Assembly (NCBI RefSeq): GCF_000421765.1
Contig: NZ_ATXQ01000002.1
Location: forward strand, 124,001-188,000
Length of the DNA stretch: 64,000 bases
From: Denitrificimonas caeni DSM 24390
GTDB lineage: Bacteria > Pseudomonadota > Gammaproteobacteria > Pseudomonadales > Pseudomonadaceae
Direction of reading: 5' to 3'
Below, piece after piece: positions 1 through 64,000 of the stretch; within the stretch, counting starts at the first letter, position 1, and each line of letters opens with the position of its first letter. The position numbers and the translations under genes were made by a program. The notes under the pieces were generated by a model. The model was not told the origin of the DNA, did no database searches, and was given only the letters and a program-made list of their open reading frames with translations.

Positions 1-116
1 TCCAGCATAATGATGACCTTACTCTAGCTGCTCTATTGGCTAATCAACACTGAAACACTAACGCGCAAGCAGCCTAACGCTAATCATTCATCTCAAGCCC
101 TCTATCACTCTTTCTT

Positions 117-1460
117 ATGCCAACAATCACAACAGCAATCACCGACCTCAATGATCTGGTATGGGGCACTCCGATGCTAATTGCCATTCTTGGCAGCGGC
201 TTATTCCTTATGCTGTCACTGAAATTCATGCCTATTTTGAATATCAGGCGCGGCTTTGTAGAGATATGGAAAGGCCGCGCACAAGGCGATGCCAGCACAG
301 GTCAAATCAGCCCCTTTGCCGCGCTGATGACCACCTTAGCGGCCACCGTAGGAACCGGTAATATTGCCGGTGTTGCCACCGCGATCGTGCTCGGCGGACC
401 GGGTGCGCTATTTTGGATGTGGTGCACCGCCTTAGTCGGCATGGCAACCAAGTACTGCGAAGTCGTGTTAGCTGTACATTTTCGTGAGAAAAACGGTCAC
501 AACCATTTTGTTGGTGGGCCAATGTATGCAATTAAAAATGGACTGGGTTACCGATGGGCATGGCTGGGTACCTGCTTTGCCATCTTTGGTGGTCTCGCCA
601 GTTTTGGCATTGGCAATATGGTGCAAGTCAACAGCATGGCCGCTAGCTTGACTGTATCCTTTGCAATTCCTGCCTGGCTTAGCGGTGTCTGTGTGATGGT
701 GCTGGTGGGTTTAGTGATTCTCGGCGGCATTCAGAGAATTGGTGCAGTGGCAAAAACCCTAGTGCCGTTTATGTGCTTGGCTTATGTGATTGCCGCCATG
801 GTGGTGCTGGTCGTTAATTACCAAGCTATTCCGGATGCACTGCTATTGATTTTTGACTCAGCCTTTAATGGGCATGCGGCGGTTGGTGGCTTTACTGGCG
901 CAGCAATGATTGCAGCCATTCGCTTTGGTGTGGCTCGCGGCGTTTTCTCTAACGAAGCAGGTCTTGGTAGCGCCGGTATTGCGCAAGCAGCAGGCACCAG
1001 TGAAGACCCTGTCACTTCCGGCTTGATCGGCATGATGGGTACCTTTATCGACACCCTAATTGTTTGCAGCATGACAGGCTTAGCGATTATTTGTTCGGGC
1101 GTATGGAGTAATGGCCTCAGCGGCGCCGCCTTGTCTTCTTCTGCGTTTGAGTCCGCAATGCCGGGAGCTGGTAATTACATTTTGACCACAGCGTTGGTGG
1201 TGTTTGCCTTTACCACTATTTTAGGTTGGAGTTACTACGGCGAGCGCTGCTGGGAGTATTTGTTTGGCGCGCGGGCAATTTTGCCGTACCGCCTCATTTG
1301 GGTACTAATTATTCCGCTTGGCGCTGTCAGTCAACTCGATACAGTATGGTTACTTGCCGACACTCTGAATGGCTTAATGGCCTTACCCAACTTGATTTCT
1401 CTATTAGTACTAAGCCCTGTCGTGATCAAGTTGACTCAAGATCACTTCAAACAGCGTTAA
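117..1460 (+). CDS. Sodium/alanine (AGCS family) symporter
   Basis: Inner-membrane sodium- or proton-coupled carrier of the alanine/glycine:cation symporter family, probably importing small neutral amino acids; the exact substrate cannot be read from sequence. The 447-residue length is normal for the family and the chain is hydrophobic throughout with about ten membrane spans. Family signatures are TVGTGNIAGVATAI near residue 77 and the block GVFSNEAGLGSAGIAQAAG near residue 275. The ATG at 117 is used because it gives the expected N-terminus ending in VWGTPM; there is no strong Shine-Dalgarno in front. It converges on motY with only 3 bases between the stop codons. Positions 1-116 upstream hold nothing else I can identify. 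Confidence 0.9.
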   Translation: MPTITTAITDLNDLVWGTPMLIAILGSGLFLMLSLKFMPILNIRRGFVEIWKGRAQGDASTGQISPFAALMTTLAATVGTGNIAGVATAIVLGGPGALFWMWCTALVGMATKYCEVVLAVHFREKNGHNHFVGGPMYAIKNGLGYRWAWLGTCFAIFGGLASFGIGNMVQVNSMAASLTVSFAIPAWLSGVCVMVLVGLVILGGIQRIGAVAKTLVPFMCLAYVIAAMVVLVVNYQAIPDALLLIFDSAFNGHAAVGGFTGAAMIAAIRFGVARGVFSNEAGLGSAGIAQAAGTSEDPVTSGLIGMMGTFIDTLIVCSMTGLAIICSGVWSNGLSGAALSSSAFESAMPGAGNYILTTALVVFAFTTILGWSYYGERCWEYLFGARAILPYRLIWVLIIPLGAVSQLDTVWLLADTLNGLMALPNLISLLVLSPVVIKLTQDHFKQR

Positions 1461-1463
1461 CTT

Positions 1464-2354
1464 TTATTCACCTACAGCGCCATCTAAAGCGCTGTAAGTG
1501 GTTTCTGGCACTCGTGAAAGAACCACATTAACGCGACGGTTCAGAGCACGGTTAGCCGGACTGTTATTCGGCTTCAGTGGATAGCGTTCACCATGAAAGC
1601 GCACCACAATCTGCTCCTCAGGTATACCTTGATCAATAAAGTACTGCTTAACAGTTAATGCACGACGTCGTGATATTTCTCGATTACTCAACCGATTACC
1701 AAAGCTGTCTGAGTGTCCATCGAGCTCAATGTGATTAACAGTTGGGTCTTCCTTTATATAGTCAACAATCAACTGCAAGCGGCCTTGTGCTGAGCTGCTA
1801 AGACTTAAATTTTCATCAGGAAAAGCAATTCGAGTCTGTTTGATTTGTTCAAAATTATAAGGAAACAAATCCGCAGTACAATCAAGATAGCGCTGATAAG
1901 CATCAGAGAAGTGTGCAGGCATAATGCGAACTTCTAATGCATCACCTTGCTGAGTACGATGACGAATCAGCGGACCGCGACCCTCTAATAGTCCAGTCAG
2001 TAAGCGTCCGGCTTGCAATTGCGAAGTTTGCAAGCCATTGGCGCTATCGCTGATAACTACTGTACCCAAGCTAATGTCACCCTGCCCTACACGCCAAGGC
2101 GCTGCTGCAGCGACTAATAATGCTGATCCTCGGCTCAGCCATTGCTCTTGAGCTTGCAGCTTAAACACTGGGCTTTCACCTGCACGCCGAACAAACTCAC
2201 CTTGACCAAAGCCTTTAACAGGTTGCATCAAGCGACATTCAAAACGATCGCCAGCAACCTTCCACTCAACATGCTCTAAAGGTGTTTGGAACGTTAATGC
2301 CAGCGCTGGTGCTACTGAAATCGCAGCTAAAATAGAAAATACAAGTAAGCGCAT
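1464..2354 (-). CDS. motY: MotY-like flagellar motor protein with OmpA domain
   Basis: Exported protein of 296 residues with a signal peptide (residues 1 to about 19, ending APALA). It has a novel N-terminal half and a C-terminal OmpA/MotB-like peptidoglycan-binding domain (about residues 170-285) carrying the block ELDGHSDSFGNRLSNREI. This arrangement is that of MotY, which forms the T-ring around the flagellar basal body and helps anchor stator units to peptidoglycan. In Pseudomonas motY is divergent from pyrC-rnt, exactly as here, which supports the name. GGAGAG precedes the ATG at 2354. Alternative: a generic OmpA-family lipoprotein, but no lipobox is present. Confidence 0.82.
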   Translation of the reverse strand: MRLLVFSILAAISVAPALALTFQTPLEHVEWKVAGDRFECRLMQPVKGFGQGEFVRRAGESPVFKLQAQEQWLSRGSALLVAAAAPWRVGQGDISLGTVVISDSANGLQTSQLQAGRLLTGLLEGRGPLIRHRTQQGDALEVRIMPAHFSDAYQRYLDCTADLFPYNFEQIKQTRIAFPDENLSLSSSAQGRLQLIVDYIKEDPTVNHIELDGHSDSFGNRLSNREISRRRALTVKQYFIDQGIPEEQIVVRFHGERYPLKPNNSPANRALNRRVNVVLSRVPETTYSALDGAVGE

Positions 2355-2488
2355 CGCGCTCTCCAGTCAACAGAATGCCCAATGCTTATATCGGTCATAG
2401 TAAGGAAAACTTTAAAGCAGATGCCTGCATCGCGCTTTTACGGTAGCATTCAGCACATTATATTTAATTCGACTGACTGGAAGCTTTC

Positions 2489-3535
2489 ATGATTGACCGT
2501 CTTACCCTGCTGCGACCTGATGATTGGCATATTCACTTACGTGACGGCGCGTTATTACCACGCACAGTTGCAGATGCGGCTCGCACCTTTGCCCGCGCCA
2601 TCATCATGCCAAACCTTGTGCCACCGGTGCGCAATGCAGCTGAAGCCGACCAATACCGTCAGCGCATTTTAGATGCACGTCCAGCCGAGAGTTCTTTTCA
2701 GCCGCTGATGGTGCTGTACCTGACGGATCAAACTTCTGCTGCCGATATCCATAACGCAATAAAATGTGGCTTTGTCCATGCCGCCAAACTGTATCCGGCT
2801 GGAGCAACCACTAACTCAGACTCAGGTGTAACCTCTCTTGAGGCAATTTACCCTGCCCTAGAAGCCATGAGTGATGTGGGTATGCCGCTCTTGGTGCACG
2901 GTGAAGTCACCCACGCTGATGTCGATATTTTTGATCGTGAAAAACGCTTTATTGATGATCAGCTGGTGGGCTTGGTTAATCGCTTCCCCAATTTAAAAGT
3001 AGTGTTTGAACACATCACCACAGCTGATGCAGCGCAGTTTGTCCGCGAGGCATCCGACAAGATTGCCGCCACCATTACTGCTCACCATTTGCTGTATAAC
3101 CGCAACCACATGCTTGCCGGCGGTATTCGCCCGCACTTTTATTGCTTACCCATTCTAAAGCGCAATACTCACCAAGAAGCGTTATTGGATGCGGCGACTA
3201 GCGGTTCTGCTAAGTTTTTCTTAGGCACGGACTCTGCACCGCATGCACAAAATGCTAAGGAAATCTCTTGCGGTTGCGCCGGTTGCTACACCGCCTATGC
3301 CGCGATTGAGTTATATGCCGAAGCCTTTGAACAACGCAATGCGTTAGACAAACTGGAAGGTTTCGCCAGTCATTTTGGCGCAGACTTTTATCAATTACCG
3401 CGCAATCAAGACACCATCACTTTAGTCCGTGAGCCTTGGACTGCCCCACCCTCTTTAACCTTTGGCGAGCAGCAGCTGATTCCTTTGCGCGCAGGTGAAA
3501 CCCTCAACTGGCGTATTTTAGGATCTCAAGCATGA
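2489..3535 (+). CDS. pyrC: Dihydroorotase
   Basis: Zinc amidohydrolase catalysing reversible cyclisation of carbamoyl-aspartate to dihydroorotate, the third step of pyrimidine synthesis, in the cytoplasm. The 348-residue length is that of the class II (E. coli PyrC-type) enzyme. Metal ligands are visible as HIHLRDG (His14, His16), the carboxylated lysine in AAKLYPAG (Lys100), HGEVTH near residue 138 and the aspartate of GTDSAPH near residue 250. The ATG at 2489 follows a GGAAG Shine-Dalgarno. The stop overlaps the rnt start by four bases (ATGA), so the two are probably translationally coupled. Confidence 0.97.
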
Positions 3536-4227
3536 GCCACGATATTGATATGCAAGACTATGAAGAAGAATATCCAAACAACGGCACTGACAAGCACAGT
3601 GGTGGCTTGAAGTCGCCAATGGCGCGACGTTTCCGTGGCTACTTGCCAGTGGTGATTGATGTCGAAACCGGCGGTTTTAACTCTGCAACGGATGCACTCT
3701 TAGAAATTGCAGCAGTGATTCCTGCAATGGATGATGAAGGTTTGCTCTATGCTGAACATACTCTATTCTTTCGTGTAGAGCCTTTTGCTGGAGCGAATAT
3801 TGAGCAAGCTGCTCTTGATTTCACTGGAATCAAACTTGATCATCCGCTGCGCATGGCGGTGTCAGAAGAGCATGCCATAGCAGAAATCTTCAAAAGTGTG
3901 CGCAAATCGCTCAAGGCCTGTGGCTGTAAGCGTGCCATTTTAGTCGGTCATAACAGTCACTTTGATTTAGGCTTTTTAAATGCCGCGGTTGAACGCTGCG
4001 GTATCAAGCGCAATCCATTCCACCCTTTCTCAAGTTTTGACACTGCAACTTTAGCCGGTCTGGCTTACGGCCAAACCGTATTAGCGAAAGCCTGTGAAGC
4101 GGCAGACATCAATTTTGATACCCGTGAAGCACACAATGCACGTTACGACACGGAGAAAACCGCAGAGTTGTTCTGTGGCATCGTCAATCGCTGGAAAGAA
4201 ATGGGCGGCTGGGACGAGTTTGCTTAA
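3532..4227 (+). CDS. rnt: Ribonuclease T
   Basis: 3'-to-5' exoribonuclease of the DEDDh family that trims the 3' ends of tRNA and other stable RNAs. 231 residues. The first exonuclease motif is VIDVETGG (Asp43, Glu45), the second lies in [11 protein letters not shown], and the final His/Asp pair is in [16 protein letters not shown]. The first 30 residues are a charged extension of the kind seen in Pseudomonas RNase T. It is the second gene of the pyrC-rnt operon and is followed by a bidirectional terminator hairpin. Confidence 0.96.
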
Positions 4228-4253
4228 GCAACACCCTGCATAGAGCTACAAAA

Positions 4254-4284
4254 AAAGCGTGCAGCTGAAAACACTGCACGCTTT
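4254..4284. terminator. Bidirectional Rho-independent terminator between rnt and ppsR
   Basis: Perfect 11-base inverted repeat (AAAGCGTGCAG / CTGCACGCTTT) with a 9-base loop, bordered by an A-run on the left that gives a T-tract for minus-strand transcripts. It sits between the convergent genes rnt and ppsR. Confidence 0.85.
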
Positions 4285-4319
4285 AGTCAATCTTCAAGCC
4301 ATTCAAGCTGTTACAACGC

Positions 4320-5138
4320 TTACTTCAAGCGACGCTCAATACCCTTTTCCACCAAAATTTTTGCAGAAATTTCTTCCACAGAAAAATGCGTAGTATTGAT
4401 GAAGTTAATATTGTCACGTCTAAACAAAGACTCAACTTCACGCACTTCAAACTCACACTGCGCATAGCTGGCATAGCGACTATTAGGCTTACGCTCATTA
4501 CGAATCGCCGCTAAACGATCGGCATCAATGGTCAAACCAAACAGCTTATCTTTGTATTTATTCAAAGAAGATGGCAGTTGTAAATGCTCCATATCTTCTT
4601 CAGTCAATGGATAGTTGGCAGCGCGAATCCCGTACTGCATCGCCATATACAGGCACGTTGGGGTTTTGCCACAGCGCGAGACACCAACCAAAATAATATC
4701 CGCACTGTCGTAATGACGGGTGCGCGCGCCATCGTCATTATCTAAAGCAAAATGCACCGCTTCAATGCGCTCCATATAGTTGGCGCTATGGGTTATTGAA
4801 TGCGATTTACCAACTGAATAAGACGAACGCTCATCCAACTCTTCTTCTAATGGCGCGAGAAAACTAGAAAAAATATCCACTTTAAACGCATTGGCCGTAG
4901 ATAAAATATCTCGAATTTCAGTATTGACGATGGTATCGAAGACAATGGGCCGCACCTGCTCAGTGTCGGCGACAGCGTTAATTTGCTGTACCATAGCCTG
5001 TGCTTTTTCAACTGTGTCAATGTAAGGTCTGGTCAAACGACGAAAATCAATATTGCCAAATTGTGCCAGCAAGCTTTGCCCAAGCGTTTCGGCAGTAATA
5101 CCTGTTCCATCAGAGATAAAAAAAGCTGTACGTTTCAT
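4320..5138 (-). CDS. ppsR: PEP synthase regulatory protein (bifunctional kinase/phosphorylase)
   Basis: Controls PEP synthase by ADP-dependent phosphorylation and Pi-dependent dephosphorylation of its active-site threonine. The family (formerly DUF299) is recognised from the N-terminus [17 protein letters not shown] and the P-loop-like [10 protein letters not shown] near residue 155. 272 residues from the ATG at 5138. A TTG nine bases upstream is possible, but MKRTAFF is the usual family N-terminus. It is divergent from ppsA, its target, the conserved arrangement in pseudomonads and enterobacteria. Confidence 0.93.
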
Positions 5139-5290
5139 AATTGCCAAAAGCCTTAAGTCGTGGACGTTTCTCGGTTATTATAGGCTGGTTTTTTACCAGA
5201 CATGTTGTTAAGCGACATTGTGACCCATTTTCCCCAAACAAGGCCAATAGATTACACTGGCCCTTTCAATACAGACGTGGAGAGATCACC

Positions 5291-7657
5291 TTGGTTGAGT
5301 ACGTAGTTTCCCTCGATAAGCTCGGTAACCATGATGTTGAGCGTGTAGGGGGCAAAAACGCTTCCCTAGGCGAAATGATCAGTAACCTTGCAGGTGCCGG
5401 TGTATCCGTTCCCGGTGGTTTTGCCACAACCGCACAAGCATACCGTGACTTTATTGATGCCAATAATCTAGATGCACGCATCCACGACTTGCTGGACACC
5501 TTAGACATTGATGACGTTAATGCGCTGGCTAAAGCTGGCACGCAAATTCGTCAATGGATTTTAGACGGTGATTTCCCTGCACAACTGGATGCTGATATTC
5601 GCAGTGTCTTCGCTGCAATGGCCAATGGCAATGACAATATGGCCGTCGCGGTACGCTCCTCTGCCACTGCAGAAGATTTGCCCGATGCGTCGTTTGCTGG
5701 CCAGCAAGAAACCTTTTTGAATATTCGCGGCGTGGACAATGTAATCCGCGCAGCCAAAGAAGTGTTTGCTTCATTGTTTAATGACCGCGCTATTTCTTAC
5801 CGCGTGCACCAAGGCTTTGATCACCGTAACGTTGCGTTATCTGCTGGTGTTCAGCGCATGGTGCGCTCAGAAACTGCCGCTGCCGGGGTGATGTTCAGCC
5901 TTGATACTGAATCAGGCTTTCGTGATGTAGTGTTTATCACCGGCGCTTATGGTCTCGGTGAAACCGTTGTACAGGGCGCAGTTAACCCTGATGAGTTTTA
6001 TGTACACAAGCAAACATTAGCCGCTGGCCGCCCGGCGATTTTACGTCGCAACCTCGGCAGTAAAGCTTTAAAAATGATTTATGGCGCGGACGCCAGTGCC
6101 GGTAAATCAGTTCAAACCGTTGACGTTGCCGCTGCTGACCGCATGCGTTTTGCCCTCACCGATGAAGAAGTCACTAACCTTGCTAAACAAGCGGTGATCA
6201 TTGAGCAGCACTACGGTTGTCCAATGGACATTGAGTGGGCTAAAGATGGCGACGACGGCAAGCTGTACATTGTCCAGGCTCGTCCTGAAACAGTGAAAAG
6301 TCGTAGCAATCTCAACGTCATGGAGCGTTACTTGCTCAAAGAACAAGGCAATGTTTTGGTTGAAGGCCGCGCGATTGGCCAACGCATTGGTGCAGGTCCG
6401 GTACGCATCATCAATGATGTATCTGAAATGGATAAAGTCCAGCCTGGCGACGTGCTGGTCTCTGATATGACCGACCCCGACTGGGAGCCGGTGATGAAAC
6501 GCGCTAGTGCGATTGTCACCAACCGTGGTGGTCGTACTTGTCACGCCGCAATTATTGCTCGCGAACTTGGTATTCCAGCAGTGGTTGGTTGTGGCAACGC
6601 CACCGCATTACTGAAAGACGGCCAAGGTGTCACTGTTTCTTGTGCTGAAGGCGATACCGGTTTTGTCTTTGATGGCGAGCTGAATTTTGATATTCGCACC
6701 AACTCTGTCGAAGCAATGCCAGACCTGCCATTCAAAATCATGATGAACGTCGGCAACCCTGATCGTGCCTTTGATTTCGCCCAACTGCCTAACGCTGGTG
6801 TTGGTTTAGCGCGTCTTGAGTTCATTATCAACCGCATGATTGGCGTACACCCTAAAGCCTTGTTGAACTTCAACAGTTTGCCAAGTGAACTGCAAGAAAG
6901 CGTGGAAAAGCGCATTGCCGGCTATGCCAGCCCGGTTGACTTCTATGTCGACAAACTGGTTGAAGGCGTCAGTACCTTAGCCGCTGCTTTCTGGCCAAAA
7001 AAAGTCATTGTGCGTTTATCCGACTTTAAATCCAACGAATACGCCAACCTGATTGGCGGCAAGCTGTACGAGCCAACTGAAGAAAACCCAATGCTAGGCT
7101 TCCGCGGTGCGTCACGCTATATCAGCGAATCATTCCGCGACTGTTTCGAACTGGAATGTCGTGCGATGAAGCGCGTGCGTGATGTGATGGGTCTGACCAA
7201 CGTTGAGTTGATGGTGCCATTCGTACGTACTGTCAATGAAGCCGCGCAAGTAGTCAGCTTGCTGGAAGAGTATGGCCTGAAGCGTGGCGAAAATGGTTTG
7301 CGCTTGATTATGATGTGCGAGCTACCTTCTAACGCTCTGCTGGCGGATGAGTTCCTTGAGCACTTTGATGGTTTCTCCATCGGCTCCAATGACATGACCC
7401 AGCTGACTTTAGGCCTGGACCGTGATTCTGGGGTGATTGCTCACTTGTTTGATGAGCGTGACCCTGCGGTTAAGAAGCTGCTGTCGATGGCCATTCAAGC
7501 CTGTATTAAAGCCAATAAGTACATTGGTATTTGTGGCCAAGGCCCGTCTGACCACCCAGATCTTGCCCGCTGGTTAATGGAGCAAGGCATCGAAAGCGTT
7601 TCTCTGAATCCAGACTCAGTGCTGGATACTTGGTTCTTCCTCGCGGAAAACAACTAA
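5291..7657 (+). CDS. ppsA: Phosphoenolpyruvate synthase
   Basis: Converts pyruvate, ATP and water to PEP, AMP and phosphate, the gluconeogenic step needed on lactate, pyruvate or propionate. Three parts are visible: an N-terminal ATP-grasp domain ([12 protein letters not shown] near the start), the swivelling phosphohistidine domain with [18 protein letters not shown] (His418), and a C-terminal TIM barrel with [16 protein letters not shown]. The frame is open from 5141, but TTG at 5291 ([11 protein letters not shown]) is the family N-terminus, gives 788 residues as usual for PpsA, and has GGAGA 8 bases upstream. The adjacent divergent ppsR encodes its regulator, and a strong terminator follows. 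Confidence 0.95.
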
Positions 7658-7663
7658 GCACTT

Positions 7664-7702
7664 AACACACCTGTACGCCACTAAACGACGTGCAGGTGTG
7701 TT
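7664..7702 (+). terminator. Terminator after ppsA
   Basis: Inverted repeat of 14 bases with one G-T pair (AACACACCTGTACG / CGTGCAGGTGTGTT) and an 11-base loop, just after the ppsA stop. The tract that follows is only moderately T-rich. Confidence 0.7.
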
Positions 7703-7899
7703 GCTAGTTTATCCCTCTTACAACAAACCAGACGCCAAGTTCATCGATCCTTTCTGCTTATGCTGCGCATTATTTACGCCAGCTACTTTTTAGCTTTAGT
7801 TATAAAAAATAAACTTTATATAACCATAGATCAATTAATTCCTTTTGCCAAAGTGGCTGCTATGCAAATATACGCCACATAGATTAAGGAGTTCCCAAC

Positions 7900-8853
7900 A
7901 TGAAATATTTCTACGCCAGCTTGGCGTTTTTTTTATCCTTGGCATTGGGCAGTGTTCAAGCCGCCACTTATCAACCTCTTTTAGAAGCAACAGAGTTGAG
8001 TGAAGCGCTGTCAGCTCGCCCGCAACTGCAAATTATCGACATCCGCAGCCCTGATGATTACGCCGCTGGCCATATTCCCGGTGCCGTATCGGCTCCATAC
8101 GGGCAATGGCGCGGACCTGCTAATAATCCAGGACAGCTGTCCGATAACCCTTACTTTGAAAAGCTTGTACGTCAACTCGGCTTAACCGATCAACAGCCAA
8201 TTGTTGTCTACTCCAGCGGCGTTGATGAAACCGACTTTGGCGCAGCAGCACGGGTATATTGGACCCTTAAATACCTAGGCTTAACTGATTTAAGCGTGCT
8301 TAATGGTGGTTTTCAGCAATGGCAATTGGCGCAGCAAGCCATTAGCAGCGATGCGACTCAAGTATCAGCCAGCCAATTAACGGTACAAAACAACTCAAAA
8401 TTAGTCATATCAAAAGACCAATTGCTCGAGAAGATCACTCAGCAGGACACGACCTATCAGTTACTTGATGCGCGTCCGCCGCTGTTTTACCAAGGCCAGG
8501 TCAAAGCGCCGACAGCCAGCACCGGCGGTACCATTGCCACTGCGCAAAACACCCCTTTTACTCAGTGGTTCAATGACAATGACACGCGCATTCGTCCGGT
8601 TGCTGAAATCAAAGAACTGGTACGTAGCCAAGGTTTAGATCAAGCACAAGAAACCGTGTCTTTTTGTAATACCGGTCACTGGGCAGCAACCAATTGGTTT
8701 GTCCTCTCAGAACTTGCCGGCTTAAAAGATGTGCGCCTCTACCCTGCCTCGCTAGCTGAATGGACTCAAGATAAAAAAAGTTTACCCATGGAAAATACAC
8801 CTAGTCGTTTAGAGCAAATCAAAGCAAAGTTTTCTAAGTTGGTGAATGACTAA
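7900..8853 (+). CDS. Exported two-domain rhodanese (thiosulfate sulfurtransferase)
   Basis: Periplasmic sulfurtransferase of 317 residues. A signal peptide (residues 1 to about 22, ending GSVQA) is followed by two rhodanese folds: an N-terminal one with IIDIRSPDDYAAGHIPGA that lacks the active cysteine, and a C-terminal one with LLDARPPLFYQG and the active loop SFCNTGHWA (Cys near residue 255). This is the usual inactive/active pairing of tandem rhodaneses. It is followed without a gap by a YeeE/TsuA-like sulfur transporter and a 55-aa membrane protein, suggesting a thiosulfate or sulfane-sulfur handling operon. The ATG at 7900 follows AAGGAG. The substrate is inferred from the family. Confidence 0.85.
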   Translation: MKYFYASLAFFLSLALGSVQAATYQPLLEATELSEALSARPQLQIIDIRSPDDYAAGHIPGAVSAPYGQWRGPANNPGQLSDNPYFEKLVRQLGLTDQQPIVVYSSGVDETDFGAAARVYWTLKYLGLTDLSVLNGGFQQWQLAQQAISSDATQVSASQLTVQNNSKLVISKDQLLEKITQQDTTYQLLDARPPLFYQGQVKAPTASTGGTIATAQNTPFTQWFNDNDTRIRPVAEIKELVRSQGLDQAQETVSFCNTGHWAATNWFVLSELAGLKDVRLYPASLAEWTQDKKSLPMENTPSRLEQIKAKFSKLVND

Positions 8854-8854
8854 G

Positions 8855-9946
8855 ATGAAAAATCGTTTAGCTTTAACAGTGGTTTTCGCCGCCTTTGCCG
8901 TGTTTTTGTTTTGGTTTGTCTCAGTACGGCAAAGTTTGCTGTTCATGGTTGGTATTGGCTTAGGCGTAGTACTGGCCGGGGCGCGCTTTGGCTTTACCAC
9001 AGGTTGGCGTAATTTAATTGAGCAGCGCGATGCCAGTGGAGTCTTTGCTCAACTGATTTTGCTGGCCGTTGCTGCAGCCTTCTCCATGCCTCTGCTGGCC
9101 AGCTTCCCAACCGAGCTCAGCGCTGCGTTAGGCCCACCGAGTATTAGTCTTTTAGTGGGTGCTTTAGTGTTTGGCGGCGCCATGCAAATTGCTGATGGCT
9201 GTGGCTCCGGCACTCTATATAAAGCTGGCTTAGGCATTCCATTGAACATGGCCATTCTGCCAGTGTTTGCGCTGGGCAGTTTCTTAGGCTCCGCACACTT
9301 GGGCTGGTGGCTCGACTTGGGCAGCGTGCAACCCGTAGGCTTAGTCGAAGAAGTGGGTTTGAGCGGCGCACTAGGGTTGACTTACCTCGGTTTGATTGTG
9401 CTGGCATTAGCCGCTTGGTGGTGGTCAAAAACCAGCAGCGTATCGCGTAGCCTATTGAATAAAAACTTAATCGTTGGCGCAGTCCTGATTGCTGTATTAG
9501 CCGTACTGATCTTAGTGATTGCTGGCAAGCCTTGGGGCGTGGTGTATGGCTTCGGTTTATGGGCGGCAAAAATTGCTCAAGCCGGCAACCTGTTTGACCC
9601 GACAGTTAATGCGTTCTGGAGTCAGCCGGTTAATGCGACAGCCTTGCAGCAGTCGGTATTTTTAGACCTGACCTCGATCACCAATATTGGAATTTTGGCC
9701 GGTGCGCTATGGATTTTTTCACGCAATAAATCTGGCAAACCGAACAAGCTCAATACGCAACAATGGATTGTCGGCATCATTGCTGGCTTCTTATTGGGCT
9801 ACAGCTCACGTTTAGCCTTTGGTTGTAATGTCGGGGCAATGGTCAGCGGGATTTCCACCGGCAGCATTCACGGTTGGATCTGGGTCGTGATGGCTTTCTT
9901 GGGCTCATTGATTGGTGTACGTGTGCGCCGTTATTTTGGATATTGA
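8855..9946 (+). CDS. YeeE/YedE (TsuA-like) sulfur transporter
   Basis: Multi-spanning inner-membrane protein of 363 residues made of two YeeE-type halves. Each half carries a cysteine motif: ADGCGSGTLYKAGLG near residue 115 and FGCNVGAMVSGISTGS near residue 325. Family members with this fold import thiosulfate by relaying it past membrane-facing cysteines. The start could be the ATG at 8846, overlapping the rhodanese stop, or the ATG at 8855 directly after it. The second is chosen because MKNRLALT is followed by the first span. Partner rhodanese upstream; coupling of uptake to sulfur transfer is inference. Confidence 0.85.
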   Translation: MKNRLALTVVFAAFAVFLFWFVSVRQSLLFMVGIGLGVVLAGARFGFTTGWRNLIEQRDASGVFAQLILLAVAAAFSMPLLASFPTELSAALGPPSISLLVGALVFGGAMQIADGCGSGTLYKAGLGIPLNMAILPVFALGSFLGSAHLGWWLDLGSVQPVGLVEEVGLSGALGLTYLGLIVLALAAWWWSKTSSVSRSLLNKNLIVGAVLIAVLAVLILVIAGKPWGVVYGFGLWAAKIAQAGNLFDPTVNAFWSQPVNATALQQSVFLDLTSITNIGILAGALWIFSRNKSGKPNKLNTQQWIVGIIAGFLLGYSSRLAFGCNVGAMVSGISTGSIHGWIWVVMAFLGSLIGVRVRRYFGY

Positions 9947-9947
9947 G

Positions 9948-10115
9948 ATGAATAGATTAAGTAGCGTACGTATTGTGGTGTTTTGGACCCTACTGGTCGG
10001 CTTCTTTGTTTGGGACTGGCACAACGCTGAACCAGTCAACCTGCGCTTAGAAGCACCTGTTATTGCCATTGGTTCAGGCCAAGCGCCCTCTGGTGGTCAT
10101 TGCGCAACCTTCTAA
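9948..10115 (+). CDS. Small single-span membrane protein of the sulfur operon
   Basis: A 55-residue frame beginning one base after the stop of the YeeE-like transporter (TGA-G-ATG), as in tightly packed operons. It has one membrane helix (VRIVVFWTLLVGFFVWDW, residues 7-24) and a periplasmic-looking tail ending SGGHCATF with a lone cysteine three residues from the end. I do not recognise the family. Position and the terminal cysteine suggest an accessory subunit of the transporter, which is inference. A hairpin (10132-10163) follows the stop. Confidence 0.55.
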   Translation: MNRLSSVRIVVFWTLLVGFFVWDWHNAEPVNLRLEAPVIAIGSGQAPSGGHCATF

Positions 10116-10131
10116 AGACCTAAATGAGATC

Positions 10132-10163
10132 ATGCCCAGTCAAGTTAAGACTTGTCTGGGCAT
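10132..10163. terminator. Hairpin between sulfur operon and methyltransferase gene
   Basis: Inverted repeat ATGCCCAG-t-CAAG / CTTG-t-CTGGGCAT with a 6-base loop and one T-T mismatch, located between convergent genes. There is no clear T-tract, so it may act as a weak or protein-assisted terminator. Confidence 0.5.
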
Positions 10164-10177
10164 TGCGCTGAATTGTG

Positions 10178-10954
10178 TTAAACGCTAATTCGTACACCAA
10201 CCGACACTTGTTTGCTATCTGCTGCCGGTAGCAACTGGCCCTCTCGATAGATCGAAATAAACAGATCGGCTTCTTCAGCATCGCTGGCTTTTATCGATAA
10301 ATGCACACGATCACCCAGCATTTTCGCTTCCAGCAAATCAACCTCTTGTCCATCAATCCACGCTTGACCGCTGAGCATTTGAAACGCCTGCAGCAACTCA
10401 ACGCGGTAAACCTTACACTCTTCGCTCAGCCATTCCCAAGTGCCATGCACTGGCGCGGGAACCACCCATTTATAAATATACACGCCACCCATCGCACGCT
10501 TTGCGTCTGGCTGCCAGCGCCCCATATTAAAGGCATGACCAATCACTCGAGTACCTGGCTTTAACTCGCTTAAGATGCGCGCTTTTAACTTCAGATTGAG
10601 TGATGGCAGCAGGTATAAGGTCAGCACTGTTGCCGCACTAAAGTCGACAGTAAGAAGATCCTCTTGCAGAAACTTCACTCGATCAGTCACGCTGACCGTC
10701 TCAGCCAATGCATTGGCTTCAGCAATACGGCGCGGATCCATATCAACACCGACAGCCTGCGCCTCACGCTCCATCGCTGCAGCCACGACGATACGGCCAT
10801 CACCGCAGCCAAGGTCATAAAGAATATCGTCCTTAGTGACCGCCGCCATTTTCAACATAGCCTCAACGACCAAATCATCGGTGGGCACGAAGATCACATC
10901 CAGCTCAGCATCCACTTTGGTAAATCCTTCTTCAAATAACAAATCAGTAAACAA
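10178..10954 (-). CDS. SAM-dependent class I methyltransferase
   Basis: 258 residues. The first half is a Rossmann methyltransferase: motif I is DLGCGDGRIVVAAA near residue 47, followed by VGVDMDPRRI (acidic residue binding the SAM ribose) and FLQEDLL. The second half is beta-rich and unusual for a simple methyltransferase. The substrate is unknown. A TTG start at 10954 is chosen because AGGAG lies six bases upstream and no ATG precedes the conserved part. It stands alone between the sulfur and prp operons, and a small-molecule or protein target cannot be told apart. Confidence 0.75.
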   Translation of the reverse strand: MFTDLLFEEGFTKVDAELDVIFVPTDDLVVEAMLKMAAVTKDDILYDLGCGDGRIVVAAAMEREAQAVGVDMDPRRIAEANALAETVSVTDRVKFLQEDLLTVDFSAATVLTLYLLPSLNLKLKARILSELKPGTRVIGHAFNMGRWQPDAKRAMGGVYIYKWVVPAPVHGTWEWLSEECKVYRVELLQAFQMLSGQAWIDGQEVDLLEAKMLGDRVHLSIKASDAEEADLFISIYREGQLLPAADSKQVSVGVRISV

Positions 10955-11275
10955 TAAAAACTCCTAACGATTTTAACAGCAGGCTCGAACCTACAAAGCC
11001 TTAGCTGGTCTAGCACTGTTATAACGCTTTTTCGCTGTATCCTGCAGCCTATTTTAATACATTTGGTGTATAGAGCAGGCAAAAAGCCCCTATTGTTCGA
11101 CCTGCCTATGCTAAAGCAGCCTAAGACTAGCAGGCTTAGGCGGTTTATTCCCTTTGTAGCCTACCTGCAGGGCCTTTAGTTTTTTGCCGAGCAGTCTTAG
11201 CCGGCTTTAGGCCTATTATTGGCGTCGTTATTGCCCACCAGAAGCCATCCTACTTCAGGCTATTATCCAGATAAT
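10955..11275. other. Intergenic region with short dyads, no gene seen
   Basis: About 320 bases between the methyltransferase gene and the prp terminator. It is rich in GCCTAAG/CTTAGGC-like words, including an inverted repeat at 11119-11125 and 11135-11141, and a G-plus-C-rich stretch near 11160-11215. No open frame with a plausible start was found. It could hold a small RNA or remnants, but nothing here is diagnostic. Confidence 0.4.
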
Positions 11276-11302
11276 AAAAAGCGCTCATATAGAGCGCTTT
11301 TT
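11276..11302 (-). terminator. Terminator of the prp operon
   Basis: Perfect 11-base inverted repeat (AAAAAGCGCTC / GAGCGCTTTTT) with a 5-base loop, 25 bases after the prpF stop, with a T-run on the minus-strand transcript. Confidence 0.88.
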
Positions 11303-11327
11303 ATTTCAGGTACCGCTTTGGAGTGCT

Positions 11328-12515
11328 CTAGAAAGAGTCACCTGGAATACGTACCCAGCCTTCCATCAAAACACGCGCACTGCGGCTCATAATGGCTTTT
11401 TTAACTATCCACTTGCCATTTTCTTGCGCTGCTTCTGCGCCGACCCGCAAAGTACCGGATGGATGGCCAAAGTTGACTGCTTGGCGATCACCGCCACCCG
11501 CTGCCAAGTTGACTAAAGTTCCGGGGATAGCAGCTGCTGTACCAATCGCCACTGCTGCAGTACCCATCATTGCGTGGTGCAACTGCCCCATCGATAGCGC
11601 ACGCACCAATACATCAATGTCTGCCGCTTGAATAGCTTTACCGCTGGAGGAGACATAATCCACAGGCGGCGCAACAAAGGCTACTTTTGGCGTGTGTTGA
11701 CGTGCAGCCGCTTCGGCGACATCTTTGATCAAGCCCATTTTCACTGCACCGTGCGAGCGGATCAGTTCAAACTTAGCCAAGGCTTCTTTGTCACTGTTGA
11801 TCGCTGACTGCAGTTCAGTACCTGCGTAGCCAATGTCTTTAGCATTGACAAAAATGGTTGGAATACCAGCATTGATCAGCGTGGCTTTTAGCGTACCAAC
11901 GCCGGGCACAACGAGATCATCTACCACATTACCAGTGGGGAACATCGCTGCATCATCACCCTCGCCATCGGCAGGATCCAAGAACTCGATTTGCACTTCA
12001 GCAGCTGGGAAGGTCACGCCATCCAGTTCAAAGTCACCGGTTTCTTGTACTTCACCATTGCTAATCGGCACATGAGCAATAATGGTTTTGCCAATATTGA
12101 CCTGCCAAATACGCACGGTGCAGATGCCGTTTTCTGGAATCTTGTCCGCCGCAACCAGGCCGTTAGAAATCGCAAACGAGCCCACAGCCGCGGTTAAGTT
12201 ACCGCAGTTACCGCTCCAATCAACAAAGGGCTTATCAATCGAGACCTGGCCAAACAGATAATCGACATCGTGATCCGGCTGCGTGCTTTTCGCTAACAAT
12301 ACCGTTTTACTGGTACTCGAAGTCGCACCACCCATGCCGTCAGTTTGCTTACCGTATGGGTCTGGACTACCAATCACGCGTAGCAACAGATTATCGCGCG
12401 CGGCACCTGGCTTTTGCGCCGCCTCAGGCAAATCATCAATACGGAAAAACACACCTTTACTGGTGCCGCCGCGGATATAAGTGGCCGGAATTTTAATTTG
12501 TGGGACCTGACTCAT
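11328..12515 (-). CDS. prpF: 2-methylaconitate cis-trans isomerase
   Basis: 395 residues, the usual length. PrpF has the diaminopimelate-epimerase fold and isomerises the 2-methylaconitate product of AcnD so that aconitase can hydrate it in the methylcitrate route of propionate oxidation. The family N-terminus IPATYIRGGTSKGVFF and the block DGMGGATSSTSKTVLL are present. It is the last gene of the gntR-prpB-prpC-acnD-prpF operon. In many pseudomonads prpD follows next; here a terminator follows instead. Confidence 0.95.
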   Translation of the reverse strand: MSQVPQIKIPATYIRGGTSKGVFFRIDDLPEAAQKPGAARDNLLLRVIGSPDPYGKQTDGMGGATSSTSKTVLLAKSTQPDHDVDYLFGQVSIDKPFVDWSGNCGNLTAAVGSFAISNGLVAADKIPENGICTVRIWQVNIGKTIIAHVPISNGEVQETGDFELDGVTFPAAEVQIEFLDPADGEGDDAAMFPTGNVVDDLVVPGVGTLKATLINAGIPTIFVNAKDIGYAGTELQSAINSDKEALAKFELIRSHGAVKMGLIKDVAEAAARQHTPKVAFVAPPVDYVSSSGKAIQAADIDVLVRALSMGQLHHAMMGTAAVAIGTAAAIPGTLVNLAAGGGDRQAVNFGHPSGTLRVGAEAAQENGKWIVKKAIMSRSARVLMEGWVRIPGDSF

Positions 12516-12583
12516 AATGGAATCTCCCTAAGTTAACGCTAGAAATAACAGTGGTCGCAAATACGCAACCAGCAGAAAATAAT

Positions 12584-12617
12584 AACCCGCTAAGCAAGTC
12601 AGCTCGCTTAGCGGGTT
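12584..12617 (-). terminator. Intercistronic hairpin between acnD and prpF
   Basis: Perfect 12-base inverted repeat (AACCCGCTAAGC / GCTTAGCGGGTT) with a 10-base loop. On the minus strand it is followed by a T-rich tract. It would reduce, not abolish, transcription into prpF. Confidence 0.7.
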
Positions 12618-12637
12618 GGGTTATGCATCAACCAGCA

Positions 12638-15232
12638 TTAGGCACTGGCAGTTTCAGCAAGAAACTCTTGCGCAAAACGCTGCAATACACCACCGGCCTC
12701 ATAGACCACCTGCTCTGCAGCGGTATCAATACGGCTGAGCATCGGCACACGGACAATATTACCGTCACGACGAGTGATGATTAAAGTCATGGTGTTACCA
12801 GGCTTGAGCTCGCCCTCAACATCATAGGTTTCAGTACCGTCCAAACCTAATGTGATGCGAGTAGTACCTTCAGCGAACTGCAGCGGCAATACGCCCATAC
12901 CAATCAAGTTGGTACGGTGAATACGCTCAAAACCTTCAGCGGCAATCACTTCGACACCGGCCAGACGCACACCTTTTGCCGCCCAGTCACGCGATGAGCC
13001 CTGACCATAGTCAGCACCGGCAACAATAATTAGCGGCTGTTTGCGCTCCATGTAAGTCTCAATGGCTTCCCACATGCGAGTGACTGTGCCTTCTGGCTCA
13101 ATGCGTGCGAACGAGCCTTGACGTACTTCGCCCTGCTCGTCCAGAACCATTTCGTTAAACAGTTTTGGATTGGCAAAGGTCGCACGTTGCGCGGTGAGGT
13201 GATCACCACGGTGGGTTGCGTAAGAGTTGAAATCTTCTTCTGGCACACCCATTTTGTGCAGGTATTCACCGGCGGCACTGTCCATCATAATCGCGTTGGA
13301 GGGCGACAAGTGGTCAGTGGTGATGTTATCACCCAGCACGGCTAAGGCACGCATACCTTTCATCGTACGCTCGCCAGCTAAAGCACCTTCCCAGTACGGC
13401 GGGCGACGGATATAGGTACTCATCGGACGCCAGTCATACAGCGGGCTCGGTGATTGGGTAATCGAGCCCAGATCAAACATTGGGATGTAAACCTGATTGA
13501 ACTGCGATGGTTTCACGCTAGCAGCAACAATCTCATCGATCTCTGCATCGGTTGGCCACAGGTCTTTCAGGGTAATAGGATTGCCGTCTTTATCATGGCC
13601 CAGCGCATCTTTTTCGATATCGAAGCGGATGGTACCGGCAATTGCATAAGCAACGACTAAAGGCGGCGAAGCTAAGAAGGCTTGTTTGGCGTACGGGTGA
13701 ATACGGCCATCAAAGTTACGATTACCGGACAACACCGCGGTGGCGTAGAGATCGCGATCAATGATTTCTTGCTGGATCACTGGATCCAAAGCACCACTCA
13801 TCCCGTTGCAGGTCGTACACGCAAAACCCACAATACCGAAACCGAGCTGCTCAAGTTCTTCCAGTAAGTTGGCGTCTTTGAGGTACAGTTCTGCCACTTT
13901 AGAGCCTGGGGCAAACGAGGTTTTCACCCAAGGCTTGCGCTCTAGGCCCATTTTGTTGGCATTGCGGGCAATCAAGGCTGCCGCAATCACGTTGCGCGGG
14001 TTACTGGTGTTAGTGCAGCTGGTAATCGCGGCAATAATCACTGCGCCATCGGGCATTAAGCCCTCTTCTTTTTCCCACGCGCCAGCAATGCCTTTGGCAG
14101 CTAAGTCACTGGTTGAAACCAGTGCATGCGGGTTAGAAGGACCGGCCATGTTGCGGCCGACTTTAGACAAATCAAACGTCAGCACGCGCTCATACTCAAC
14201 ATCTTTTAAGTCATCCGCCCATAAGCCCGTGACTTTGGCGTAATTTTCCACCAGTTTTACTTGCTCTGGCTCACGACCAGTCAGGGTTAAGTACTCAGTG
14301 GTTTGTCCGTCAATATAGAACATACCGGCAGTGGCGCCGTACTCAGGGGTCATATTAGAAATGGTGGCGCGATCACCAATCGACAAGCTTGCCGCACCAT
14401 CACCAAAGAACTCTAAGTAGGCACCCACTACACGCTCTTTACGCAAGAATGCAGTTAACTCTAAAACAATATCAGTGGCAGTAATGCCGGGCTGACGCTG
14501 CCCCAACAACTCAACACCAACAATATCTGGCAGGCGCATCATCGATGGCAGACCCAACATCACGGTTTCCGCTTCCAGACCACCAACACCAATGGCCAGC
14601 ACACCTAAGGCATCCACGTGTGGGGTGTGGCTGTCAGTGCCGACACAGGTATCAGGGAAAGCTACACCGTCACGCGCCTGAATCACCGGAGACATTTTCT
14701 CCAAGTTGATTTGGTGCATGATGCCGTTACCCGCCGGAATCACATCGACGTTTTTAAAGGCCGTTTTGGTCCACTCAATAAAGTGGAAGCGGTCTTCGTT
14801 ACGACGGTCTTCAATGACACGGTTTTTATCAAAGGCATCTGGATCAAAGCCACCGTGCTCAACTGCCAACGAGTGGTCAACAATTAACTGGGTGGGTACC
14901 ACTGGATTGACTTTGGACGGATCACCGCCCTGCTCGGCAATCGCATCACGCAAGCCAGCCAAGTCAACCAAGGCGGTTTGACCTAAAATATCGTGACACA
15001 CGACGCGCGCTGGATACCAAGGGAAATCCAGATCACTTTTGCGATAAATCAACTGTTTAAGCGAATCCGTAAGCTCACCGGGCTCGCAGCGGCGCACTAA
15101 GTTTTCGGCTAAGACGCGTGATGTGTAAGGCAGCTTGGCGTAAGCACCAGGTTCAATGGCATCGACAGCTTCACGCACGTCATAATAGTCGAGCGCTGTG
15201 CCAGGTAGTTTTTTACGGAATTCGGTATTCAT
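12638..15232 (-). CDS. acnD: 2-methylcitrate dehydratase, Fe/S-dependent
   Basis: Aconitase-superfamily enzyme of 864 residues that dehydrates 2-methylcitrate to 2-methylaconitate. It works with PrpF in place of PrpD. Cluster cysteines lie in ITSCTNTSNP near residue 405 and in ACTTCNGMSG near residue 475; the swivelling C-terminal domain holds GADYGQGSSRDWAAKG. Pairing with prpF and the prpC/prpB neighbours separates it from housekeeping AcnA, which is similar in length. The ATG at 15232 has only a weak Shine-Dalgarno. Confidence 0.94.
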   Translation of the reverse strand: MNTEFRKKLPGTALDYYDVREAVDAIEPGAYAKLPYTSRVLAENLVRRCEPGELTDSLKQLIYRKSDLDFPWYPARVVCHDILGQTALVDLAGLRDAIAEQGGDPSKVNPVVPTQLIVDHSLAVEHGGFDPDAFDKNRVIEDRRNEDRFHFIEWTKTAFKNVDVIPAGNGIMHQINLEKMSPVIQARDGVAFPDTCVGTDSHTPHVDALGVLAIGVGGLEAETVMLGLPSMMRLPDIVGVELLGQRQPGITATDIVLELTAFLRKERVVGAYLEFFGDGAASLSIGDRATISNMTPEYGATAGMFYIDGQTTEYLTLTGREPEQVKLVENYAKVTGLWADDLKDVEYERVLTFDLSKVGRNMAGPSNPHALVSTSDLAAKGIAGAWEKEEGLMPDGAVIIAAITSCTNTSNPRNVIAAALIARNANKMGLERKPWVKTSFAPGSKVAELYLKDANLLEELEQLGFGIVGFACTTCNGMSGALDPVIQQEIIDRDLYATAVLSGNRNFDGRIHPYAKQAFLASPPLVVAYAIAGTIRFDIEKDALGHDKDGNPITLKDLWPTDAEIDEIVAASVKPSQFNQVYIPMFDLGSITQSPSPLYDWRPMSTYIRRPPYWEGALAGERTMKGMRALAVLGDNITTDHLSPSNAIMMDSAAGEYLHKMGVPEEDFNSYATHRGDHLTAQRATFANPKLFNEMVLDEQGEVRQGSFARIEPEGTVTRMWEAIETYMERKQPLIIVAGADYGQGSSRDWAAKGVRLAGVEVIAAEGFERIHRTNLIGMGVLPLQFAEGTTRITLGLDGTETYDVEGELKPGNTMTLIITRRDGNIVRVPMLSRIDTAAEQVVYEAGGVLQRFAQEFLAETASA

Positions 15233-15286
15233 AACGTTTTAAATCCATCAGATAAACAGGGAGAACGCAGCCAGCCTAAGCAGAAA

Positions 15287-15314
15287 AACCAGCAGTGCAT
15301 TCACACCGCTGGTT
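15287..15314 (-). terminator. Intercistronic hairpin between prpC and acnD
   Basis: Stem AACCAGC-a-GTG / CAC-c-GCTGGTT with one mismatch and a short loop. On the minus strand it is followed by a T-run (TTTTTC). A likely partial terminator that steps down expression of acnD-prpF. Confidence 0.65.
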
Positions 15315-15341
15315 GCTGGCTCAGCTTAAGCGCTCAAACTC

Positions 15342-16478
15342 TTAGCGCTCGCTAACAGGCGGTACTGGGCGATGCTCTTCACCAATGTATTCAGCACTTG
15401 GGCGAATAATGCGGTTATTAGCACGCTGTTCAAAGGCATGTGCAGCCCAACCGGTAACGCGCGAGCAAACAAAAATCGGCGTAAATAGCGGAGTTGGAAT
15501 ACCCATAAAGCGATACGCCGAAGCATGGAAGAAGTCAGCATTCGGGAATAAACGTTTCTCATCCCACATAAAGCTTTCAATGGCTTCAGACACTGGGTAA
15601 ATCACTGTATCACCCACTTCGTCAGCCAGTTTCTTCGCATAACCTTTAATCACTTCGTTACGTGGATCAGAGTCACGGTAGATCGCATGACCAAAGCCCA
15701 TGATCAAATCTTTACGGGCAATCATCGCACGTAACTCTTCGACCGCTTCTTCTGGTGAGCTGAAACGATCAATCAGATCCATCGCTGCTTCGTTAGCACC
15801 GCCATGCAAAGGTCCACGTAGTGAACCAATCGCACCGGTGATGCACGAGTACAGATCAGATAAGGTTGACGCACAGACACGACCCGTAAAGGTTGACGCG
15901 TTAAACTCATGCTCTGCATAGAGAATCAGTGAAACGTTCATCACTTCACGGTGCAATGGGCTTGGCGACTTGTCATGCAATAAAGCCAAGAAATGACTGC
16001 CGATATCGGGTTCATTGGTCATGCAATCAATGCGCACACCGTCATGGCTGAAGCGGTACCAGTACAGCAAGATCGCAGGGAAAGCGGCCAACAGACGATC
16101 AACCACATCGTGCTGCTGCTCAAAGCTCAACTCTGGCTCTAAAGTACCGAGCATCGACGTACCCACACGCATCACATCCATCGGATGAGCATCAGCTGGA
16201 ATGCGCTCTAAGACTTCTTTCAAAGTCGCAGGTAAATCACGCATAGCATGCAGACGCTTTAGATAGGCATCAATCTCGCTCTGATTTGGCAAGTGTCCGT
16301 AAAGCAGCAAATAAGCAACTTCTTCAAAGGTTTTGCAATGTACCGCTAAATCACGCACATCATAACCACGGTAGGTTAAACCAGCGCCTTCTTTACCCAC
16401 AGTACATAGCGCTGTTTCGCCGGCAATCTGACCACGTAAGCCCGCGCCGCTTAGTACTTTTTTCTTTGCTTCAGCCAT
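15342..16478 (-). CDS. prpC: 2-methylcitrate synthase
   Basis: Citrate-synthase-family enzyme condensing propionyl-CoA with oxaloacetate. 378 residues from the ATG at 16478, a length typical of PrpC and shorter than housekeeping GltA. Conserved pieces are GLTYRGYDVRDLA, the catalytic histidine regions GGANEAAMD and GFGHAIYRDSDPRNEVIK, and the C-terminal RPSAEYIGEEHR. Twelve upstream codons are in frame, but MAEAKKKVLSGAGLRG matches the family start and has GAGG 9 bases upstream. Confidence 0.96.
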   Translation of the reverse strand: MAEAKKKVLSGAGLRGQIAGETALCTVGKEGAGLTYRGYDVRDLAVHCKTFEEVAYLLLYGHLPNQSEIDAYLKRLHAMRDLPATLKEVLERIPADAHPMDVMRVGTSMLGTLEPELSFEQQHDVVDRLLAAFPAILLYWYRFSHDGVRIDCMTNEPDIGSHFLALLHDKSPSPLHREVMNVSLILYAEHEFNASTFTGRVCASTLSDLYSCITGAIGSLRGPLHGGANEAAMDLIDRFSSPEEAVEELRAMIARKDLIMGFGHAIYRDSDPRNEVIKGYAKKLADEVGDTVIYPVSEAIESFMWDEKRLFPNADFFHASAYRFMGIPTPLFTPIFVCSRVTGWAAHAFEQRANNRIIRPSAEYIGEEHRPVPPVSER

Positions 16479-16537
16479 TAGGGTATTCCTCATACTTTTA
16501 TTATTGGTTATCACTCGATCCGGTGATCAACTCGAAG

Positions 16538-17425
16538 TTAGCTTTTTTTCTGAGCAAACAAAGCATCTAAGCTCTGCTCAAAAGCGTGGTAGTTGATGCG
16601 ATCGTACAGTTCCATACGAGTTTGCATGGTATCGATCACATTCTTTTGCGTGCCATCGCGGCGCACGGCGTTGTAGACATTTTCCGCAGCTTTGTTCATC
16701 GCACGGAAGGCTGACAATGGATATAGAACCAAGCCAACATTGGCAGTTCTGAGCTCGTCCACTGTGAATAGCGGCGTAGCACCAAATTCAGTAATATTGG
16801 CCAAAATTGGCGCATTGACGCGCTCAGCAAACAGTTTGTACATTTCTAGCTCGGTAATGGCTTCAGGGAACACCATGTCAGCACCGGCTTCAACGCAAGC
16901 AGCAGCGCGATCTAATGCAGAGTTCAGACCTTCCACCGCTAAAGCATCGGTACGCGCCATAATCACAAAGCTGTCATCGGTACGTGCATCCACAGCTGCT
17001 TTAATACGATCGACCATTTCTTGCTGAGTAACGATTTCTTTATTCGGGCGGTGACCGCAGCGCTTAGCACCGACTTGGTCTTCAATATGGATCGCGGCAG
17101 CGCCGGCTTTAATCATCGATTTAACCGTACGCGCCACGTTAAAGGCAGACGAGCCAAAACCGGTGTCAACGTCGACTAACAACGGCAGATCACAGACATC
17201 AGTGATACGACGCACATCAATCAATACATCTTCTAAACCGGTAATACCTAAGTCAGGTAAGCCCAAGGAGCCTGCAGCAACACCGCCGCCTGACAGGTAA
17301 ATCGCTTTAAAGCCAGCGCGCTGTGCGAGTAAAGCGTGGTTGGCGTTGATGGCACCGATAACTTGTAGCGGGCTTTCTTCAACAACCGCATCACGAAAAC
17401 GTTTACCTGGAGTTGTACGACTCAT
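16538..17425 (-). CDS. prpB: 2-methylisocitrate lyase
   Basis: Isocitrate-lyase-superfamily enzyme that splits 2-methylisocitrate to pyruvate and succinate, the last step of the methylcitrate cycle. 295 residues. The substrate and metal regions are [19 protein letters not shown] and the loop motif [12 protein letters not shown] around residue 122. Its start overlaps the stop of the upstream GntR gene by four bases, so regulator and enzyme are translationally coupled. Confidence 0.96.
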
Positions 17426-18144
17426 AATTTACCTCGTAGGGATTTAACGGTGTCATTGGCACCTTGGTAATGACGCTCAATATTGCGCCGCGATGCAGCA
17501 ATGTGGCGGCGCATCAGTAACTCGGCTAATTCACCATCGCCAGAAGCAATGGCATCTAATATGCCGTGATGTTCTTTAAAGGCTTGCTGTGGACGGTTGG
17601 GCGTGGTCGAGTATTGAATACGGTACATACGCACCAACTGATACAGCTCTTCTGTCAGCAACTTAACCAACATCTGGTTGCCGCTGCCTTGAATTATTTT
17701 GTAATGGAAGTCGTAATCACCTTCTTGCTGGTAGTAACCAACACCCGCTTGGAAGGCTGCATCGCGCTCATGGGTATCCAGCACCGCACGTAACTCATCA
17801 ATCTCAGCGGCACTCATGCGCTCAGCGGCCAAACGGCACGCCATGCTTTCTAAAGATTCGCGAATTTCATAGAGTTCAATCAACTCAGCATGGGACAAGG
17901 CCACAACCCGCGCACCAATATGCGGAACCCTAACTAAGAGCCGCTGTCCTTCTAAGCGATGAATGGCTTCACGTAACGGACCACGACTGATGCCATAGGT
18001 ACGTGCCAACTCTGGCTCAGAGATTTTACTGCCGGGAGCAATGTCACCACAGACAATCGCCGCTTGAATACTACGAAATACTTGCTCTGACAAGGTCGCA
18101 GACTCATTCGAGATACGCGTTGCGTCTTCAAGAACATCCAGCAC
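17422..18144 (-). CDS. GntR/FadR-type regulator of the prp operon
   Basis: 240 residues: N-terminal winged helix-turn-helix ([24 protein letters not shown], about residues 43-66) and a C-terminal all-helical FCD ligand domain ([18 protein letters not shown] onwards). It is the first gene of the prp operon, so it probably controls its own expression in response to a methylcitrate-cycle intermediate. A GTG start at 18144 is used, with AAGGTG 8 bases upstream. That Shine-Dalgarno lies inside the 13-base repeat 18147-18159, so repressor binding could also affect translation-proximal sequence. Confidence 0.88.
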
Positions 18145-18146
18145 AG

Positions 18147-18230
18147 TGTTGACACCTTTGATTAAAGAATGCCTGAAAACTACATTCCATGGCGAAAGGT
18201 GTCAACAAGTACAGACACATTGTCGACAAT
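18147..18230 (-). promoter_or_regulatory. prp operon promoter and candidate GntR operators
   Basis: On the minus strand, TTGACA (18206-18201), a 17-base spacer and TAGTTT form a sigma-70-like promoter for the prp operon. The -35 lies in one arm of a perfect 13-base inverted repeat, TGTTGACACCTTT (18147-18159) and AAAGGTGTCAACA (18195-18207). Just upstream is a perfect 12-base palindrome ATTGTCGACAAT (18219-18230) of the TTGT-N2-ACAA form seen for FadR-type regulators. Assigning these to the GntR protein is inference. Confidence 0.55.
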
Positions 18231-18489
18231 CTTCATACCAAGGTCGAACACATGACACTCTATAAACATGCAATCTTAGCTTTATGGCAAACTCTAGACG
18301 CGGCTACAACCCAGCACTTGCAATAGAAAACCAGCTACTTATAGGATTACATGGTTATTTTTAAGATTGCCGATTAGAATACGCACCGATCAAGTAAAGC
18401 AGAGCTGGGAAGCTAATTTGCACCGCTGCTAGCAAGATCAAGTGCTAACATGATGGTAATAAACTCACATTGTTATATTTGCGAGAACT
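18231..18489. other. Intergenic region upstream of the envelope three-gene locus
   Basis: About 260 AT-rich bases between the prp operators and the next plus-strand gene. A TATATT-like -10 element near 18472 is possible, but no convincing -35 was found. No gene seen. Confidence 0.4.
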
Positions 18490-19053
18490 ATGAGACTTAA
18501 TTTTATTGCACTATTAGCGTGCCTTGTTTTACTACCGACTATGACTTCAGCTAACGAAACCAGCGATATCAACGAAAAAAGCATTTATGGCTTAAATGAG
18601 CATGTATATATTGCTGACATTGATATGCACATGACCGCCAAGTTAGACACTGGTGCGAAAACAGCCTCGCTCAGTGCGCGTGATATTGAGCGTTTTAAGC
18701 GTGATGGCAAGTCATGGGTGCGTTTCTATTTAGCCTTAGACGAAGCTCATGAGCGTGCTTTTGAACTGCCGTTGGCGCGCATCAGTAAAATCAAGCGTCG
18801 CTCCGGAGACTATGATCCCGAAGAGGACAAAAGCTACACGCCGCGCCCAGTGGTTAAAATGTCGGTTTGCATGGGTAGCGCACTGCGCACTATTGAAGTC
18901 AACTTGACTGACCGCAGTACCTTCCAATACCCATTTTTGCTCGGCTCTAGCGCTTTAAAGAAATTTGATGCTCTGATTGATCCAGCTTTAAAATACTCTG
19001 TGGGTAAACCACAGTGCGACACCCATAACATCACTACAGCCTTTGCCGAGTAA
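18490..19053 (+). CDS. Exported retropepsin-like (COG4067, 'putative ATP-dependent zinc protease') protein
   Basis: 187 residues with a signal peptide (residues 1 to about 21, ending TSANE). The core contains KLDTGAKTASLSA (Asp53-Thr-Gly), the aspartic-protease/retropepsin signature, and YPFLLGSSALKKFDALIDP, which resembles the second conserved block of the family. The family name mentions ATP and zinc, but nothing in this sequence supports either. It is followed 5 bases later by a membrane protein with an inactive transglutaminase domain and then by an ATP-grasp protein. This trio is recurrent in proteobacteria and its biochemical role is not settled to my knowledge. Confidence 0.8.
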   Translation: MRLNFIALLACLVLLPTMTSANETSDINEKSIYGLNEHVYIADIDMHMTAKLDTGAKTASLSARDIERFKRDGKSWVRFYLALDEAHERAFELPLARISKIKRRSGDYDPEEDKSYTPRPVVKMSVCMGSALRTIEVNLTDRSTFQYPFLLGSSALKKFDALIDPALKYSVGKPQCDTHNITTAFAE

Positions 19054-19058
19054 TTATC

Positions 19059-20585
19059 ATGCGTTCTCTGACACTGCATCTAAAAATATTAATCGCTCTA
19101 TGTGTCATTATTGGAGTCTCGGTAACGGCCTACCAAATTTTTGTGCTCGGCATTCCTGTTTCAGAAGATGAAACAGATAACCTCTGGAACATTGATGCCA
19201 AGGTTGAATTCCAAGCCAACCCGCGCGAGCCGGTCAAACTGCACATGTTTGTGCCGCCACTGAATCAAGATTACGTCAGTCTCAATGAAAGCTTTATCTC
19301 CAACAATTATGGCGTCAGCGTTAACCACATCGATGATAATCGCCGTGTCACTTGGTCTGCCCGTCGTGCCAGTGGCAAACAAACCCTGTACTACCGTTTA
19401 GTCATGACCAAACGCTACAGTGGCGAGCAAATTAAAGCGAAGGGCTCTATTTATCGCGAAAGCTTACCGATTGAAGGTGCAGAAAAAATTGCTGCGGAAG
19501 CTTTGCTTGCGCCAATTCGCCAGCACTCAGCCGATGTGGAAACTTTTATCAGCGAAACCATTAAGCGCGTCAACAACACCTCTGATGACAATATTCGCTT
19601 ACTGCTCGGCGGCGACACATCCAGTGAGCGCAAAGCGGCCGTGATTGACCTGCTGCTGTCGATTGCTCACGTACCCATGCAGCGTTTACACACCATTCGC
19701 TTGGAAGCCGATGTACAACAATCTCCAGAGTTATGGTTGCGCAGCTTTAACGGTGAGAAATGGTTGTATTTCAACCCGCAGTCGGGCGAACAAGGTTTAC
19801 CAAAAGACCGCATGATTTGGTGGTTTGGTGACGAACCTCTGGTTTCTCTAGACGGCGGCAGTAAAGTTGCAGTGACTTTTGCTCTAAATAACAGCGAAAT
19901 GAACGCCATTCGCTTAGCCAAGCTCAGCAATGAAAACACCGCAGAAGGTTTCCTCGATTACTCATTGTATGGCTTGCCTCTGCAGACCCAGCAAACTTAC
20001 CAAATCATGATTATGATTCCGCTCGGCGTGATGGTTATTTTGATTTTACGTAACCTCGGCGGCCTGCAAACATTAGGTACTTTCACTCCAGTACTGATTG
20101 CTCTGGCCTTCCGTGAAACGCAGCTCGGCTTCGGGATCATCTTATTTACCATTATCACCACTCTCGGTTTATCACTGCGCTCCTACTTAGAGCATCTCAA
20201 ATTACAAATGCTACCAAGGCTTTCAGTGGTCTTAACCTTTGTTGTGGTACTGATTGCAGTGATCAGCTTATTCAGCCATAAGCTCGGCTTAGAGCGCGGC
20301 CTGTCAGTGGCGCTGTTCCCAATGGTGATTTTAACCATGACCATTGAGCGTCTCTCCATCACTTGGGAAGAGCGCGGCGGTAATCATGCGTTTAAAGTTG
20401 CAGTCGGCACCCTGTTCGCTGCAGCATTATCCCATTACCTCATGAGCATTCCTGAACTGGCCTACTTTATCTTCACCTTCCCAGCAGTACTGCTGATCAT
20501 GGTTGGCTTTATGTTGGCAATGGGTCGCTACCGCGGCTATCGCTTAACAGAACTGTTCCGTTTCAAAGCCTTCTTAAAGGACTGA
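19059..20585 (+). CDS. Membrane protein with inactive transglutaminase-like domain and 7 TM helices
   Basis: 508 residues. There is one N-terminal membrane anchor (about residues 7-30). A periplasmic region follows (about 31-310) resembling the inactive transglutaminase domain of this family. The C-terminal block has about seven membrane helices (about residues 320-500). I see no Cys-His-Asp triad in the soluble part: the region contains no cysteine in the expected place. It lies between the retropepsin-like protein and the ATP-grasp protein with gaps of 5 and 4 bases, so the three form an operon. Probably a scaffold or binding subunit in the inner membrane (inference). Confidence 0.78.
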   Translation: MRSLTLHLKILIALCVIIGVSVTAYQIFVLGIPVSEDETDNLWNIDAKVEFQANPREPVKLHMFVPPLNQDYVSLNESFISNNYGVSVNHIDDNRRVTWSARRASGKQTLYYRLVMTKRYSGEQIKAKGSIYRESLPIEGAEKIAAEALLAPIRQHSADVETFISETIKRVNNTSDDNIRLLLGGDTSSERKAAVIDLLLSIAHVPMQRLHTIRLEADVQQSPELWLRSFNGEKWLYFNPQSGEQGLPKDRMIWWFGDEPLVSLDGGSKVAVTFALNNSEMNAIRLAKLSNENTAEGFLDYSLYGLPLQTQQTYQIMIMIPLGVMVILILRNLGGLQTLGTFTPVLIALAFRETQLGFGIILFTIITTLGLSLRSYLEHLKLQMLPRLSVVLTFVVVLIAVISLFSHKLGLERGLSVALFPMVILTMTIERLSITWEERGGNHAFKVAVGTLFAAALSHYLMSIPELAYFIFTFPAVLLIMVGFMLAMGRYRGYRLTELFRFKAFLKD

Positions 20586-20589
20586 TGCC

Positions 20590-21576
20590 ATGTTTGGGTT
20601 TGGTTTAATTAAAACGTGGCGCGAGCTCAGCGCCAAAGGCATCATGGGTATTAATCGACGTAATGCCGATTATGTCCTGAAGTACAACAAGCGCAATTTG
20701 TATCCAATTGTTGATGATAAGATCCTCACCAAAGAGCGCGCCATCAGCGCTGGCATTAACGTGCCAGAAATGTATGGCGTCATCTCTACAGAAAAAGAAA
20801 TCGAGAAGCTCGATAGTATTCTAGCTGGACGTACTGACTTCGTGATTAAGCCTGCGATGGGTGCTGGCGGTGATGGCATTTTAGTTATCGCTGATCGCTT
20901 TGAAGACCGCTACAAAACGATCTCCGGCAAAATTATCAGTCATGAAGAAATTGAGCACCAAATTTCCAGCATCTTGACCGGTCTGTATTCGCTCGGCGGC
21001 TCACGCGATCGTGCCCTGATTGAGTACCGTGTCACCCCTGATCCTTTGTTTAAAAGTATCAGTTACGAAGGCGTCCCGGATATTCGTATCATTGTTTTGA
21101 TGGGCTATCCAGTGATGGCCATGTTGCGTCTGCCAACACGCCAATCTGGTGGTAAAGCCAACTTGCACCAAGGTGCGATCGGTGTAGGTGTTGACTTAGC
21201 CACAGGCACAACGCTGCAAGGTACGTGGTTGAACAATAAAATCAACAAGCACCCTGACACCAGTACACCGGTGGCCGGTGTGCAGTTGCCTGACTGGAAT
21301 GGTTTTATGACATTGGCTGCGGGCTGCTATGAGCTCTGTGGGCTGGGCTACATTGGTGTCGACATGGTTCTTGACCAAGACAAAGGCCCGTTGATTCTTG
21401 AACTCAACGCCCGTCCAGGCTTGAATATTCAAATCGCTAATAACGCTGGCTTAACCTTGCGTACCCATGCGGTAGAGCGTCATTTAGCTGAACTGAAAAG
21501 CAAAGGCATCAGCGAATCTGTTGAAGAGCGCGTGCGCTTTACCCAGAACTTATTCGCCTCTATTCCTTCTCAATAA
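20590..21576 (+). CDS. ATP-grasp ligase (alpha-L-glutamate ligase-like, RimK-related)
   Basis: 328 residues, cytoplasmic, no signal. ATP-grasp elements: the lysine-bearing strand DFVIKPAMGAGGDGILVI near residue 95, and the metal-binding C-terminal LILELNARPGLNIQIAN near residue 270. The N-terminal MGINRRNADYVLKYNKRNLYP is typical of the 'alpha-L-glutamate ligase-like' or sugar-transfer-associated ATP-grasp group. Such enzymes join a carboxylate to an amine using ATP; the substrate here is unknown. It completes the retropepsin-like / 7TM-transglutaminase / ATP-grasp locus. Confidence 0.8.
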   Translation: MFGFGLIKTWRELSAKGIMGINRRNADYVLKYNKRNLYPIVDDKILTKERAISAGINVPEMYGVISTEKEIEKLDSILAGRTDFVIKPAMGAGGDGILVIADRFEDRYKTISGKIISHEEIEHQISSILTGLYSLGGSRDRALIEYRVTPDPLFKSISYEGVPDIRIIVLMGYPVMAMLRLPTRQSGGKANLHQGAIGVGVDLATGTTLQGTWLNNKINKHPDTSTPVAGVQLPDWNGFMTLAAGCYELCGLGYIGVDMVLDQDKGPLILELNARPGLNIQIANNAGLTLRTHAVERHLAELKSKGISESVEERVRFTQNLFASIPSQ

Positions 21577-21590
21577 TACTCACGAGGCTT

Positions 21591-21629
21591 TTGTGCTTGG
21601 CAGCGCTGTAATTAGACTGCCGAGCACAA
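21591..21629 (+). terminator. Hairpin between the ATP-grasp gene and pabB
   Basis: Stem of 13 pairs with one G-T pair (TTGTGCTTGGCAG / CTGCCGAGCACAA) and a 13-base loop. No T-tract follows. It ends nine bases before the pabB start, so it could end the upstream operon or shape the pabB leader. Confidence 0.5.
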
Positions 21630-21638
21630 GCAGTGCTT

Positions 21639-22988
21639 ATGCTGACCTGTCATCTGTTTGCTATTGAATACCACGCCGATCCGCGGCACTACTTCAGTCA
21701 ACTGCATGCCGAAGACGGTGCTGTACTGCTTGATTCTGGCAAACCCGATAGCCAACGTGGACGCTATGATCTGCTGAGCGCCTGGCCCTTAGCTACGATT
21801 ACACCAAAAAGCCATGAATCCATTACTGACTTTTCCCAGCGCTGCCGTACACTGCTGCAACGACTGCCAGAATGCCAGCCAGAAAATGACATTGAACTGC
21901 CTTTCAGCGGCGGTCTGATCGGCTATCTGTCTTATGAGTTCAATGAACTGACCCAAGCCAGTGAGATTGAAGGCCTAGCCAGTGCCACAGTGGGTTTATA
22001 CGACTGGGCGCTGATCAGTGATCATCAAACAGAACGCTGTTGGCTGATGTGCCATGCGCAGGTGCCGCAAACGCGGATTGATGGACTGCTGCAGCGCTTC
22101 AGTTCGCCCATAGCCAACCCAGCAGCTGCTACCACAGCGTTTAGCTTGCTAACCCCGTTCAGCCCAAGCATTAGCGAACACACTTATCACCAAGCTTTAC
22201 AGCGTGTTCAAGCCTACATTGCTGCCGGTGATTGTTACCAAGTCAATTACACCCAACGCTTTCGCAGCCAATATCAAGGCGATCCATGGCAAGCGTACAA
22301 CAGCTTGCGTGATAGCTGCCCCACCCCTTTTGCCAGCTTTATTCGCGTCAATGCCGAGCAAGCAATTCTGAGTCTGTCACCCGAGCGTTTTATTGAAGTA
22401 CGCCAGCGTCAAGTTGAAAGTCGCCCGATCAAAGGCACTCGCGCCCGCAGTGCAGACGCAGCTGAAGATCAATCCTTAGCAAATGAACTGTTAGCCAGCC
22501 GCAAAGATCGCGCCGAAAACTTAATGATTGTTGATTTACTGCGTAACGATTTAGGCCGTTACTGCGCCACCGGCAGTATCCGTGTACCTGAGCTATTTGC
22601 TTTAGAAAGCTATCCGAATGTGCATCACATGGTTAGCAGCGTCACCGGTACCCTCGCCGCTCAATACGATGCTCTGGATGTATTGATTGGCAGTTTTCCT
22701 GGCGGCTCAATTACTGGCGCTCCGAAACGGCGCGCCATGCAAATCATTAGCGAGTTGGAAGCTGAGGTACGCAGTATTTATTGCGGGAGTATTTTTTACC
22801 TCGATTGCCGTGGCGAAATGGACAGTTCCATTACCATTCGAACTTTACTAGCCAATCAAGGTGATATCAGTTGCTGGGGCGGCGGCGGCATTGTCTTCGA
22901 CTCCAACAGTCAAGATGAGTATCAAGAGTCGATCCAAAAAGTGCGCGTGCTGATGAGCACGTTAGAGCGGCTACACCTCAACCATTAA
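21639..22988 (+). CDS. pabB: Aminodeoxychorismate synthase component I
   Basis: Makes 4-amino-4-deoxychorismate from chorismate with ammonia delivered by PabA, for folate synthesis. 449 residues. The active-site block is PIKGTRARSADAAEDQ; the lysine in PIKGT distinguishes PabB from anthranilate synthase, which has PIAGT. C-terminal motifs are LLRNDLGRYC, SYPNVHHMVSSVTG, PGGSITGAPKRRAMQII and CWGGGGIVFDS. The ATG at 21639 gives the usual MLTC start; a GTG two codons earlier is possible. The 3' end overlaps the convergent GIDE-like gene by 11 bases. Confidence 0.94.
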   Translation: MLTCHLFAIEYHADPRHYFSQLHAEDGAVLLDSGKPDSQRGRYDLLSAWPLATITPKSHESITDFSQRCRTLLQRLPECQPENDIELPFSGGLIGYLSYEFNELTQASEIEGLASATVGLYDWALISDHQTERCWLMCHAQVPQTRIDGLLQRFSSPIANPAAATTAFSLLTPFSPSISEHTYHQALQRVQAYIAAGDCYQVNYTQRFRSQYQGDPWQAYNSLRDSCPTPFASFIRVNAEQAILSLSPERFIEVRQRQVESRPIKGTRARSADAAEDQSLANELLASRKDRAENLMIVDLLRNDLGRYCATGSIRVPELFALESYPNVHHMVSSVTGTLAAQYDALDVLIGSFPGGSITGAPKRRAMQIISELEAEVRSIYCGSIFYLDCRGEMDSSITIRTLLANQGDISCWGGGGIVFDSNSQDEYQESIQKVRVLMSTLERLHLNH

Positions 22989-23895
22989 GCAAAATACTAA
23001 AGCTGCTATTGATGATGAAGGCTGATGCTACGGCACTGCCGATACACAGACAGGCGGCAAAAATAGCTTGCCAGACAAAACGTTTGGCAATGTCATCTTC
23101 GCCATGACTGGACAAAATAAACGGCTGGCTTTCTTGTGGTTTGCGTAAAAAATGCTGCGCAGGATCAGCACTGAGTTGACGATGCAAACGCTGCGCTTCC
23201 TGTTCTGCTGCTTCTCGGACTCTATGCCACTCATGCTCATCCAGCTGGCCATTGCGGTCACGATCAAAACGCCGTAACAAACCGCTAAAATCGCCTTTCC
23301 ATTCACGGATCACAGCGCCCTGCGTCGCAGTTAAATCAAAAGCATCATGACCACCGCCACGCGTTACAAAATCACCAATGGCGTATAACGGCTCATCAAC
23401 ATGTAAACGCTGCTCAGTATAACGGTAGCGCTTTACTCCTGAGAGCATTGATTGCAGTATGTTTTTGCGCGGCAACTCTTGACGAGGATGACGTGTAGAG
23501 CCGTACCAAACTTGTTTAGTCAACGGAATAACGTGCGCGCCTTGTGGATCAATCAAACAATCGCCGGTGCCATCACTTAAACACAACAGCGCTGCGCTAC
23601 TGGCTTTTTCCACCTGCTGCCAGCGCTTATTATTTTTACCGCTGCGCACTTGCTCATCAATCGCAAACGACCACCAAACGCATGTCTCACCTGTTAAAGG
23701 CGCACTCTGCTGACCTAAACCTTCTTTGAGCACACCGTACAACTCAACATAGCCTTGCGCTGCCGAGCGTACTTTTGAAGTCGGTGTATCTAACAAATAG
23801 CGGGCTTTCTTAAGATTATTGATGCACCACCAGCCACTGCCCAAGCTGATGACACTGGTTATCCCTAACGTAATACTAAAACCAACAATATCCAC
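22978..23895 (-). CDS. GIDE-domain (MUL1-like) membrane protein with an EF-hand
   Basis: 305 residues: N-terminal membrane helix (about 4-22), a GIDE-like domain (about 90-200) of the kind found in mitochondrial MUL1 but without a RING finger, a canonical EF-hand loop DRDRNGQLDEHE (residues 211-222), and a C-terminal membrane helix (about 275-300). Every calcium-ligand position of the loop is filled. It follows lemA with a 6-base gap, a pairing often seen in bacteria. Function is unknown; the calcium-binding loop suggests an envelope protein that senses or is stabilised by calcium (inference). Confidence 0.72.
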   Translation of the reverse strand: MDIVGFSITLGITSVISLGSGWWCINNLKKARYLLDTPTSKVRSAAQGYVELYGVLKEGLGQQSAPLTGETCVWWSFAIDEQVRSGKNNKRWQQVEKASSAALLCLSDGTGDCLIDPQGAHVIPLTKQVWYGSTRHPRQELPRKNILQSMLSGVKRYRYTEQRLHVDEPLYAIGDFVTRGGGHDAFDLTATQGAVIREWKGDFSGLLRRFDRDRNGQLDEHEWHRVREAAEQEAQRLHRQLSADPAQHFLRKPQESQPFILSSHGEDDIAKRFVWQAIFAACLCIGSAVASAFIINSSFSILLNG

Positions 23896-23901
23896 TGTGA
23901 T

Positions 23902-24474
23902 TTAACCAAACAGGCTTTTGATATCAACTTCAGCTTTTTCCGCATCGCTAAAACGTAATAACTCAGCGGCAGTAAAATTAAAATAACGGGCAATCAGCAC
24001 GTCAGGAAACTGCTCAATGCGCACGTTATTGAGATTAACTGCTTCGTTATACAGCTCACGGCGATCAGCAATGCCATTCTCTAAGCCGCTGATTCGTTGT
24101 TGTAAAAACTGAAAGCTTTCATTGGCTTTCAACTCTGGATAGTTTTCTGCTAAGGCAAACAACTTACCTAAGCCTAAGCGCAGACCTGTTTCAGCGGTAC
24201 CTAATGCGCCAATGTCATGTTGCTCACGAGCACTGGATACGGCATTACGCGCGCTAATTACCGCTTCAAGAGTTTGTCGCTCATGCTGCATATACTGTTT
24301 GCAGGTTTCCACCAGCTTAGGCAATTCATCGTGGCGCTGCTTAAGCAACACATCAATATTTGACCACGCTTTAGTGACGCTGTGCTTTAAACGCACTAAG
24401 GCGTTATACAAACTGACGCCCCAAGCCAAGACTAAAATAGCAGCAATCAATAGACCCACTAAAAACAAGCTCAT
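23902..24474 (-). CDS. LemA family membrane protein
   Basis: 190 residues: one N-terminal helix (about residues 3-24), then a long antiparallel helical domain. The LemA signature is visible as YNALVRLKHSVTKAWSNIDVLLKQRHDELPKL split across residues 23-54, and later FPDVLIARYFNF. LemA proteins have no agreed biochemical role. It heads a two-gene operon with the GIDE/EF-hand protein. Confidence 0.88.
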   Translation of the reverse strand: MSLFLVGLLIAAILVLAWGVSLYNALVRLKHSVTKAWSNIDVLLKQRHDELPKLVETCKQYMQHERQTLEAVISARNAVSSAREQHDIGALGTAETGLRLGLGKLFALAENYPELKANESFQFLQQRISGLENGIADRRELYNEAVNLNNVRIEQFPDVLIARYFNFTAAELLRFSDAEKAEVDIKSLFG

Positions 24475-24672
24475 CGGGCAACCTCGAGATAGGAGAAAAT
24501 AAGCTGCTAGTTTAATCGGCTACCTAGGCTTGTGCCATTGAATTAACCATAAGCCGCGCGAATCTGTGAACTTGACGAGACCTTAAGGCTCTAAAATGCG
24601 GTGCAAAAGGCCTGTCTTTTTACACTATACTGCTAACCTTTTACTGCTAAGCAAATAGAGTGACCGACTGAC

Positions 24673-25605
24673 ATGCGTAATGATGCACACGATGAAATCA
24701 ATGACCTACCTAGCCTCAGCGCTGCTCGCACTGAAACGTCAATCAAGCCTGCACCAGCGACTGACCCAGACGCCTCTACTGCGCCAACCTGCTCGCAAGT
24801 TATCAGCGCTGCGCCAACATCGAATAAAGCAGTCGGAATTTTATCTGCGATCACCTTTGCTATGCTTTGCGCCAGCGCCAGTTTTGTCTGGTGGAGCATG
24901 CAACGTATGCAACTGCTTGAGCAGCAACTCGTCGCCACGCAAAACAGTTTCTCGCGAGTTAGCGAAGATGCCGAAGGGCGAATTAAAGATATTTCCGGCA
25001 AATTCACTGCCACTGAATCCAGCGTACTGGGTGACAATGAAATCTTAAAAATGCGTCTTAACAAGATAGAAAGCGCTGCCGTAGAAGCTGCCAAACAACA
25101 GCAGATCAGTACCTCTGCACACGCAACCCAACTGACTAAAATCAACAATGATCTCAGCAGCTCACAAGATGCTTTGGCTGCATTAAAAAAGCATAGCGAG
25201 CAACAACAGCAAGCGCTCGAGCAGCAAAAAAACACTTTGAGCACATTGCAGAAAGAACTTAGCACAGGTCTTGAAGCGCAAGAGAAACGATTGGCGACAC
25301 TGCAAAAAACCAGCGCCAGCCATCAGCAACAATTTGCCCAACTGGGCGAGTATGATAAAAATCTGCAAAGCATCGCAACGCAGCTTGCGACACTGCAAAA
25401 GAGTGCCGTATCCAGCGCAGACCTGACGCGCCTGCAACAAGATATTTTGATTCTACGCAGCGAGCTAGAGCAACGTTCTAGCCCAGCGCCCGCCAGTAAT
25501 AATGGACCATCGCTTGCCGATTTTGATGCCTATCGTGCACAAACCAATCGCACCATCAGCTCTTTGCAAGAGCAAGTACGCAACTTACAAAAAAACGCGC
25601 CGTAG
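24673..25605 (+). CDS. Single-span membrane protein with long coiled coil, function unknown
   Basis: 310 residues: a Pro/Ala/Thr-rich cytoplasmic N-terminus (1-55), one membrane helix (about 56-77), then about 220 residues of Gln/Lys/Glu-rich heptad sequence with the repeated pattern LATLQK, predicted to be a periplasmic coiled coil. I recognise no family. It is alone, divergent from lemA and closed by a terminator that overlaps its stop codon. Such architecture suggests an envelope spacer or tether, which is inference. Confidence 0.75.
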   Translation: MRNDAHDEINDLPSLSAARTETSIKPAPATDPDASTAPTCSQVISAAPTSNKAVGILSAITFAMLCASASFVWWSMQRMQLLEQQLVATQNSFSRVSEDAEGRIKDISGKFTATESSVLGDNEILKMRLNKIESAAVEAAKQQQISTSAHATQLTKINNDLSSSQDALAALKKHSEQQQQALEQQKNTLSTLQKELSTGLEAQEKRLATLQKTSASHQQQFAQLGEYDKNLQSIATQLATLQKSAVSSADLTRLQQDILILRSELEQRSSPAPASNNGPSLADFDAYRAQTNRTISSLQEQVRNLQKNAP

Positions 25606-25612
25606 CGCGTTT
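25593..25612. terminator. Bidirectional terminator after the coiled-coil gene
   Basis: Hairpin AAACGCGC / GCGCGTTT with a 4-base loop that contains most of the TAG stop codon of the upstream gene. It is followed by a T-rich tract on the plus strand and A-rich sequence on the other side, and lies between convergent genes. Confidence 0.8.
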
Positions 25613-25630
25613 CTTTATTTGCGATAACTT

Positions 25631-27253
25631 TTACAGTTTAAATTGATTAACCAAACGGCGTAATTCAGCAGCTAAACGCACCAACTCCTCACTGCTCTGC
25701 GCTGTTTGTGTAGCACCAGCTGAAGTATTATCGGCAATCGAACTAATCGTCGTGATATTACGATTAATCTCTTCAGCAACAACACTCTGCTCTTCTGCTG
25801 CAGTCGCGATCTGGGTGTTCATATCATTAATCGTAGCCACTTCAGCAGCAATCACATGCAGACTTTGCGAGGCTTTCTCAACGCAGTCAGAACCTTTAGT
25901 TGCTCGCTGCTGTGCCCCTTCCATCGCAGCGACTGCATTTTTAACACCGTGCTGTAAACGCTCAATCATATTTTGAATTTCTTCAGTAGATTTCTGCGTA
26001 CGCGATGCTAACGTGCGCACCTCATCTGCTACTACCGCAAAACCACGACCTTGTTCGCCTGCACGGGCTGCTTCAATGGCAGCATTCAATGCCAACAAAT
26101 TTGTTTGCTCAGCAATGCCTTTAATCACATCCAATACAGCACTGATGTTGGCTGTGTCGGTTTCCACTTGCTGAACAACATGGGCTGCACTTTCAATTTC
26201 AATAATAAGCTCACGAATGCCATCAATGGCTTGTTGAGCAACCAGCACACCTTGCCTAGACTCTTCATCAGCACCTTGCGAGGCGGCTGCAGTTTGAGTT
26301 GCATGACGGGCAACCTCTTGCACAGTTGCGCTCATTTCATTCATCGCAGACGCAACCATATCGGTTTCAGTGCGCTGTTCCACAACTGCCCGCAAGGTTG
26401 TATCAGCCACATGCGATACCTGATCAGAGACATCATGCAACTGTTGAGTGACATCCGATACCGCATGCAAACTCTGCTTAAACTTGGCGATCATTCGGTT
26501 AAAGGCATCGCCCATTGCGCCAACCTCATCACGACTCTCTACAACCACGCTGTAACTCAAATCATCATCTTTAGCGATCGCTTCCATGGTATGACGCATG
26601 GCATGAATGCGTTTAATTACCGTACGGCGTACGATAAACACCATTACAGCAAGACCAGCCAACAACAATAACAACTGGATGGTGGCAGCCGTCCACATAT
26701 TGCGTTCGACTTGGTTGTCCAATGCATCTAACGAATAACTAATACGCACCGCGCCGACTACAGAATCTGGCGCAACCTGGTGGCAACCTAAGCAATCAGT
26801 ACCACGGTAGTCTTTCGATGCGTGAATCGGGTTAATGACTGTCAGTATCCGACCACGACCATCATCACTTACTTCAACAATTTCTTCACCCGCTAAGGCG
26901 CGACGATCCAGCTCATCAGATGGAGCCTGATGGTCATAACCGGGGCCGAATACCGAGGTAATTAGATCTGTACGTATAATACGCGCGTCAGTAATGCCGG
27001 GACGCGAGAGGATTTTGTCACGCAAGACATTACGCTGCGCCATCGTCCCAGTCAGCATCATGGTGTTGATGCTATCAAAGTAGCTATCGGCAGTATCCTT
27101 TGTTTGTTGTTCAACAACATCTAAGACCAGCTTTTTCTCATTATTCACTGAAAAAATGAGCGAGGCTGACATCACAACAAAAAATACCGAGAGTAAGGCA
27201 ATATTTATTTTTGTTTGCACCGACATCTGACGCTGTTCTGACGGGTGATTCAT
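25631..27253 (-). CDS. Methyl-accepting chemotaxis protein with periplasmic CxxCH haem motif
   Basis: 540 residues: membrane helix (about 16-38), a periplasmic sensor of about 140 residues, a second helix (about 190-208), HAMP, and a long cytoplasmic signalling domain with the hairpin tip [32 protein letters not shown] split over about residues 385-416. The sensor contains CLGCH (residues 154-158; bases 26780-26794), a c-type haem attachment site, so the receptor probably senses redox state or a gas ligand. ATG at 27253 is preferred over the TTG five codons earlier. It is a solitary gene with no che genes nearby. Confidence 0.88.
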
Positions 27254-27560
27254 AATTATTAATCCCAAAACCGCTTAAAAGAATGGCCTACTAATACAAT
27301 GCGGCATGCACTGTAAATTGCTACTAAGCTCACAGTATCTACATGCTAGGTCTTTTTTGATATCGGCAAAAAGACCAACAACTAAAGGAAAATTTTTGCT
27401 GCTCGTGGATTCAGATCGAACGAGCAGTAACGGTCTGTTTAGTGTTATTTTTTGACGCAATGACAATATAATGCCAAGTAATATTAAAGATAAGCAGGAT
27501 GCATGCCAAAAGCTCAAATGGCATGCGAGCATACCCTGCGGTGTCTCAAGGTAGGCTATT
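27254..27560. other. Intergenic region downstream of clpA
   Basis: No gene seen. Two hairpins: GCATGCCA / TGGCATGC (27501-27508 and 27519-27526, flanked by GCAGG / CCTGC), the better candidate for clpA termination on the minus strand, and CTGCTCGT / ACGAGCAG (27399-27406 and 27420-27427). Neither has a strong T-tract. Confidence 0.45.
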
Positions 27561-29828
27561 TTAAGCAGGCTCTGGATTACAAGCCTTTACACAGATCAAT
27601 ACAAGTCCATCATTTTTCACATCGATGCGAGCAATTCCACCCTCATCCGCCAGCGCACCAAACAGAATCTCTTCTGCCAGAGGCCGCTTAATATGATCTT
27701 GAATTAAGCGCGCCATAGGCCGTGCGCCCATATCAGCATCATAGCCATGCTCAGCCAACCAACCCCGCGCGGCAGTGCTGACATCCAGTTGCACCTGCTT
27801 CTCTTCCAATTGCGCCTGCAGTTCGGTTAAGAACTTATCGACAATGGATTGCAAGGTTTCAGGACTTAAGCGACTGAATTGAATGATGCTGTCGAGGCGG
27901 TTACGAAACTCTGGACTGAAGGTTTTCTTCAAGACTTCCATGGCATCAGTACTGTGGTCTTGCTTAGCATAACCAATCGATGCCCGCGCAGCAGACTCAG
28001 CTCCGGCGTTCGTGGTCATCACCAAGATCACATGCTTAAAGTCAGCTTTGCGGCCGTTATTGTCGGTCAGCGTGCCGTTGTCCATCACCTGTAACAGCAG
28101 GTTAAAGACATCTGGATGGGCTTTCTCGATCTCATCCAACAACAACACACAATGCGGCTGCTTGGTGATCGCTTCCGTTAGTAAACCGCCTTGATCAAAG
28201 CCAACATAACCTGGAGGTGCACCGATCAAGCGCGATACTGTATGACGCTCCATGTACTCCGACATATCAAAACGCACCAACTCAATGCCTAGAGAATTAG
28301 CCAACTGCTTAGCTACTTCTGTTTTACCGACACCCGTAGGACCAGAAAACAAGAACGAGCCCACCGGCTTATTCGCCGATTTCAGTCCAGCGCGCGACAG
28401 TTTAATCGCCGTCGCCAAGGCATCAATCGCCGCTTCTTGACCAAACACGGTTAAGCGCAAATCGCGTTCAAGGTGACGCAACTGCTCTTTGTCTGAGCTA
28501 CTGACTTGTCGGGTTGGGATGCGGGCAATTTTTGCCACTACATCTTCAATTTGGCTCACATCAATACAGGCTGCACGTGACTCTTTCGGCTGTAACCGCT
28601 GGTAAGCTCCGGCTTCATCGACCACATCAATGGCTTTATCTGGCATATAACGGTCATTGATATGTTTAGAGGCCAACTCTGATGCAGCACGCAGCGCGGC
28701 ATCGGTGTAAGGAATCCGGTGATGTTTTTCAAAGCCTTCTTGTAAGCCTTGCAGAATGCGATAAGTGTCCTCCACCGAAGGCTCGGTGACATCGACCTTT
28801 TGGAAGCGACGCGCCAAAGCTCGGTCTTTCTCAAAAATCTCCCGAAACTCTTGATAGGTGGTTGAGCCAATGCAGCGGATCTCGCCAGACGACAGCAAAG
28901 GCTTCAGTAGATTCGAAGCATCCATGACACCGCCAGACGCGGAGCCGGCGCCAATAATCATGTGAATCTCATCGATAAATAAGATCGCTTGTGGGCGTTT
29001 ACGCAGTTCATTTAGCAAACTTTTTAAGCGTTTTTCAAAGTCGCCACGGTACTTCGTTCCAGCCAGCAAGGCACCTAAATCCAGCGAATAAACAACACTA
29101 CCAAGCAACACATCGGGCACATCGCCATCGACAATACGGCGCGCCAAGCCTTCAGCAATTGCCGTCTTACCTACACCGGCTTCGCCGACCAATAAAGGAT
29201 TGTTTTTACGACGACGCGCGAGGATTTGCGCAACCCGCTCAAGCTCATGTTCACGGCCAATCAAAGGATCAATGCGACCTTGGCGTGCTTGTTCGTTTAA
29301 ATCTTGGGCATAGGCCAGCAAAGGATTGTTCCCTGCTTCGCGCTCACCATCCTCACCTTCAGCGTCAGACTGCTGAGCATTGGGTTCGGCACGCTCATTG
29401 TCGACACCATGGGAGATATAGCTGACCACATCGAGGCGCTGCACATTGTGTTGATTGAGCAAGTACACCGCGTGGCTATCGGCTTCGCTAAAGATTGCTA
29501 CCAGCACACTGGCACCGCCCACTTCATCTTTACCTGAGCTTTGCCCATGGAATACCGCACGTTGCAACACACGCTGAAAACCCAAGGTTGGCTGAGTATC
29601 TGTTTCGTCGGCATGTTCAGGTAATAATGGCGTGGTGTTTTCAATAAAGGTGCGCAAATCGTGGCGCAACAATTCAATATTGACCCCACAACCACGCAGC
29701 ACTCGAGCCGCTTCACGGTTATCCAATAAAGCCAACAGTAAATGTTCTACCGTCATGTATTCATGACGACTGACGCGTGCATCTTTAAATGCAAGATTGA
29801 GGGTGACCTCAAGTTCTAAATTCAACAT
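27561..29828 (-). CDS. clpA: ClpA, ATPase subunit of the ClpAP protease
   Basis: Hexameric AAA+ unfoldase feeding ClpP. 755 residues: N-terminal Clp repeat domain (1-145, binds ClpS), first AAA module with Walker A GEAGVGKTA near residue 215, second with GPTGVGKTEVAKQLANSLG near 497, and a C-terminal D2-small domain. The length matches ClpA; the middle coiled coil of ClpB is absent. It lies just downstream of clpS on the same strand, the conserved order. Confidence 0.97.
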   Translation of the reverse strand: MLNLELEVTLNLAFKDARVSRHEYMTVEHLLLALLDNREAARVLRGCGVNIELLRHDLRTFIENTTPLLPEHADETDTQPTLGFQRVLQRAVFHGQSSGKDEVGGASVLVAIFSEADSHAVYLLNQHNVQRLDVVSYISHGVDNERAEPNAQQSDAEGEDGEREAGNNPLLAYAQDLNEQARQGRIDPLIGREHELERVAQILARRRKNNPLLVGEAGVGKTAIAEGLARRIVDGDVPDVLLGSVVYSLDLGALLAGTKYRGDFEKRLKSLLNELRKRPQAILFIDEIHMIIGAGSASGGVMDASNLLKPLLSSGEIRCIGSTTYQEFREIFEKDRALARRFQKVDVTEPSVEDTYRILQGLQEGFEKHHRIPYTDAALRAASELASKHINDRYMPDKAIDVVDEAGAYQRLQPKESRAACIDVSQIEDVVAKIARIPTRQVSSSDKEQLRHLERDLRLTVFGQEAAIDALATAIKLSRAGLKSANKPVGSFLFSGPTGVGKTEVAKQLANSLGIELVRFDMSEYMERHTVSRLIGAPPGYVGFDQGGLLTEAITKQPHCVLLLDEIEKAHPDVFNLLLQVMDNGTLTDNNGRKADFKHVILVMTTNAGAESAARASIGYAKQDHSTDAMEVLKKTFSPEFRNRLDSIIQFSRLSPETLQSIVDKFLTELQAQLEEKQVQLDVSTAARGWLAEHGYDADMGARPMARLIQDHIKRPLAEEILFGALADEGGIARIDVKNDGLVLICVKACNPEPA

Positions 29829-29857
29829 GGTTTCACCTCACTTTAGGTCACATACCT

Positions 29858-30196
29858 TTATGCGTCTTTTTCAACTTCACACAATAAAGGGTGATTGCAA
29901 TCACGTGCATATTGACTGACCTGATGCGCTTTGGTTTCAGCAATATCACGGGTAAATATACCGCACACCGCAAAGCCTTGATTATGCACAGCCAACATCG
30001 TCTGTGTTGATTGTTCACGGCTCATGGCAAAAAAACTTTCTAGCACCTCCACGACAAAATCCATTGGGGTGAAGTCATCATTGAGCATCAGTACCCGGTA
30101 CATCGGTGGCGGTTGTAATACCGGACGTGCTGGAGCAATGGCTAAATCGTCATTGTCTTGCTCAAAATAATCGGGGTTGGAAGGGTTAACGGTCAT
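29858..30196 (-). CDS. clpS: ClpS adaptor for N-end rule substrates
   Basis: 112 residues. ClpS binds the ClpA N-domain and delivers proteins with N-terminal Leu, Phe, Tyr or Trp. The core motif is [20 protein letters not shown] (residues 32-51), with later [17 protein letters not shown]. The first 30 residues are the usual flexible acidic extension. The gap to clpA is 29 bases. In Pseudomonas cspD is normally divergent from clpS; no cspD is found here. Confidence 0.96.
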
Positions 30197-30658
30197 CTTT
30201 GGCTACGCTTTAAATTGCAATTAAATATATTGGTTATAATCTTACTACGCTTTAGCCCATTGCGCTTAATCCTCTGCGCGAATACGCCAAGCATTGCTAC
30301 GCTGAGTAACAGCTTTGAGAGGAGTATAGAGGATGGCTCTGGTAATGCAGCTATTCGGATGCAAAGAGTTGCGGTACCAATAGTAACACTGCTTAAAAAC
30401 CAGTACTTTTTGGTCATCGCTAGCGCCACATACGCACCGATGTCAACTCAAAAACTGCGCATTTGAATAAACTTGTCCACATTTTAACGGTTGACTTTTT
30501 TATTTATCCCTTTCTCTGCTTGCTTACTAAAAACTTTTAAAAACTCTCTTAACATATTGATTGTAAAGGCTTTTTTATAACGTTTGATTTTTCATCAATT
30601 TGAGCTACAGCCACACAGCATCAGCCTTGCAGCCATTTACAACCAACTTACCCACACA
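30197..30658. other. Long intergenic region upstream of clpS, no confident gene
   Basis: First part of a 726-base gap between clpS and recR. A minus-strand frame (30193-30429) ends on an ATGA overlap with clpS, but it has no recognisable domain and no Shine-Dalgarno worth naming. A near-perfect DnaA box TTGTCCACA lies at 30473-30481, followed by about 120 very AT-rich bases (30482-30605). The cspD gene expected here is absent. Confidence 0.4.
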
Positions 30659-30659
30659 G

Positions 30660-30682
30660 TTATCCACAGCTTCTGTGGATAA
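30660..30682. promoter_or_regulatory. Inverted pair of consensus DnaA boxes
   Basis: Perfect 10-base inverted repeat TTATCCACAG / CTGTGGATAA with a 3-base spacer. Each arm contains TTATCCACA, the strongest DnaA-box sequence. A related TTGTCCACA lies about 180 bases away across an AT-rich tract. Whether DnaA binds here in the cell is unknown. Confidence 0.55.
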
Positions 30683-30713
30683 CCCTACACGACTGAATCA
30701 ATACCTTAAACAC

Positions 30714-30739
30714 AAGAGGCGGGCGGACCGCTATCGCCC
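30714..30739 (-). repeat. REP-like palindromic element A
   Basis: Starts AAGAGGCGGGCGGACCGC and ends CGCCC, with GGGCG/CGCCC arms. It shares the AAGAGGCGG head with element C and has the same orientation. Confidence 0.55.
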
Positions 30740-30762
30740 AAATCTAGCGCACTTCTCTTCTT

Positions 30763-30790
30763 GGGAGCGCGGGCCGCTGGCCCGCATCAG
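30763..30790 (+). repeat. REP-like palindromic element B
   Basis: GGGAGC head followed by a perfect stem GCGGGCC-GCT-GGCCCGC (30769-30785). The head and stem-side match the reverse complement of element C, so B and C form an inverted pair. Confidence 0.65.
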
Positions 30791-30875
30791 TTCAGCACCT
30801 CGACCAAGCACCAAACCCAACATGGCCAGATCAATATGGCTAAATGATGCAAAGCAATATAGGGGGCTCAAGCTT

Positions 30876-30903
30876 AAGAGGCGGACGAGCCGCCCGCGCT
30901 CCC
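30876..30903 (-). repeat. REP-like palindromic element C
   Basis: AAGAGGCGGACGAGCCGCC followed by CGCGCTCCC. The reverse complement begins GGGAGCGCGGGC like element B. The stem is GGCGG / CCGCC with a 5-base loop. It ends about 20 bases from the recR stop, a typical extragenic place for REP elements. Confidence 0.65.
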
Positions 30904-30922
30904 TTCCAATGCCAGAGCCAAA

Positions 30923-31522
30923 CTACATTTGCATCGGGCGACGGCCTGCTAAGGCGTGGCTGAGGGTACCGCCATCGACCATTTCCAGTTCACCACCGAG
31001 CGGCATACCGTGGGCTAAGCGTGAGGTAATCAGCTGTTTATCAGCCAATATCTGCGCGATGTAATGGGCAGTGGCTTCGCCTTCAACCGTTGGATTGGTG
31101 GCTAGAATCACTTCAGTAAAACTTCCAGCATTGACGCGGCCAATCAACTCTGGAATACCAATGGTTTCTGGACCGAAACCATCCAGCGGTGATAGATGAC
31201 CTTTCAGCACAAAGTAACGACCACGATAACCGGTTTGTTCAACCGCATAGACATCCATCGGGCCTTGCACAATGCACAACAAGCTATCATCGCGGCGCTG
31301 ATCACTGCAGAGATTACAGATTTCATCTTCGCTGAGCGTGCGGCAAGAACGGCAATAACTCACGCCTTCCATCGCCTGACTCAGCGCTTGCGCAAGACGT
31401 TGCCCACCGCTGCGATCACGTTCCAATAGCTGCAAAGCCATCCGCTGCGCAGTTTTTTGACCCACACCTGGCAAAACACGAAAAGCATCAATAAGTTGAC
31501 GAATCAAAGGACTAAACGACAT
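30923..31522 (-). CDS. recR: Recombination mediator RecR
   Basis: 199 residues. RecR with RecF/RecO loads RecA on SSB-coated gaps. Visible: the N-terminal helix-hairpin-helix [19 protein letters not shown], a four-cysteine zinc finger ([16 protein letters not shown]) near residues 57-72, and a Toprim domain with [12 protein letters not shown]-like sequence. The ATG at 31522 ([10 protein letters not shown]) is preferred to an in-frame start five codons upstream. Third gene of dnaX-ybaB-recR. Confidence 0.96.
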
Positions 31523-31596
31523 GAATACCCAGCGCATTGACTAAGAATAAAAAGATACAACGACTGCATAATTCACGCAGCTGTTGCAAAACGACA

Positions 31597-31640
31597 GGAC
31601 CAGCAGCCTAGCTCAAGGACATCATGCTAGACGCTGGTCC
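31597..31640 (-). other. Hairpin between ybaB and recR
   Basis: GGACCAGC (31597-31604) pairs with GCTGGTCC (31633-31640), and CTGTTG/CAACAG just outside can extend it. There is no T-tract, so processing or mRNA stabilisation is as likely as termination. Confidence 0.4.
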
Positions 31641-31648
31641 AACAGCAA

Positions 31649-31972
31649 TTAGAAGGGTAATTTAAAACCGGGTGGCAACTGCATACCAGCGGTCATACCG
31701 GCCATACCGTCTTGACTGCTTTGCTCAATTTTACGCACTGCATCATTGACTGCTGCAGCGATAAGGTCTTCAAGAATTTCTTTATCTTCTTGCAACAAGC
31801 TGTCATCAATGCTGACACGACGCACATCATGACGACCGGTCATAACAATGCTCACCAAGCCTGCACCAGACTGACCAGTGACTTCAGCATTGGCCAACTC
31901 TTCCTGCATTTTCTGCATTTTGTCTTGCATCTGTTGTGCCTGTTTCATCAGGCCAGCCATACCACCTTTCAT
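31649..31972 (-). CDS. YbaB/EbfC nucleoid-associated protein
   Basis: 107 residues, a dimeric DNA-binding protein of the YbaB/EbfC family. N-terminal helix [20 protein letters not shown], beta-strand region [21 protein letters not shown], and a Met/Gly/Pro-rich C-tail. It lies between dnaX and recR, the conserved proteobacterial order, with a 10-base gap to dnaX. Confidence 0.95.
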
Positions 31973-31982
31973 ACGGGATTCC

Positions 31983-34160
31983 TTACATTACCGAGTCTAT
32001 GGGTTGGATACTTTCAGCACTGATTATAGCGCCAAAGGTATCCATTAACTGCAATACTATGGGATCAGTATGGATTGCAGCTTCTGCTTCTTGTTGACGT
32101 TTTGCTTGTTTACGCAGCAGTGCTAATGCCGGTGATTCCTGATCAATGGTATGCACTTCAATGCTCAGCTCAATCGGTGTGGGCAACTGAGCATTGATCG
32201 CATCACTGATACGTTGCAATTGGGTGTTATTAAATAAAGCACTGTGGTTGGGGTCAAGATGCAACAACCAGGCAGAGGCGTTTTTCTCCATCAACACACA
32301 GTTGGCAGCAATGCTACCGGTCATTCCAGCCAGCTTCAATTGTGCAAACAACGCTTGCCACTCGGCAGCCAAACCTGTGGCAACTGGGATGCTAGGCTGT
32401 AAATCAGCCAAGTGCGCATTGCTTTCTGCCAGCTTGGCATCGTCTTCACTTAAACTGGAAACATAGTCGTACGCTTGAAACGGCTCAGCCTCGAGATAAC
32501 TTTCGTCATCATCAGTCGATTCCGATTCTGCAGCAAATGCCTGACTGTAATCCTGTTCTTGATAGTCTGCAGCGGCTTCTTGATTGTTGGCGGCGCTGGC
32601 AATCTCAGCAGTAGCCTCTGCACTGAATACTTCAGCGTCATTAAGCTGCTCTGCAGCAATCGCCGCCTGCTCAACCACTATAGGCGCTGACTCTATTGAC
32701 TCCGCAGCTGGGTCTACTGCTTCTGGCGCAGCTGCGGCAGCCGGTTGTTCTTCCCAAGGCGCATGAATATGTTCTACGGCCTCAGTCGGAGGACTCAGCA
32801 TGACCTCAGCTGCTTGCACCACTGGTGCAACCGCGGGCTCTGATTCCACAACAACTGACTGACTTGGCGGCGTAGTGCTCGACATCGCTGCATGCTGCTC
32901 AACGGCTGCGTTTGAAACAACTGCAGGTGTTGCGGGTGCAGCGTTAGAGGCAATCTCAGCTTGCACTGTAGCAGTCACCGCACTTGTGCTAGGCGCTGAC
33001 GTTGCTGCTGCAGTTGCAGCCGTCGACGTAACCGCAGTTGATTGAATTAAAGGTGTACCGGGTGTGCCGGGCAAGCTGGCAGGACGAAACGCCAGCATAC
33101 GCAGCAAAACCATTTCAAAACCATCACGGGGATCGGGCGCTAAAGGTAAATCACGCCGACCAATCAAACCCAACTGATAGTAAAACTGCACATCCTCTGG
33201 CGCAATAATGGCCGCCAATTCGAGCACTTGCGCCCGATCGCCCTGCCCGTTATCAATCGCATCCGGTAACAACTGCGCGATGGCAATGCGGTGCAAAGCA
33301 TTGAGGATTTCTGCCAAGACGCCAGCCCAATCCGGACCGTGCTCAGCCAAGTGTGCGACGGCACTCAGTGCTTCACGCGCATCACCGGCAATCAAGGCTT
33401 TGAGCACGCCATAAATCTGTCCTTGATCAAGCGTACCCAGCATCGCGCGCACATCATCAGCAAACACCCGACCATCACCGAAGGACACGGCTTGATCGGT
33501 GAGACTCATGGCATCACGCATCGAGCCATCGGCAGCTCGGCCAAGCAGCCACAGCGCATCGTCTTCAAAGGGTATGTTTTCGCTGGTCAAAACATTTTGT
33601 AAGTGACCGACAATCGGCTCAGGCGGCATATTCTTCAAAGAGAACTGCAGGCAGCGCGAAAGTACCGTCGGTGGTAACTTTTGTGGATCAGTGGTGGCTA
33701 ATAAAAACTTAACGTACGGCGGTGGCTCTTCCAGTGTTTTCAACAAGGCGTTGAAAGAACTAGTGGAAAGCATGTGAACTTCGTCAATCAGGTAAACCTT
33801 GTAACGTCCGCGCGTCGGCATATATTGCACGTTATCCAGCATTTCGCGGGTGTCTTCAACCTTGGTTTTACTCGCCGCATCGACTTCAATTAGGTCGACA
33901 AAACGTCCTTCATCAATCTCACGACAAATCGAACACTCACCACAAGGCGTCGAACTGATACCTTGCTCGCAGTTCAAACATTTAGCCATAATCCGCGCAA
34001 TGGTGGTTTTACCCACACCGCGTGTACCGGTAAATAAATAGGCATGATGCAAGCGCTGATGATCAAGCGCATTGATCAAAGCTTTTAGAACGTGAGTTTG
34101 GCCAACCATTTCACGAAATGAGCGGGGACGCCATTTACGGGCTAAAACCTGATAACTCAT
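31983..34160 (-). CDS. dnaX: DNA polymerase III subunits gamma and tau
   Basis: Clamp-loader ATPase of 725 residues from the ATG at 34160 ([12 protein letters not shown]). Walker A is [18 protein letters not shown] near residue 45, the zinc module is [19 protein letters not shown] (63-81), and the DEVH box lies near 126. Residues about 375-560 are a low-complexity Ala/Thr/Ser/Val then acidic linker, and the last 110 residues form the tau domain that contacts polymerase. I found no A-AAA-AAG slippery site, so a separate gamma is not predicted by that route. Confidence 0.96.
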
Positions 34161-34294
34161 AGCAACCAAAGACCGACAGAAAAACAGACGCCCATGCTAA
34201 CGGAGCACAAGAAAAAATGCACCCGTAACTGAGTTTACGAATAGGCTTTATTTGAGATTTGCGAAGGGATGTGTAACAGAACAAGCAGATTAGG

Positions 34295-34406
34295 TGGCAA
34301 CCACTGCCAGCCACACCCCGGCACACAATGTCACCGCTATGGCTGCTCCCTTCCGGGCCTGACCAGGTTAACGGTTAATCGTTGCGAGGGGACCGGCAGG
34401 GTCGCC
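34295..34406 (-). ncRNA. ffs: 4.5S RNA of the signal recognition particle
   Basis: On the minus strand the conserved SRP core reads CAGGCCCGGAAGGGAGCAGCC, split here as CAGG-CCCGGAAGGG-AGCAGCC, with the GGAA tetraloop hairpin that binds Ffh. The ends GGCGACCCUGCC and GGCAGUGGUUGCC pair, giving a single long hairpin of about 112 nt like the E. coli RNA. It lies about 130 bases upstream of dnaX. Ends are estimated from the terminal helix. Confidence 0.92.
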
Positions 34407-34439
34407 ATAACGCATGCACCAGCGATTTGGTGCGCGGCT

Positions 34440-34467
34440 ATTGTACTGATTTGCGCTGGAGATGCAA
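34440..34467 (-). promoter_or_regulatory. Promoter of ffs
   Basis: Minus strand TTGCAT (34467-34462), a 16-base spacer and TACAAT (34445-34440). This predicts a transcript beginning about 25-30 bases before the mature 5' end, consistent with 5' processing as in E. coli. Confidence 0.6.
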
Positions 34468-34633
34468 GGGATGCAACAGCAGGTTTAACGATCACAGGCG
34501 AAAGAACCTAAACCTAAAAACCAATGGCTATCAATCTATAGGTTGGTAACATTAATTATTTCTAGTATCGGCCGATATAATAGTTAGAAGTAGCTTTATG
34601 CCTATGCAGCGGATTAACCGCAGGAGCCATATC

Positions 34634-35236
34634 ATGACCTTGCCAATTACACCTAACCCACCTCAACATCGCACGACTAACACCACATCACAAGCTGATA
34701 CTAAAAGCTCTGGATTAGATGAAGCGCAAAAAAAAGCTGCCACAAGTGTGGAAGGTCAGCGTACCCAACTTGGCGCACAGATACTGCAAGCATCATTAGA
34801 CGTATCAATTAGCTCTGGAAACAACTCAATGGCATTGCTTTACCGCAGCGCTATCGACCACATTAACGAAGTTTTGGCTCCTGAGTTTGGCGCCAATGCA
34901 TTGCAAGTCGCGATGCAGCAAGACAACAGCCCGGAAGCTACAGCCGAGCGCATATTATCCCAATCGACTGCATTTTTTGACACATACGCAAGGCAACACC
35001 CTAATAAAGACCCCGAGCAAGTCGTGCGTGATTTTGTTGGAATCATTCGCGGTGGCTTTGAACAAGGGTATGGCGAGGCATCGAAAATTCTTAGCGGTCT
35101 TGGCGTCCTAGGTGAAGGCAGTTCTATCGCCGCCGAAATTGGTAAAACTTTTGAGCTGGTACAAAAAGGCTATGATGACTTTTTGCAAACTAAACTACAG
35201 TCTCTAGAAGACAACAGCTCAACCTTGCAGCCTTAA
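34634..35236 (+). CDS. DUF5610-like protein, function unknown
   Basis: 200 residues from the ATG at 34634, which has AGGAG 7 bases upstream; an earlier in-frame ATG is less likely. Hydrophilic, no signal peptide, Thr/Ser/Gln-rich first 50 residues, then a helical domain with FFDTYARQHPNKDPEQVVRDF near residue 118 and GFEQGYGEASKILSGLGVL near 142, which I associate with DUF5610. It stands upstream of, and convergent with, a DISM-GGDEF gene. Secretion or surface role cannot be judged. Confidence 0.7.
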   Translation: MTLPITPNPPQHRTTNTTSQADTKSSGLDEAQKKAATSVEGQRTQLGAQILQASLDVSISSGNNSMALLYRSAIDHINEVLAPEFGANALQVAMQQDNSPEATAERILSQSTAFFDTYARQHPNKDPEQVVRDFVGIIRGGFEQGYGEASKILSGLGVLGEGSSIAAEIGKTFELVQKGYDDFLQTKLQSLEDNSSTLQP

Positions 35237-35257
35237 GAGCCCTCACTCCAACGTCTT

Positions 35258-35296
35258 GCAGCCAGATTAAATCTTTTCTTGGCTGCTTGATTTAAT
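35258..35296 (+). terminator. Probable terminator after the DUF5610-like gene
   Basis: GCAGCCA (35258-35264) pairs with TGGCTGC (35280-35286) and is followed by TTGATTTAATT. An alternative pairing ATTAAATC / GATTTAAT (35266-35273 and 35289-35296) overlaps it. Confidence 0.5.
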
Positions 35297-35358
35297 TGCA
35301 CAGGCGTCGGTATTTATAGTTTGTAAACTGCTGCTATGGGTGGCATGCCGCGGCTTTT

Positions 35359-37134
35359 TCAGCTGGCTTGCACAGACTCACAATCAACCGCACTGCCTGA
35401 CGAATCAGCGCCACACACACGGTTTCTACCTAGAGATTTCGCTTGATACAACGCCTTGTCTGCTCGATCAATAGCGCTCTCTAGCGACTCTAGGGTCGTA
35501 ACATCAACAGGTGCTACCCCAATACTTACCCTAATTTCAAGGTTCAATCCATCGTTGACTTTGAAGATATGCTTTTCAACACCTTGACGAATGCGCTCTG
35601 CACACTCCAACGCCTCTGCGTAGCCTGCCTCAGGTAAAAGAATCACAAACTCCTCTCCGCCAAACCGAGCAATTAAATCCTTATCACGACTGAAACGCTG
35701 AAAAACACCCGCCACACCGATTAAAACCAAATCGCCAACATTGTGTCCATGGTTATCATTGACTGCCTTAAAATGATCAATATCTATAGTAAGAACTGAC
35801 AATGACGTCTCATTTGCTTTAGCTTTCTTGACCATATAACGACCTTCAGCAATGAAGTATCGGCGGTTATAGAGCTGAGTAAGCGGATCTGTCGAGGCTT
35901 GTTTTTTTAGCTCATCCTGCTTGGAGCGGATGTCCTCGAGAACTTTTATCCTGTATGAAATAATGAATGCCAGCGTTAGCGCTTCGAGAACAATGCCAAT
36001 CCCGACACCATGGCTGTTGATGTAATTAGGTTTAACGAAGCCCATGTAATACATCACGGCAAACCCGTTAAAAATAATAAAAAACGTATGGCCAATTAAA
36101 AAGAACTTGGCCAATGGGTTTCTCTTGCGTAACAACGAGATACTAACTGAAAAAGTCACCACCATCATGAGTGACGCCAAGCCCGTCGCAGGCTTCAATG
36201 CCCCCGCAATATCAACCAGACCGTATAAAAATGAGGCCACTAATAACACCAACACACCCTGTAGGGCACGATGTTCTTTAGGATAAAACTTTCGTGTCTC
36301 AAAAATAGCCATCATGAACAGCAATAGAAAAATCGGCATGGTAAACACCGACAGATTCAAGATAAAAAGACTGTCGCCATATACGTTAAACGCTTTGCTA
36401 ATCAAGCCATAAGACAATGCAATCCAAGTTAACCCTGAGATTAGATATAGCGAATAGAGGATGTTTTCTTTTCTGCTCGTAGCGAAATAGAGCAAGCCAT
36501 TATAAAACACCAGCGCCAGCATCATTCCGACCAGTAGAGCAATATCAAGATGCCCTCCCACAAGCGCTCTTCGCGAGTGTGCGTCATCGTATATTTCTGA
36601 GGAAAACCATTGGTGCGAGTACACGTGGCTGCGCACGTAAAGAACGGTAGTTTCCCCGGCAGGCACAACGAAAGGATAAACAACGGCGCCACGGAACATC
36701 AACGGGTGATCACTTGCTTGATTGAGGTCTATCAAAGCTTGGTTAGTTAATTCTTTAGAGCGCTCTTCGGCTATTTGAATCGATCGTACGTGATAAGCCT
36801 TAGGTAAATTCAGGAAAAGGCTCTTATCTTGTTTTTTTGAATTGTAGAGCGTAATTCGGTACCAGGTAACTGTGGCTTGAGTTCCAAGGGTGGTGGTACT
36901 CGTTGTTTTCTGAAACGCCTCTTTGCGAACTGATTGATAGTCGAGTAACTGTGAGTCATCGATGAAATATTCGATTGGGAAACTCGTCAGCTGAACGGTT
37001 TCTGGGACAATGTTTACAATCGGTGATGCTTGGGCTGCAACACAAAAAACCCATAGAACAAGACTGAAAAAAATCACTTTGCAGCAAACCAGCTGCGGGA
37101 GCCTTTCAGGAGTCGATAAGACCTTATCATTCAT
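35359..37134 (-). CDS. 7TMR-DISM diguanylate cyclase
   Basis: 591 residues: signal or anchor helix (about 10-30), periplasmic DISM extracellular domain (about 35-180), seven membrane helices (about 185-395), a short coiled linker and a C-terminal GGDEF domain. The active motif is FGGEEFVILLPEAG (GGEEF) and the product-inhibition site RDKD lies just upstream, so it should make cyclic di-GMP under feedback control. The DISM part suggests a carbohydrate-like or small-molecule ligand in the periplasm. ATG at 37134 has GGGGTGA upstream; an ATG at 37155 is the alternative. Its sensor resembles that of the nearby histidine kinase. Confidence 0.88.
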   Translation of the reverse strand: MNDKVLSTPERLPQLVCCKVIFFSLVLWVFCVAAQASPIVNIVPETVQLTSFPIEYFIDDSQLLDYQSVRKEAFQKTTSTTTLGTQATVTWYRITLYNSKKQDKSLFLNLPKAYHVRSIQIAEERSKELTNQALIDLNQASDHPLMFRGAVVYPFVVPAGETTVLYVRSHVYSHQWFSSEIYDDAHSRRALVGGHLDIALLVGMMLALVFYNGLLYFATSRKENILYSLYLISGLTWIALSYGLISKAFNVYGDSLFILNLSVFTMPIFLLLFMMAIFETRKFYPKEHRALQGVLVLLVASFLYGLVDIAGALKPATGLASLMMVVTFSVSISLLRKRNPLAKFFLIGHTFFIIFNGFAVMYYMGFVKPNYINSHGVGIGIVLEALTLAFIISYRIKVLEDIRSKQDELKKQASTDPLTQLYNRRYFIAEGRYMVKKAKANETSLSVLTIDIDHFKAVNDNHGHNVGDLVLIGVAGVFQRFSRDKDLIARFGGEEFVILLPEAGYAEALECAERIRQGVEKHIFKVNDGLNLEIRVSIGVAPVDVTTLESLESAIDRADKALYQAKSLGRNRVCGADSSGSAVDCESVQAS

Positions 37135-37232
37135 CACGTCACCCCAAACTTGCATAAACAGCTGTTATGGGGAGTCTACGAAAAAAAATCTCAACGTATC
37201 ATTCTCAATTCTCTCAAAAGTCTTAGTTTTGC

Positions 37233-37940
37233 TTAGTTTATTACATGACCGGTAAACACTACGCCCTTACCAAATATGGAGTGAATCGGTAATTTGAAGT
37301 TTTTCTCCCGCGCTTTCTTGCGCAACCGATTAAGAATCACATCAATACGGTGCTCGTCGCTGTCTTCTTCGTATTGAAACAACAAGGTATGCAGTGCTTC
37401 TTTAGAGAAAACCTCTTGTGGTGACACACACAACGCTGCCACTAAATTACATTCTTGCTGGGACAGTTTTAGTTCGCCATCAGCGGATGATACTAAAGTC
37501 CTCGTTTGGGTATTTAACACCCAGCGTTCAGCTTTATCCGAGCGACTAACAGTGTGCGTTTTATTATTTTGCATTCTGTGCCACAAGGCATCGATCGACG
37601 ACACTAAATGCGAAAAGCTAACTGGTTTCACCAGATACAGATCAGCACCACTTTGCAGCCCTCGTGTGTTGTCTTCTTGACTGCCACGCGCAGAAATAAT
37701 GATTAAACCAAAGTTCTGCATTTGTCCAAGTTGCTCAACCACGTTAAAACCATTTTCACCTGGCAAGCCAATATCGATCAAAACGATATCTGCAGGACTC
37801 AGATGTAGCTGTTTCCAAAACGCCTCAGCACTGCCAACACTCCAAAGGTTATAGCCTTTTTGTGTAAGAAAAAAACTCAACTCCTCACGTAAATCAGCAC
37901 AATCTTCAACAATAGCTATATTAGGTTTGCTAACAATCAT
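37233..37940 (-). CDS. OmpR-family response regulator
   Basis: 235 residues: receiver domain with acidic pair VEDC, phospho-acceptor Asp56 in VLIDIGLPGENG and conserved Lys in LYLVKPVSF; then a winged-helix DNA-binding domain with ELKLSQQECNLVAAL and recognition helix region DEHRIDVILNRLRKKA. It starts 6 bases after the upstream DISM histidine kinase, its evident partner. Targets are unknown; the adjacent diguanylate cyclase is a candidate. Confidence 0.9.
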   Translation of the reverse strand: MIVSKPNIAIVEDCADLREELSFFLTQKGYNLWSVGSAEAFWKQLHLSPADIVLIDIGLPGENGFNVVEQLGQMQNFGLIIISARGSQEDNTRGLQSGADLYLVKPVSFSHLVSSIDALWHRMQNNKTHTVSRSDKAERWVLNTQTRTLVSSADGELKLSQQECNLVAALCVSPQEVFSKEALHTLLFQYEEDSDEHRIDVILNRLRKKAREKNFKLPIHSIFGKGVVFTGHVIN

Positions 37941-37946
37941 CCGAGA

Positions 37947-39866
37947 TTAATCCTTTATAACCCGCTCTAAAGTAAACTCAAAACAACTACCTTGAGCCGT
38001 ACTGCGCAAAAGTTTTAAGCTTCCACCTGAAGCACTAGCGATTTGCTGTGCCACAAACAAGCCCAATCCGGTGCCATGCTTTGACGAGTTGCCACGACGA
38101 TAGCGTTGAAAAATAGCGTCAGGCTCTAGCGTGCCAATGCCTGTGCCTTGATCACAAATCAGCACAGTTACGTTTGTGCCCGACACACTGCAATCAATAC
38201 TAATATCGCCACCATTTGAATATTTGATGGCATTGTCGATGACATTAGAAATGGCAATTCTCATCATGGCGGAATCGGCCAATACCTGGCAATTAAAGCT
38301 CTCGACTGAAGCCGCTCGGCCATTGACTGTCAATACTAACTGATGCGTATCCGAGATGTGCACAAGCGAGGCTGCCGACGAAAGCAAGCGCATCAAGTCA
38401 GTTGGCTCAAGATACAGCGCTGTTGCACCTGCCGATAAACGCGCATCGGCCAAGCAGTTGTCGGTGAGCTGTATTAAACGTTCACTGGCGCGCTCAATTT
38501 TTTGATAACGCGCCAAACGCGGACTGTCCGTGTCAGATTCAGAGAGTTGCAGATTTTCTAATGCCGCAGAAATAATTGCCAAGGGCGTGCGAAACTCGTG
38601 CGATACCGTGCCCATAAACTGGCGCTGATTAAAACTAGCTTCGCGCTCTGCAGCTAAGTCGCTGGTCAGCTTTTGTCGATCAAACTCCTCCAATCGTCTT
38701 TTGCGTATGCGATAAACGCTGATCGCAAGCACCAGCAACATATTTTCAACCAATGCGTACTGCCAAATCACATAGACTTCTTGATAAAAAGGAATCCAGC
38801 CAAATGCAGAAAAAACCCCAAACAAACTGGCAACCATGCAAACCATAGGGCTTATGCCCAGCGCTAGCGTTGATAATGGAAACTTATCTCTAATCCAAAT
38901 ATGGAAGACTGAATAAATAAATAGCGTATAAGTGATCAGCAAAATGGCTGTTTTTATCTTTATTGCGATGCCATACAAATCTAAAGGAATCAAAATCAAC
39001 AGAGATAATGTAACCCCGCACGCCACCATTAAAATTTTATGTGCCCACGGCAAATGCTGTCTGAGGTTGATCGTTTCACTGCTCATCCACATCAGCACAG
39101 CAAACGAAATCAATATAAAAACACTGGTGGCATAGTGTTGCAGTGGAATCCCGAGCACAGGCAGAACCCAATTCACATAGCCCTGCACACTTGCGACAAA
39201 CACATAAGCCACTGAAAACGCGGTAGCTGTCCATAGTAAATGCGTACGTAGAATTAAAGCCAAGACCAATGCCAGTAAGCTACTTAGAGCGGCCAGGCCA
39301 AAGTAGAAACTCCAGAACGATGTGCTGCGCGCGGCATGGCCAAGAAACTCTTCAGGGGGCCAGACAGTTGCTGCCAAAAGCACGGTGCTGGTGCTACGCA
39401 CTCGCATAACTACTTCGTAGCCTGCTGCTTCTGCACTGGGTGATGGCAGAACAAAGACAGGATTACGGTAATCTAGATCGCTAACACTATGAAACAGATC
39501 GCCCGTTTGACGGTTTTGCCACTGGGTAGCCAAGCCTTTTTCTCGGTAAAATAACTGAATATCGTCAACAAAATTAGGCCCAAGCTCTAGCCAGCGATCT
39601 TTCTGATCAAACACATTTGGTGAAAGCTCAAACCTGAGCCAGAACGTATCTCGGCTATAGCCTCGAGAAAGATTCTTTTGGTTTATTGCAGTGTCAAAAC
39701 GCAAAATCTGTTCGGCTTCCTCAAAAGTCAAATCACCCTTTGCATCAACTAATACACTGTAAGGAATGTCCTCACCTATGCTCAAAGGCTCGGCAAACGC
39801 AGGTTTATTGAAACACAACAGAATCGTTAGTACAGCTAAGGTAAATAGCGTTTTCAGCAATGACAT
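37947..39866 (-). CDS. 7TMR-DISM sensor histidine kinase
   Basis: 639 residues: signal peptide (1-25, ending KPAFA), DISM extracellular domain (about 30-180), seven membrane helices (about 185-395), HisKA with the phospho-acceptor in GTVSHEFRTPLAIISAA near residue 425, and HATPase_c with NVIDNAIKYSNGG and GTGLGLFVAQQIA. Domain order is complete. It is co-transcribed with the response regulator and shares its sensor architecture with the diguanylate cyclase downstream. Confidence 0.9.
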   Translation of the reverse strand: MSLLKTLFTLAVLTILLCFNKPAFAEPLSIGEDIPYSVLVDAKGDLTFEEAEQILRFDTAINQKNLSRGYSRDTFWLRFELSPNVFDQKDRWLELGPNFVDDIQLFYREKGLATQWQNRQTGDLFHSVSDLDYRNPVFVLPSPSAEAAGYEVVMRVRSTSTVLLAATVWPPEEFLGHAARSTSFWSFYFGLAALSSLLALVLALILRTHLLWTATAFSVAYVFVASVQGYVNWVLPVLGIPLQHYATSVFILISFAVLMWMSSETINLRQHLPWAHKILMVACGVTLSLLILIPLDLYGIAIKIKTAILLITYTLFIYSVFHIWIRDKFPLSTLALGISPMVCMVASLFGVFSAFGWIPFYQEVYVIWQYALVENMLLVLAISVYRIRKRRLEEFDRQKLTSDLAAEREASFNQRQFMGTVSHEFRTPLAIISAALENLQLSESDTDSPRLARYQKIERASERLIQLTDNCLADARLSAGATALYLEPTDLMRLLSSAASLVHISDTHQLVLTVNGRAASVESFNCQVLADSAMMRIAISNVIDNAIKYSNGGDISIDCSVSGTNVTVLICDQGTGIGTLEPDAIFQRYRRGNSSKHGTGLGLFVAQQIASASGGSLKLLRSTAQGSCFEFTLERVIKD

Positions 39867-40025
39867 AAGATTCTAACCATCTCCAGCGCCAAGAATTCAG
39901 CTTTTTTCAAGTAAAGCATTTCAGTCAACTTGTAGCCATCGGGGTATCAAATAAAGAACCGCTTTCGCCGCTTTGAGCAATACAAATGCTAGTCCAATCC
40001 TAATAAAAACCTTATCAATCGGGCG

Positions 40026-40895
40026 TCAAATATTGACCGAAACTATATTGCCAGGGGTAATCCCGCCAAGCATGTTGCCTGCCATGTTGGTTGCGATGCT
40101 CTCTGTTTCGCTTAATAAATTGTTGATCTTTTCCAATTCCTTACGGGACTCTGAGTCATTCCAGCCCAGACTTTTCACCATTCCAACAAGTGATTTCAAT
40201 AAGCTTAAAGCCTCTTTAATCGACTCCGCATCTTGACGACGCTGGTTAGCATTGCTGTTATTTTGATTATGCAGATAAAAACTAAGGGAACTGGCTTCGC
40301 GCTCTGCTTGCGCTTTAACTTCTGCATCGCTAGCAGACTCTTCAGAAGCCTCTGTTTCATTGGTTGAGTCTGCTTGCAAGTCCTCCTCATGTTCAGTTTT
40401 ATACTCATCCTCAACTCGTATGCTACTGGTCAAAAGATCACCTTCTGCCGCCAGCGCTACCTGCCCCGCTCCATCATCTTGAGAGTCTTGAGAAGCATCC
40501 GAACTATCCGAAGCTGCTACTGTCGGGGAGTTACCACTGAGTTCTTTAGCCACCTGGCCAAGCTCTTTCGCTAATGCTCGTATCTCGCGTAATACGCCTT
40601 TAGAGGCCAGCCCAGAAGAAACTAACATTTTGAGCATTTTAATGCGCTCTTTGACCTGCTCTAATCGCTGTCGCGCAGCTGCTTTGCGAGACTCGCTGAC
40701 CGTATTCAACTTGTTCAGCATGTCCCGTGATGCTTGTCGCATGACTTTCATACGCTGGGTAAGAATGTCGCCTACTGAGGATACGCGCTCCTCTTTTTCT
40801 GCAGCACTTGCTTGCATCGGCAATATGTCAGATGCCGAAACTGCACGAGAAATAGGTCGTATCATAGTATTTGATGAAGAAATAGTTAGCGTCAT
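40026..40895 (-). CDS. Ser/Glu-rich coiled-coil protein, function unknown
   Basis: 289 residues with no signal peptide or membrane segment. N-terminal Ser/Thr-rich 45 residues, a basic coiled coil (about 46-115, e.g. RQRLEQVKERIKMLKMLV), an acidic Ser/Asp/Glu linker (about 125-205), a short helical domain, and a hydrophobic Gly/Met-rich C-terminus (MAGNMLGGITPG). I recognise no family. Like the DUF5610-like gene it flanks the DISM signalling genes; any link is inference. Confidence 0.65.
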   Translation of the reverse strand: MTLTISSSNTMIRPISRAVSASDILPMQASAAEKEERVSSVGDILTQRMKVMRQASRDMLNKLNTVSESRKAAARQRLEQVKERIKMLKMLVSSGLASKGVLREIRALAKELGQVAKELSGNSPTVAASDSSDASQDSQDDGAGQVALAAEGDLLTSSIRVEDEYKTEHEEDLQADSTNETEASEESASDAEVKAQAEREASSLSFYLHNQNNSNANQRRQDAESIKEALSLLKSLVGMVKSLGWNDSESRKELEKINNLLSETESIATNMAGNMLGGITPGNIVSVNI

Positions 40896-41023
40896 CGAAA
40901 AGTTCCTAAGCTGAACTAATCTATCGGCTATACATAAAGATAACTTTAGTTTGGGAGCCTAATTGGAAGCACTACACATTGCACAGTGCTTGATCCGCTA
41001 TACAGCTCAAGCTCTCACTTTTT

Positions 41024-41821
41024 TCATGCAGTCTCAGTTGCCAACCACTGGAAAATCTCAGTGCGAATCTGTGGGAAAAACTTGCCGCCCACCGTCCAGT
41101 GACAGCAATTGGGAATTTCCACCAGCTGACCACGCGCACCAAAGCGTTGGGCAATGCTGCGCTGCACACTAATAGGCGTAATTCGATCAGCAGTACCGCC
41201 CACAATTAACACTGGGCACTGAACCTGCGTTGCATTAACGTAGGCCGCCGAGCGACGCCCTAACAACAAGCCCATACTAATTTGCCAGGTTGCCATACCC
41301 GACTCATAGGTACTGTTAGCATAAATGTCCTGCTGCACGGCTGCGCTTTGCGTATTAGCAATCCCGTAGCGAATATTTTCAAGTTTGACTTCAGTAATGC
41401 TGCGCCACAGTGGAAAACGCAAGATATTGCTGCCTAAGGTTCTGATGGCCGACAAACTTAAGCCGTTGATACCCGCAGGCGCTGCAGATGACAGCAGAAT
41501 CAGGCGCTGACAAGGCACTTGTGCGGCAGCCAACTGGACCAGCAATCCGCCCATTGAATGCCCGACCAAAATTGGCGGCGAACTCTGACGTTTAACCTGC
41601 TCAACGATATAGGCCACATAATCTTGCAGCCCTGTTTGCGCCAGCTTTTCTTTACTGGCCGCAGTGTGCTCAGTCTTAGAACAGTGATATGGCAAACACA
41701 AGGATTCAGTCACATAACCCTGCTCAACAAAGGCATCATGCACCTCTTGCAGCGCATCCTGATTGCTCCACATACCGTGAACAAGCAGTACGGGGGGCTT
41801 TTCGTTAGGGCTATGGTTCAT
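41024..41821 (-). CDS. Alpha/beta hydrolase
   Basis: 265 residues, cytoplasmic. Catalytic features of the alpha/beta-hydrolase fold: oxyanion region LLVHGMWSNQDAL at the start, nucleophile elbow GHSMGG near residue 86, Asp in IVGGTADRITPI near 205 and His in NCCHWTVGG near 238. Substrate unknown; esterase, lipase or thioesterase are all possible. It is a single gene between an unknown protein and dapF. Confidence 0.85.
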   Translation of the reverse strand: MNHSPNEKPPVLLVHGMWSNQDALQEVHDAFVEQGYVTESLCLPYHCSKTEHTAASKEKLAQTGLQDYVAYIVEQVKRQSSPPILVGHSMGGLLVQLAAAQVPCQRLILLSSAAPAGINGLSLSAIRTLGSNILRFPLWRSITEVKLENIRYGIANTQSAAVQQDIYANSTYESGMATWQISMGLLLGRRSAAYVNATQVQCPVLIVGGTADRITPISVQRSIAQRFGARGQLVEIPNCCHWTVGGKFFPQIRTEIFQWLATETA

Positions 41822-42135
41822 GTTTATTTTTATCCTTGTCGTAGTACACGTTAATTGTTCAACAGCATTGAGCAGCTGGCATCACTGTATTTGCTGACTT
41901 CTGCGAGACATTTTATAAACCAACATCATAGCCCCTAGGAAGCCCTCTGGATTATCAGGCTTTCAAGCTTGATCATGCCTGTTTTACTCAGATATTTCTC
42001 AAACATATGAAAGCAGCGTCTAATTGCCTGGGTAATTCATAAGCGCAAGAAGTCGTTTTAAAATAACGCAAGTCAATCAGCCCGAATATTCAAAGATTCA
42101 GTGCTTTTTAAATTAAACTTATGACTACATTTCGC
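41822..42135. other. Intergenic region between the hydrolase and dapF, no gene seen
   Basis: 314 AT-rich bases with no frame longer than a few dozen codons and no strong hairpin. It presumably carries the hydrolase promoter and the end of the dapF transcript. Confidence 0.4.
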
Positions 42136-42987
42136 TCACAAACTCGCAACCCACTGTCCTTCATACAGCTTACTGGCGGAGCCTTGCATCATGACTGGCG
42201 CAGTGTCTCCAGCCCATTCGATGAGTAACGTGCCACCGGTGAGCAGCACCTGAACTTTAGCGTCCAACCAACCGGCGCGAATGCCCGCCACGACCGCAGC
42301 ACAGGCGCCGCTACCACAAGCTAGAGTTTCACCGGTGCCGCGTTCATACACGCGAAGCTTGATGACATCGCGCGCCAGCACCTGCATAAAGCCCACGTTG
42401 ACCTTGGCTGGAAAGCGCGGATGCATTTCTAGCAATGAACCCAAACGCTGCACTGCGGCCTGTTCAATGCAAGGTACAGCAAGCACTGCATGGGGATTGC
42501 CCATATTAACCACGGCAAGTTTTACTGTTTCCCCTGCGACATCCACTGCATAAAAGTCAGCATCAGCAGCGGCGATAAAAGGAATATCTGCCGGTCGTGT
42601 TTTGGGAACGCCCATGTTTACGCGCACCAGCCCGGCATTATTGATGGTTAGCTCGATGACACCCGCTCGCGTCGCCACACGTAGAGGGTTTTTCGTAGTC
42701 AGGCCTTTATCGTGAACATACAGTGCAAAGCAACGTGCACCGTTACCGCACTGTTCAACCTCGCTGCCATCAGCATTAAAAATGCGATAGTTAAAATCCA
42801 CATCGGCTTGCTGCGCAGCCTCCACTAACAAGAGCTGATCAAAACCTACGCCAAAGTGTCGGTCGGCCAATCCTCGTATCTGCTCAGGTGTTAATGAGAT
42901 CGGCGCGCGCGTGGCGTCCAGCACCATAAAATCATTACCGAGGCCGTGCATTTTGGTAAAGGCTAAAGGTGTCGAAATAAACTTCAT
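42136..42987 (-). CDS. dapF: Diaminopimelate epimerase
   Basis: Interconverts LL- and meso-diaminopimelate using two cysteines. 283 residues. The first catalytic cysteine is Cys80 in EQCGNGARCF, the second Cys224 in TLACGSGACAA; the N-terminal FTKMHGLGNDFMVLDATR is diagnostic. The ATG at 42987 has GGAG 8 bases upstream. It is divergent from glnK rather than next to lysA as is usual in Pseudomonas, and a sigma-54-like promoter lies 34 bases upstream. From memory the sequence reads more like betaproteobacterial DapF, which needs a tree to confirm. Confidence 0.95.
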   Translation of the reverse strand: MKFISTPLAFTKMHGLGNDFMVLDATRAPISLTPEQIRGLADRHFGVGFDQLLLVEAAQQADVDFNYRIFNADGSEVEQCGNGARCFALYVHDKGLTTKNPLRVATRAGVIELTINNAGLVRVNMGVPKTRPADIPFIAAADADFYAVDVAGETVKLAVVNMGNPHAVLAVPCIEQAAVQRLGSLLEMHPRFPAKVNVGFMQVLARDVIKLRVYERGTGETLACGSGACAAVVAGIRAGWLDAKVQVLLTGGTLLIEWAGDTAPVMMQGSASKLYEGQWVASL

Positions 42988-43020
42988 GCTTAAAGCTCCG
43001 CAGTATAGAGAGGAGTCTTT

Positions 43021-43035
43021 AGCGAATACTGTGCC
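43021..43035 (-). promoter_or_regulatory. Candidate sigma-54 promoter of dapF
   Basis: Minus strand TGGCACAGTATTCGC matches TGGCAC-N5-TTGC with one mismatch and correct GG-N10-GC spacing. The predicted transcript starts near 43009, about 22 bases before the ATG. The NtrC-type dyad at 43170-43184 could serve it. Confidence 0.5.
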
Positions 43036-43169
43036 AATCTTGAATAAGACGCCAAGCCTTATAAATCAAGGCAATGTCAGCACAGCAGAATCAAGTTATG
43101 CCCTAAAAAACAGCAACTGCACTCAAAAAGCACATTCTAAAAGCGCAACCGTCAGCAGATAAAAACTGC

Positions 43170-43184
43170 GCACCCTTTTAGTGC
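43170..43184. promoter_or_regulatory. Candidate NtrC site between dapF and glnK
   Basis: GCAC-CCTTTTA-GTGC fits the NtrC dyad GCAC-N7-GTGC exactly. It is centred about 130 bases before the predicted glnK start and 170 before that of dapF. A weaker GCAC-N7-GCAC lies at 43119-43133. Confidence 0.6.
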
Positions 43185-43265
43185 TGCAGCCTAGAAAGCT
43201 CACCATTTAAAGCCATAAAACCCTCTAAAATAATCACAAAAAACATCTAACACATTGAAATATAA

Positions 43266-43670
<405 letters not shown>

Positions 43671-43712
43671 CTCTCCACTGCCCGACAACTGAATGTGTCT
43701 AAGGAGACCATG

Positions 43713-44984
43713 ATGGAAAACAATTTGTTTGCTTTGCAGTATGCACTCGACACCTTTTACTTCTTAATCGCCGGAGCCTTGGTGATGTTGATGGCGGCAG
43801 GCTTTGCCATGCTCGAAGCAGGCTTAGTGCGCGCTAAAAACACCACAGAAATTCTGACTAAAAATATCGTGTTGTACGCCCTCGCTTGTACCTTGTACTT
43901 AGCCGTGGGTTATCAACTGATGTATGGCGGCGGCTACTTTCTGTCCGGCATTACCACGCTGGATGCTGAAGCGGTGCTGAGACAATTTTCAGTACGTGAA
44001 GAGGGTTTTAGCGGCGCGGCAATTTACTCACCAGCCGCTGACTTTTTCTTTCAAGCGGTATTTGTCGCCACCTGTATGTCGATTGTCTCCGGTGCGATTG
44101 CTGAACGCATGAAGCTCTGGGTATTTTTGCTCTTTGCTGTGCTCATGACTGGCTTGATTTATCCAATCAGCGGAAGTTGGGGCTGGGGTGGTCAAGCGGT
44201 GTTTGGCTTGTACTCACTCTCCGAAGATTTCGCTTTTAAAGACTTTGCCGGCTCAGGTCTGGTGCACTTAGTCGGTGCCAGTGCTGCCCTGGCTGGGGTG
44301 ATGCTGCTTGGTCCGCGTTTGGGTAAATATGGCGAGCGCGGTGAAACACGCGCCATCCCTGGCGCTAACTTACCCTTGGCAACACTCGGTACCTTTCTTT
44401 TGTGGTTCGGCTGGTTCGGCTTTAACGGTGGATCGGTGCTGAAGCTGGGCGATATCAACAGCGCGCACTCAGTGGCTGTGGTGTTTCTCAACACTAATGC
44501 TGCCGCCGCCGGTGGTTTGCTGGGTGCGATGCTGATCAGTTACCTAAAGTATCGCAAAGCCGATCTGACCATGATTCTCAACGGTGCCTTAGCCGGTTTA
44601 GTCGCCATTACTGCCAGCCCTGATACCCCGACGCCAGTACTGGCGGTACTGATTGGCTTGGCCGCTGGTGCTCTGGTGGTGTTCTCCATCTTATTAATGG
44701 ACAAACTCCAGCTGGATGACCCTGTTGGTGCTATTTCCGTGCACGGTGTAGCAGGTTTATTGGGTCTTTTAGTGGTGCCATTAAGCGCTCCTGGCACGAC
44801 CTTCCTCGGCCAATTGGTCGGGGCGGCAACCCTCTTCGCTTGGGCCTTTGTCGCCTCGTTAATCGTCTGGTGGTTGCTGAGAAGATTCTTTGGTCTACGT
44901 ATCAGCCCACACGACGAGTATCAAGGCGCTGACATTAGCGAATGCGGTATGGAAGCCTACCCAGAGTTCACCAATCGAGGCTAA
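43713..44984 (+). CDS. amtB: Ammonium transporter
   Basis: Inner-membrane trimeric ammonia/ammonium channel of 423 residues with eleven predicted helices. Conserved Amt blocks: FAMLEAGLVRAKNT near residue 30, YPISGSWGWGG near 150, DFAGSGLVHLVGASAALAG with the first pore His near 175, and GAISVHGVAGLLGL with the second. There is no cleavable signal of the E. coli type. ATG at 43713 gives a 6-base spacing from AAGGAG; the ATG one codon earlier is too close. Confidence 0.95.
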   Translation: MENNLFALQYALDTFYFLIAGALVMLMAAGFAMLEAGLVRAKNTTEILTKNIVLYALACTLYLAVGYQLMYGGGYFLSGITTLDAEAVLRQFSVREEGFSGAAIYSPAADFFFQAVFVATCMSIVSGAIAERMKLWVFLLFAVLMTGLIYPISGSWGWGGQAVFGLYSLSEDFAFKDFAGSGLVHLVGASAALAGVMLLGPRLGKYGERGETRAIPGANLPLATLGTFLLWFGWFGFNGGSVLKLGDINSAHSVAVVFLNTNAAAAGGLLGAMLISYLKYRKADLTMILNGALAGLVAITASPDTPTPVLAVLIGLAAGALVVFSILLMDKLQLDDPVGAISVHGVAGLLGLLVVPLSAPGTTFLGQLVGAATLFAWAFVASLIVWWLLRRFFGLRISPHDEYQGADISECGMEAYPEFTNRG

Positions 44985-44996
44985 CCCATAGCGCAC

Positions 44997-45024
44997 ACCG
45001 TCATGGCTGGAGACGCATGACGGT
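44997..45024 (+). other. Hairpin between amtB and nirB
   Basis: ACCGTCATG / CATGACGGT, 9 perfect pairs and a 10-base loop, without a T-tract. It may partly separate glnK-amtB from nirBD-nirC expression or stabilise an mRNA end. Confidence 0.45.
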
Positions 45025-45078
45025 ACGTCAAGTAGACATTGCAAAAAATCATACAAGCCAGCCGCAACAGGAGATCCT

Positions 45079-47616
45079 ATGAACAAGCTGAATTTAGTGG
45101 TCATTGGCAATGGCATGGTGGGTCACCATTTTTTAGAACAACTGGCAGCCAGTTCTAAAGCTCATGCGTTCCAAGTGACGGTCATCGGCGAAGAAAACTA
45201 TTGTGCTTATGACCGAGTACATCTGTCTGAGTATTTCCAAGGGAAAAGTAGCGACGAGCTCGCCTTAGGCAGTGCAAAGCAATATAAAGATTGGGGCTTT
45301 AAGCTGCATTTAGGGGTAAAAGCCACCGCCATCGAGCCGTGTTCACGCAAAGTACAGCTCGACGATGGTACCGAGCTCAGCTATGACAAATTGATCTTAG
45401 CAACCGGCTCATACCCTTTTGTGCCGCCGATTGAGGGCAGCACGCTTGAGCACTGTTTTACCTATCGTACCCTTACTGATCTAGATGCTATTCGCAGCAG
45501 CGCCAACGCCGCCAATACCGGCGTCGTCATTGGTGGTGGTTTATTGGGATTGGAAGCGGCCAAAGCCCTGCGTGATTTGGACCTAGACACTTTTGTTGTT
45601 GAACACTCGCCGCGTTTAATGAATGCGCAAATTGACCAAGAAGGCGGCGAACTGCTGCAAGAAAAGATTGAAGCTTTAGGCGTTCAAGTACTCACCCAGC
45701 GTGCCGCTGTGCGTGTAACTGAAGGGCTCGGAGCGCGGTTATGCGTGGAGTTTGCCGACGGTAAAAAGCTAGAAACCGATTTAATTGTGTTTTCTGCCGG
45801 TATTCGTCCGCGCGATGAACTGCCCCGAGCTGCTGGCTTACTGCTGGGCGAGCGCGGTGGCGTGGCAGTGGACAATTACTGTCAAAGCAGCGACCCGCAG
45901 ATTCTCGCGATTGGCGAAGCCGCAGCTTGGAGTAACTGTTGTTTTGGCTTGGTCGCTCCAGGTTATCAAATGGCCAAAGTAGCTCTGGCTAACTTAATCG
46001 GAGAAGAGTTGGCGTTTACCGGTGCTGATATGAGCACCAAGTTAAAACTGTTAGGTGTTGATGTCGGTGCAATTGGCGACACTCAAGGCAATCAAAACGT
46101 AGGAACCAAGATCTACCGTTACCTTGATCAAATCAGCCAGCACTATCGCAAGATGGTGGTATCCGCCGATGGGCAACGTTTGCTGGGTGCTATTTTGGTG
46201 GGCGACAACAGCTATTACGACACTTTAATGCAGTATTACCGCAATGGTTTGGATCTGCCGGCTCACCCAGAAAGCCTGATTTTGCCAAGCCAGTCTGGTA
46301 GCACACCTTTGCTCGGTATGGCCGCTTTACCAGACAGCGCGATTATTTGCTCCTGCCACAATGTCAGCAAAGGCGACATCGTGGATTGCTTGCAAGGTGG
46401 CTGTGCATCCGTGGCTGAAGTCATCGAACTCTCGCGCGCCAGCACTGGTTGTGGCGGTTGTAGCAGCCAGCTGAAAAGCCTAGTAGAGCAGCAAATGGCT
46501 GCGATGGGCATGGCCGTGAGTAGCGCATTGTGTGAACACTTTGCCTACACTCGGCAAGAGCTGGAACACATGATTCGCACCGAAAGCATCCTGAATTTTA
46601 ACCAACTGCTAGAACGTCATGGTCAGGGTATGGGCTGCGATATTTGCAAGCCGACAGCCGCCAATATTTTTGCCTCGGTGCAGAACGACTTTGTCCTCTC
46701 TGCCGATCACCTCGGCCTGCAAGACACTAACGATGCTTTCTTGGCCAATATGCAAAAAGACGGCACATATTCTGTGGTGCCACGCATCGCCGGGGGTGAG
46801 ATCACTCCGGAGATGCTCATTCTCCTGGGCAAAGTGGCGCGTGACTTTGGTCTTTACAGCAAAATCACTGGTGGCCAACGCATTGACCTGTTCGGTGCTG
46901 AACTCAGCCAACTGCCAGCCATCTGGCAACGTTTGATAGAAGCAGGCTTTGAAACAGGGCAAGCCTACGGCAAATCCGTACGCACAGTGAAAAGCTGCGT
47001 GGGCAGTGCTTGGTGTCGTTATGGCGTGCAAGACAGTGTGCGCTTGGCCATTGATTTAGAGAATCGCTACAAGGGCATTCGCGCGCCGCACAAACTTAAA
47101 TTTGCCGTCAGTGGTTGTACCCGTGAATGTGCTGAAGCGCAGTCCAAAGACTTTGGCGTCATCGCTACAGAAAAAGGCTGGAACCTGTATGTCGCTGGCA
47201 ATGGTGGAATGCGCCCACGTCATGCGGATCTGTTTGCGCAGGATTTAGACACCGATAGTTTAATTCGCACCATCGACCGCATCATGATTTTCTACATCCG
47301 CACCGCTGGACGTTTAGAACGCACCGCACGCTGGTTAGAGAGCCTTGAAGGTGGCTTGGAGTATTTACAGAAAGTCATTTTGCACGACTCGCTCGGTTTA
47401 AATGCTGACCTTGACCAGCAAATGGCGCACTTAGTGGCCAGTTATCAATGCGAATGGCAAACCACACTGAATAACCCAGAAAGCCTAAAACGCTTCCGGC
47501 AGACCATTAACAGTGCTGGAGACGACCCACAATTACTCTATGTCTCAGAACGAGGACAAAAACGCCCCGCGAATGCGCAGGAGCGTGCGCAGCACATCCC
47601 TCTTGTTAGCGTGTAA
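45079..47616 (+). CDS. nirB: Nitrite reductase [NAD(P)H], large subunit
   Basis: Reduces nitrite to ammonium in the cytoplasm. 845 residues in order: FAD domain (VVIGNGMVGHHFLEQL), NAD domain (VVIGGGLLGLEAAKAL near 152), a BFD-type [2Fe-2S] domain (CSCHNVSKGDIVDCLQGG and TGCGGCSSQLK, about 427-475), and a sirohaem/[4Fe-4S] domain with SCVGSAWCRYG and SGCTREC near 640-690. All cofactor cysteines are present. AGGAG precedes the ATG. Together with nirD, nirC and glnK-amtB it suggests assimilatory use. Confidence 0.95.
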   Translation: MNKLNLVVIGNGMVGHHFLEQLAASSKAHAFQVTVIGEENYCAYDRVHLSEYFQGKSSDELALGSAKQYKDWGFKLHLGVKATAIEPCSRKVQLDDGTELSYDKLILATGSYPFVPPIEGSTLEHCFTYRTLTDLDAIRSSANAANTGVVIGGGLLGLEAAKALRDLDLDTFVVEHSPRLMNAQIDQEGGELLQEKIEALGVQVLTQRAAVRVTEGLGARLCVEFADGKKLETDLIVFSAGIRPRDELPRAAGLLLGERGGVAVDNYCQSSDPQILAIGEAAAWSNCCFGLVAPGYQMAKVALANLIGEELAFTGADMSTKLKLLGVDVGAIGDTQGNQNVGTKIYRYLDQISQHYRKMVVSADGQRLLGAILVGDNSYYDTLMQYYRNGLDLPAHPESLILPSQSGSTPLLGMAALPDSAIICSCHNVSKGDIVDCLQGGCASVAEVIELSRASTGCGGCSSQLKSLVEQQMAAMGMAVSSALCEHFAYTRQELEHMIRTESILNFNQLLERHGQGMGCDICKPTAANIFASVQNDFVLSADHLGLQDTNDAFLANMQKDGTYSVVPRIAGGEITPEMLILLGKVARDFGLYSKITGGQRIDLFGAELSQLPAIWQRLIEAGFETGQAYGKSVRTVKSCVGSAWCRYGVQDSVRLAIDLENRYKGIRAPHKLKFAVSGCTRECAEAQSKDFGVIATEKGWNLYVAGNGGMRPRHADLFAQDLDTDSLIRTIDRIMIFYIRTAGRLERTARWLESLEGGLEYLQKVILHDSLGLNADLDQQMAHLVASYQCEWQTTLNNPESLKRFRQTINSAGDDPQLLYVSERGQKRPANAQERAQHIPLVSV

Positions 47617-47638
47617 ATCTAAGCCTTTGGAGGCCGCC

Positions 47639-48004
47639 ATGACAGAACAACAGACGTGGATAACCGTAGGCCAACGCAGCGACTTAATCGATGGTGCCGG
47701 CGTTGGAGCACAAGTCGACAGCGATCAAGTCGCGCTGTTTTACTTAAAAAAACATAACCAACTGTTTGCTGTGGGCAACCTCTGCCCTTTTAACGACCTG
47801 AACATTATTGCCCGCGGCATCATCGGCGATATCAAAGGCGAACCTGTCGTCGCCAGCCCACTGCATAAAGAGCACTTCTCGTTACGCGATGGCCATTGCC
47901 TTGAGCAACCCGAAGTACGTTTACCGGTATGGCAGGTTCGCTTAGAAGGGGATGTCTTACAGGTTATGCGCCCTGCAACACAAGCAACCAGCACTTCGTT
48001 TTAA
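47639..48004 (+). CDS. nirD: Nitrite reductase small subunit
   Basis: 121 residues with the Rieske fold but without the Cys/His cluster ligands, as is usual for NirD. Visible: AVGNLCPFNDLNIIARG and VASPLHKEHFSLRDGHCL. The ATG at 47639 is preceded by GGAGG at proper spacing; the frame is open further upstream into the nirB 3' end but that part is not NirD-like. 22 bases after nirB. Confidence 0.93.
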   Translation: MTEQQTWITVGQRSDLIDGAGVGAQVDSDQVALFYLKKHNQLFAVGNLCPFNDLNIIARGIIGDIKGEPVVASPLHKEHFSLRDGHCLEQPEVRLPVWQVRLEGDVLQVMRPATQATSTSF

Positions 48005-48046
48005 TGATCGTTTTCTGATGCTTCTCTAGATTATCAAGGGGTTTAT

Positions 48047-48856
48047 ATGTCTTACGTTATACCGAGTGAATTTGCCAAAAAAATGGTCGATTCAGGTGAA
48101 GCCAAGTTGCACATGTCGCGCCGCGATGTACTGATTCGCTCTTGCATGGCCGGTGCTATTTTGGCTCTGTCTGCGGCCTTTGCAGTCACAGTCGCGCTGC
48201 AAACCGGCTCGCACTTACTGGCCTCTGTGCTATTCCCAGTTGGTTTTATCATGCTCTATTTAATGGGTTTTGATCTGCTAACAGGCGTGCTTATGTTAAC
48301 ACCTTTGGCATGGCTGGATCGTCGACCAGGTGTCACTCCGGGGGTGGTACTGCGCCACTGGGGCTGGGTGTTTTTAGGCAATTTTAGCGGAGCGCTACTG
48401 GTGGCCTTGCTGTTGTCCTTCACCTTTACCATGGGTTTTGCGACCGAACCGGGCGCTATTGCTGCCAAACTGGCCTCGATTGGTGAGTCGCGTACGCTAG
48501 GTTATGCCGAGTACGGTGCCAGTGGCTGGGTAACTATTTTCATTCGCGGCATGCTGTGCAACTGGATGGTTTCAATGGGTGTGGTAGGTGCCATGCTCTC
48601 CACCAACGTCAGCGGTAAGGCAATTGCCATGTGGATGCCTGTAATGCTGTTCTTTTACATGGGCTTTGAGCACTCGGTGGTCAATATGTTCTTATTTCCC
48701 ACGGCGATGTTGATGGGTGGCGACTTCTCCGTAATGGACTATTTGCTCTGGAATGAAATCCCTACCGTATTGGGCAACCTCGCTGGCGGCCTGTTGTTTA
48801 CCGGTCTAGCGCTATACACAACGCATGTACGTACTGCACCACAACGCGTCTTATAA
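48047..48856 (+). CDS. nirC: Formate/nitrite transporter family channel (NirC-type)
   Basis: 269 residues, six membrane helices, FNT family pentameric channel for small anions. The family motif MGFEHSVVNMFLFP is near residue 205. Position directly after nirBD, as in enterobacterial nirBDC, points to nitrite rather than formate. The N-terminus is charged and cytoplasmic (YVIPSEFAKKMVDSGEAK). Confidence 0.87.
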   Translation: MSYVIPSEFAKKMVDSGEAKLHMSRRDVLIRSCMAGAILALSAAFAVTVALQTGSHLLASVLFPVGFIMLYLMGFDLLTGVLMLTPLAWLDRRPGVTPGVVLRHWGWVFLGNFSGALLVALLLSFTFTMGFATEPGAIAAKLASIGESRTLGYAEYGASGWVTIFIRGMLCNWMVSMGVVGAMLSTNVSGKAIAMWMPVMLFFYMGFEHSVVNMFLFPTAMLMGGDFSVMDYLLWNEIPTVLGNLAGGLLFTGLALYTTHVRTAPQRVL

Positions 48857-48870
48857 GCTAAGGAGTCACC

Positions 48871-49575
48871 ATGCATATCCAAGTCTTTCAGCATGTATCC
48901 TTTGAAGGGCTTGGATACATTGAGCACTACCTTAATCAAGCACAGCATCAGATCAGCTATAGCAAATTTTTCGCTAGCCCTTGCCTGCCTTCCCTTGAAC
49001 ACATAGATGCCCTGCTTATTATGGGCGGCCCAATGAGTGTGCATGATCACGCTGAGCACCCTTGGCTGCGTGATGAAATTGAGTTTATTCGCCGCTTTGC
49101 CGCCACCGGTAAGCCCATGCTGGGTATTTGTCTCGGCGCGCAGCTCATCGCCAATGCTTTGGCGGCAGATGTATACGCCAACCCAGAAAAAGAAATCGGC
49201 TGGCACCCGATCAGTACTAGCAAGCATGGCAAGGATCAGGTGTTTCAATTCCCCAGTTGCATTGAAGTGTTTCACTGGCACGGAGAAACCTTTAGCTTGC
49301 CGCAGGGAGCCATTTGTTTAGCGCACAGTCAAGGCTGTGCTCAGCAGGCATTTCAGCTCGGGCGACATATTATTGGTTTGCAGTTTCACTTAGAAGCCAC
49401 TCAAAAAACGGCCAAAGCGCTCGTCAGCCACTGCCAAGCTGAACTGGTCAAAGGACGCTATATCCAAAGCGCCGACGAAATAATGGCCGCAGCACCTGAG
49501 CGTTATATGGCGATCAATCAGTTGATGAGTGAGGTATTGGACTACTTGCTTGCCCCTGAATCATGTCAGCCATGA
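48871..49575 (+). CDS. Class I glutamine amidotransferase-like protein
   Basis: 234 residues, free-standing GATase1 domain of the GMP-synthase/GuaA-like type. The nucleophile is Cys87 in MLGICLGAQLIANAL, the His is in GLQFHLEAT near 171, and the oxyanion strand is LLIMGGPMSVHDH. No synthetase partner is fused or nearby, so the ammonia acceptor is unknown. AAGGAG precedes the ATG and the gap to nirC is 14 bases, so it belongs to the nitrite operon. A glutamine or gamma-glutamyl hydrolase role is possible. Confidence 0.85.
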   Translation: MHIQVFQHVSFEGLGYIEHYLNQAQHQISYSKFFASPCLPSLEHIDALLIMGGPMSVHDHAEHPWLRDEIEFIRRFAATGKPMLGICLGAQLIANALAADVYANPEKEIGWHPISTSKHGKDQVFQFPSCIEVFHWHGETFSLPQGAICLAHSQGCAQQAFQLGRHIIGLQFHLEATQKTAKALVSHCQAELVKGRYIQSADEIMAAAPERYMAINQLMSEVLDYLLAPESCQP

Positions 49576-49599
49576 CTCAAGGGTTGGCCAAGCCGTGTT

Positions 49600-50862
49600 T
49601 TACTTAGACGACCACGTCTTAGCGGCAAAATCTAAGGTGGCAAAGTAATCGGCCAGTGTTTCGGCACGGCGAATCAACTCAACACTGCCATCGGCTCTAA
49701 GCAACAACTCTTGCGGACGCAGCTTACCATTGTAATTAAAGCCCATCGCCTGACCGTGTGCGCCAGTGTCTTGAATAATCAACAAGTCACCATCAACGAT
49801 CGCTGGCAGCGCGCGTTGGATAGCAAACTTATCGTTGTTTTCACAGAGCGAACCCACTACATCGACGACCTCATCGTCAGCGCTGGAGGTTTTACCAAGC
49901 ACATCAATATGGTGATAAGCGTTGTACATGCCGGGACGCATTAACGCTGACATGCAAGCATCGACACCCACATAAGTGCGATAAATCTCTTTACGGTTAA
50001 TTGCCTCAGTCACCAACACACCATGTGGGCCGGTGATATAGCGGCCACTTTCCATATACACCTTGGGCTGGTAGCCATGCTGCGCGGCAAATGTCTGCAA
50101 TAGCGTTGCGGTTTCGCGGCCTAACAACTCAATATCAAAAGCTGTTTCTTCTGGGCGGTAGGGAATACCCAAGCCACCGCCGATATTAATAAATTCAAAC
50201 TCAATATTCAGTTTTTGACCCACTTCAGCCACGAGATCTAACAACATCTGTGTGGTTTGCACCATATATGCAGGGTTGCACTCATTGGACGCCAGCATGG
50301 TGTGTAGGCCAAAGCGTTTCGCGCCACGCGCTTGTGCTTTGCTAAAGGCGGTAAATATTTGCGCGTGGGTCAAACCATATTTGGCTTCTTCTGGTACGCC
50401 AATGATGCTGTTACCGCTGCGTGCTGAGCCGGGGTTATAACGAAAACACACCAGTTCTGGCATCTCTGGGACTTTATCAATCAGGCCAATGTCATCTAAA
50501 TTCAGAATACAGCCGCCCTGTTCCTGCGCCGCCACAAACTCTTCGATTGAGGTGTTATTGGAGGTGAACATAATATCCTCACCTTGACCACCGGCTTGAC
50601 GCGACAGCACCAACTCGGCAATTGAGCTGCAATCAAAGCCAAAGCCCAAATCCGCCATAATCTTTAAAATACTGGGGTTGGGCAGCGCTTTCACCGCGTA
50701 GTACTCACGAAAGCCTGGGACATTGGCGAAGGCTTGTTGTAATCGATGACCGGTATCGCGAATACCCTGCTCGTCATAAATATGGAAAGGTGTGCCAAAT
50801 TCAGCGGCGATACTGCGCAGTTTTGGGTACAAACGTTGACTAAAATCTGTAGAAATAGGCAT
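49600..50862 (-). CDS. lysA: Diaminopimelate decarboxylase
   Basis: Fold-III PLP enzyme of 420 residues converting meso-DAP to lysine. PLP lysine Lys58 in REYYAVKALPNPSIL, phosphate-binding GGGLGIPY near 230, substrate arginine in MESGRYITGPHG near 275, and the partner-subunit cysteine in GSLCENNDKFA near 337. It has HTMLASNE where many LysA have HIGS, a variant I cannot place. ATG at 50862 follows GGGGG at 7 bases; a TTG two codons earlier is the alternative. Last gene of gltB-gltD-dapL-lysA; a carboxynorspermidine decarboxylase is less likely in this context. Confidence 0.87.
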   Translation of the reverse strand: MPISTDFSQRLYPKLRSIAAEFGTPFHIYDEQGIRDTGHRLQQAFANVPGFREYYAVKALPNPSILKIMADLGFGFDCSSIAELVLSRQAGGQGEDIMFTSNNTSIEEFVAAQEQGGCILNLDDIGLIDKVPEMPELVCFRYNPGSARSGNSIIGVPEEAKYGLTHAQIFTAFSKAQARGAKRFGLHTMLASNECNPAYMVQTTQMLLDLVAEVGQKLNIEFEFINIGGGLGIPYRPEETAFDIELLGRETATLLQTFAAQHGYQPKVYMESGRYITGPHGVLVTEAINRKEIYRTYVGVDACMSALMRPGMYNAYHHIDVLGKTSSADDEVVDVVGSLCENNDKFAIQRALPAIVDGDLLIIQDTGAHGQAMGFNYNGKLRPQELLLRADGSVELIRRAETLADYFATLDFAAKTWSSK

Positions 50863-50874
50863 CAGCAAGCCCCC

Positions 50875-52113
50875 TTAAAGTGGTGAATGGTGCAGCAATG
50901 CCGCTTCAATGCGTTGCATGGCCTGTTGGACTTTCTCGAAATTATTGAACGCACTGATGCGGATATGTTGTTCGCCGCAGCGACCAAAACCAGCACCGGG
51001 GGTACAAATCACCCCAGCGTTATTCAGTAAGAAATCAAAGAATGTCCAGGCATCTTGCTTAACCTCGATCCAAATGTACGGCGAGTTATCACCGCCGCTG
51101 CATGCAAAGCCCATGCGCTGAAAGGCTTGACGAATGTACGCTGCATTTTTTAGGTAGTACTCAATCAGCTCGGCCACTTGCGCTTTACCGGCGGGGCTAT
51201 AGACCGCTTCTGCTGCGCGCTGGACCGGGTAAGACACACCATTGAACTTGGTGGTATGTCGACGCATCCATAAGTCACGCACCGAGACTGCAACGCCTGC
51301 TGCGGTGTAAGCAGTACAGGCTTTAGGCACCACCGTATAAGCACAGCGCACACCAGTGAAACCTGCGGTTTTCGAGAAGCTTCTAAACTCAATCGCGACT
51401 TTTTCAGCACCTTCGATTTCATAAATGGAATGCGCTACATCCTCATCCTGAATAAAGGCCTCGTAGGCGGCATCGAATAAAATCAGCGCTTGCTGCTCAA
51501 GCGCATATTCAACCCAAAGGCGCAGCTGATCACGGGTGATACTCGCTCCGGTGGGGTTATTGGGGAAACACAGATAGATCAAATCCACCGGCTCGCTCGG
51601 TAGTTCAGGGATGTAATTGTTTTCAGCCGTGCACTCAAGATAGACCAAACCCTGATAACGCCCTGCTTGGCTCGCGCCGGTGCGTCCGGCCATCACATTG
51701 GTATCGACGTAGACCGGATACACCGGATCAGGAATGGCTAAGCGTAAATCTTGCGCAAACAGTTCTTGAATGTTGCCGGTATCGCACTTAGCACCGTCGC
51801 TGACAAAAATCTCATCGGCATTGATGTTGGCGCCGCGCGCTTGAAAATCATGCTCAGCAATGGCTTGGCGTAAAAAATCATAACCTTGTTCAGGGCCGTA
51901 GCCGCGAAAGGTCTGACTCTCAGCCAGCTCATCAACCGCTTTGTGCATGGCTTGCACACAGGCGTCAGGTAACGGCAGGGTGACATCGCCAATGCCTAAG
52001 CGGATTAATTCACGCTCAGGGTGTTGTTGTTGAAAAGCCTGGATGCGCTGGTTAATTTCAGCAAACAAATAGCTGTTTTGCAGTTTTTGGTAGTGCTCAT
52101 TAATACGAATCAT
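50875..52113 (-). CDS. dapL: LL-diaminopimelate aminotransferase
   Basis: Fold-I PLP aminotransferase of 412 residues that converts tetrahydrodipicolinate directly to LL-DAP with glutamate as amino donor, bypassing DapD, DapC and DapE. Recognised from the N-terminus YLFAEINQRIQAFQQQHPE, LIRLGIGDVTLPLPDACVQA, VYPVYVDTNVMAGRTG, FPNNPTGA and the PLP lysine in FRSFSKTAGFTGVRCAY (near residue 247). Length equals that of known DapL. It lies 21 bases after gltD and 6 before lysA. DapL is not the route of standard pseudomonads, so its presence here is notable. Confidence 0.9.
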   Translation of the reverse strand: MIRINEHYQKLQNSYLFAEINQRIQAFQQQHPERELIRLGIGDVTLPLPDACVQAMHKAVDELAESQTFRGYGPEQGYDFLRQAIAEHDFQARGANINADEIFVSDGAKCDTGNIQELFAQDLRLAIPDPVYPVYVDTNVMAGRTGASQAGRYQGLVYLECTAENNYIPELPSEPVDLIYLCFPNNPTGASITRDQLRLWVEYALEQQALILFDAAYEAFIQDEDVAHSIYEIEGAEKVAIEFRSFSKTAGFTGVRCAYTVVPKACTAYTAAGVAVSVRDLWMRRHTTKFNGVSYPVQRAAEAVYSPAGKAQVAELIEYYLKNAAYIRQAFQRMGFACSGGDNSPYIWIEVKQDAWTFFDFLLNNAGVICTPGAGFGRCGEQHIRISAFNNFEKVQQAMQRIEAALLHHSPL

Positions 52114-52134
52114 AATGACCTTATCGAGGTAGAG

Positions 52135-53601
52135 TTAACGCGGCAACGTGCTGCTGCCCATTAAGAATTGATCCACGGCTCGCGCTGCTTGGCGACCTTC
52201 ACGAATCGCCCACACCACCAGCGATTGACCACGGCGCATATCACCAGCGCTGAACACTTTCGTCACATTAGTGGCATAGCCGCCTTGGGCATCCACACTG
52301 GCTTTAGCATTGCCACGGCCATCCAACTCCACACCAAAGCCTTCTAGAAGGGTGGCCACAGGACTGGCAAAGCCCATGGCTAACAGCACCAAATCAGCGG
52401 GCCAAAATTGTTCACTGCCTGCCACTTCGACAAAAGCGCCCTGCTGCATCTCCACGCGGACGGTTTTCAGGCCAGTTAATTTGCCGTTGCTGCCAACAAA
52501 CTCTTTGGTGGCAATCGCAAACTCTCGTTCACAGCCTTCTTGATGACTTGACGAAGTGCGCAATTTGTAAGGCCAGTACGGCCACGTCAGCGGCTTGTTT
52601 TCTTGCTCTGGCGGGCGCGCCATCACTTCAAATTGCACTACGCTGGCGGCGCCTTGACGGTTGGAGGTACCCACGCAATCCGAGCCGGTATCACCGCCAC
52701 CAATCACAATGACCTGCTTACCTTCAGCGCGCAGCTGCTCAGGCATCGCAACGCCAGCATTGACGCGGTTTTGCTGCGGCAAAAACTCCATGGCGAAATG
52801 CACGCCATCCAACTCACGCCCCGGCACCGGTAAATCACGTGATTGTTCGGCACCACCGGTGAGTAATACTGCGTCGAAGTCCTGCAGCAGGCTGCTCGGG
52901 CTAACACTCTGCGTAGCCCAGTTGGTCACTTTGCTATCGGCAGGTAAATCGCCGATCAAGGTGTTGGTGCGAATCTCGACGCCTTCAGCCAGTAATTGCT
53001 CAACGCGGCGATCGATATGCACTTTTTCCAGTTTGAAATCAGGAATACCAAAACGCAGCAAACCACCCACTTGATCATTTTTTTCAAACAGGGTGACACT
53101 GTGCCCGACCCGCGCCAATTGCTGCGCAGCCGCCAGACCTGCAGGACCAGAGCCCACCACCGCAACTGTTTTCCCTGTCTTGTGGCTGGCTATTTGTGGC
53201 TGTATCCAGCCTTCGGCATAGGCGCGATCAACAATGGCATGCTCGATGGACTTAATGCCGACCGGCTGTGCATTAATATTTAAAGTACAGGCCGCTTCAC
53301 AAGGTGCAGGACACACACGTCCGGTAAACTCGGGGAAGTTATTGGTCGAGTGCAAGACCTTGCTGGCGTTGTGCCAATCATCGCGATACACCAAGTCATT
53401 AAAGTCCGGAATAATATTATTCACCGGACAAGCACTGTGACAAAAGGGTGTGCCGCAATCCATACAACGTGCACTTTGTTGGTGCGCTTGTGCTGGGGTC
53501 AAACCGTGCACAAACTCGTGGTAATTTTTTAGACGTAATTCAACTGCGTCGTATTCTTCTTCGATACGTTGAAACTCTATAAATCCAGTAGCTTTTGACA
53601 T
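52135..53601 (-). CDS. gltD: Glutamate synthase (NADPH) small subunit
   Basis: 488 residues. Supplies electrons to GltB: N-terminal [4Fe-4S] ligands in [20 protein letters not shown] and [14 protein letters not shown]-binding [20 protein letters not shown] near 150, and NADPH-binding [13 protein letters not shown] near 295, ending with the [14 protein letters not shown] flavin contact. Full length. 12 bases after gltB. Confidence 0.96.
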
Positions 53602-53613
53602 TGATTATTCCTC

Positions 53614-56600
53614 CTAGCAACTTACACTGGCGATGACAGGCGCAGCGGCCTGCGCAGCAGCATTGATCTGTTCCAGCGCGCGACGGTATTCATGCGGGAA
53701 TACTTTGATAAAGCGCTTTTTGGCTGTCGCCCAATTGGCCAGTAGTTCTTCTGCACGTAACGAGCCAGTCAAATGCAAATGTTCTTCAAGCAAACCCTTT
53801 AATAAGGTTTCATCCGCTGTTTGCGCATGCAATGGGATACCAGCAGCCGCTTGCGCAGTAGGATCCAGCAGCGGTTCTAGGCCGACTTGTTCGGTGTTAC
53901 AACGCAGGGCAAATTGACCGTCTTGGTCATATACAAAAGCCACGCCACCCGACATCCCCGCAGCAAAGTTACGCCCGGTTTGCCCAAGCACGACGACGGT
54001 GCCACCGGTCATGTATTCACAACCATGATCACCCACACCTTCCACCACAGTGCTCGCGCCGGATAGGCGTACCGCAAAGCGCTCGCCGGCCACGCCACTA
54101 AAGAAAGCTGAGCCTGAGGTGGCGCCATACAACACGGTATTACCGACAATGATGTTGTCGCTCGACATACCTTTAAAGTCGCGGCTTGGACGCACAATCA
54201 AGCGCCCGCCGGACAAGCCTTTACCACTGTAGTCATTGGCTTCGCCGACTAGATCAAAGGTAATCCCTTGAGCAAGGAAGGCAGCAAAACTCTGACCGCC
54301 CGTACCAGTGCAATGCACATGGATACTGTCATCGGCTAAACCATCAGGGTGATGTTTAATCAGCGCACCCGACAGCATCGCGCCGACCGTACGGTTAGTG
54401 TTTCTCACCTGAGTTTCAATGCGCACAGGCTTACCATGTAGCAAAGCCGCCTGCGCCTGAGCGATCAACTGCTGATCAAGTGCATGTTCCAGACCATGTT
54501 CTTGCTGACTGCTGTGTAAACGTGGCACTTCTGCAGGCGCCGTAGGCAAGGCAAATACACGGCTAAAATCTAAGCCTTGCGCTTTCCAATGCTCAACGCC
54601 TTGGCGCATGTCGAGTAAGTCGGTACGGCCAATCAGCTCGTCGAAGCGACGCACACCGAGTTGCGCCATGATCTGCCGCACTTCTTCGGCAATAAAGAAG
54701 AAGAAATTGACCACATCTTCAGGCTTGCCAGAAAACTTCTTACGCAGTTCAGGGTCTTGCGTGGCAATGCCCACAGGACAGGTATTGAGGTGACATTTGC
54801 GCATCATAATGCAGCCTGAAGCAACCAAAGGCGCGGTAGCAAAACCAAACTCATCGGCACCCAATAAGGCTCCCATCACCACATCGCGGCCAGTTTTCAT
54901 CTGACCATCGGCTTGGATCCGTACTCGCCCACGCAAACGGTTCAGCACCAAGGTTTGCTGGGTTTCTGCCAGACCCAACTCCCACGGCGTGCCAGCGTGC
55001 TTAATCGAACTCCAAGACGCTGCACCGGTGCCGCCATCATGACCAGCAATAACGATGTGATCGGCTTTAGCTTTCGCCACACCAGCAGCAATGGTGCCCA
55101 CGCCCACTTCTGAAACCAGCTTGACTGAAATATCAGCACTGGGATTGACGTTTTTTAAGTCGTGAATCAGCTGGGCTAAATCTTCAATGGAGTAAATATC
55201 ATGGTGCGGTGGTGGCGAGATCAATCCCACGCCCGGCACTGAATGGCGCAACTTACCAATGTAGTTGGACACCTTGTTACCCGGTAACTGCCCGCCTTCG
55301 CCGGGCTTAGCACCTTGCGCCATTTTGATCTGGATTTGATCGGCGGAGACCAGATACTCCGTGGTGACGCCAAAACGTCCTGAGGCCACTTGCTTGATTT
55401 TCGAGCGCAGGCTGTCGCCTTCACGCAGAATGTAGTCAACCTCTACAGTGTCTTGACCCATCACCTCACTTAACAAGGTCCCTGCAGCAATCGCTTGGCC
55501 TTCCATTTCATTACGATAGCGCGCGTGATCTTCACCACCCTCACCGGTATTGCTCTTGCCACCAAGACGGTTCATAGCAATCGCCAGGTTCATGTGCGCT
55601 TCGGTGGAAATTGAGCCTAATGACATGGCTCCGGTGGCAAAACGCTTCACGATTTCACTGGCCGCTTCTACTTCTTCGACAGCAATGCTGCGCTCAGGTT
55701 GAAGGCGAAACTCAAACAAGCCTCGCAGCGTGGTATGACGCTTAGACTGATCATTAATGATTGCTGCATATTCAGTAAAGGTTTCATAGCGATTGCTACG
55801 GGTGCTGTGCTGTAACTTAGCAATCGCATCTGGTGTCCAGGCATGTTCTTCAGCGCCAGCACGCCAAGCAAATTCACCACCGACATCCAACTGCTGACTC
55901 GCCACTGCAGCAGGATTAAAGGCATGCTGATGACTGCGTATCGCCTCGTCAGCAATATCAAAGATACCCAGTCCACCAATTTTTGAAGGCGTGCCGGCAA
56001 AATACTTGTTCACCAGCTCTTCACTTAAACCCACCACTTCAAAAATCTGCGCACCGCAGTACGACATATAGGTACTGATGCCCATTTTCGACATGATTTT
56101 AGTTAAGCCTTTACCCACCGCCTTAACAAAATACTGTGACGCTTGCTCAGCGCTAACACCTAACTCAGGGGCAATATCGGCCAGTGTTTCTAACGCTAAA
56201 TAAGGGTGAATGGCTTCAGCACCAAAACCTGCCAAGACCGCAAAATGATGCACTTCACGGGCGCTGCCGGTTTCTACCACAAGACCAACAGTGGTACGCA
56301 AACCTGCACGCACCAAATACTGATGAATAGCTGATAAGGCCAATAACACTGGAATCGCCACTTGATCACGGCTCATGTAGCGGTCGGTGATAATTAAAAT
56401 ATTACAGCCGGCATGAATCGCCTCTTCAGCCTCCGAGCACAGATAAGCAATCCGCGCTTCAACGCCCGCTTTGCCCCACTGGCTTGGGTAGGTGATATCA
56501 ATTTCACATTTGCGAAACTTACCGCCCGTGCTCTGCTCGATATGGCGTAAACGCGCCATATCGGCGACATCTAAGATCGGTTGCGAGATTTCTAAACGCA

Positions 56601-58341
56601 GTGGTGGATTGCTGGCATTGATATCCAACAAGTTAGGACGCGGGCCAATAAAGGACACCAGCGACATCACCACCGCTTCACGAATCGAATCGATGGGCGG
56701 GTTGGTTACTTGCGCAAAGAGCTGACGAAAGTAATGGTACAAAGGCTTGTTGCGCGCTGACAGCACCGCTAATGGCGCATCGTTGCCCATTGAGCCAATG
56801 CCTTCTTCAGCGTTAACGGCCATCGGAGCCAATTGGTATTTAATATCTTCTTGGCTATAACCAAAGGCTTGCTGACGGACTAACAACGGCTCGGCAAAGG
56901 TCAACGGCTCAGCATCGCTGCTTAAGGTATCCAGACACATGCGCACATTATCGATCCACTGACGATAAGGTTTGGCCTGCGCATAGCGCTGCTTCAGCTC
57001 TTCATCTTCAACGATGCGGCCTTGCTCTAAGTCGATCAGGAACATTTTGCCGGGCTGTAAACGCCACTTGCGCACAATCCGCTGATCAGGAATCGGCAAC
57101 ACGCCAGTTTCTGAGGCCAACACCACCATGTCATCATCGGTGACAATAAAGCGCGCAGGTCGCAGACCGTTACGATCTAGGGTTGCACCAATTTGTCGAC
57201 CATCGGTAAAGACCATCGCCGCAGGACCATCCCAAGGCTCGAGCATCGCCGCATGGTACTCATAAAAAGCACGACGCTGCGCATCCATCTGATTATGTTT
57301 TTCCCAGGCTTCTGGGATCATCATCATCGCTGCTTGCGCCAGCGGATAACCGGCCATCACCAGCAACTCTAAGGTGTTATCAAAGGTTGCCGTGTCAGAT
57401 TGGCCATCCATGCTGATCGGATAGAGTTTTTGTAAATCATCACCGAGCACCGGCGACGACATCACCCCTTCGCGGGCACGCATCCAGTTAAAGTTACCTT
57501 TCACTGTGTTGATTTCACCGTTATGCGCCACCATGCGATAGGGGTGAGCCAGCGGCCAGGAAGGAAAGGTATTAGTGGAAAAGCGCTGATGCACTAAGGC
57601 CAAGGCTGAGACCAACTGCGGATCTTGCAAGTCGAGGTAGTACTGACCCACCTGATTTGCTAGCAATAAACCTTTATAGATCACCGTGCGGCACGACATG
57701 CTCGGCACATAGTATTCAAAGCTGTGAGTGAGGCGTAAATGAGTAATCTTGGCTGAAGCAGTTTTACGAATCAGATACAGCTTACGTTCCAGCGCATCAG
57801 ACACCATGATGTCGGCACCACGGCCAATAAATACCTGACGAATCACCGGCTCACTGGCGCGCACATCCTCAGACATCGGTAAATCACGATTGACCGGCAC
57901 ATCACGCCAGCCCAGCAGCACTTGCTTCTCAGCGGCAATCGCCCGCTCTAACTCGCGCTCACAAGCTTGGCGTGCGGCAGCTTCTTTGGGCAAAAACACC
58001 ATGCCCACGCCATAATCACCCGCTGGTGGCAGCTGCACGCCTTGCTTGGCCATCTCGGCACGGTAAAAAGCATCAGGAATTTGAATCAGTAAGCCTGCAC
58101 CATCGCCCATTAATGGGTCAGCACCGACCGCGCCACGATGGTCAATATTTTCCAGAATCTTCAGCCCTTGCTGAACAATGGCGTGCGATTTAATCCCTTT
58201 AATATGCGCAACGAAGCCAACGCCACAGGCGTCATGCTCGGCATTGGCATACAGACCTGTGTCGATCGCGTGTTGAATTTCCTCTGCGCTTGCAGCTCGG
58301 ACAGTTTCTGACGTTGGCGCTTGCGGCGTTACCTTAGGCAT
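53614..58341 (-). CDS. gltB: Glutamate synthase (NADPH) large subunit
   Basis: 1575 residues. Transfers the glutamine amide to 2-oxoglutarate. After a propeptide of 38 residues the nucleophile is Cys39 in [13 protein letters not shown], then the class-II GATase domain, central domain, FMN/[3Fe-4S] synthase domain ([46 protein letters not shown]) and C-terminal beta-helix ([15 protein letters not shown]). The [10 protein letters not shown]... [16 protein letters not shown] form is, from memory, that of alpha/betaproteobacteria and cyanobacteria, whereas Pseudomonas and E. coli have DNCGFGLIAH. It heads gltB-gltD-dapL-lysA, with a sigma-54-like promoter upstream. Confidence 0.95.
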
Positions 58342-58415
58342 AGGAACACTCCCTATCTAAATAAAAAATAAATGCGGCGAAGCAACTAAAGTTGTCGCGC
58401 TTTACTCTCTATTCA

Positions 58416-58430
58416 GCAAGGATTAGGCCA
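58416..58430 (-). promoter_or_regulatory. Candidate sigma-54 promoter of gltB-gltD-dapL-lysA
   Basis: Minus strand TGGCCTAATCCTTGC keeps the essential GG-N10-GC of the sigma-54 -24/-12 promoter, with two mismatches in the -24 block. It lies 75 bases before the gltB ATG, downstream of two NtrC-type dyads. Confidence 0.5.
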
Positions 58431-58505
58431 ATCTATAGAAACGCCCTAAACATGCGCCATACAGGCACTAAGGCTAAGATTCACCGGTCTTTTCACGGTG
58501 TTTTC

Positions 58506-58541
58506 GCACCAAAACCATGCAGCCACGCACCAAAGTTGTGC
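58506..58541. promoter_or_regulatory. Two candidate NtrC sites upstream of gltB
   Basis: GCAC-CAAAGTT-GTGC (58527-58541) is an exact GCAC-N7-GTGC dyad; GCAC-CAAAACC-ATGC (58506-58520) has one mismatch. Their centres are 21 bases apart, two helical turns, about 110 and 130 bases before the predicted start. Confidence 0.55.
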
Positions 58542-58550
58542 GCAGCGGCT

Positions 58551-59969
58551 TTATTCTGCGCTGTCCTCGTCGACAGCACCTTCTTGCACGCCCAGTTCAT
58601 TGATTTTTCGCGTTAAGGTGTTGCGTCCCCAGCCTAACAACTCTGAGGCATCACGCCGCCGCCCGCTAGCATGGGCTAAAGCAGCTTCAATCATCACCCG
58701 CTCAAACATCGGTAGCGCACGATCCAGCAAACCTTTATCGCCCTGCTGCAAAGCCTGCTCAGCCCAACGCCGCAAAGATACTTCCCAGTCCGGAGAAGCC
58801 GCGCCTGCGGTTGTGTGATGTAACAGTTCGACCGGTAGATCGCTAACCATCACCTCGCGACTGGAGGCCATCACGGTCAACCAGCGGCAGGTATTCTCCA
58901 GCTGGCGCACATTACCTGGCCAGTCGAGTTGGCTTAAATACACTTCTGTTTCAGGCAATAACACGCGCCTTTCAGTCGCGAGTTCATCCGCCGCTTTTTG
59001 CAGAAAGTGCGCAGCTAAAGTAGCAATGTCTTCACGCCTCTCACTGAGCCTTGGCAGATGGATACGGATCACATTCAAGCGATGGTAGAGGTCTTCGCGA
59101 AACAAGCCTTGGCGCACCAGCACCTCAAGATCACGGTGGGTTGCCGCGATGATCCGCACATCCACGCGAATCGGCGTGTGCCCACCGACTCGATAAAAGG
59201 TGCCATCGGCTAACACGCGCAACAAGCGCGTTTGTGTATCCAATGGCATATCGCCAATCTCATCGAGAAACAAGGTGCCTTGATGCGCTTGTTCAAAACG
59301 CCCATGGCGCACACTGGCGGCTCCGGTAAAAGCCCCTTTCTCATGACCAAACAGCTCAGACTCAATTAAGTCCTTGGGTATCGCGGCCATATTCAGCGCA
59401 ATAAAAGGCTGCTGCGCTCTAGGGCTATGTTGATGTAAAGCATTGGCCACCAACTCTTTACCAGTGCCAGACTCTCCATGAATCAACACGGTCATGTGCG
59501 AGTGCGAGAGCCTACCAATGATACGAAACACCTCCTGCATCGCCGGCGCTTCACCAATAATAGCGCTAGCAGAAGCACTGTATTCGGTGCTTGCAGCAGC
59601 GTCCTTGGAATGAGCTAAAGCGCGTCGCACTAAGGCAATCGCATCATCTAAATCAAAAGGTTTAGGCAGGTATTCAAACGCGCCACTTTGATAGGATTTA
59701 ACCGCACTGTCTAAATCAGAATGCGCCGTCATCACAATCACTGGCAAATGCGCATAACGCTGATGCACTAAGGCTAACAAGGCCAAACCGTCCATACCTT
59801 GCATGCGAATATCGGTAATGATGACATCAGGTTGCGTCTCTGCCAGCTGCGCCAATGCCTCTTCACCACTGGCAAAGGTTGTGGTGGTGAAACCTGCTTG
59901 GCTTAAGGCTTTTTCCAACACCCAACGCATCGACTTATCATCATCGACAATCCAAACTTGGTCAGTCAT
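58551..59969 (-). CDS. ntrC: NtrC, nitrogen response regulator
   Basis: Sigma-54 activator of 472 residues: receiver domain with Asp53 in VIITDIRMQGMDG, AAA+ domain with Walker A GESGTGKE near 168 and the sigma-54-contacting loop GAFTGA near 215, and a C-terminal Fis-type helix-turn-helix (ASELLGWGRNTLTRKINELG, near residue 445). When phosphorylated by NtrB it would activate the -24/-12 promoters seen at glnA, glnK and gltB. Its start overlaps the ntrB stop by four bases. Confidence 0.96.
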   Translation of the reverse strand: MTDQVWIVDDDKSMRWVLEKALSQAGFTTTTFASGEEALAQLAETQPDVIITDIRMQGMDGLALLALVHQRYAHLPVIVMTAHSDLDSAVKSYQSGAFEYLPKPFDLDDAIALVRRALAHSKDAAASTEYSASASAIIGEAPAMQEVFRIIGRLSHSHMTVLIHGESGTGKELVANALHQHSPRAQQPFIALNMAAIPKDLIESELFGHEKGAFTGAASVRHGRFEQAHQGTLFLDEIGDMPLDTQTRLLRVLADGTFYRVGGHTPIRVDVRIIAATHRDLEVLVRQGLFREDLYHRLNVIRIHLPRLSERREDIATLAAHFLQKAADELATERRVLLPETEVYLSQLDWPGNVRQLENTCRWLTVMASSREVMVSDLPVELLHHTTAGAASPDWEVSLRRWAEQALQQGDKGLLDRALPMFERVMIEAALAHASGRRRDASELLGWGRNTLTRKINELGVQEGAVDEDSAE

Positions 59970-61072
59970 GGCAGTACTCCTGGGTAAGGTTCAAGATGCG
60001 GGTCAACAGGGATTAAAATACGAAAAACTGTACGTCCGCGCGTGCTCTCACACTCAATCAGCCCTTCATGCTCTTGAATGATGCCTTGCGCAATCGGCAA
60101 ACCCAGCCCTGTGCCTTGAGCGCGGCCAGTGACCATCGGATAAAACAGTGTTTCCAGCAACGGTCCATCAATACCCGGGCCGTTATCTTCGACTTCCACC
60201 AAACACACCAAACGATGTCGGTGCGCACCAATCGTAAACTGTCGTAACACCCGCGAACGCAAGATGATTTCAGCAGGACGCTCGCTCGGATTTTCTAATA
60301 AGGCTTGCGCAGCATTACGGACAATATTAAGCACCACTTGAATCAAGCGATCTAAATCGGCATACAACTCGGGCAGGCTGGGATCGTAATCACAGCTCAG
60401 CGTAATCGCTTCACCCACTTCTGCTTGCAAAATAAGGCGCACACGCTCTAACACTTGATGAATATTGATCCGAGTAAAATGCAAACGCTGACGCGGCCCC
60501 AGCATACGGTCGACGACATGGCTTAAGCGGTCAGTCTCGGCAATGATCACATCGGTATATTCTTGGAACTCTGGCGAGGACAGTTGCCGCGCCAGCAATT
60601 GCGCCGCTCCGCGAATGCCGCCCAGCGGATTTTTAACCTCGTGTGCTACGCCGCGCACTAAAGCACGGGTCACTTGATGGGCAGTAAATAAATTGTCTTC
60701 ACGACTCAGACGCAAAACACGGTCTTGCGGGAACAACTCGACCAGTAATTGCTTGCCTGCTTGCCCAGCGCCATTGAATGGCGTGGCGGTATAATCCAAG
60801 GTAACCACCTGAGCGGTACTCGGAAAATGTAAACGTGCTTCACGGCGCGTATAGGGCTGCTGATCTAACAAAGCATTGTTGAGCGCGTCCAAGCACTCAT
60901 CATCTTCCCAAAAAAACAGCGCAATCGAACGCCCAAGCAAATGCGTGCGACTGGTGGCAAAGAGCTGCTCCGCAGCAGGATTGGCGTAGCGCACAGATAA
61001 GTGCTCATCAAGCAGCAAGACCGCTGTGGAGAGTTGTTCGAGTAAGGCATTGCCTAAAACGGCTGAGTTCAT
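59966..61072 (-). CDS. ntrB: NtrB, nitrogen sensor kinase/phosphatase
   Basis: Soluble histidine kinase of 368 residues without membrane helices. PAS domain (about 10-110), HisKA with the phospho-acceptor in GVAHEVKNPLGGIRGAAQLL, and HATPase_c with NIVRNAAQALLEN and GTGLGLPIAQGIIQEHEG. Its activity is set by PII (GlnK/GlnB). Second gene of glnA-ntrB-ntrC, separated from glnA by a terminator that presumably allows read-through. Confidence 0.96.
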   Translation of the reverse strand: MNSAVLGNALLEQLSTAVLLLDEHLSVRYANPAAEQLFATSRTHLLGRSIALFFWEDDECLDALNNALLDQQPYTRREARLHFPSTAQVVTLDYTATPFNGAGQAGKQLLVELFPQDRVLRLSREDNLFTAHQVTRALVRGVAHEVKNPLGGIRGAAQLLARQLSSPEFQEYTDVIIAETDRLSHVVDRMLGPRQRLHFTRINIHQVLERVRLILQAEVGEAITLSCDYDPSLPELYADLDRLIQVVLNIVRNAAQALLENPSERPAEIILRSRVLRQFTIGAHRHRLVCLVEVEDNGPGIDGPLLETLFYPMVTGRAQGTGLGLPIAQGIIQEHEGLIECESTRGRTVFRILIPVDPHLEPYPGVLP

Positions 61073-61110
61073 AGGTGATTTACTGACAGAAAGTCTCTAT
61101 AAAAATAAGT

Positions 61111-61129
61111 ATGCCCCAAAAAGGGGCAT
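61111..61129 (-). terminator. Terminator between glnA and ntrB
   Basis: Hairpin ATGCCCC / GGGGCAT with a 5-base loop. On the minus strand it is followed by ACTTATTTTTATAG. The position fits partial termination after abundant glnA mRNA with read-through into ntrBC. Confidence 0.75.
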
Positions 61130-61135
61130 AAGTAT

Positions 61136-62542
61136 TTACAGACTGTAATACATATCAAACTCGGCGGGATGCACCGACTGACGCAAGCGCGTGACCTCGC
61201 CCATTTTGCATTCAATATAGGCACTGAGCATGTCCTCAGAAAATACACCGCCTTCTAGCAAGAAGTGTCGGTCTGACCACAGCGCTTCCAGCGCTTGATC
61301 TAAGCTGTAAGCCACTTGAGGGATATCTTGGGCTTCTTCAGGCGGCAAGTCATACAAGTTTTTATCCATTGCCTCGCCTGGATCAATTTTATTTTTGATG
61401 CCATCAAGGCCCGCCATCAATAGCGCTGCAAAGGTTAAATACGGGTTGGAACTTGGATCTGGGAAGCGGCACTCAATACGCTTGCCTTTAGGGTTTTTAA
61501 CCCAAGGTATACGAATCGAAGCAGAACGGTTACGTGCTGAGTAAGCCAACATCACCGGTGCTTCAAAGCCTGGCACTAGACGCTTGTAAGAGTTAGTACC
61601 GGGGTTGGTAATGGCATTCAGTGCGTGCGCATGTTTAATGATGCCGCCAACATAATGCAGGGCCATTTCAGACAAACCGGCATAGCCATCACCCGCAAAC
61701 AAATTCTTACCATCTTTTGCCAAGGACTGGTGCACATGCATGCCTGAGCCGTTATCGCCAACCAATGGTTTAGGCATAAAGGTGGCGGTTTTACCAAAGG
61801 CATGCGCGACATTGTGCACGCAATATTTCAGCAACTGCACTTCATCGGCTTTTTTCACCAAGGTGTTAAACGGCACTCCAATTTCACACTGGCCCGCATT
61901 GGCCACTTCATGGTGATGCACTTCAATACCCAAGCCCATCGCTTTCATGGCGTCACACATGGCGGTGCGCACATCAACCAGTGAGTCCACGGGCGGAACA
62001 GGAAAATAACCGCCCTTCACCCGTGGGCGATGGCCGCTATTTTTGCCTTCGGCTAAGGTTTTGGTTGCCCAAGCGCCTTCACCGGAGTGGATTTCAAAAC
62101 CCACTTTGTTCATCGACTCTTCCCAGGTCACCGCATCAAACACAAAGAACTCTGGCTCTGGACCAAAATATGCGGTGTCAGCAATACCGGTGGAGCGCAG
62201 ATACACTTCGGCACGCTGCGCAATCGAGCGTGGATCACGGTCATAGTTAGACAAGGTGGTCGGGTCTGCCACATCACAACGCACAATCACCGTCGGCACC
62301 GTTGCAAACGGATCCATCACTGCAGTGGAGTCATCCGGCAACAACGTCATATCGGATGCTTCGATGCCTTTCCAGCCATGAATAGACGAGCCATCAAACA
62401 TTCTGCCTTCTTCCAAGGCTTCTTCATCGAAGGTTTCTGATGGGAAAGTAATGTGATGCTCTTTACCTAAAGTATCGGTAAAACGTAGATCTACCCACTG
62501 GGCATTGTGCTCTTTAATCAGTGATAGGGTCTTGGTAGACAT
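61136..62542 (-). CDS. glnA: Glutamine synthetase, type I
   Basis: Dodecameric enzyme of 468 residues making glutamine from glutamate, ammonium and ATP. Visible: [17 protein letters not shown], the metal/ATP block [22 protein letters not shown] near 265, [10 protein letters not shown], and the adenylylation tyrosine in [10 protein letters not shown] near residue 397. ATG at 62542 ([20 protein letters not shown]) is preceded by GAGGAG; an upstream in-frame extension to 62584 is not GlnA-like. Expression should be NtrC/sigma-54 dependent, given the upstream elements. Confidence 0.97.
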
Positions 62543-62606
62543 GGCAAATGACTCCTCTAAGTCAAATTGATAACTGCAGTTCAATACTGCTCTATAGAGG
62601 ATTTAG

Positions 62607-62621
62607 CAAATTCCATGCCAT
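62607..62621 (-). promoter_or_regulatory. Sigma-54 promoter of glnA-ntrBC
   Basis: Minus strand TGGCATGGAATTTGC, one mismatch from TGGCAC-N5-TTGC with correct GG-N10-GC spacing. The predicted start near 62595 gives a leader of about 53 bases. Confidence 0.75.
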
Positions 62622-62673
62622 AAGAAAAAGTCAGTGAATACAAGGGGAAACGTCAGTTAAGAGGGGTAGGAGC

Positions 62674-62719
62674 GCACTAAAATAGTGCGAAAGCTTTATG
62701 TTTGGCACCAATCTGATGC
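62674..62719. promoter_or_regulatory. Two candidate NtrC enhancer sites of glnA
   Basis: GCAC-TAAAATA-GTGC (62674-62688) is an exact NtrC dyad within the longer palindrome CGCACT-N5-AGTGCG; GCAC-CAATCTG-ATGC (62705-62719) has one mismatch. Centres are 31 bases apart, close to the spacing known for the paired enhancer sites of enterobacterial glnA. Confidence 0.65.
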
Positions 62720-62921
62720 GAACGCTTAGTTTTGAGTAAAGCAAAGCAGCTGATGCTCTACTAGGAGACAGCTTTACCCACAGACAGGGAGTCCGGCGAA
62801 AAGATGAGCGCTTGATTGAAGCGGCATGCCAGCGATTTATTTAAATACATCACTGAAAACAGGACGTGCCGAGCAAGAGATTATGCGCAGAAGTAATGGC
62901 GACAGAAGAGGCAGAAACAAA
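62720..62921. other. Intergenic sequence between glnA enhancer and tRNA remnant
   Basis: About 200 bases with no recognisable gene; a 63-codon plus-strand frame (62826-63017) crosses the tRNA remnant and is rejected as coding. Confidence 0.4.
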
Positions 62922-62953
62922 AAAGCCTCAAACAAATTAATGTCTGAGGCTTT
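62922..62953. terminator. Terminator downstream of the tRNA-Met remnant
   Basis: Perfect 9-base stem AAAGCCTCA / TGAGGCTTT with a run of six A on the left, giving a T-tract for minus-strand transcripts. It lies just after the CCA end of the tRNA fragment, as expected for a former tRNA transcription unit. Confidence 0.8.
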
Positions 62954-62964
62954 AATGATGAATC

Positions 62965-63005
62965 TGGTTGCGGGAGCAGGATTTGAACCTACGACGGTTA
63001 TGAGA
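62965..63005 (-). pseudogene. Truncated initiator-type tRNA-Met (3' part)
   Basis: On the minus strand CTCATAACC (anticodon loop with CAT) is followed by GTCGTAGGTTCAAATCC, the T-arm, and CTCCCGCAACCA with encoded CCA. GCAACCA and the CAT loop indicate initiator tRNA-Met. The D-arm, the 5' acceptor strand and about six bases of the anticodon stem/variable loop are missing, so it cannot fold. Its own terminator follows. It may be a tRNA broken by recombination or an attachment-site remnant. Confidence 0.7.
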
Positions 63006-63238
63006 CGGATCATTTAGCGACACATTAAAAGTCTCTAAATGCTGTTAAACTGCTGTAATGTCTATTATAAGGCGTTTTTCAGCATATTGCTGTTATGGAA
63101 ATAGAGACAGTTAATGACTAAAGATGCCACACAAAATTGGCACAGAACTTTTTCTTAAGTTGCGAATAAGTTGACCGTAAGGCTCATCTTTTTATACCTG
63201 TTTTTCACGGCTTATTTTATTCAGTAAGTGCTACTGAA

Positions 63239-63391
63239 TTACAGCGGTTGATGCCCTTTCATTCGCTCAATATCCAGCCCCTCAAGCAGCCAACTCCATT
63301 GTCGTTGAGACAATGTCAGTACTTCACCGCGCATCTGTTTAGGCCATTTAAACGTGTCTTTTTCAAACCGCTTAATCCGGATACCAAAAAC
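63239..63391 (-). pseudogene. IS66-family TnpB (orf2) C-terminal remnant
   Basis: A minus-strand frame of 50 codons reads IKRFEKDTFKWP, LTLSQRQWSWLLEGLDIERM and KGHQPL, which I recognise as the C-terminal end of the IS66 orf2 protein. A stop codon precedes it and the rest of the gene, tnpA, tnpC and the inverted repeats are not present. A decayed insertion sequence. Confidence 0.68.
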
Positions 63392-63557
63392 TCATGAACT
63401 AAAAGGCACAGTGCGTGACGTTTAACTCATGCGCAATGCCTTTATCCATAAGCTCAAGCCTGATGCCTTGGGCCAGAATGTATAAGAAATATTTTCAATA
63501 AGTCGCTGAGAATATGGTATTGATGCCCGCAACACGCATATCGAAGGTAATAGTTAC
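63392..63557. other. Intergenic sequence between IS remnant and lysE-like gene
   Basis: No gene identified. A 30-codon minus-strand stretch between stops may be debris of another mobile or accessory gene but could not be named. Confidence 0.35.
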
Positions 63558-64000
63558 ATGCAAGATATTGGGGGATCCGTCAGTGGGCTGCTGGGGCTAA
63601 TTATTACCAGCTCGATACTCATTGCTGTACCTGGCCCAAGCATCATGCTTTTTATCGGGCAAGTTATAATGAAGGGCAGAAGTCATGCGTTGCGTGGCGT
63701 GATCGGCAATGCAATTGGCATGTTAAGCGTTGCGATACTTCTTTCTTTTGGACTTGGCCCTCTTATACTGAAATCCGATTTTGCTTTGCCTGCTATCCGA
63801 ATGCTCGGTGCGGTCGCCTTGCTGCTTATCGGCATAGGATATCTTGTAGCCTCAAAAGCGGCGAGTCCGGCTGCAACTGACCAGCCAGCAAAGAGAAAGT
63901 CACCGCTCACTGCGGGAGTGATAGTCGGTATAACCAACCCCAAGGCATTGATCATGTTCGGAACCATAGTTCCAAGCTTCCTCAGCGGCAATCTTGCGAG
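63558..64000 (+). CDS. LysE/RhtB family amino-acid exporter, N-terminal part (runs off window)
   Basis: An open frame from the ATG at 63558 continues beyond the last base; 147 residues are visible. It has the LysE signature ITSSILIAVPGPSIMLFIG near residue 20, hydrophobic helices, GNAIGMLSVAILLSFGLGP, and a later GVIVGITNPKALIMFG that matches the family's NPK block. Such proteins export basic or neutral amino acids (lysine, homoserine, threonine). Codon use and higher G+C differ somewhat from the neighbours, consistent with acquired DNA next to the IS66 and tRNA remnants (inference). The 3' end is missing. Confidence 0.82.
   Translation, partial: MQDIGGSVSGLLGLIITSSILIAVPGPSIMLFIGQVIMKGRSHALRGVIGNAIGMLSVAILLSFGLGPLILKSDFALPAIRMLGAVALLLIGIGYLVASKAASPAATDQPAKRKSPLTAGVIVGITNPKALIMFGTIVPSFLSGNLA

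Follow-up and report, generated by a model that had tools for sequence, protein, structure and literature searches.

Gene organization of the locus

Four consecutive genes on the minus strand occupy positions 49600-58341 of the window, by which we mean the whole 64,000-nt stretch of contig NZ_ATXQ01000002.1 that was analysed. The gene gltB (53614..58341) encodes the large subunit of glutamate synthase (NF008730: 1689 bits, cut-off 1047) with its GATase_2, Glu_syn_central, Glu_synthase and GXGXG domains, and gltD (52135..53601) a small subunit of the TIGR01317 type (706 bits, cut-off 447.7; TIGR01318: 322). They are followed by dapL (50875..52113), assigned to an LL-diaminopimelate aminotransferase, and by a second lysA (49600..50862), assigned to a diaminopimelate decarboxylase-like protein of the CENxD type. 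The ORF coordinates bear out the arrangement described in the initial annotation, with all four genes on one strand and intergenic gaps of 12, 21 and 6 bases. The gap of 6 in front of lysA depends on a TTG start at 50868; an in-frame ATG at 50862 behind AAGGGGG is the likelier start and gives a gap of 12. The spacing of the genes suggests one transcript from gltB to lysA. In a pattern scan, terminator-like sites were somewhat more frequent than expected by chance (26 found, 16.3 expected), with none between the four genes, and promoter-like sites were at chance level (10 found, 12.1 expected).

The unit of four genes proposed initially holds as an array, but not in its extent, as it is part of a larger nitrogen island. 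Directly upstream of gltB and on the same strand lie ntrC for the nitrogen response regulator (58551..59969; NF008176: 737 bits, cut-off 620), ntrB for the nitrogen sensor kinase (59966..61072; NF008293: 332 bits, cut-off 240) and glnA for glutamine synthetase (61136..62584; TIGR00653: 658 bits, cut-off 429), resulting in the wider unit glnA-ntrB-ntrC-gltB-gltD-dapL-lysA. Facing this unit, the plus strand carries amt for an ammonium transporter of the marine subtype (43695..44984; TIGR03644: 615 bits, cut-off 514), nirB for the large subunit of nitrite reductase (45079..47616; TIGR02374: 1010 bits, cut-off 578), directly 3' of it a nirD-like gene named by eye from its translation (47513..48004), a nirC-like gene of the formate/nitrite transporter family (48047..48856; PF01226: 220 bits) and, convergent with lysA, a glutamine amidotransferase-like gene (48871..49575; NF005458: 205 bits, below the cut-off of 250; PF00117: 89.5 bits). 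Past amt and back on the dapL strand, 6.6 kb beyond lysA and outside the four-gene run, we found a second dapF for a diaminopimelate epimerase (42136..42987; TIGR00652: 300.6 bits, cut-off 114.65), in which both catalytic cysteines are present in the alignment.

Identity of the aminotransferase

The DapL identity given in the initial annotation was upheld by the profile match (TIGR03542: 585.3 bits, cut-off 364.7, next model 189) and by the placement of the protein among DapL sequences. The tree (74 rows) was built from DapL sequences only, with no other aminotransferases as outgroup, and locus L062 with a split match was dropped beforehand. Within this tree without outgroup rows, the window protein, which is 98% identical to the DapL of D. 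caeni, fell among the DapL sequences. The DapL proteins of Pseudomonadota, those of Marinospirillum and a Burkholderiales MAG among them, formed one supported clade together with genome G028, which was joined to the desulfobacteria with 100/100 support. Desulfobacterial DapL and LysA are the closest outside Pseudomonadota, with about 65-69% identity each; unlike in the window, dapL and the CENxD-type lysA are not adjacent in the desulfobacterial dapL loci that were fetched.

The closest solved relative is a bacterial diaminopimelate aminotransferase (6oxm, 519 bits), which we infer from the matching numbering to be the V. spinosum enzyme; plant ALD1 (4fl0, 300 bits) is also among the solved relatives. 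For V. spinosum DapL, I43, G44, Y74, E77, K111, Y134, N189, K251, N294 and R390 are described as key active-site residues (PMC7113581), and all ten are kept in the window protein, as counted by eye in the alignment to 6oxm. Judged by sequence, the aminotransferase is a genuine DapL. It resembles known DapL proteins of the TIGR03542 type in sequence, active-site residues and place in the tree, and the glutamate-donor reaction is to be expected; what differs is the host, a pseudomonad, and the position of the gene behind gltBD in a nitrogen island. In section 8 of a review on DapL, which deals with distribution, no Gammaproteobacteria are named (PMC4176475).

Two copies each of LysA and DapF

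Compared to TIGR01048, the LysA of the array scored 295.3 bits, narrowly below the curated cut-off of 297.9. Its CENxD motif is found in all 16 loci of this LysA type, whereas all 15 other LysA loci have CE[ST]xD, a motif that we take to have a role in substrate binding. The array type occurs in 12 of 41 other dapL genomes, in four of them beside another LysA match and in eight as the sole one (G394, G396, G397, G417, G405, G406, G416 and G428); the remaining genomes contain other LysA types only (23) or no LysA match (6). Because it is the sole LysA match in these eight genomes, the type appears able to do the job of LysA, and the array protein is probably a working decarboxylase. Most dapL genomes of other phyla have other LysA types.

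A canonical lysA (529 bits) is also present in the genome, and the native dapF adjoins it. Four Pseudomonadales carriers of dapL were aligned (this genome, D. caeni, G028 and Marinospirillum). In each of them, neither catalytic cysteine remains in the native DapF and both are present in the second DapF, while the native DapF of all four aligned non-carriers (G020, G061, G342 and G094) retains them. The reading frame of the cysteine-free native DapF is kept open, with a dN/dS of 0.09 at synonymous sites near saturation. Activation of the RNA enzyme RppH by E. coli DapF does not depend on the two cysteines (PMC4227774), and by analogy such an activation is one possible reason to keep the cysteine-free protein.

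State of the succinylase route

A search for DapE gave no match at E≤0.001 in this genome, whereas 13 of 14 control genomes were matched. None of nine distinct dapL carriers (G000, D. caeni, Marinospirillum G391, Burkholderiales G392, G028, G435, G436, G438 and G441) has a DapE over the cut-off, the best match below it being 105 bits in G392. Among the 18 dapL-free genomes of the family that were tested, DapE exceeded the cut-off in ten; the eight without it comprise all six of the same genus and both of genus g148. The general statement that standard pseudomonads use the succinylase route thus applies to ten of these 18 genomes and fails for the other eight. Since the dapL-free relatives of the same genus are also without DapE, its loss is wider than the gain of DapL.

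DapD of this genome reached 416.3 bits, below the cut-off of 518.45, and lacks a loop that is conserved in six of six relatives. Similarly, DapD was over the cut-off in none of five dapL carriers and in all six non-carriers tested; a DapD of the E. coli type (PF14805) was not matched in this genome. The altered DapD is common to this genome, D. caeni and the non-carrier G442, with 88-90% identity and a dN/dS of 0.02-0.05. An internal stop codon, which would make D. caeni dapD a pseudogene, was ruled out: the gene has an open frame of 329 amino acids, and its TAA is the regular termination codon. Likewise, mere decay of DapD and the native DapF was rejected on the basis of dN/dS values of 0.02-0.09, though the synonymous sites are near saturation.

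In comparison to the pseudomonad dapD locus (map-glnD-dapC-arsC-dapD-csdA-csdE, with dapE beyond), the order map-glnD-arsC-dapD-csdA-csdE is retained here, but dapC and dapE are missing and DapD is altered. At the glnD-arsC site, dapC (reference: TIGR03538, 685 bits) is replaced by a gap of 199 bp in this genome and of about 200 bp in D. caeni. It is present at this site or beside arsC in four of six non-carrier stretches (G094, G342, G061 and G271) and missing from the other two, G446 (glnD-arsC site) and G020 (stretch around dapD). Because these two genomes do have DapE, the absence of dapC says little, and we dropped it as strong evidence for a broken route; ArgD could substitute for DapC.

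A search for dapD, dapC and dapE, suggested together with the initial annotation, therefore yielded no DapE match in the genome, a DapD below the cut-off without its loop, and no dapC at the usual site. The DapD match and the canonical lysA had suggested that DapL is a mere extra beside an intact succinylase route, a reading rejected in view of the losses in DapE, DapD and DapF. From these sequence comparisons, the succinylase route of this genome looks broken, and DapL together with the second DapF makes up the only apparently complete route seen in the genome, with Ddh having been sought by motifs in the window.

The dapL-free G442 shows the same pattern: DapD is altered, no dapC lies beside dapD, and the dapE that G271 has between tcdA and rlmA is missing, these two genes being about 140 bp apart. 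The two 400-kb blocks of G442 that were covered contain the dapD locus and the tcdA-rlmA junction and no lysA-dapF or glnA-ntrBC locus. The same-genus relatives without dapL must make diaminopimelate in another way, perhaps by Ddh, and the lineage of the window may once have done so or may still do so. Three short Ddh motifs were absent from the window and from 800 kb of the 2.83-Mb G442 genome, which is no real test for this enzyme.

Distribution and neighborhoods of dapL

At E≤1e-80, a threshold at which the other DapL class (TIGR03540) would be missed, dapL was detected in 2 of 390 genomes of the order and in 6 of 12 genomes of the genus including the window genome; four of the six dapL-free genomes of the genus are only 76-85% complete. 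G390 and G440, which agree in coordinates and size, were treated as one genome.

A survey of dapL neighborhoods, as had been suggested, revealed linkage to gltBD beyond the window genome: gltBD or a part of it is near dapL in 7 of 69 dapL loci (L001, L002, L003, L005, L043, L050 and L065), many of the 69 being short contigs. The complete order glnA-ntrB-ntrC-gltB-gltD-dapL-lysA is also found in Denitrificimonas caeni (L001), Marinospirillum minutulum (L003), G436 and G438, and G028 has the same array from glnA to dapL without lysA. Denitrificimonas-type genomes, Marinospirillum and G028 thus agree in the order gltD-dapL.

Three of 12 dapL loci of Bacteroidota, all from Bacteroidales, also have gltBD near dapL, either directly (L065) or with dapF (L050) or asnB and dapF (L043) in between. 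This gltB-gltD-(asnB)-(dapF)-dapL arrangement, with dapF between in two of the three loci, resembles the window in the linkage of GOGAT genes to dapL. It differs in that the DapL proteins are on other branches of the tree (53-56% identity), no CENxD-type lysA is beside dapL and glnA-ntrBC was not seen there. For Bacteroides uniformis grown on pectin, gltB, gltD, asnB, dapF and dapL are listed among the genes going down, with no operon named in that account (PMC5609589). That gltBD and dapL have come together in both Gammaproteobacteria and Bacteroidales suggests that selection favours a link between nitrogen assimilation and the supply of diaminopimelate. In the literature searched, which consisted mostly of papers accessible without subscription, we found no description of the arrangement gltB-gltD-dapL-lysA.

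Exchange of the island between species

A tract of 19.4 kb in the window (43322..62689) is near-identical to D. caeni, with about 94-96% identity compared to about 70-80% in the tested flanks. To the left, where the comparison covered no more than about 1 kb, identity falls to about 80% in the second dapF. To the right, nothing beyond 62689 matches except a piece of 92 bp, until alignment resumes 26 kb further on at about 69-76% identity. Synonymous distances to D. caeni were 0.07-0.30 inside the tract (ntrC, gltB, gltD, dapL, lysA and amt) and 0.94-2.5 outside (genes of the dapD locus, the lysA-dapF locus and the second dapF), and the proteins compared outside the island are 68-92% identical. 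These protein identities place the window in a Denitrificimonas-type pseudomonad of another species than the D. caeni genome used for comparison. To G436 and G438, the distances of the island genes are 1.0-1.5. By these distances, at least part of the island, the block shared with D. caeni, is a recent exchange between species. The gene block is probably borrowed, and the island genes would have originated outside the genus.

A GltD of the TIGR01317 type was detected in eight of nine distinct dapL carriers and in none of 16 non-carriers (26 genome handles; E≤1e-120, a threshold that hides the native pseudomonad GltD). As this type was found in dapL carriers only, gltBD and dapL appear to share their history; the Burkholderiales MAG is an exception, with the two on different contigs. 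The one carrier in which no GltD was matched, G441, has its dapL truncated by a contig end. It probably corresponds to the MAG that contains locus L005, and there the final 70 residues of gltD lie ahead of dapL.

A nitrogen island with a proposed alternative diaminopimelate route

We consider it likely that the array belongs to an island for nitrogen assimilation that has moved between species, and that this island provides another route in place of the succinylase branch for making lysine and the cell-wall precursor. GltBD performs the reverse of the glutamate use by DapL, with nitrogen from glutamine. DapL takes in glutamate and gives out 2-oxoglutarate (PMC4176475). In the proposed route, DapL would convert tetrahydrodipicolinate and glutamate to LL-diaminopimelate and 2-oxoglutarate, the second DapF would supply meso-diaminopimelate for the wall, LysA would form lysine, and GltBD would regenerate glutamate and take back 2-oxoglutarate. 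Since GltBD renews the donor and recovers the by-product, co-expression would balance donor supply and demand, and nitrogen assimilation would in this way be coupled to wall supply. The older route would be unable to run as in other pseudomonads, with no DapE found, the DapD loop lost and the cysteines of the native DapF lost. We infer that the enzymes are active, that DapL is the main route, that the genes share a single transcript and that NtrC exerts nitrogen control. A bolder version, which we regard as quite unlikely, makes the island a mobile nitrogen-to-cell-wall module: its own glutamine synthetase, NtrBC, glutamate synthase, DapL and LysA would have put the wall precursor under nitrogen control and replaced the succinylase route, and the loop-less DapD and the cysteine-free DapF would be kept for new non-catalytic jobs, in the case of DapF perhaps the activation of RppH.

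A different order of events is conceivable, though we hold it to be somewhat doubtful: Ddh or another route first replaced the succinylase branch and thereby freed DapE and DapF, and DapL with the second DapF came later, as an extra or as a second replacement. In that case, the losses would have a cause other than DapL, and DapL may not be the only route. The absence of DapE from the dapL-free relatives of the same genus and the equal gaps in G442 fit this order, and so does the native DapF: the DapL route still needs a DapF, so the gain of DapL alone would not free the native protein to lose both cysteines, whereas a Ddh period would explain this loss. Against it, no Ddh was seen, albeit with three short motifs in the window and part of G442, and Marinospirillum and G028, which are outside the family, also combine dapL with a cysteine-free native DapF and with no DapE or DapD over the cut-off. 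DapL as the cause of the old-route losses is thus not established.

The position of dapL-lysA behind gltBD may also have another meaning. The pair could have been inserted there by chance or could have its own promoter, without any regulatory or metabolic coupling, the island being kept for nitrogen assimilation. The Burkholderiales MAG, with dapL-lysA and gltBD on different contigs, indicates that the pair can live alone, and dapL of G028 does without lysA; but the tight spacing on one strand, the conserved gltD-dapL order and the gltBD-dapL linkage in Bacteroidales, together with the joint decrease of these genes in B. uniformis on pectin (PMC5609589), make chance placement rather unlikely. 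Far less probable still is a relative of DapL with another substrate, like plant ALD1, and a lysA-like gene acting on its product. ALD1 is indeed among the solved relatives and LysA is just below its curated cut-off, but the nearest solved match is the bacterial diaminopimelate aminotransferase, the same LysA type is the sole LysA match in eight of the 41 other dapL genomes, and the genome is otherwise without DapE.

The swap of the pathway in the preferred reading is well supported and, together with the mobile island, of more interest than the four-gene run alone. If true, it represents a clear exchange of an essential branch of central metabolism in a pseudomonad, in which the losses of the old route are visible gene by gene and the replacement genes sit in a block exchanged between species. 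The host range of DapL matters because the enzyme has been put forward as a target for narrow-spectrum antibacterials (PMC4176475).

Altered DapF and DapD-like proteins

In four genomes carrying dapL, which encodes a TIGR03542-type LL-diaminopimelate aminotransferase, the native DapF, whose gene adjoins the canonical lysA, has lost both catalytic cysteines, while the gene is still an open reading frame (loci L071, L090, L091 and L086). In the window's own genome this dapF is at L071, 645-1532 (G000:C1). In Marinospirillum, native DapF has a serine at both catalytic-cysteine positions. A second DapF-like protein of G094 (L087), a member of the Pseudomonadaceae without dapL, also lacks both cysteines, indicating that cysteine-free DapF relatives are not limited to dapL carriers.

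A DapD-like protein is encoded in the window's own genome (L184, 8132-9124; G000:C4), in a further carrier (L185, 6079-7068) and in G442, a non-carrier of the same genus (about 1179393-1180382). It lacks the conserved STMGTLSGGG loop and the C-terminal end in all three, is strongly conserved among them and has probably taken on another role. Among the genomes searched, DapE and TIGR03542-type DapL were both absent in G442, G444, G449, G462 and other non-carrier relatives.

Gene neighborhoods of dapL and lysA

By sequence comparison, window positions 43322-62689 are a 19.4-kb tract with sharp ends, recently exchanged between the source species and D. caeni. Linkage of gltBD with dapL was also observed in three Bacteroidales loci (L043, L050 and L065), two of them with dapF or asnB-dapF in between. 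G028 (L193), from another family of the order to which the source species belongs, carries glnA-ntrB-ntrC-gltB-gltD-dapL, with lysA missing from the array. On a short MAG contig (L005, 1123-2450), a glnA piece lies directly against the last 70 residues of gltD, followed by dapL; this junction was probably created during assembly or by a deletion. Lrp-like regulator genes, both matching below the NCBIfam cut-off, lie directly upstream of the CENxD-type lysA in Desulfopila (L202, 7138-7593) and downstream of it in a Burkholderiales MAG (L004, 13960-14484).
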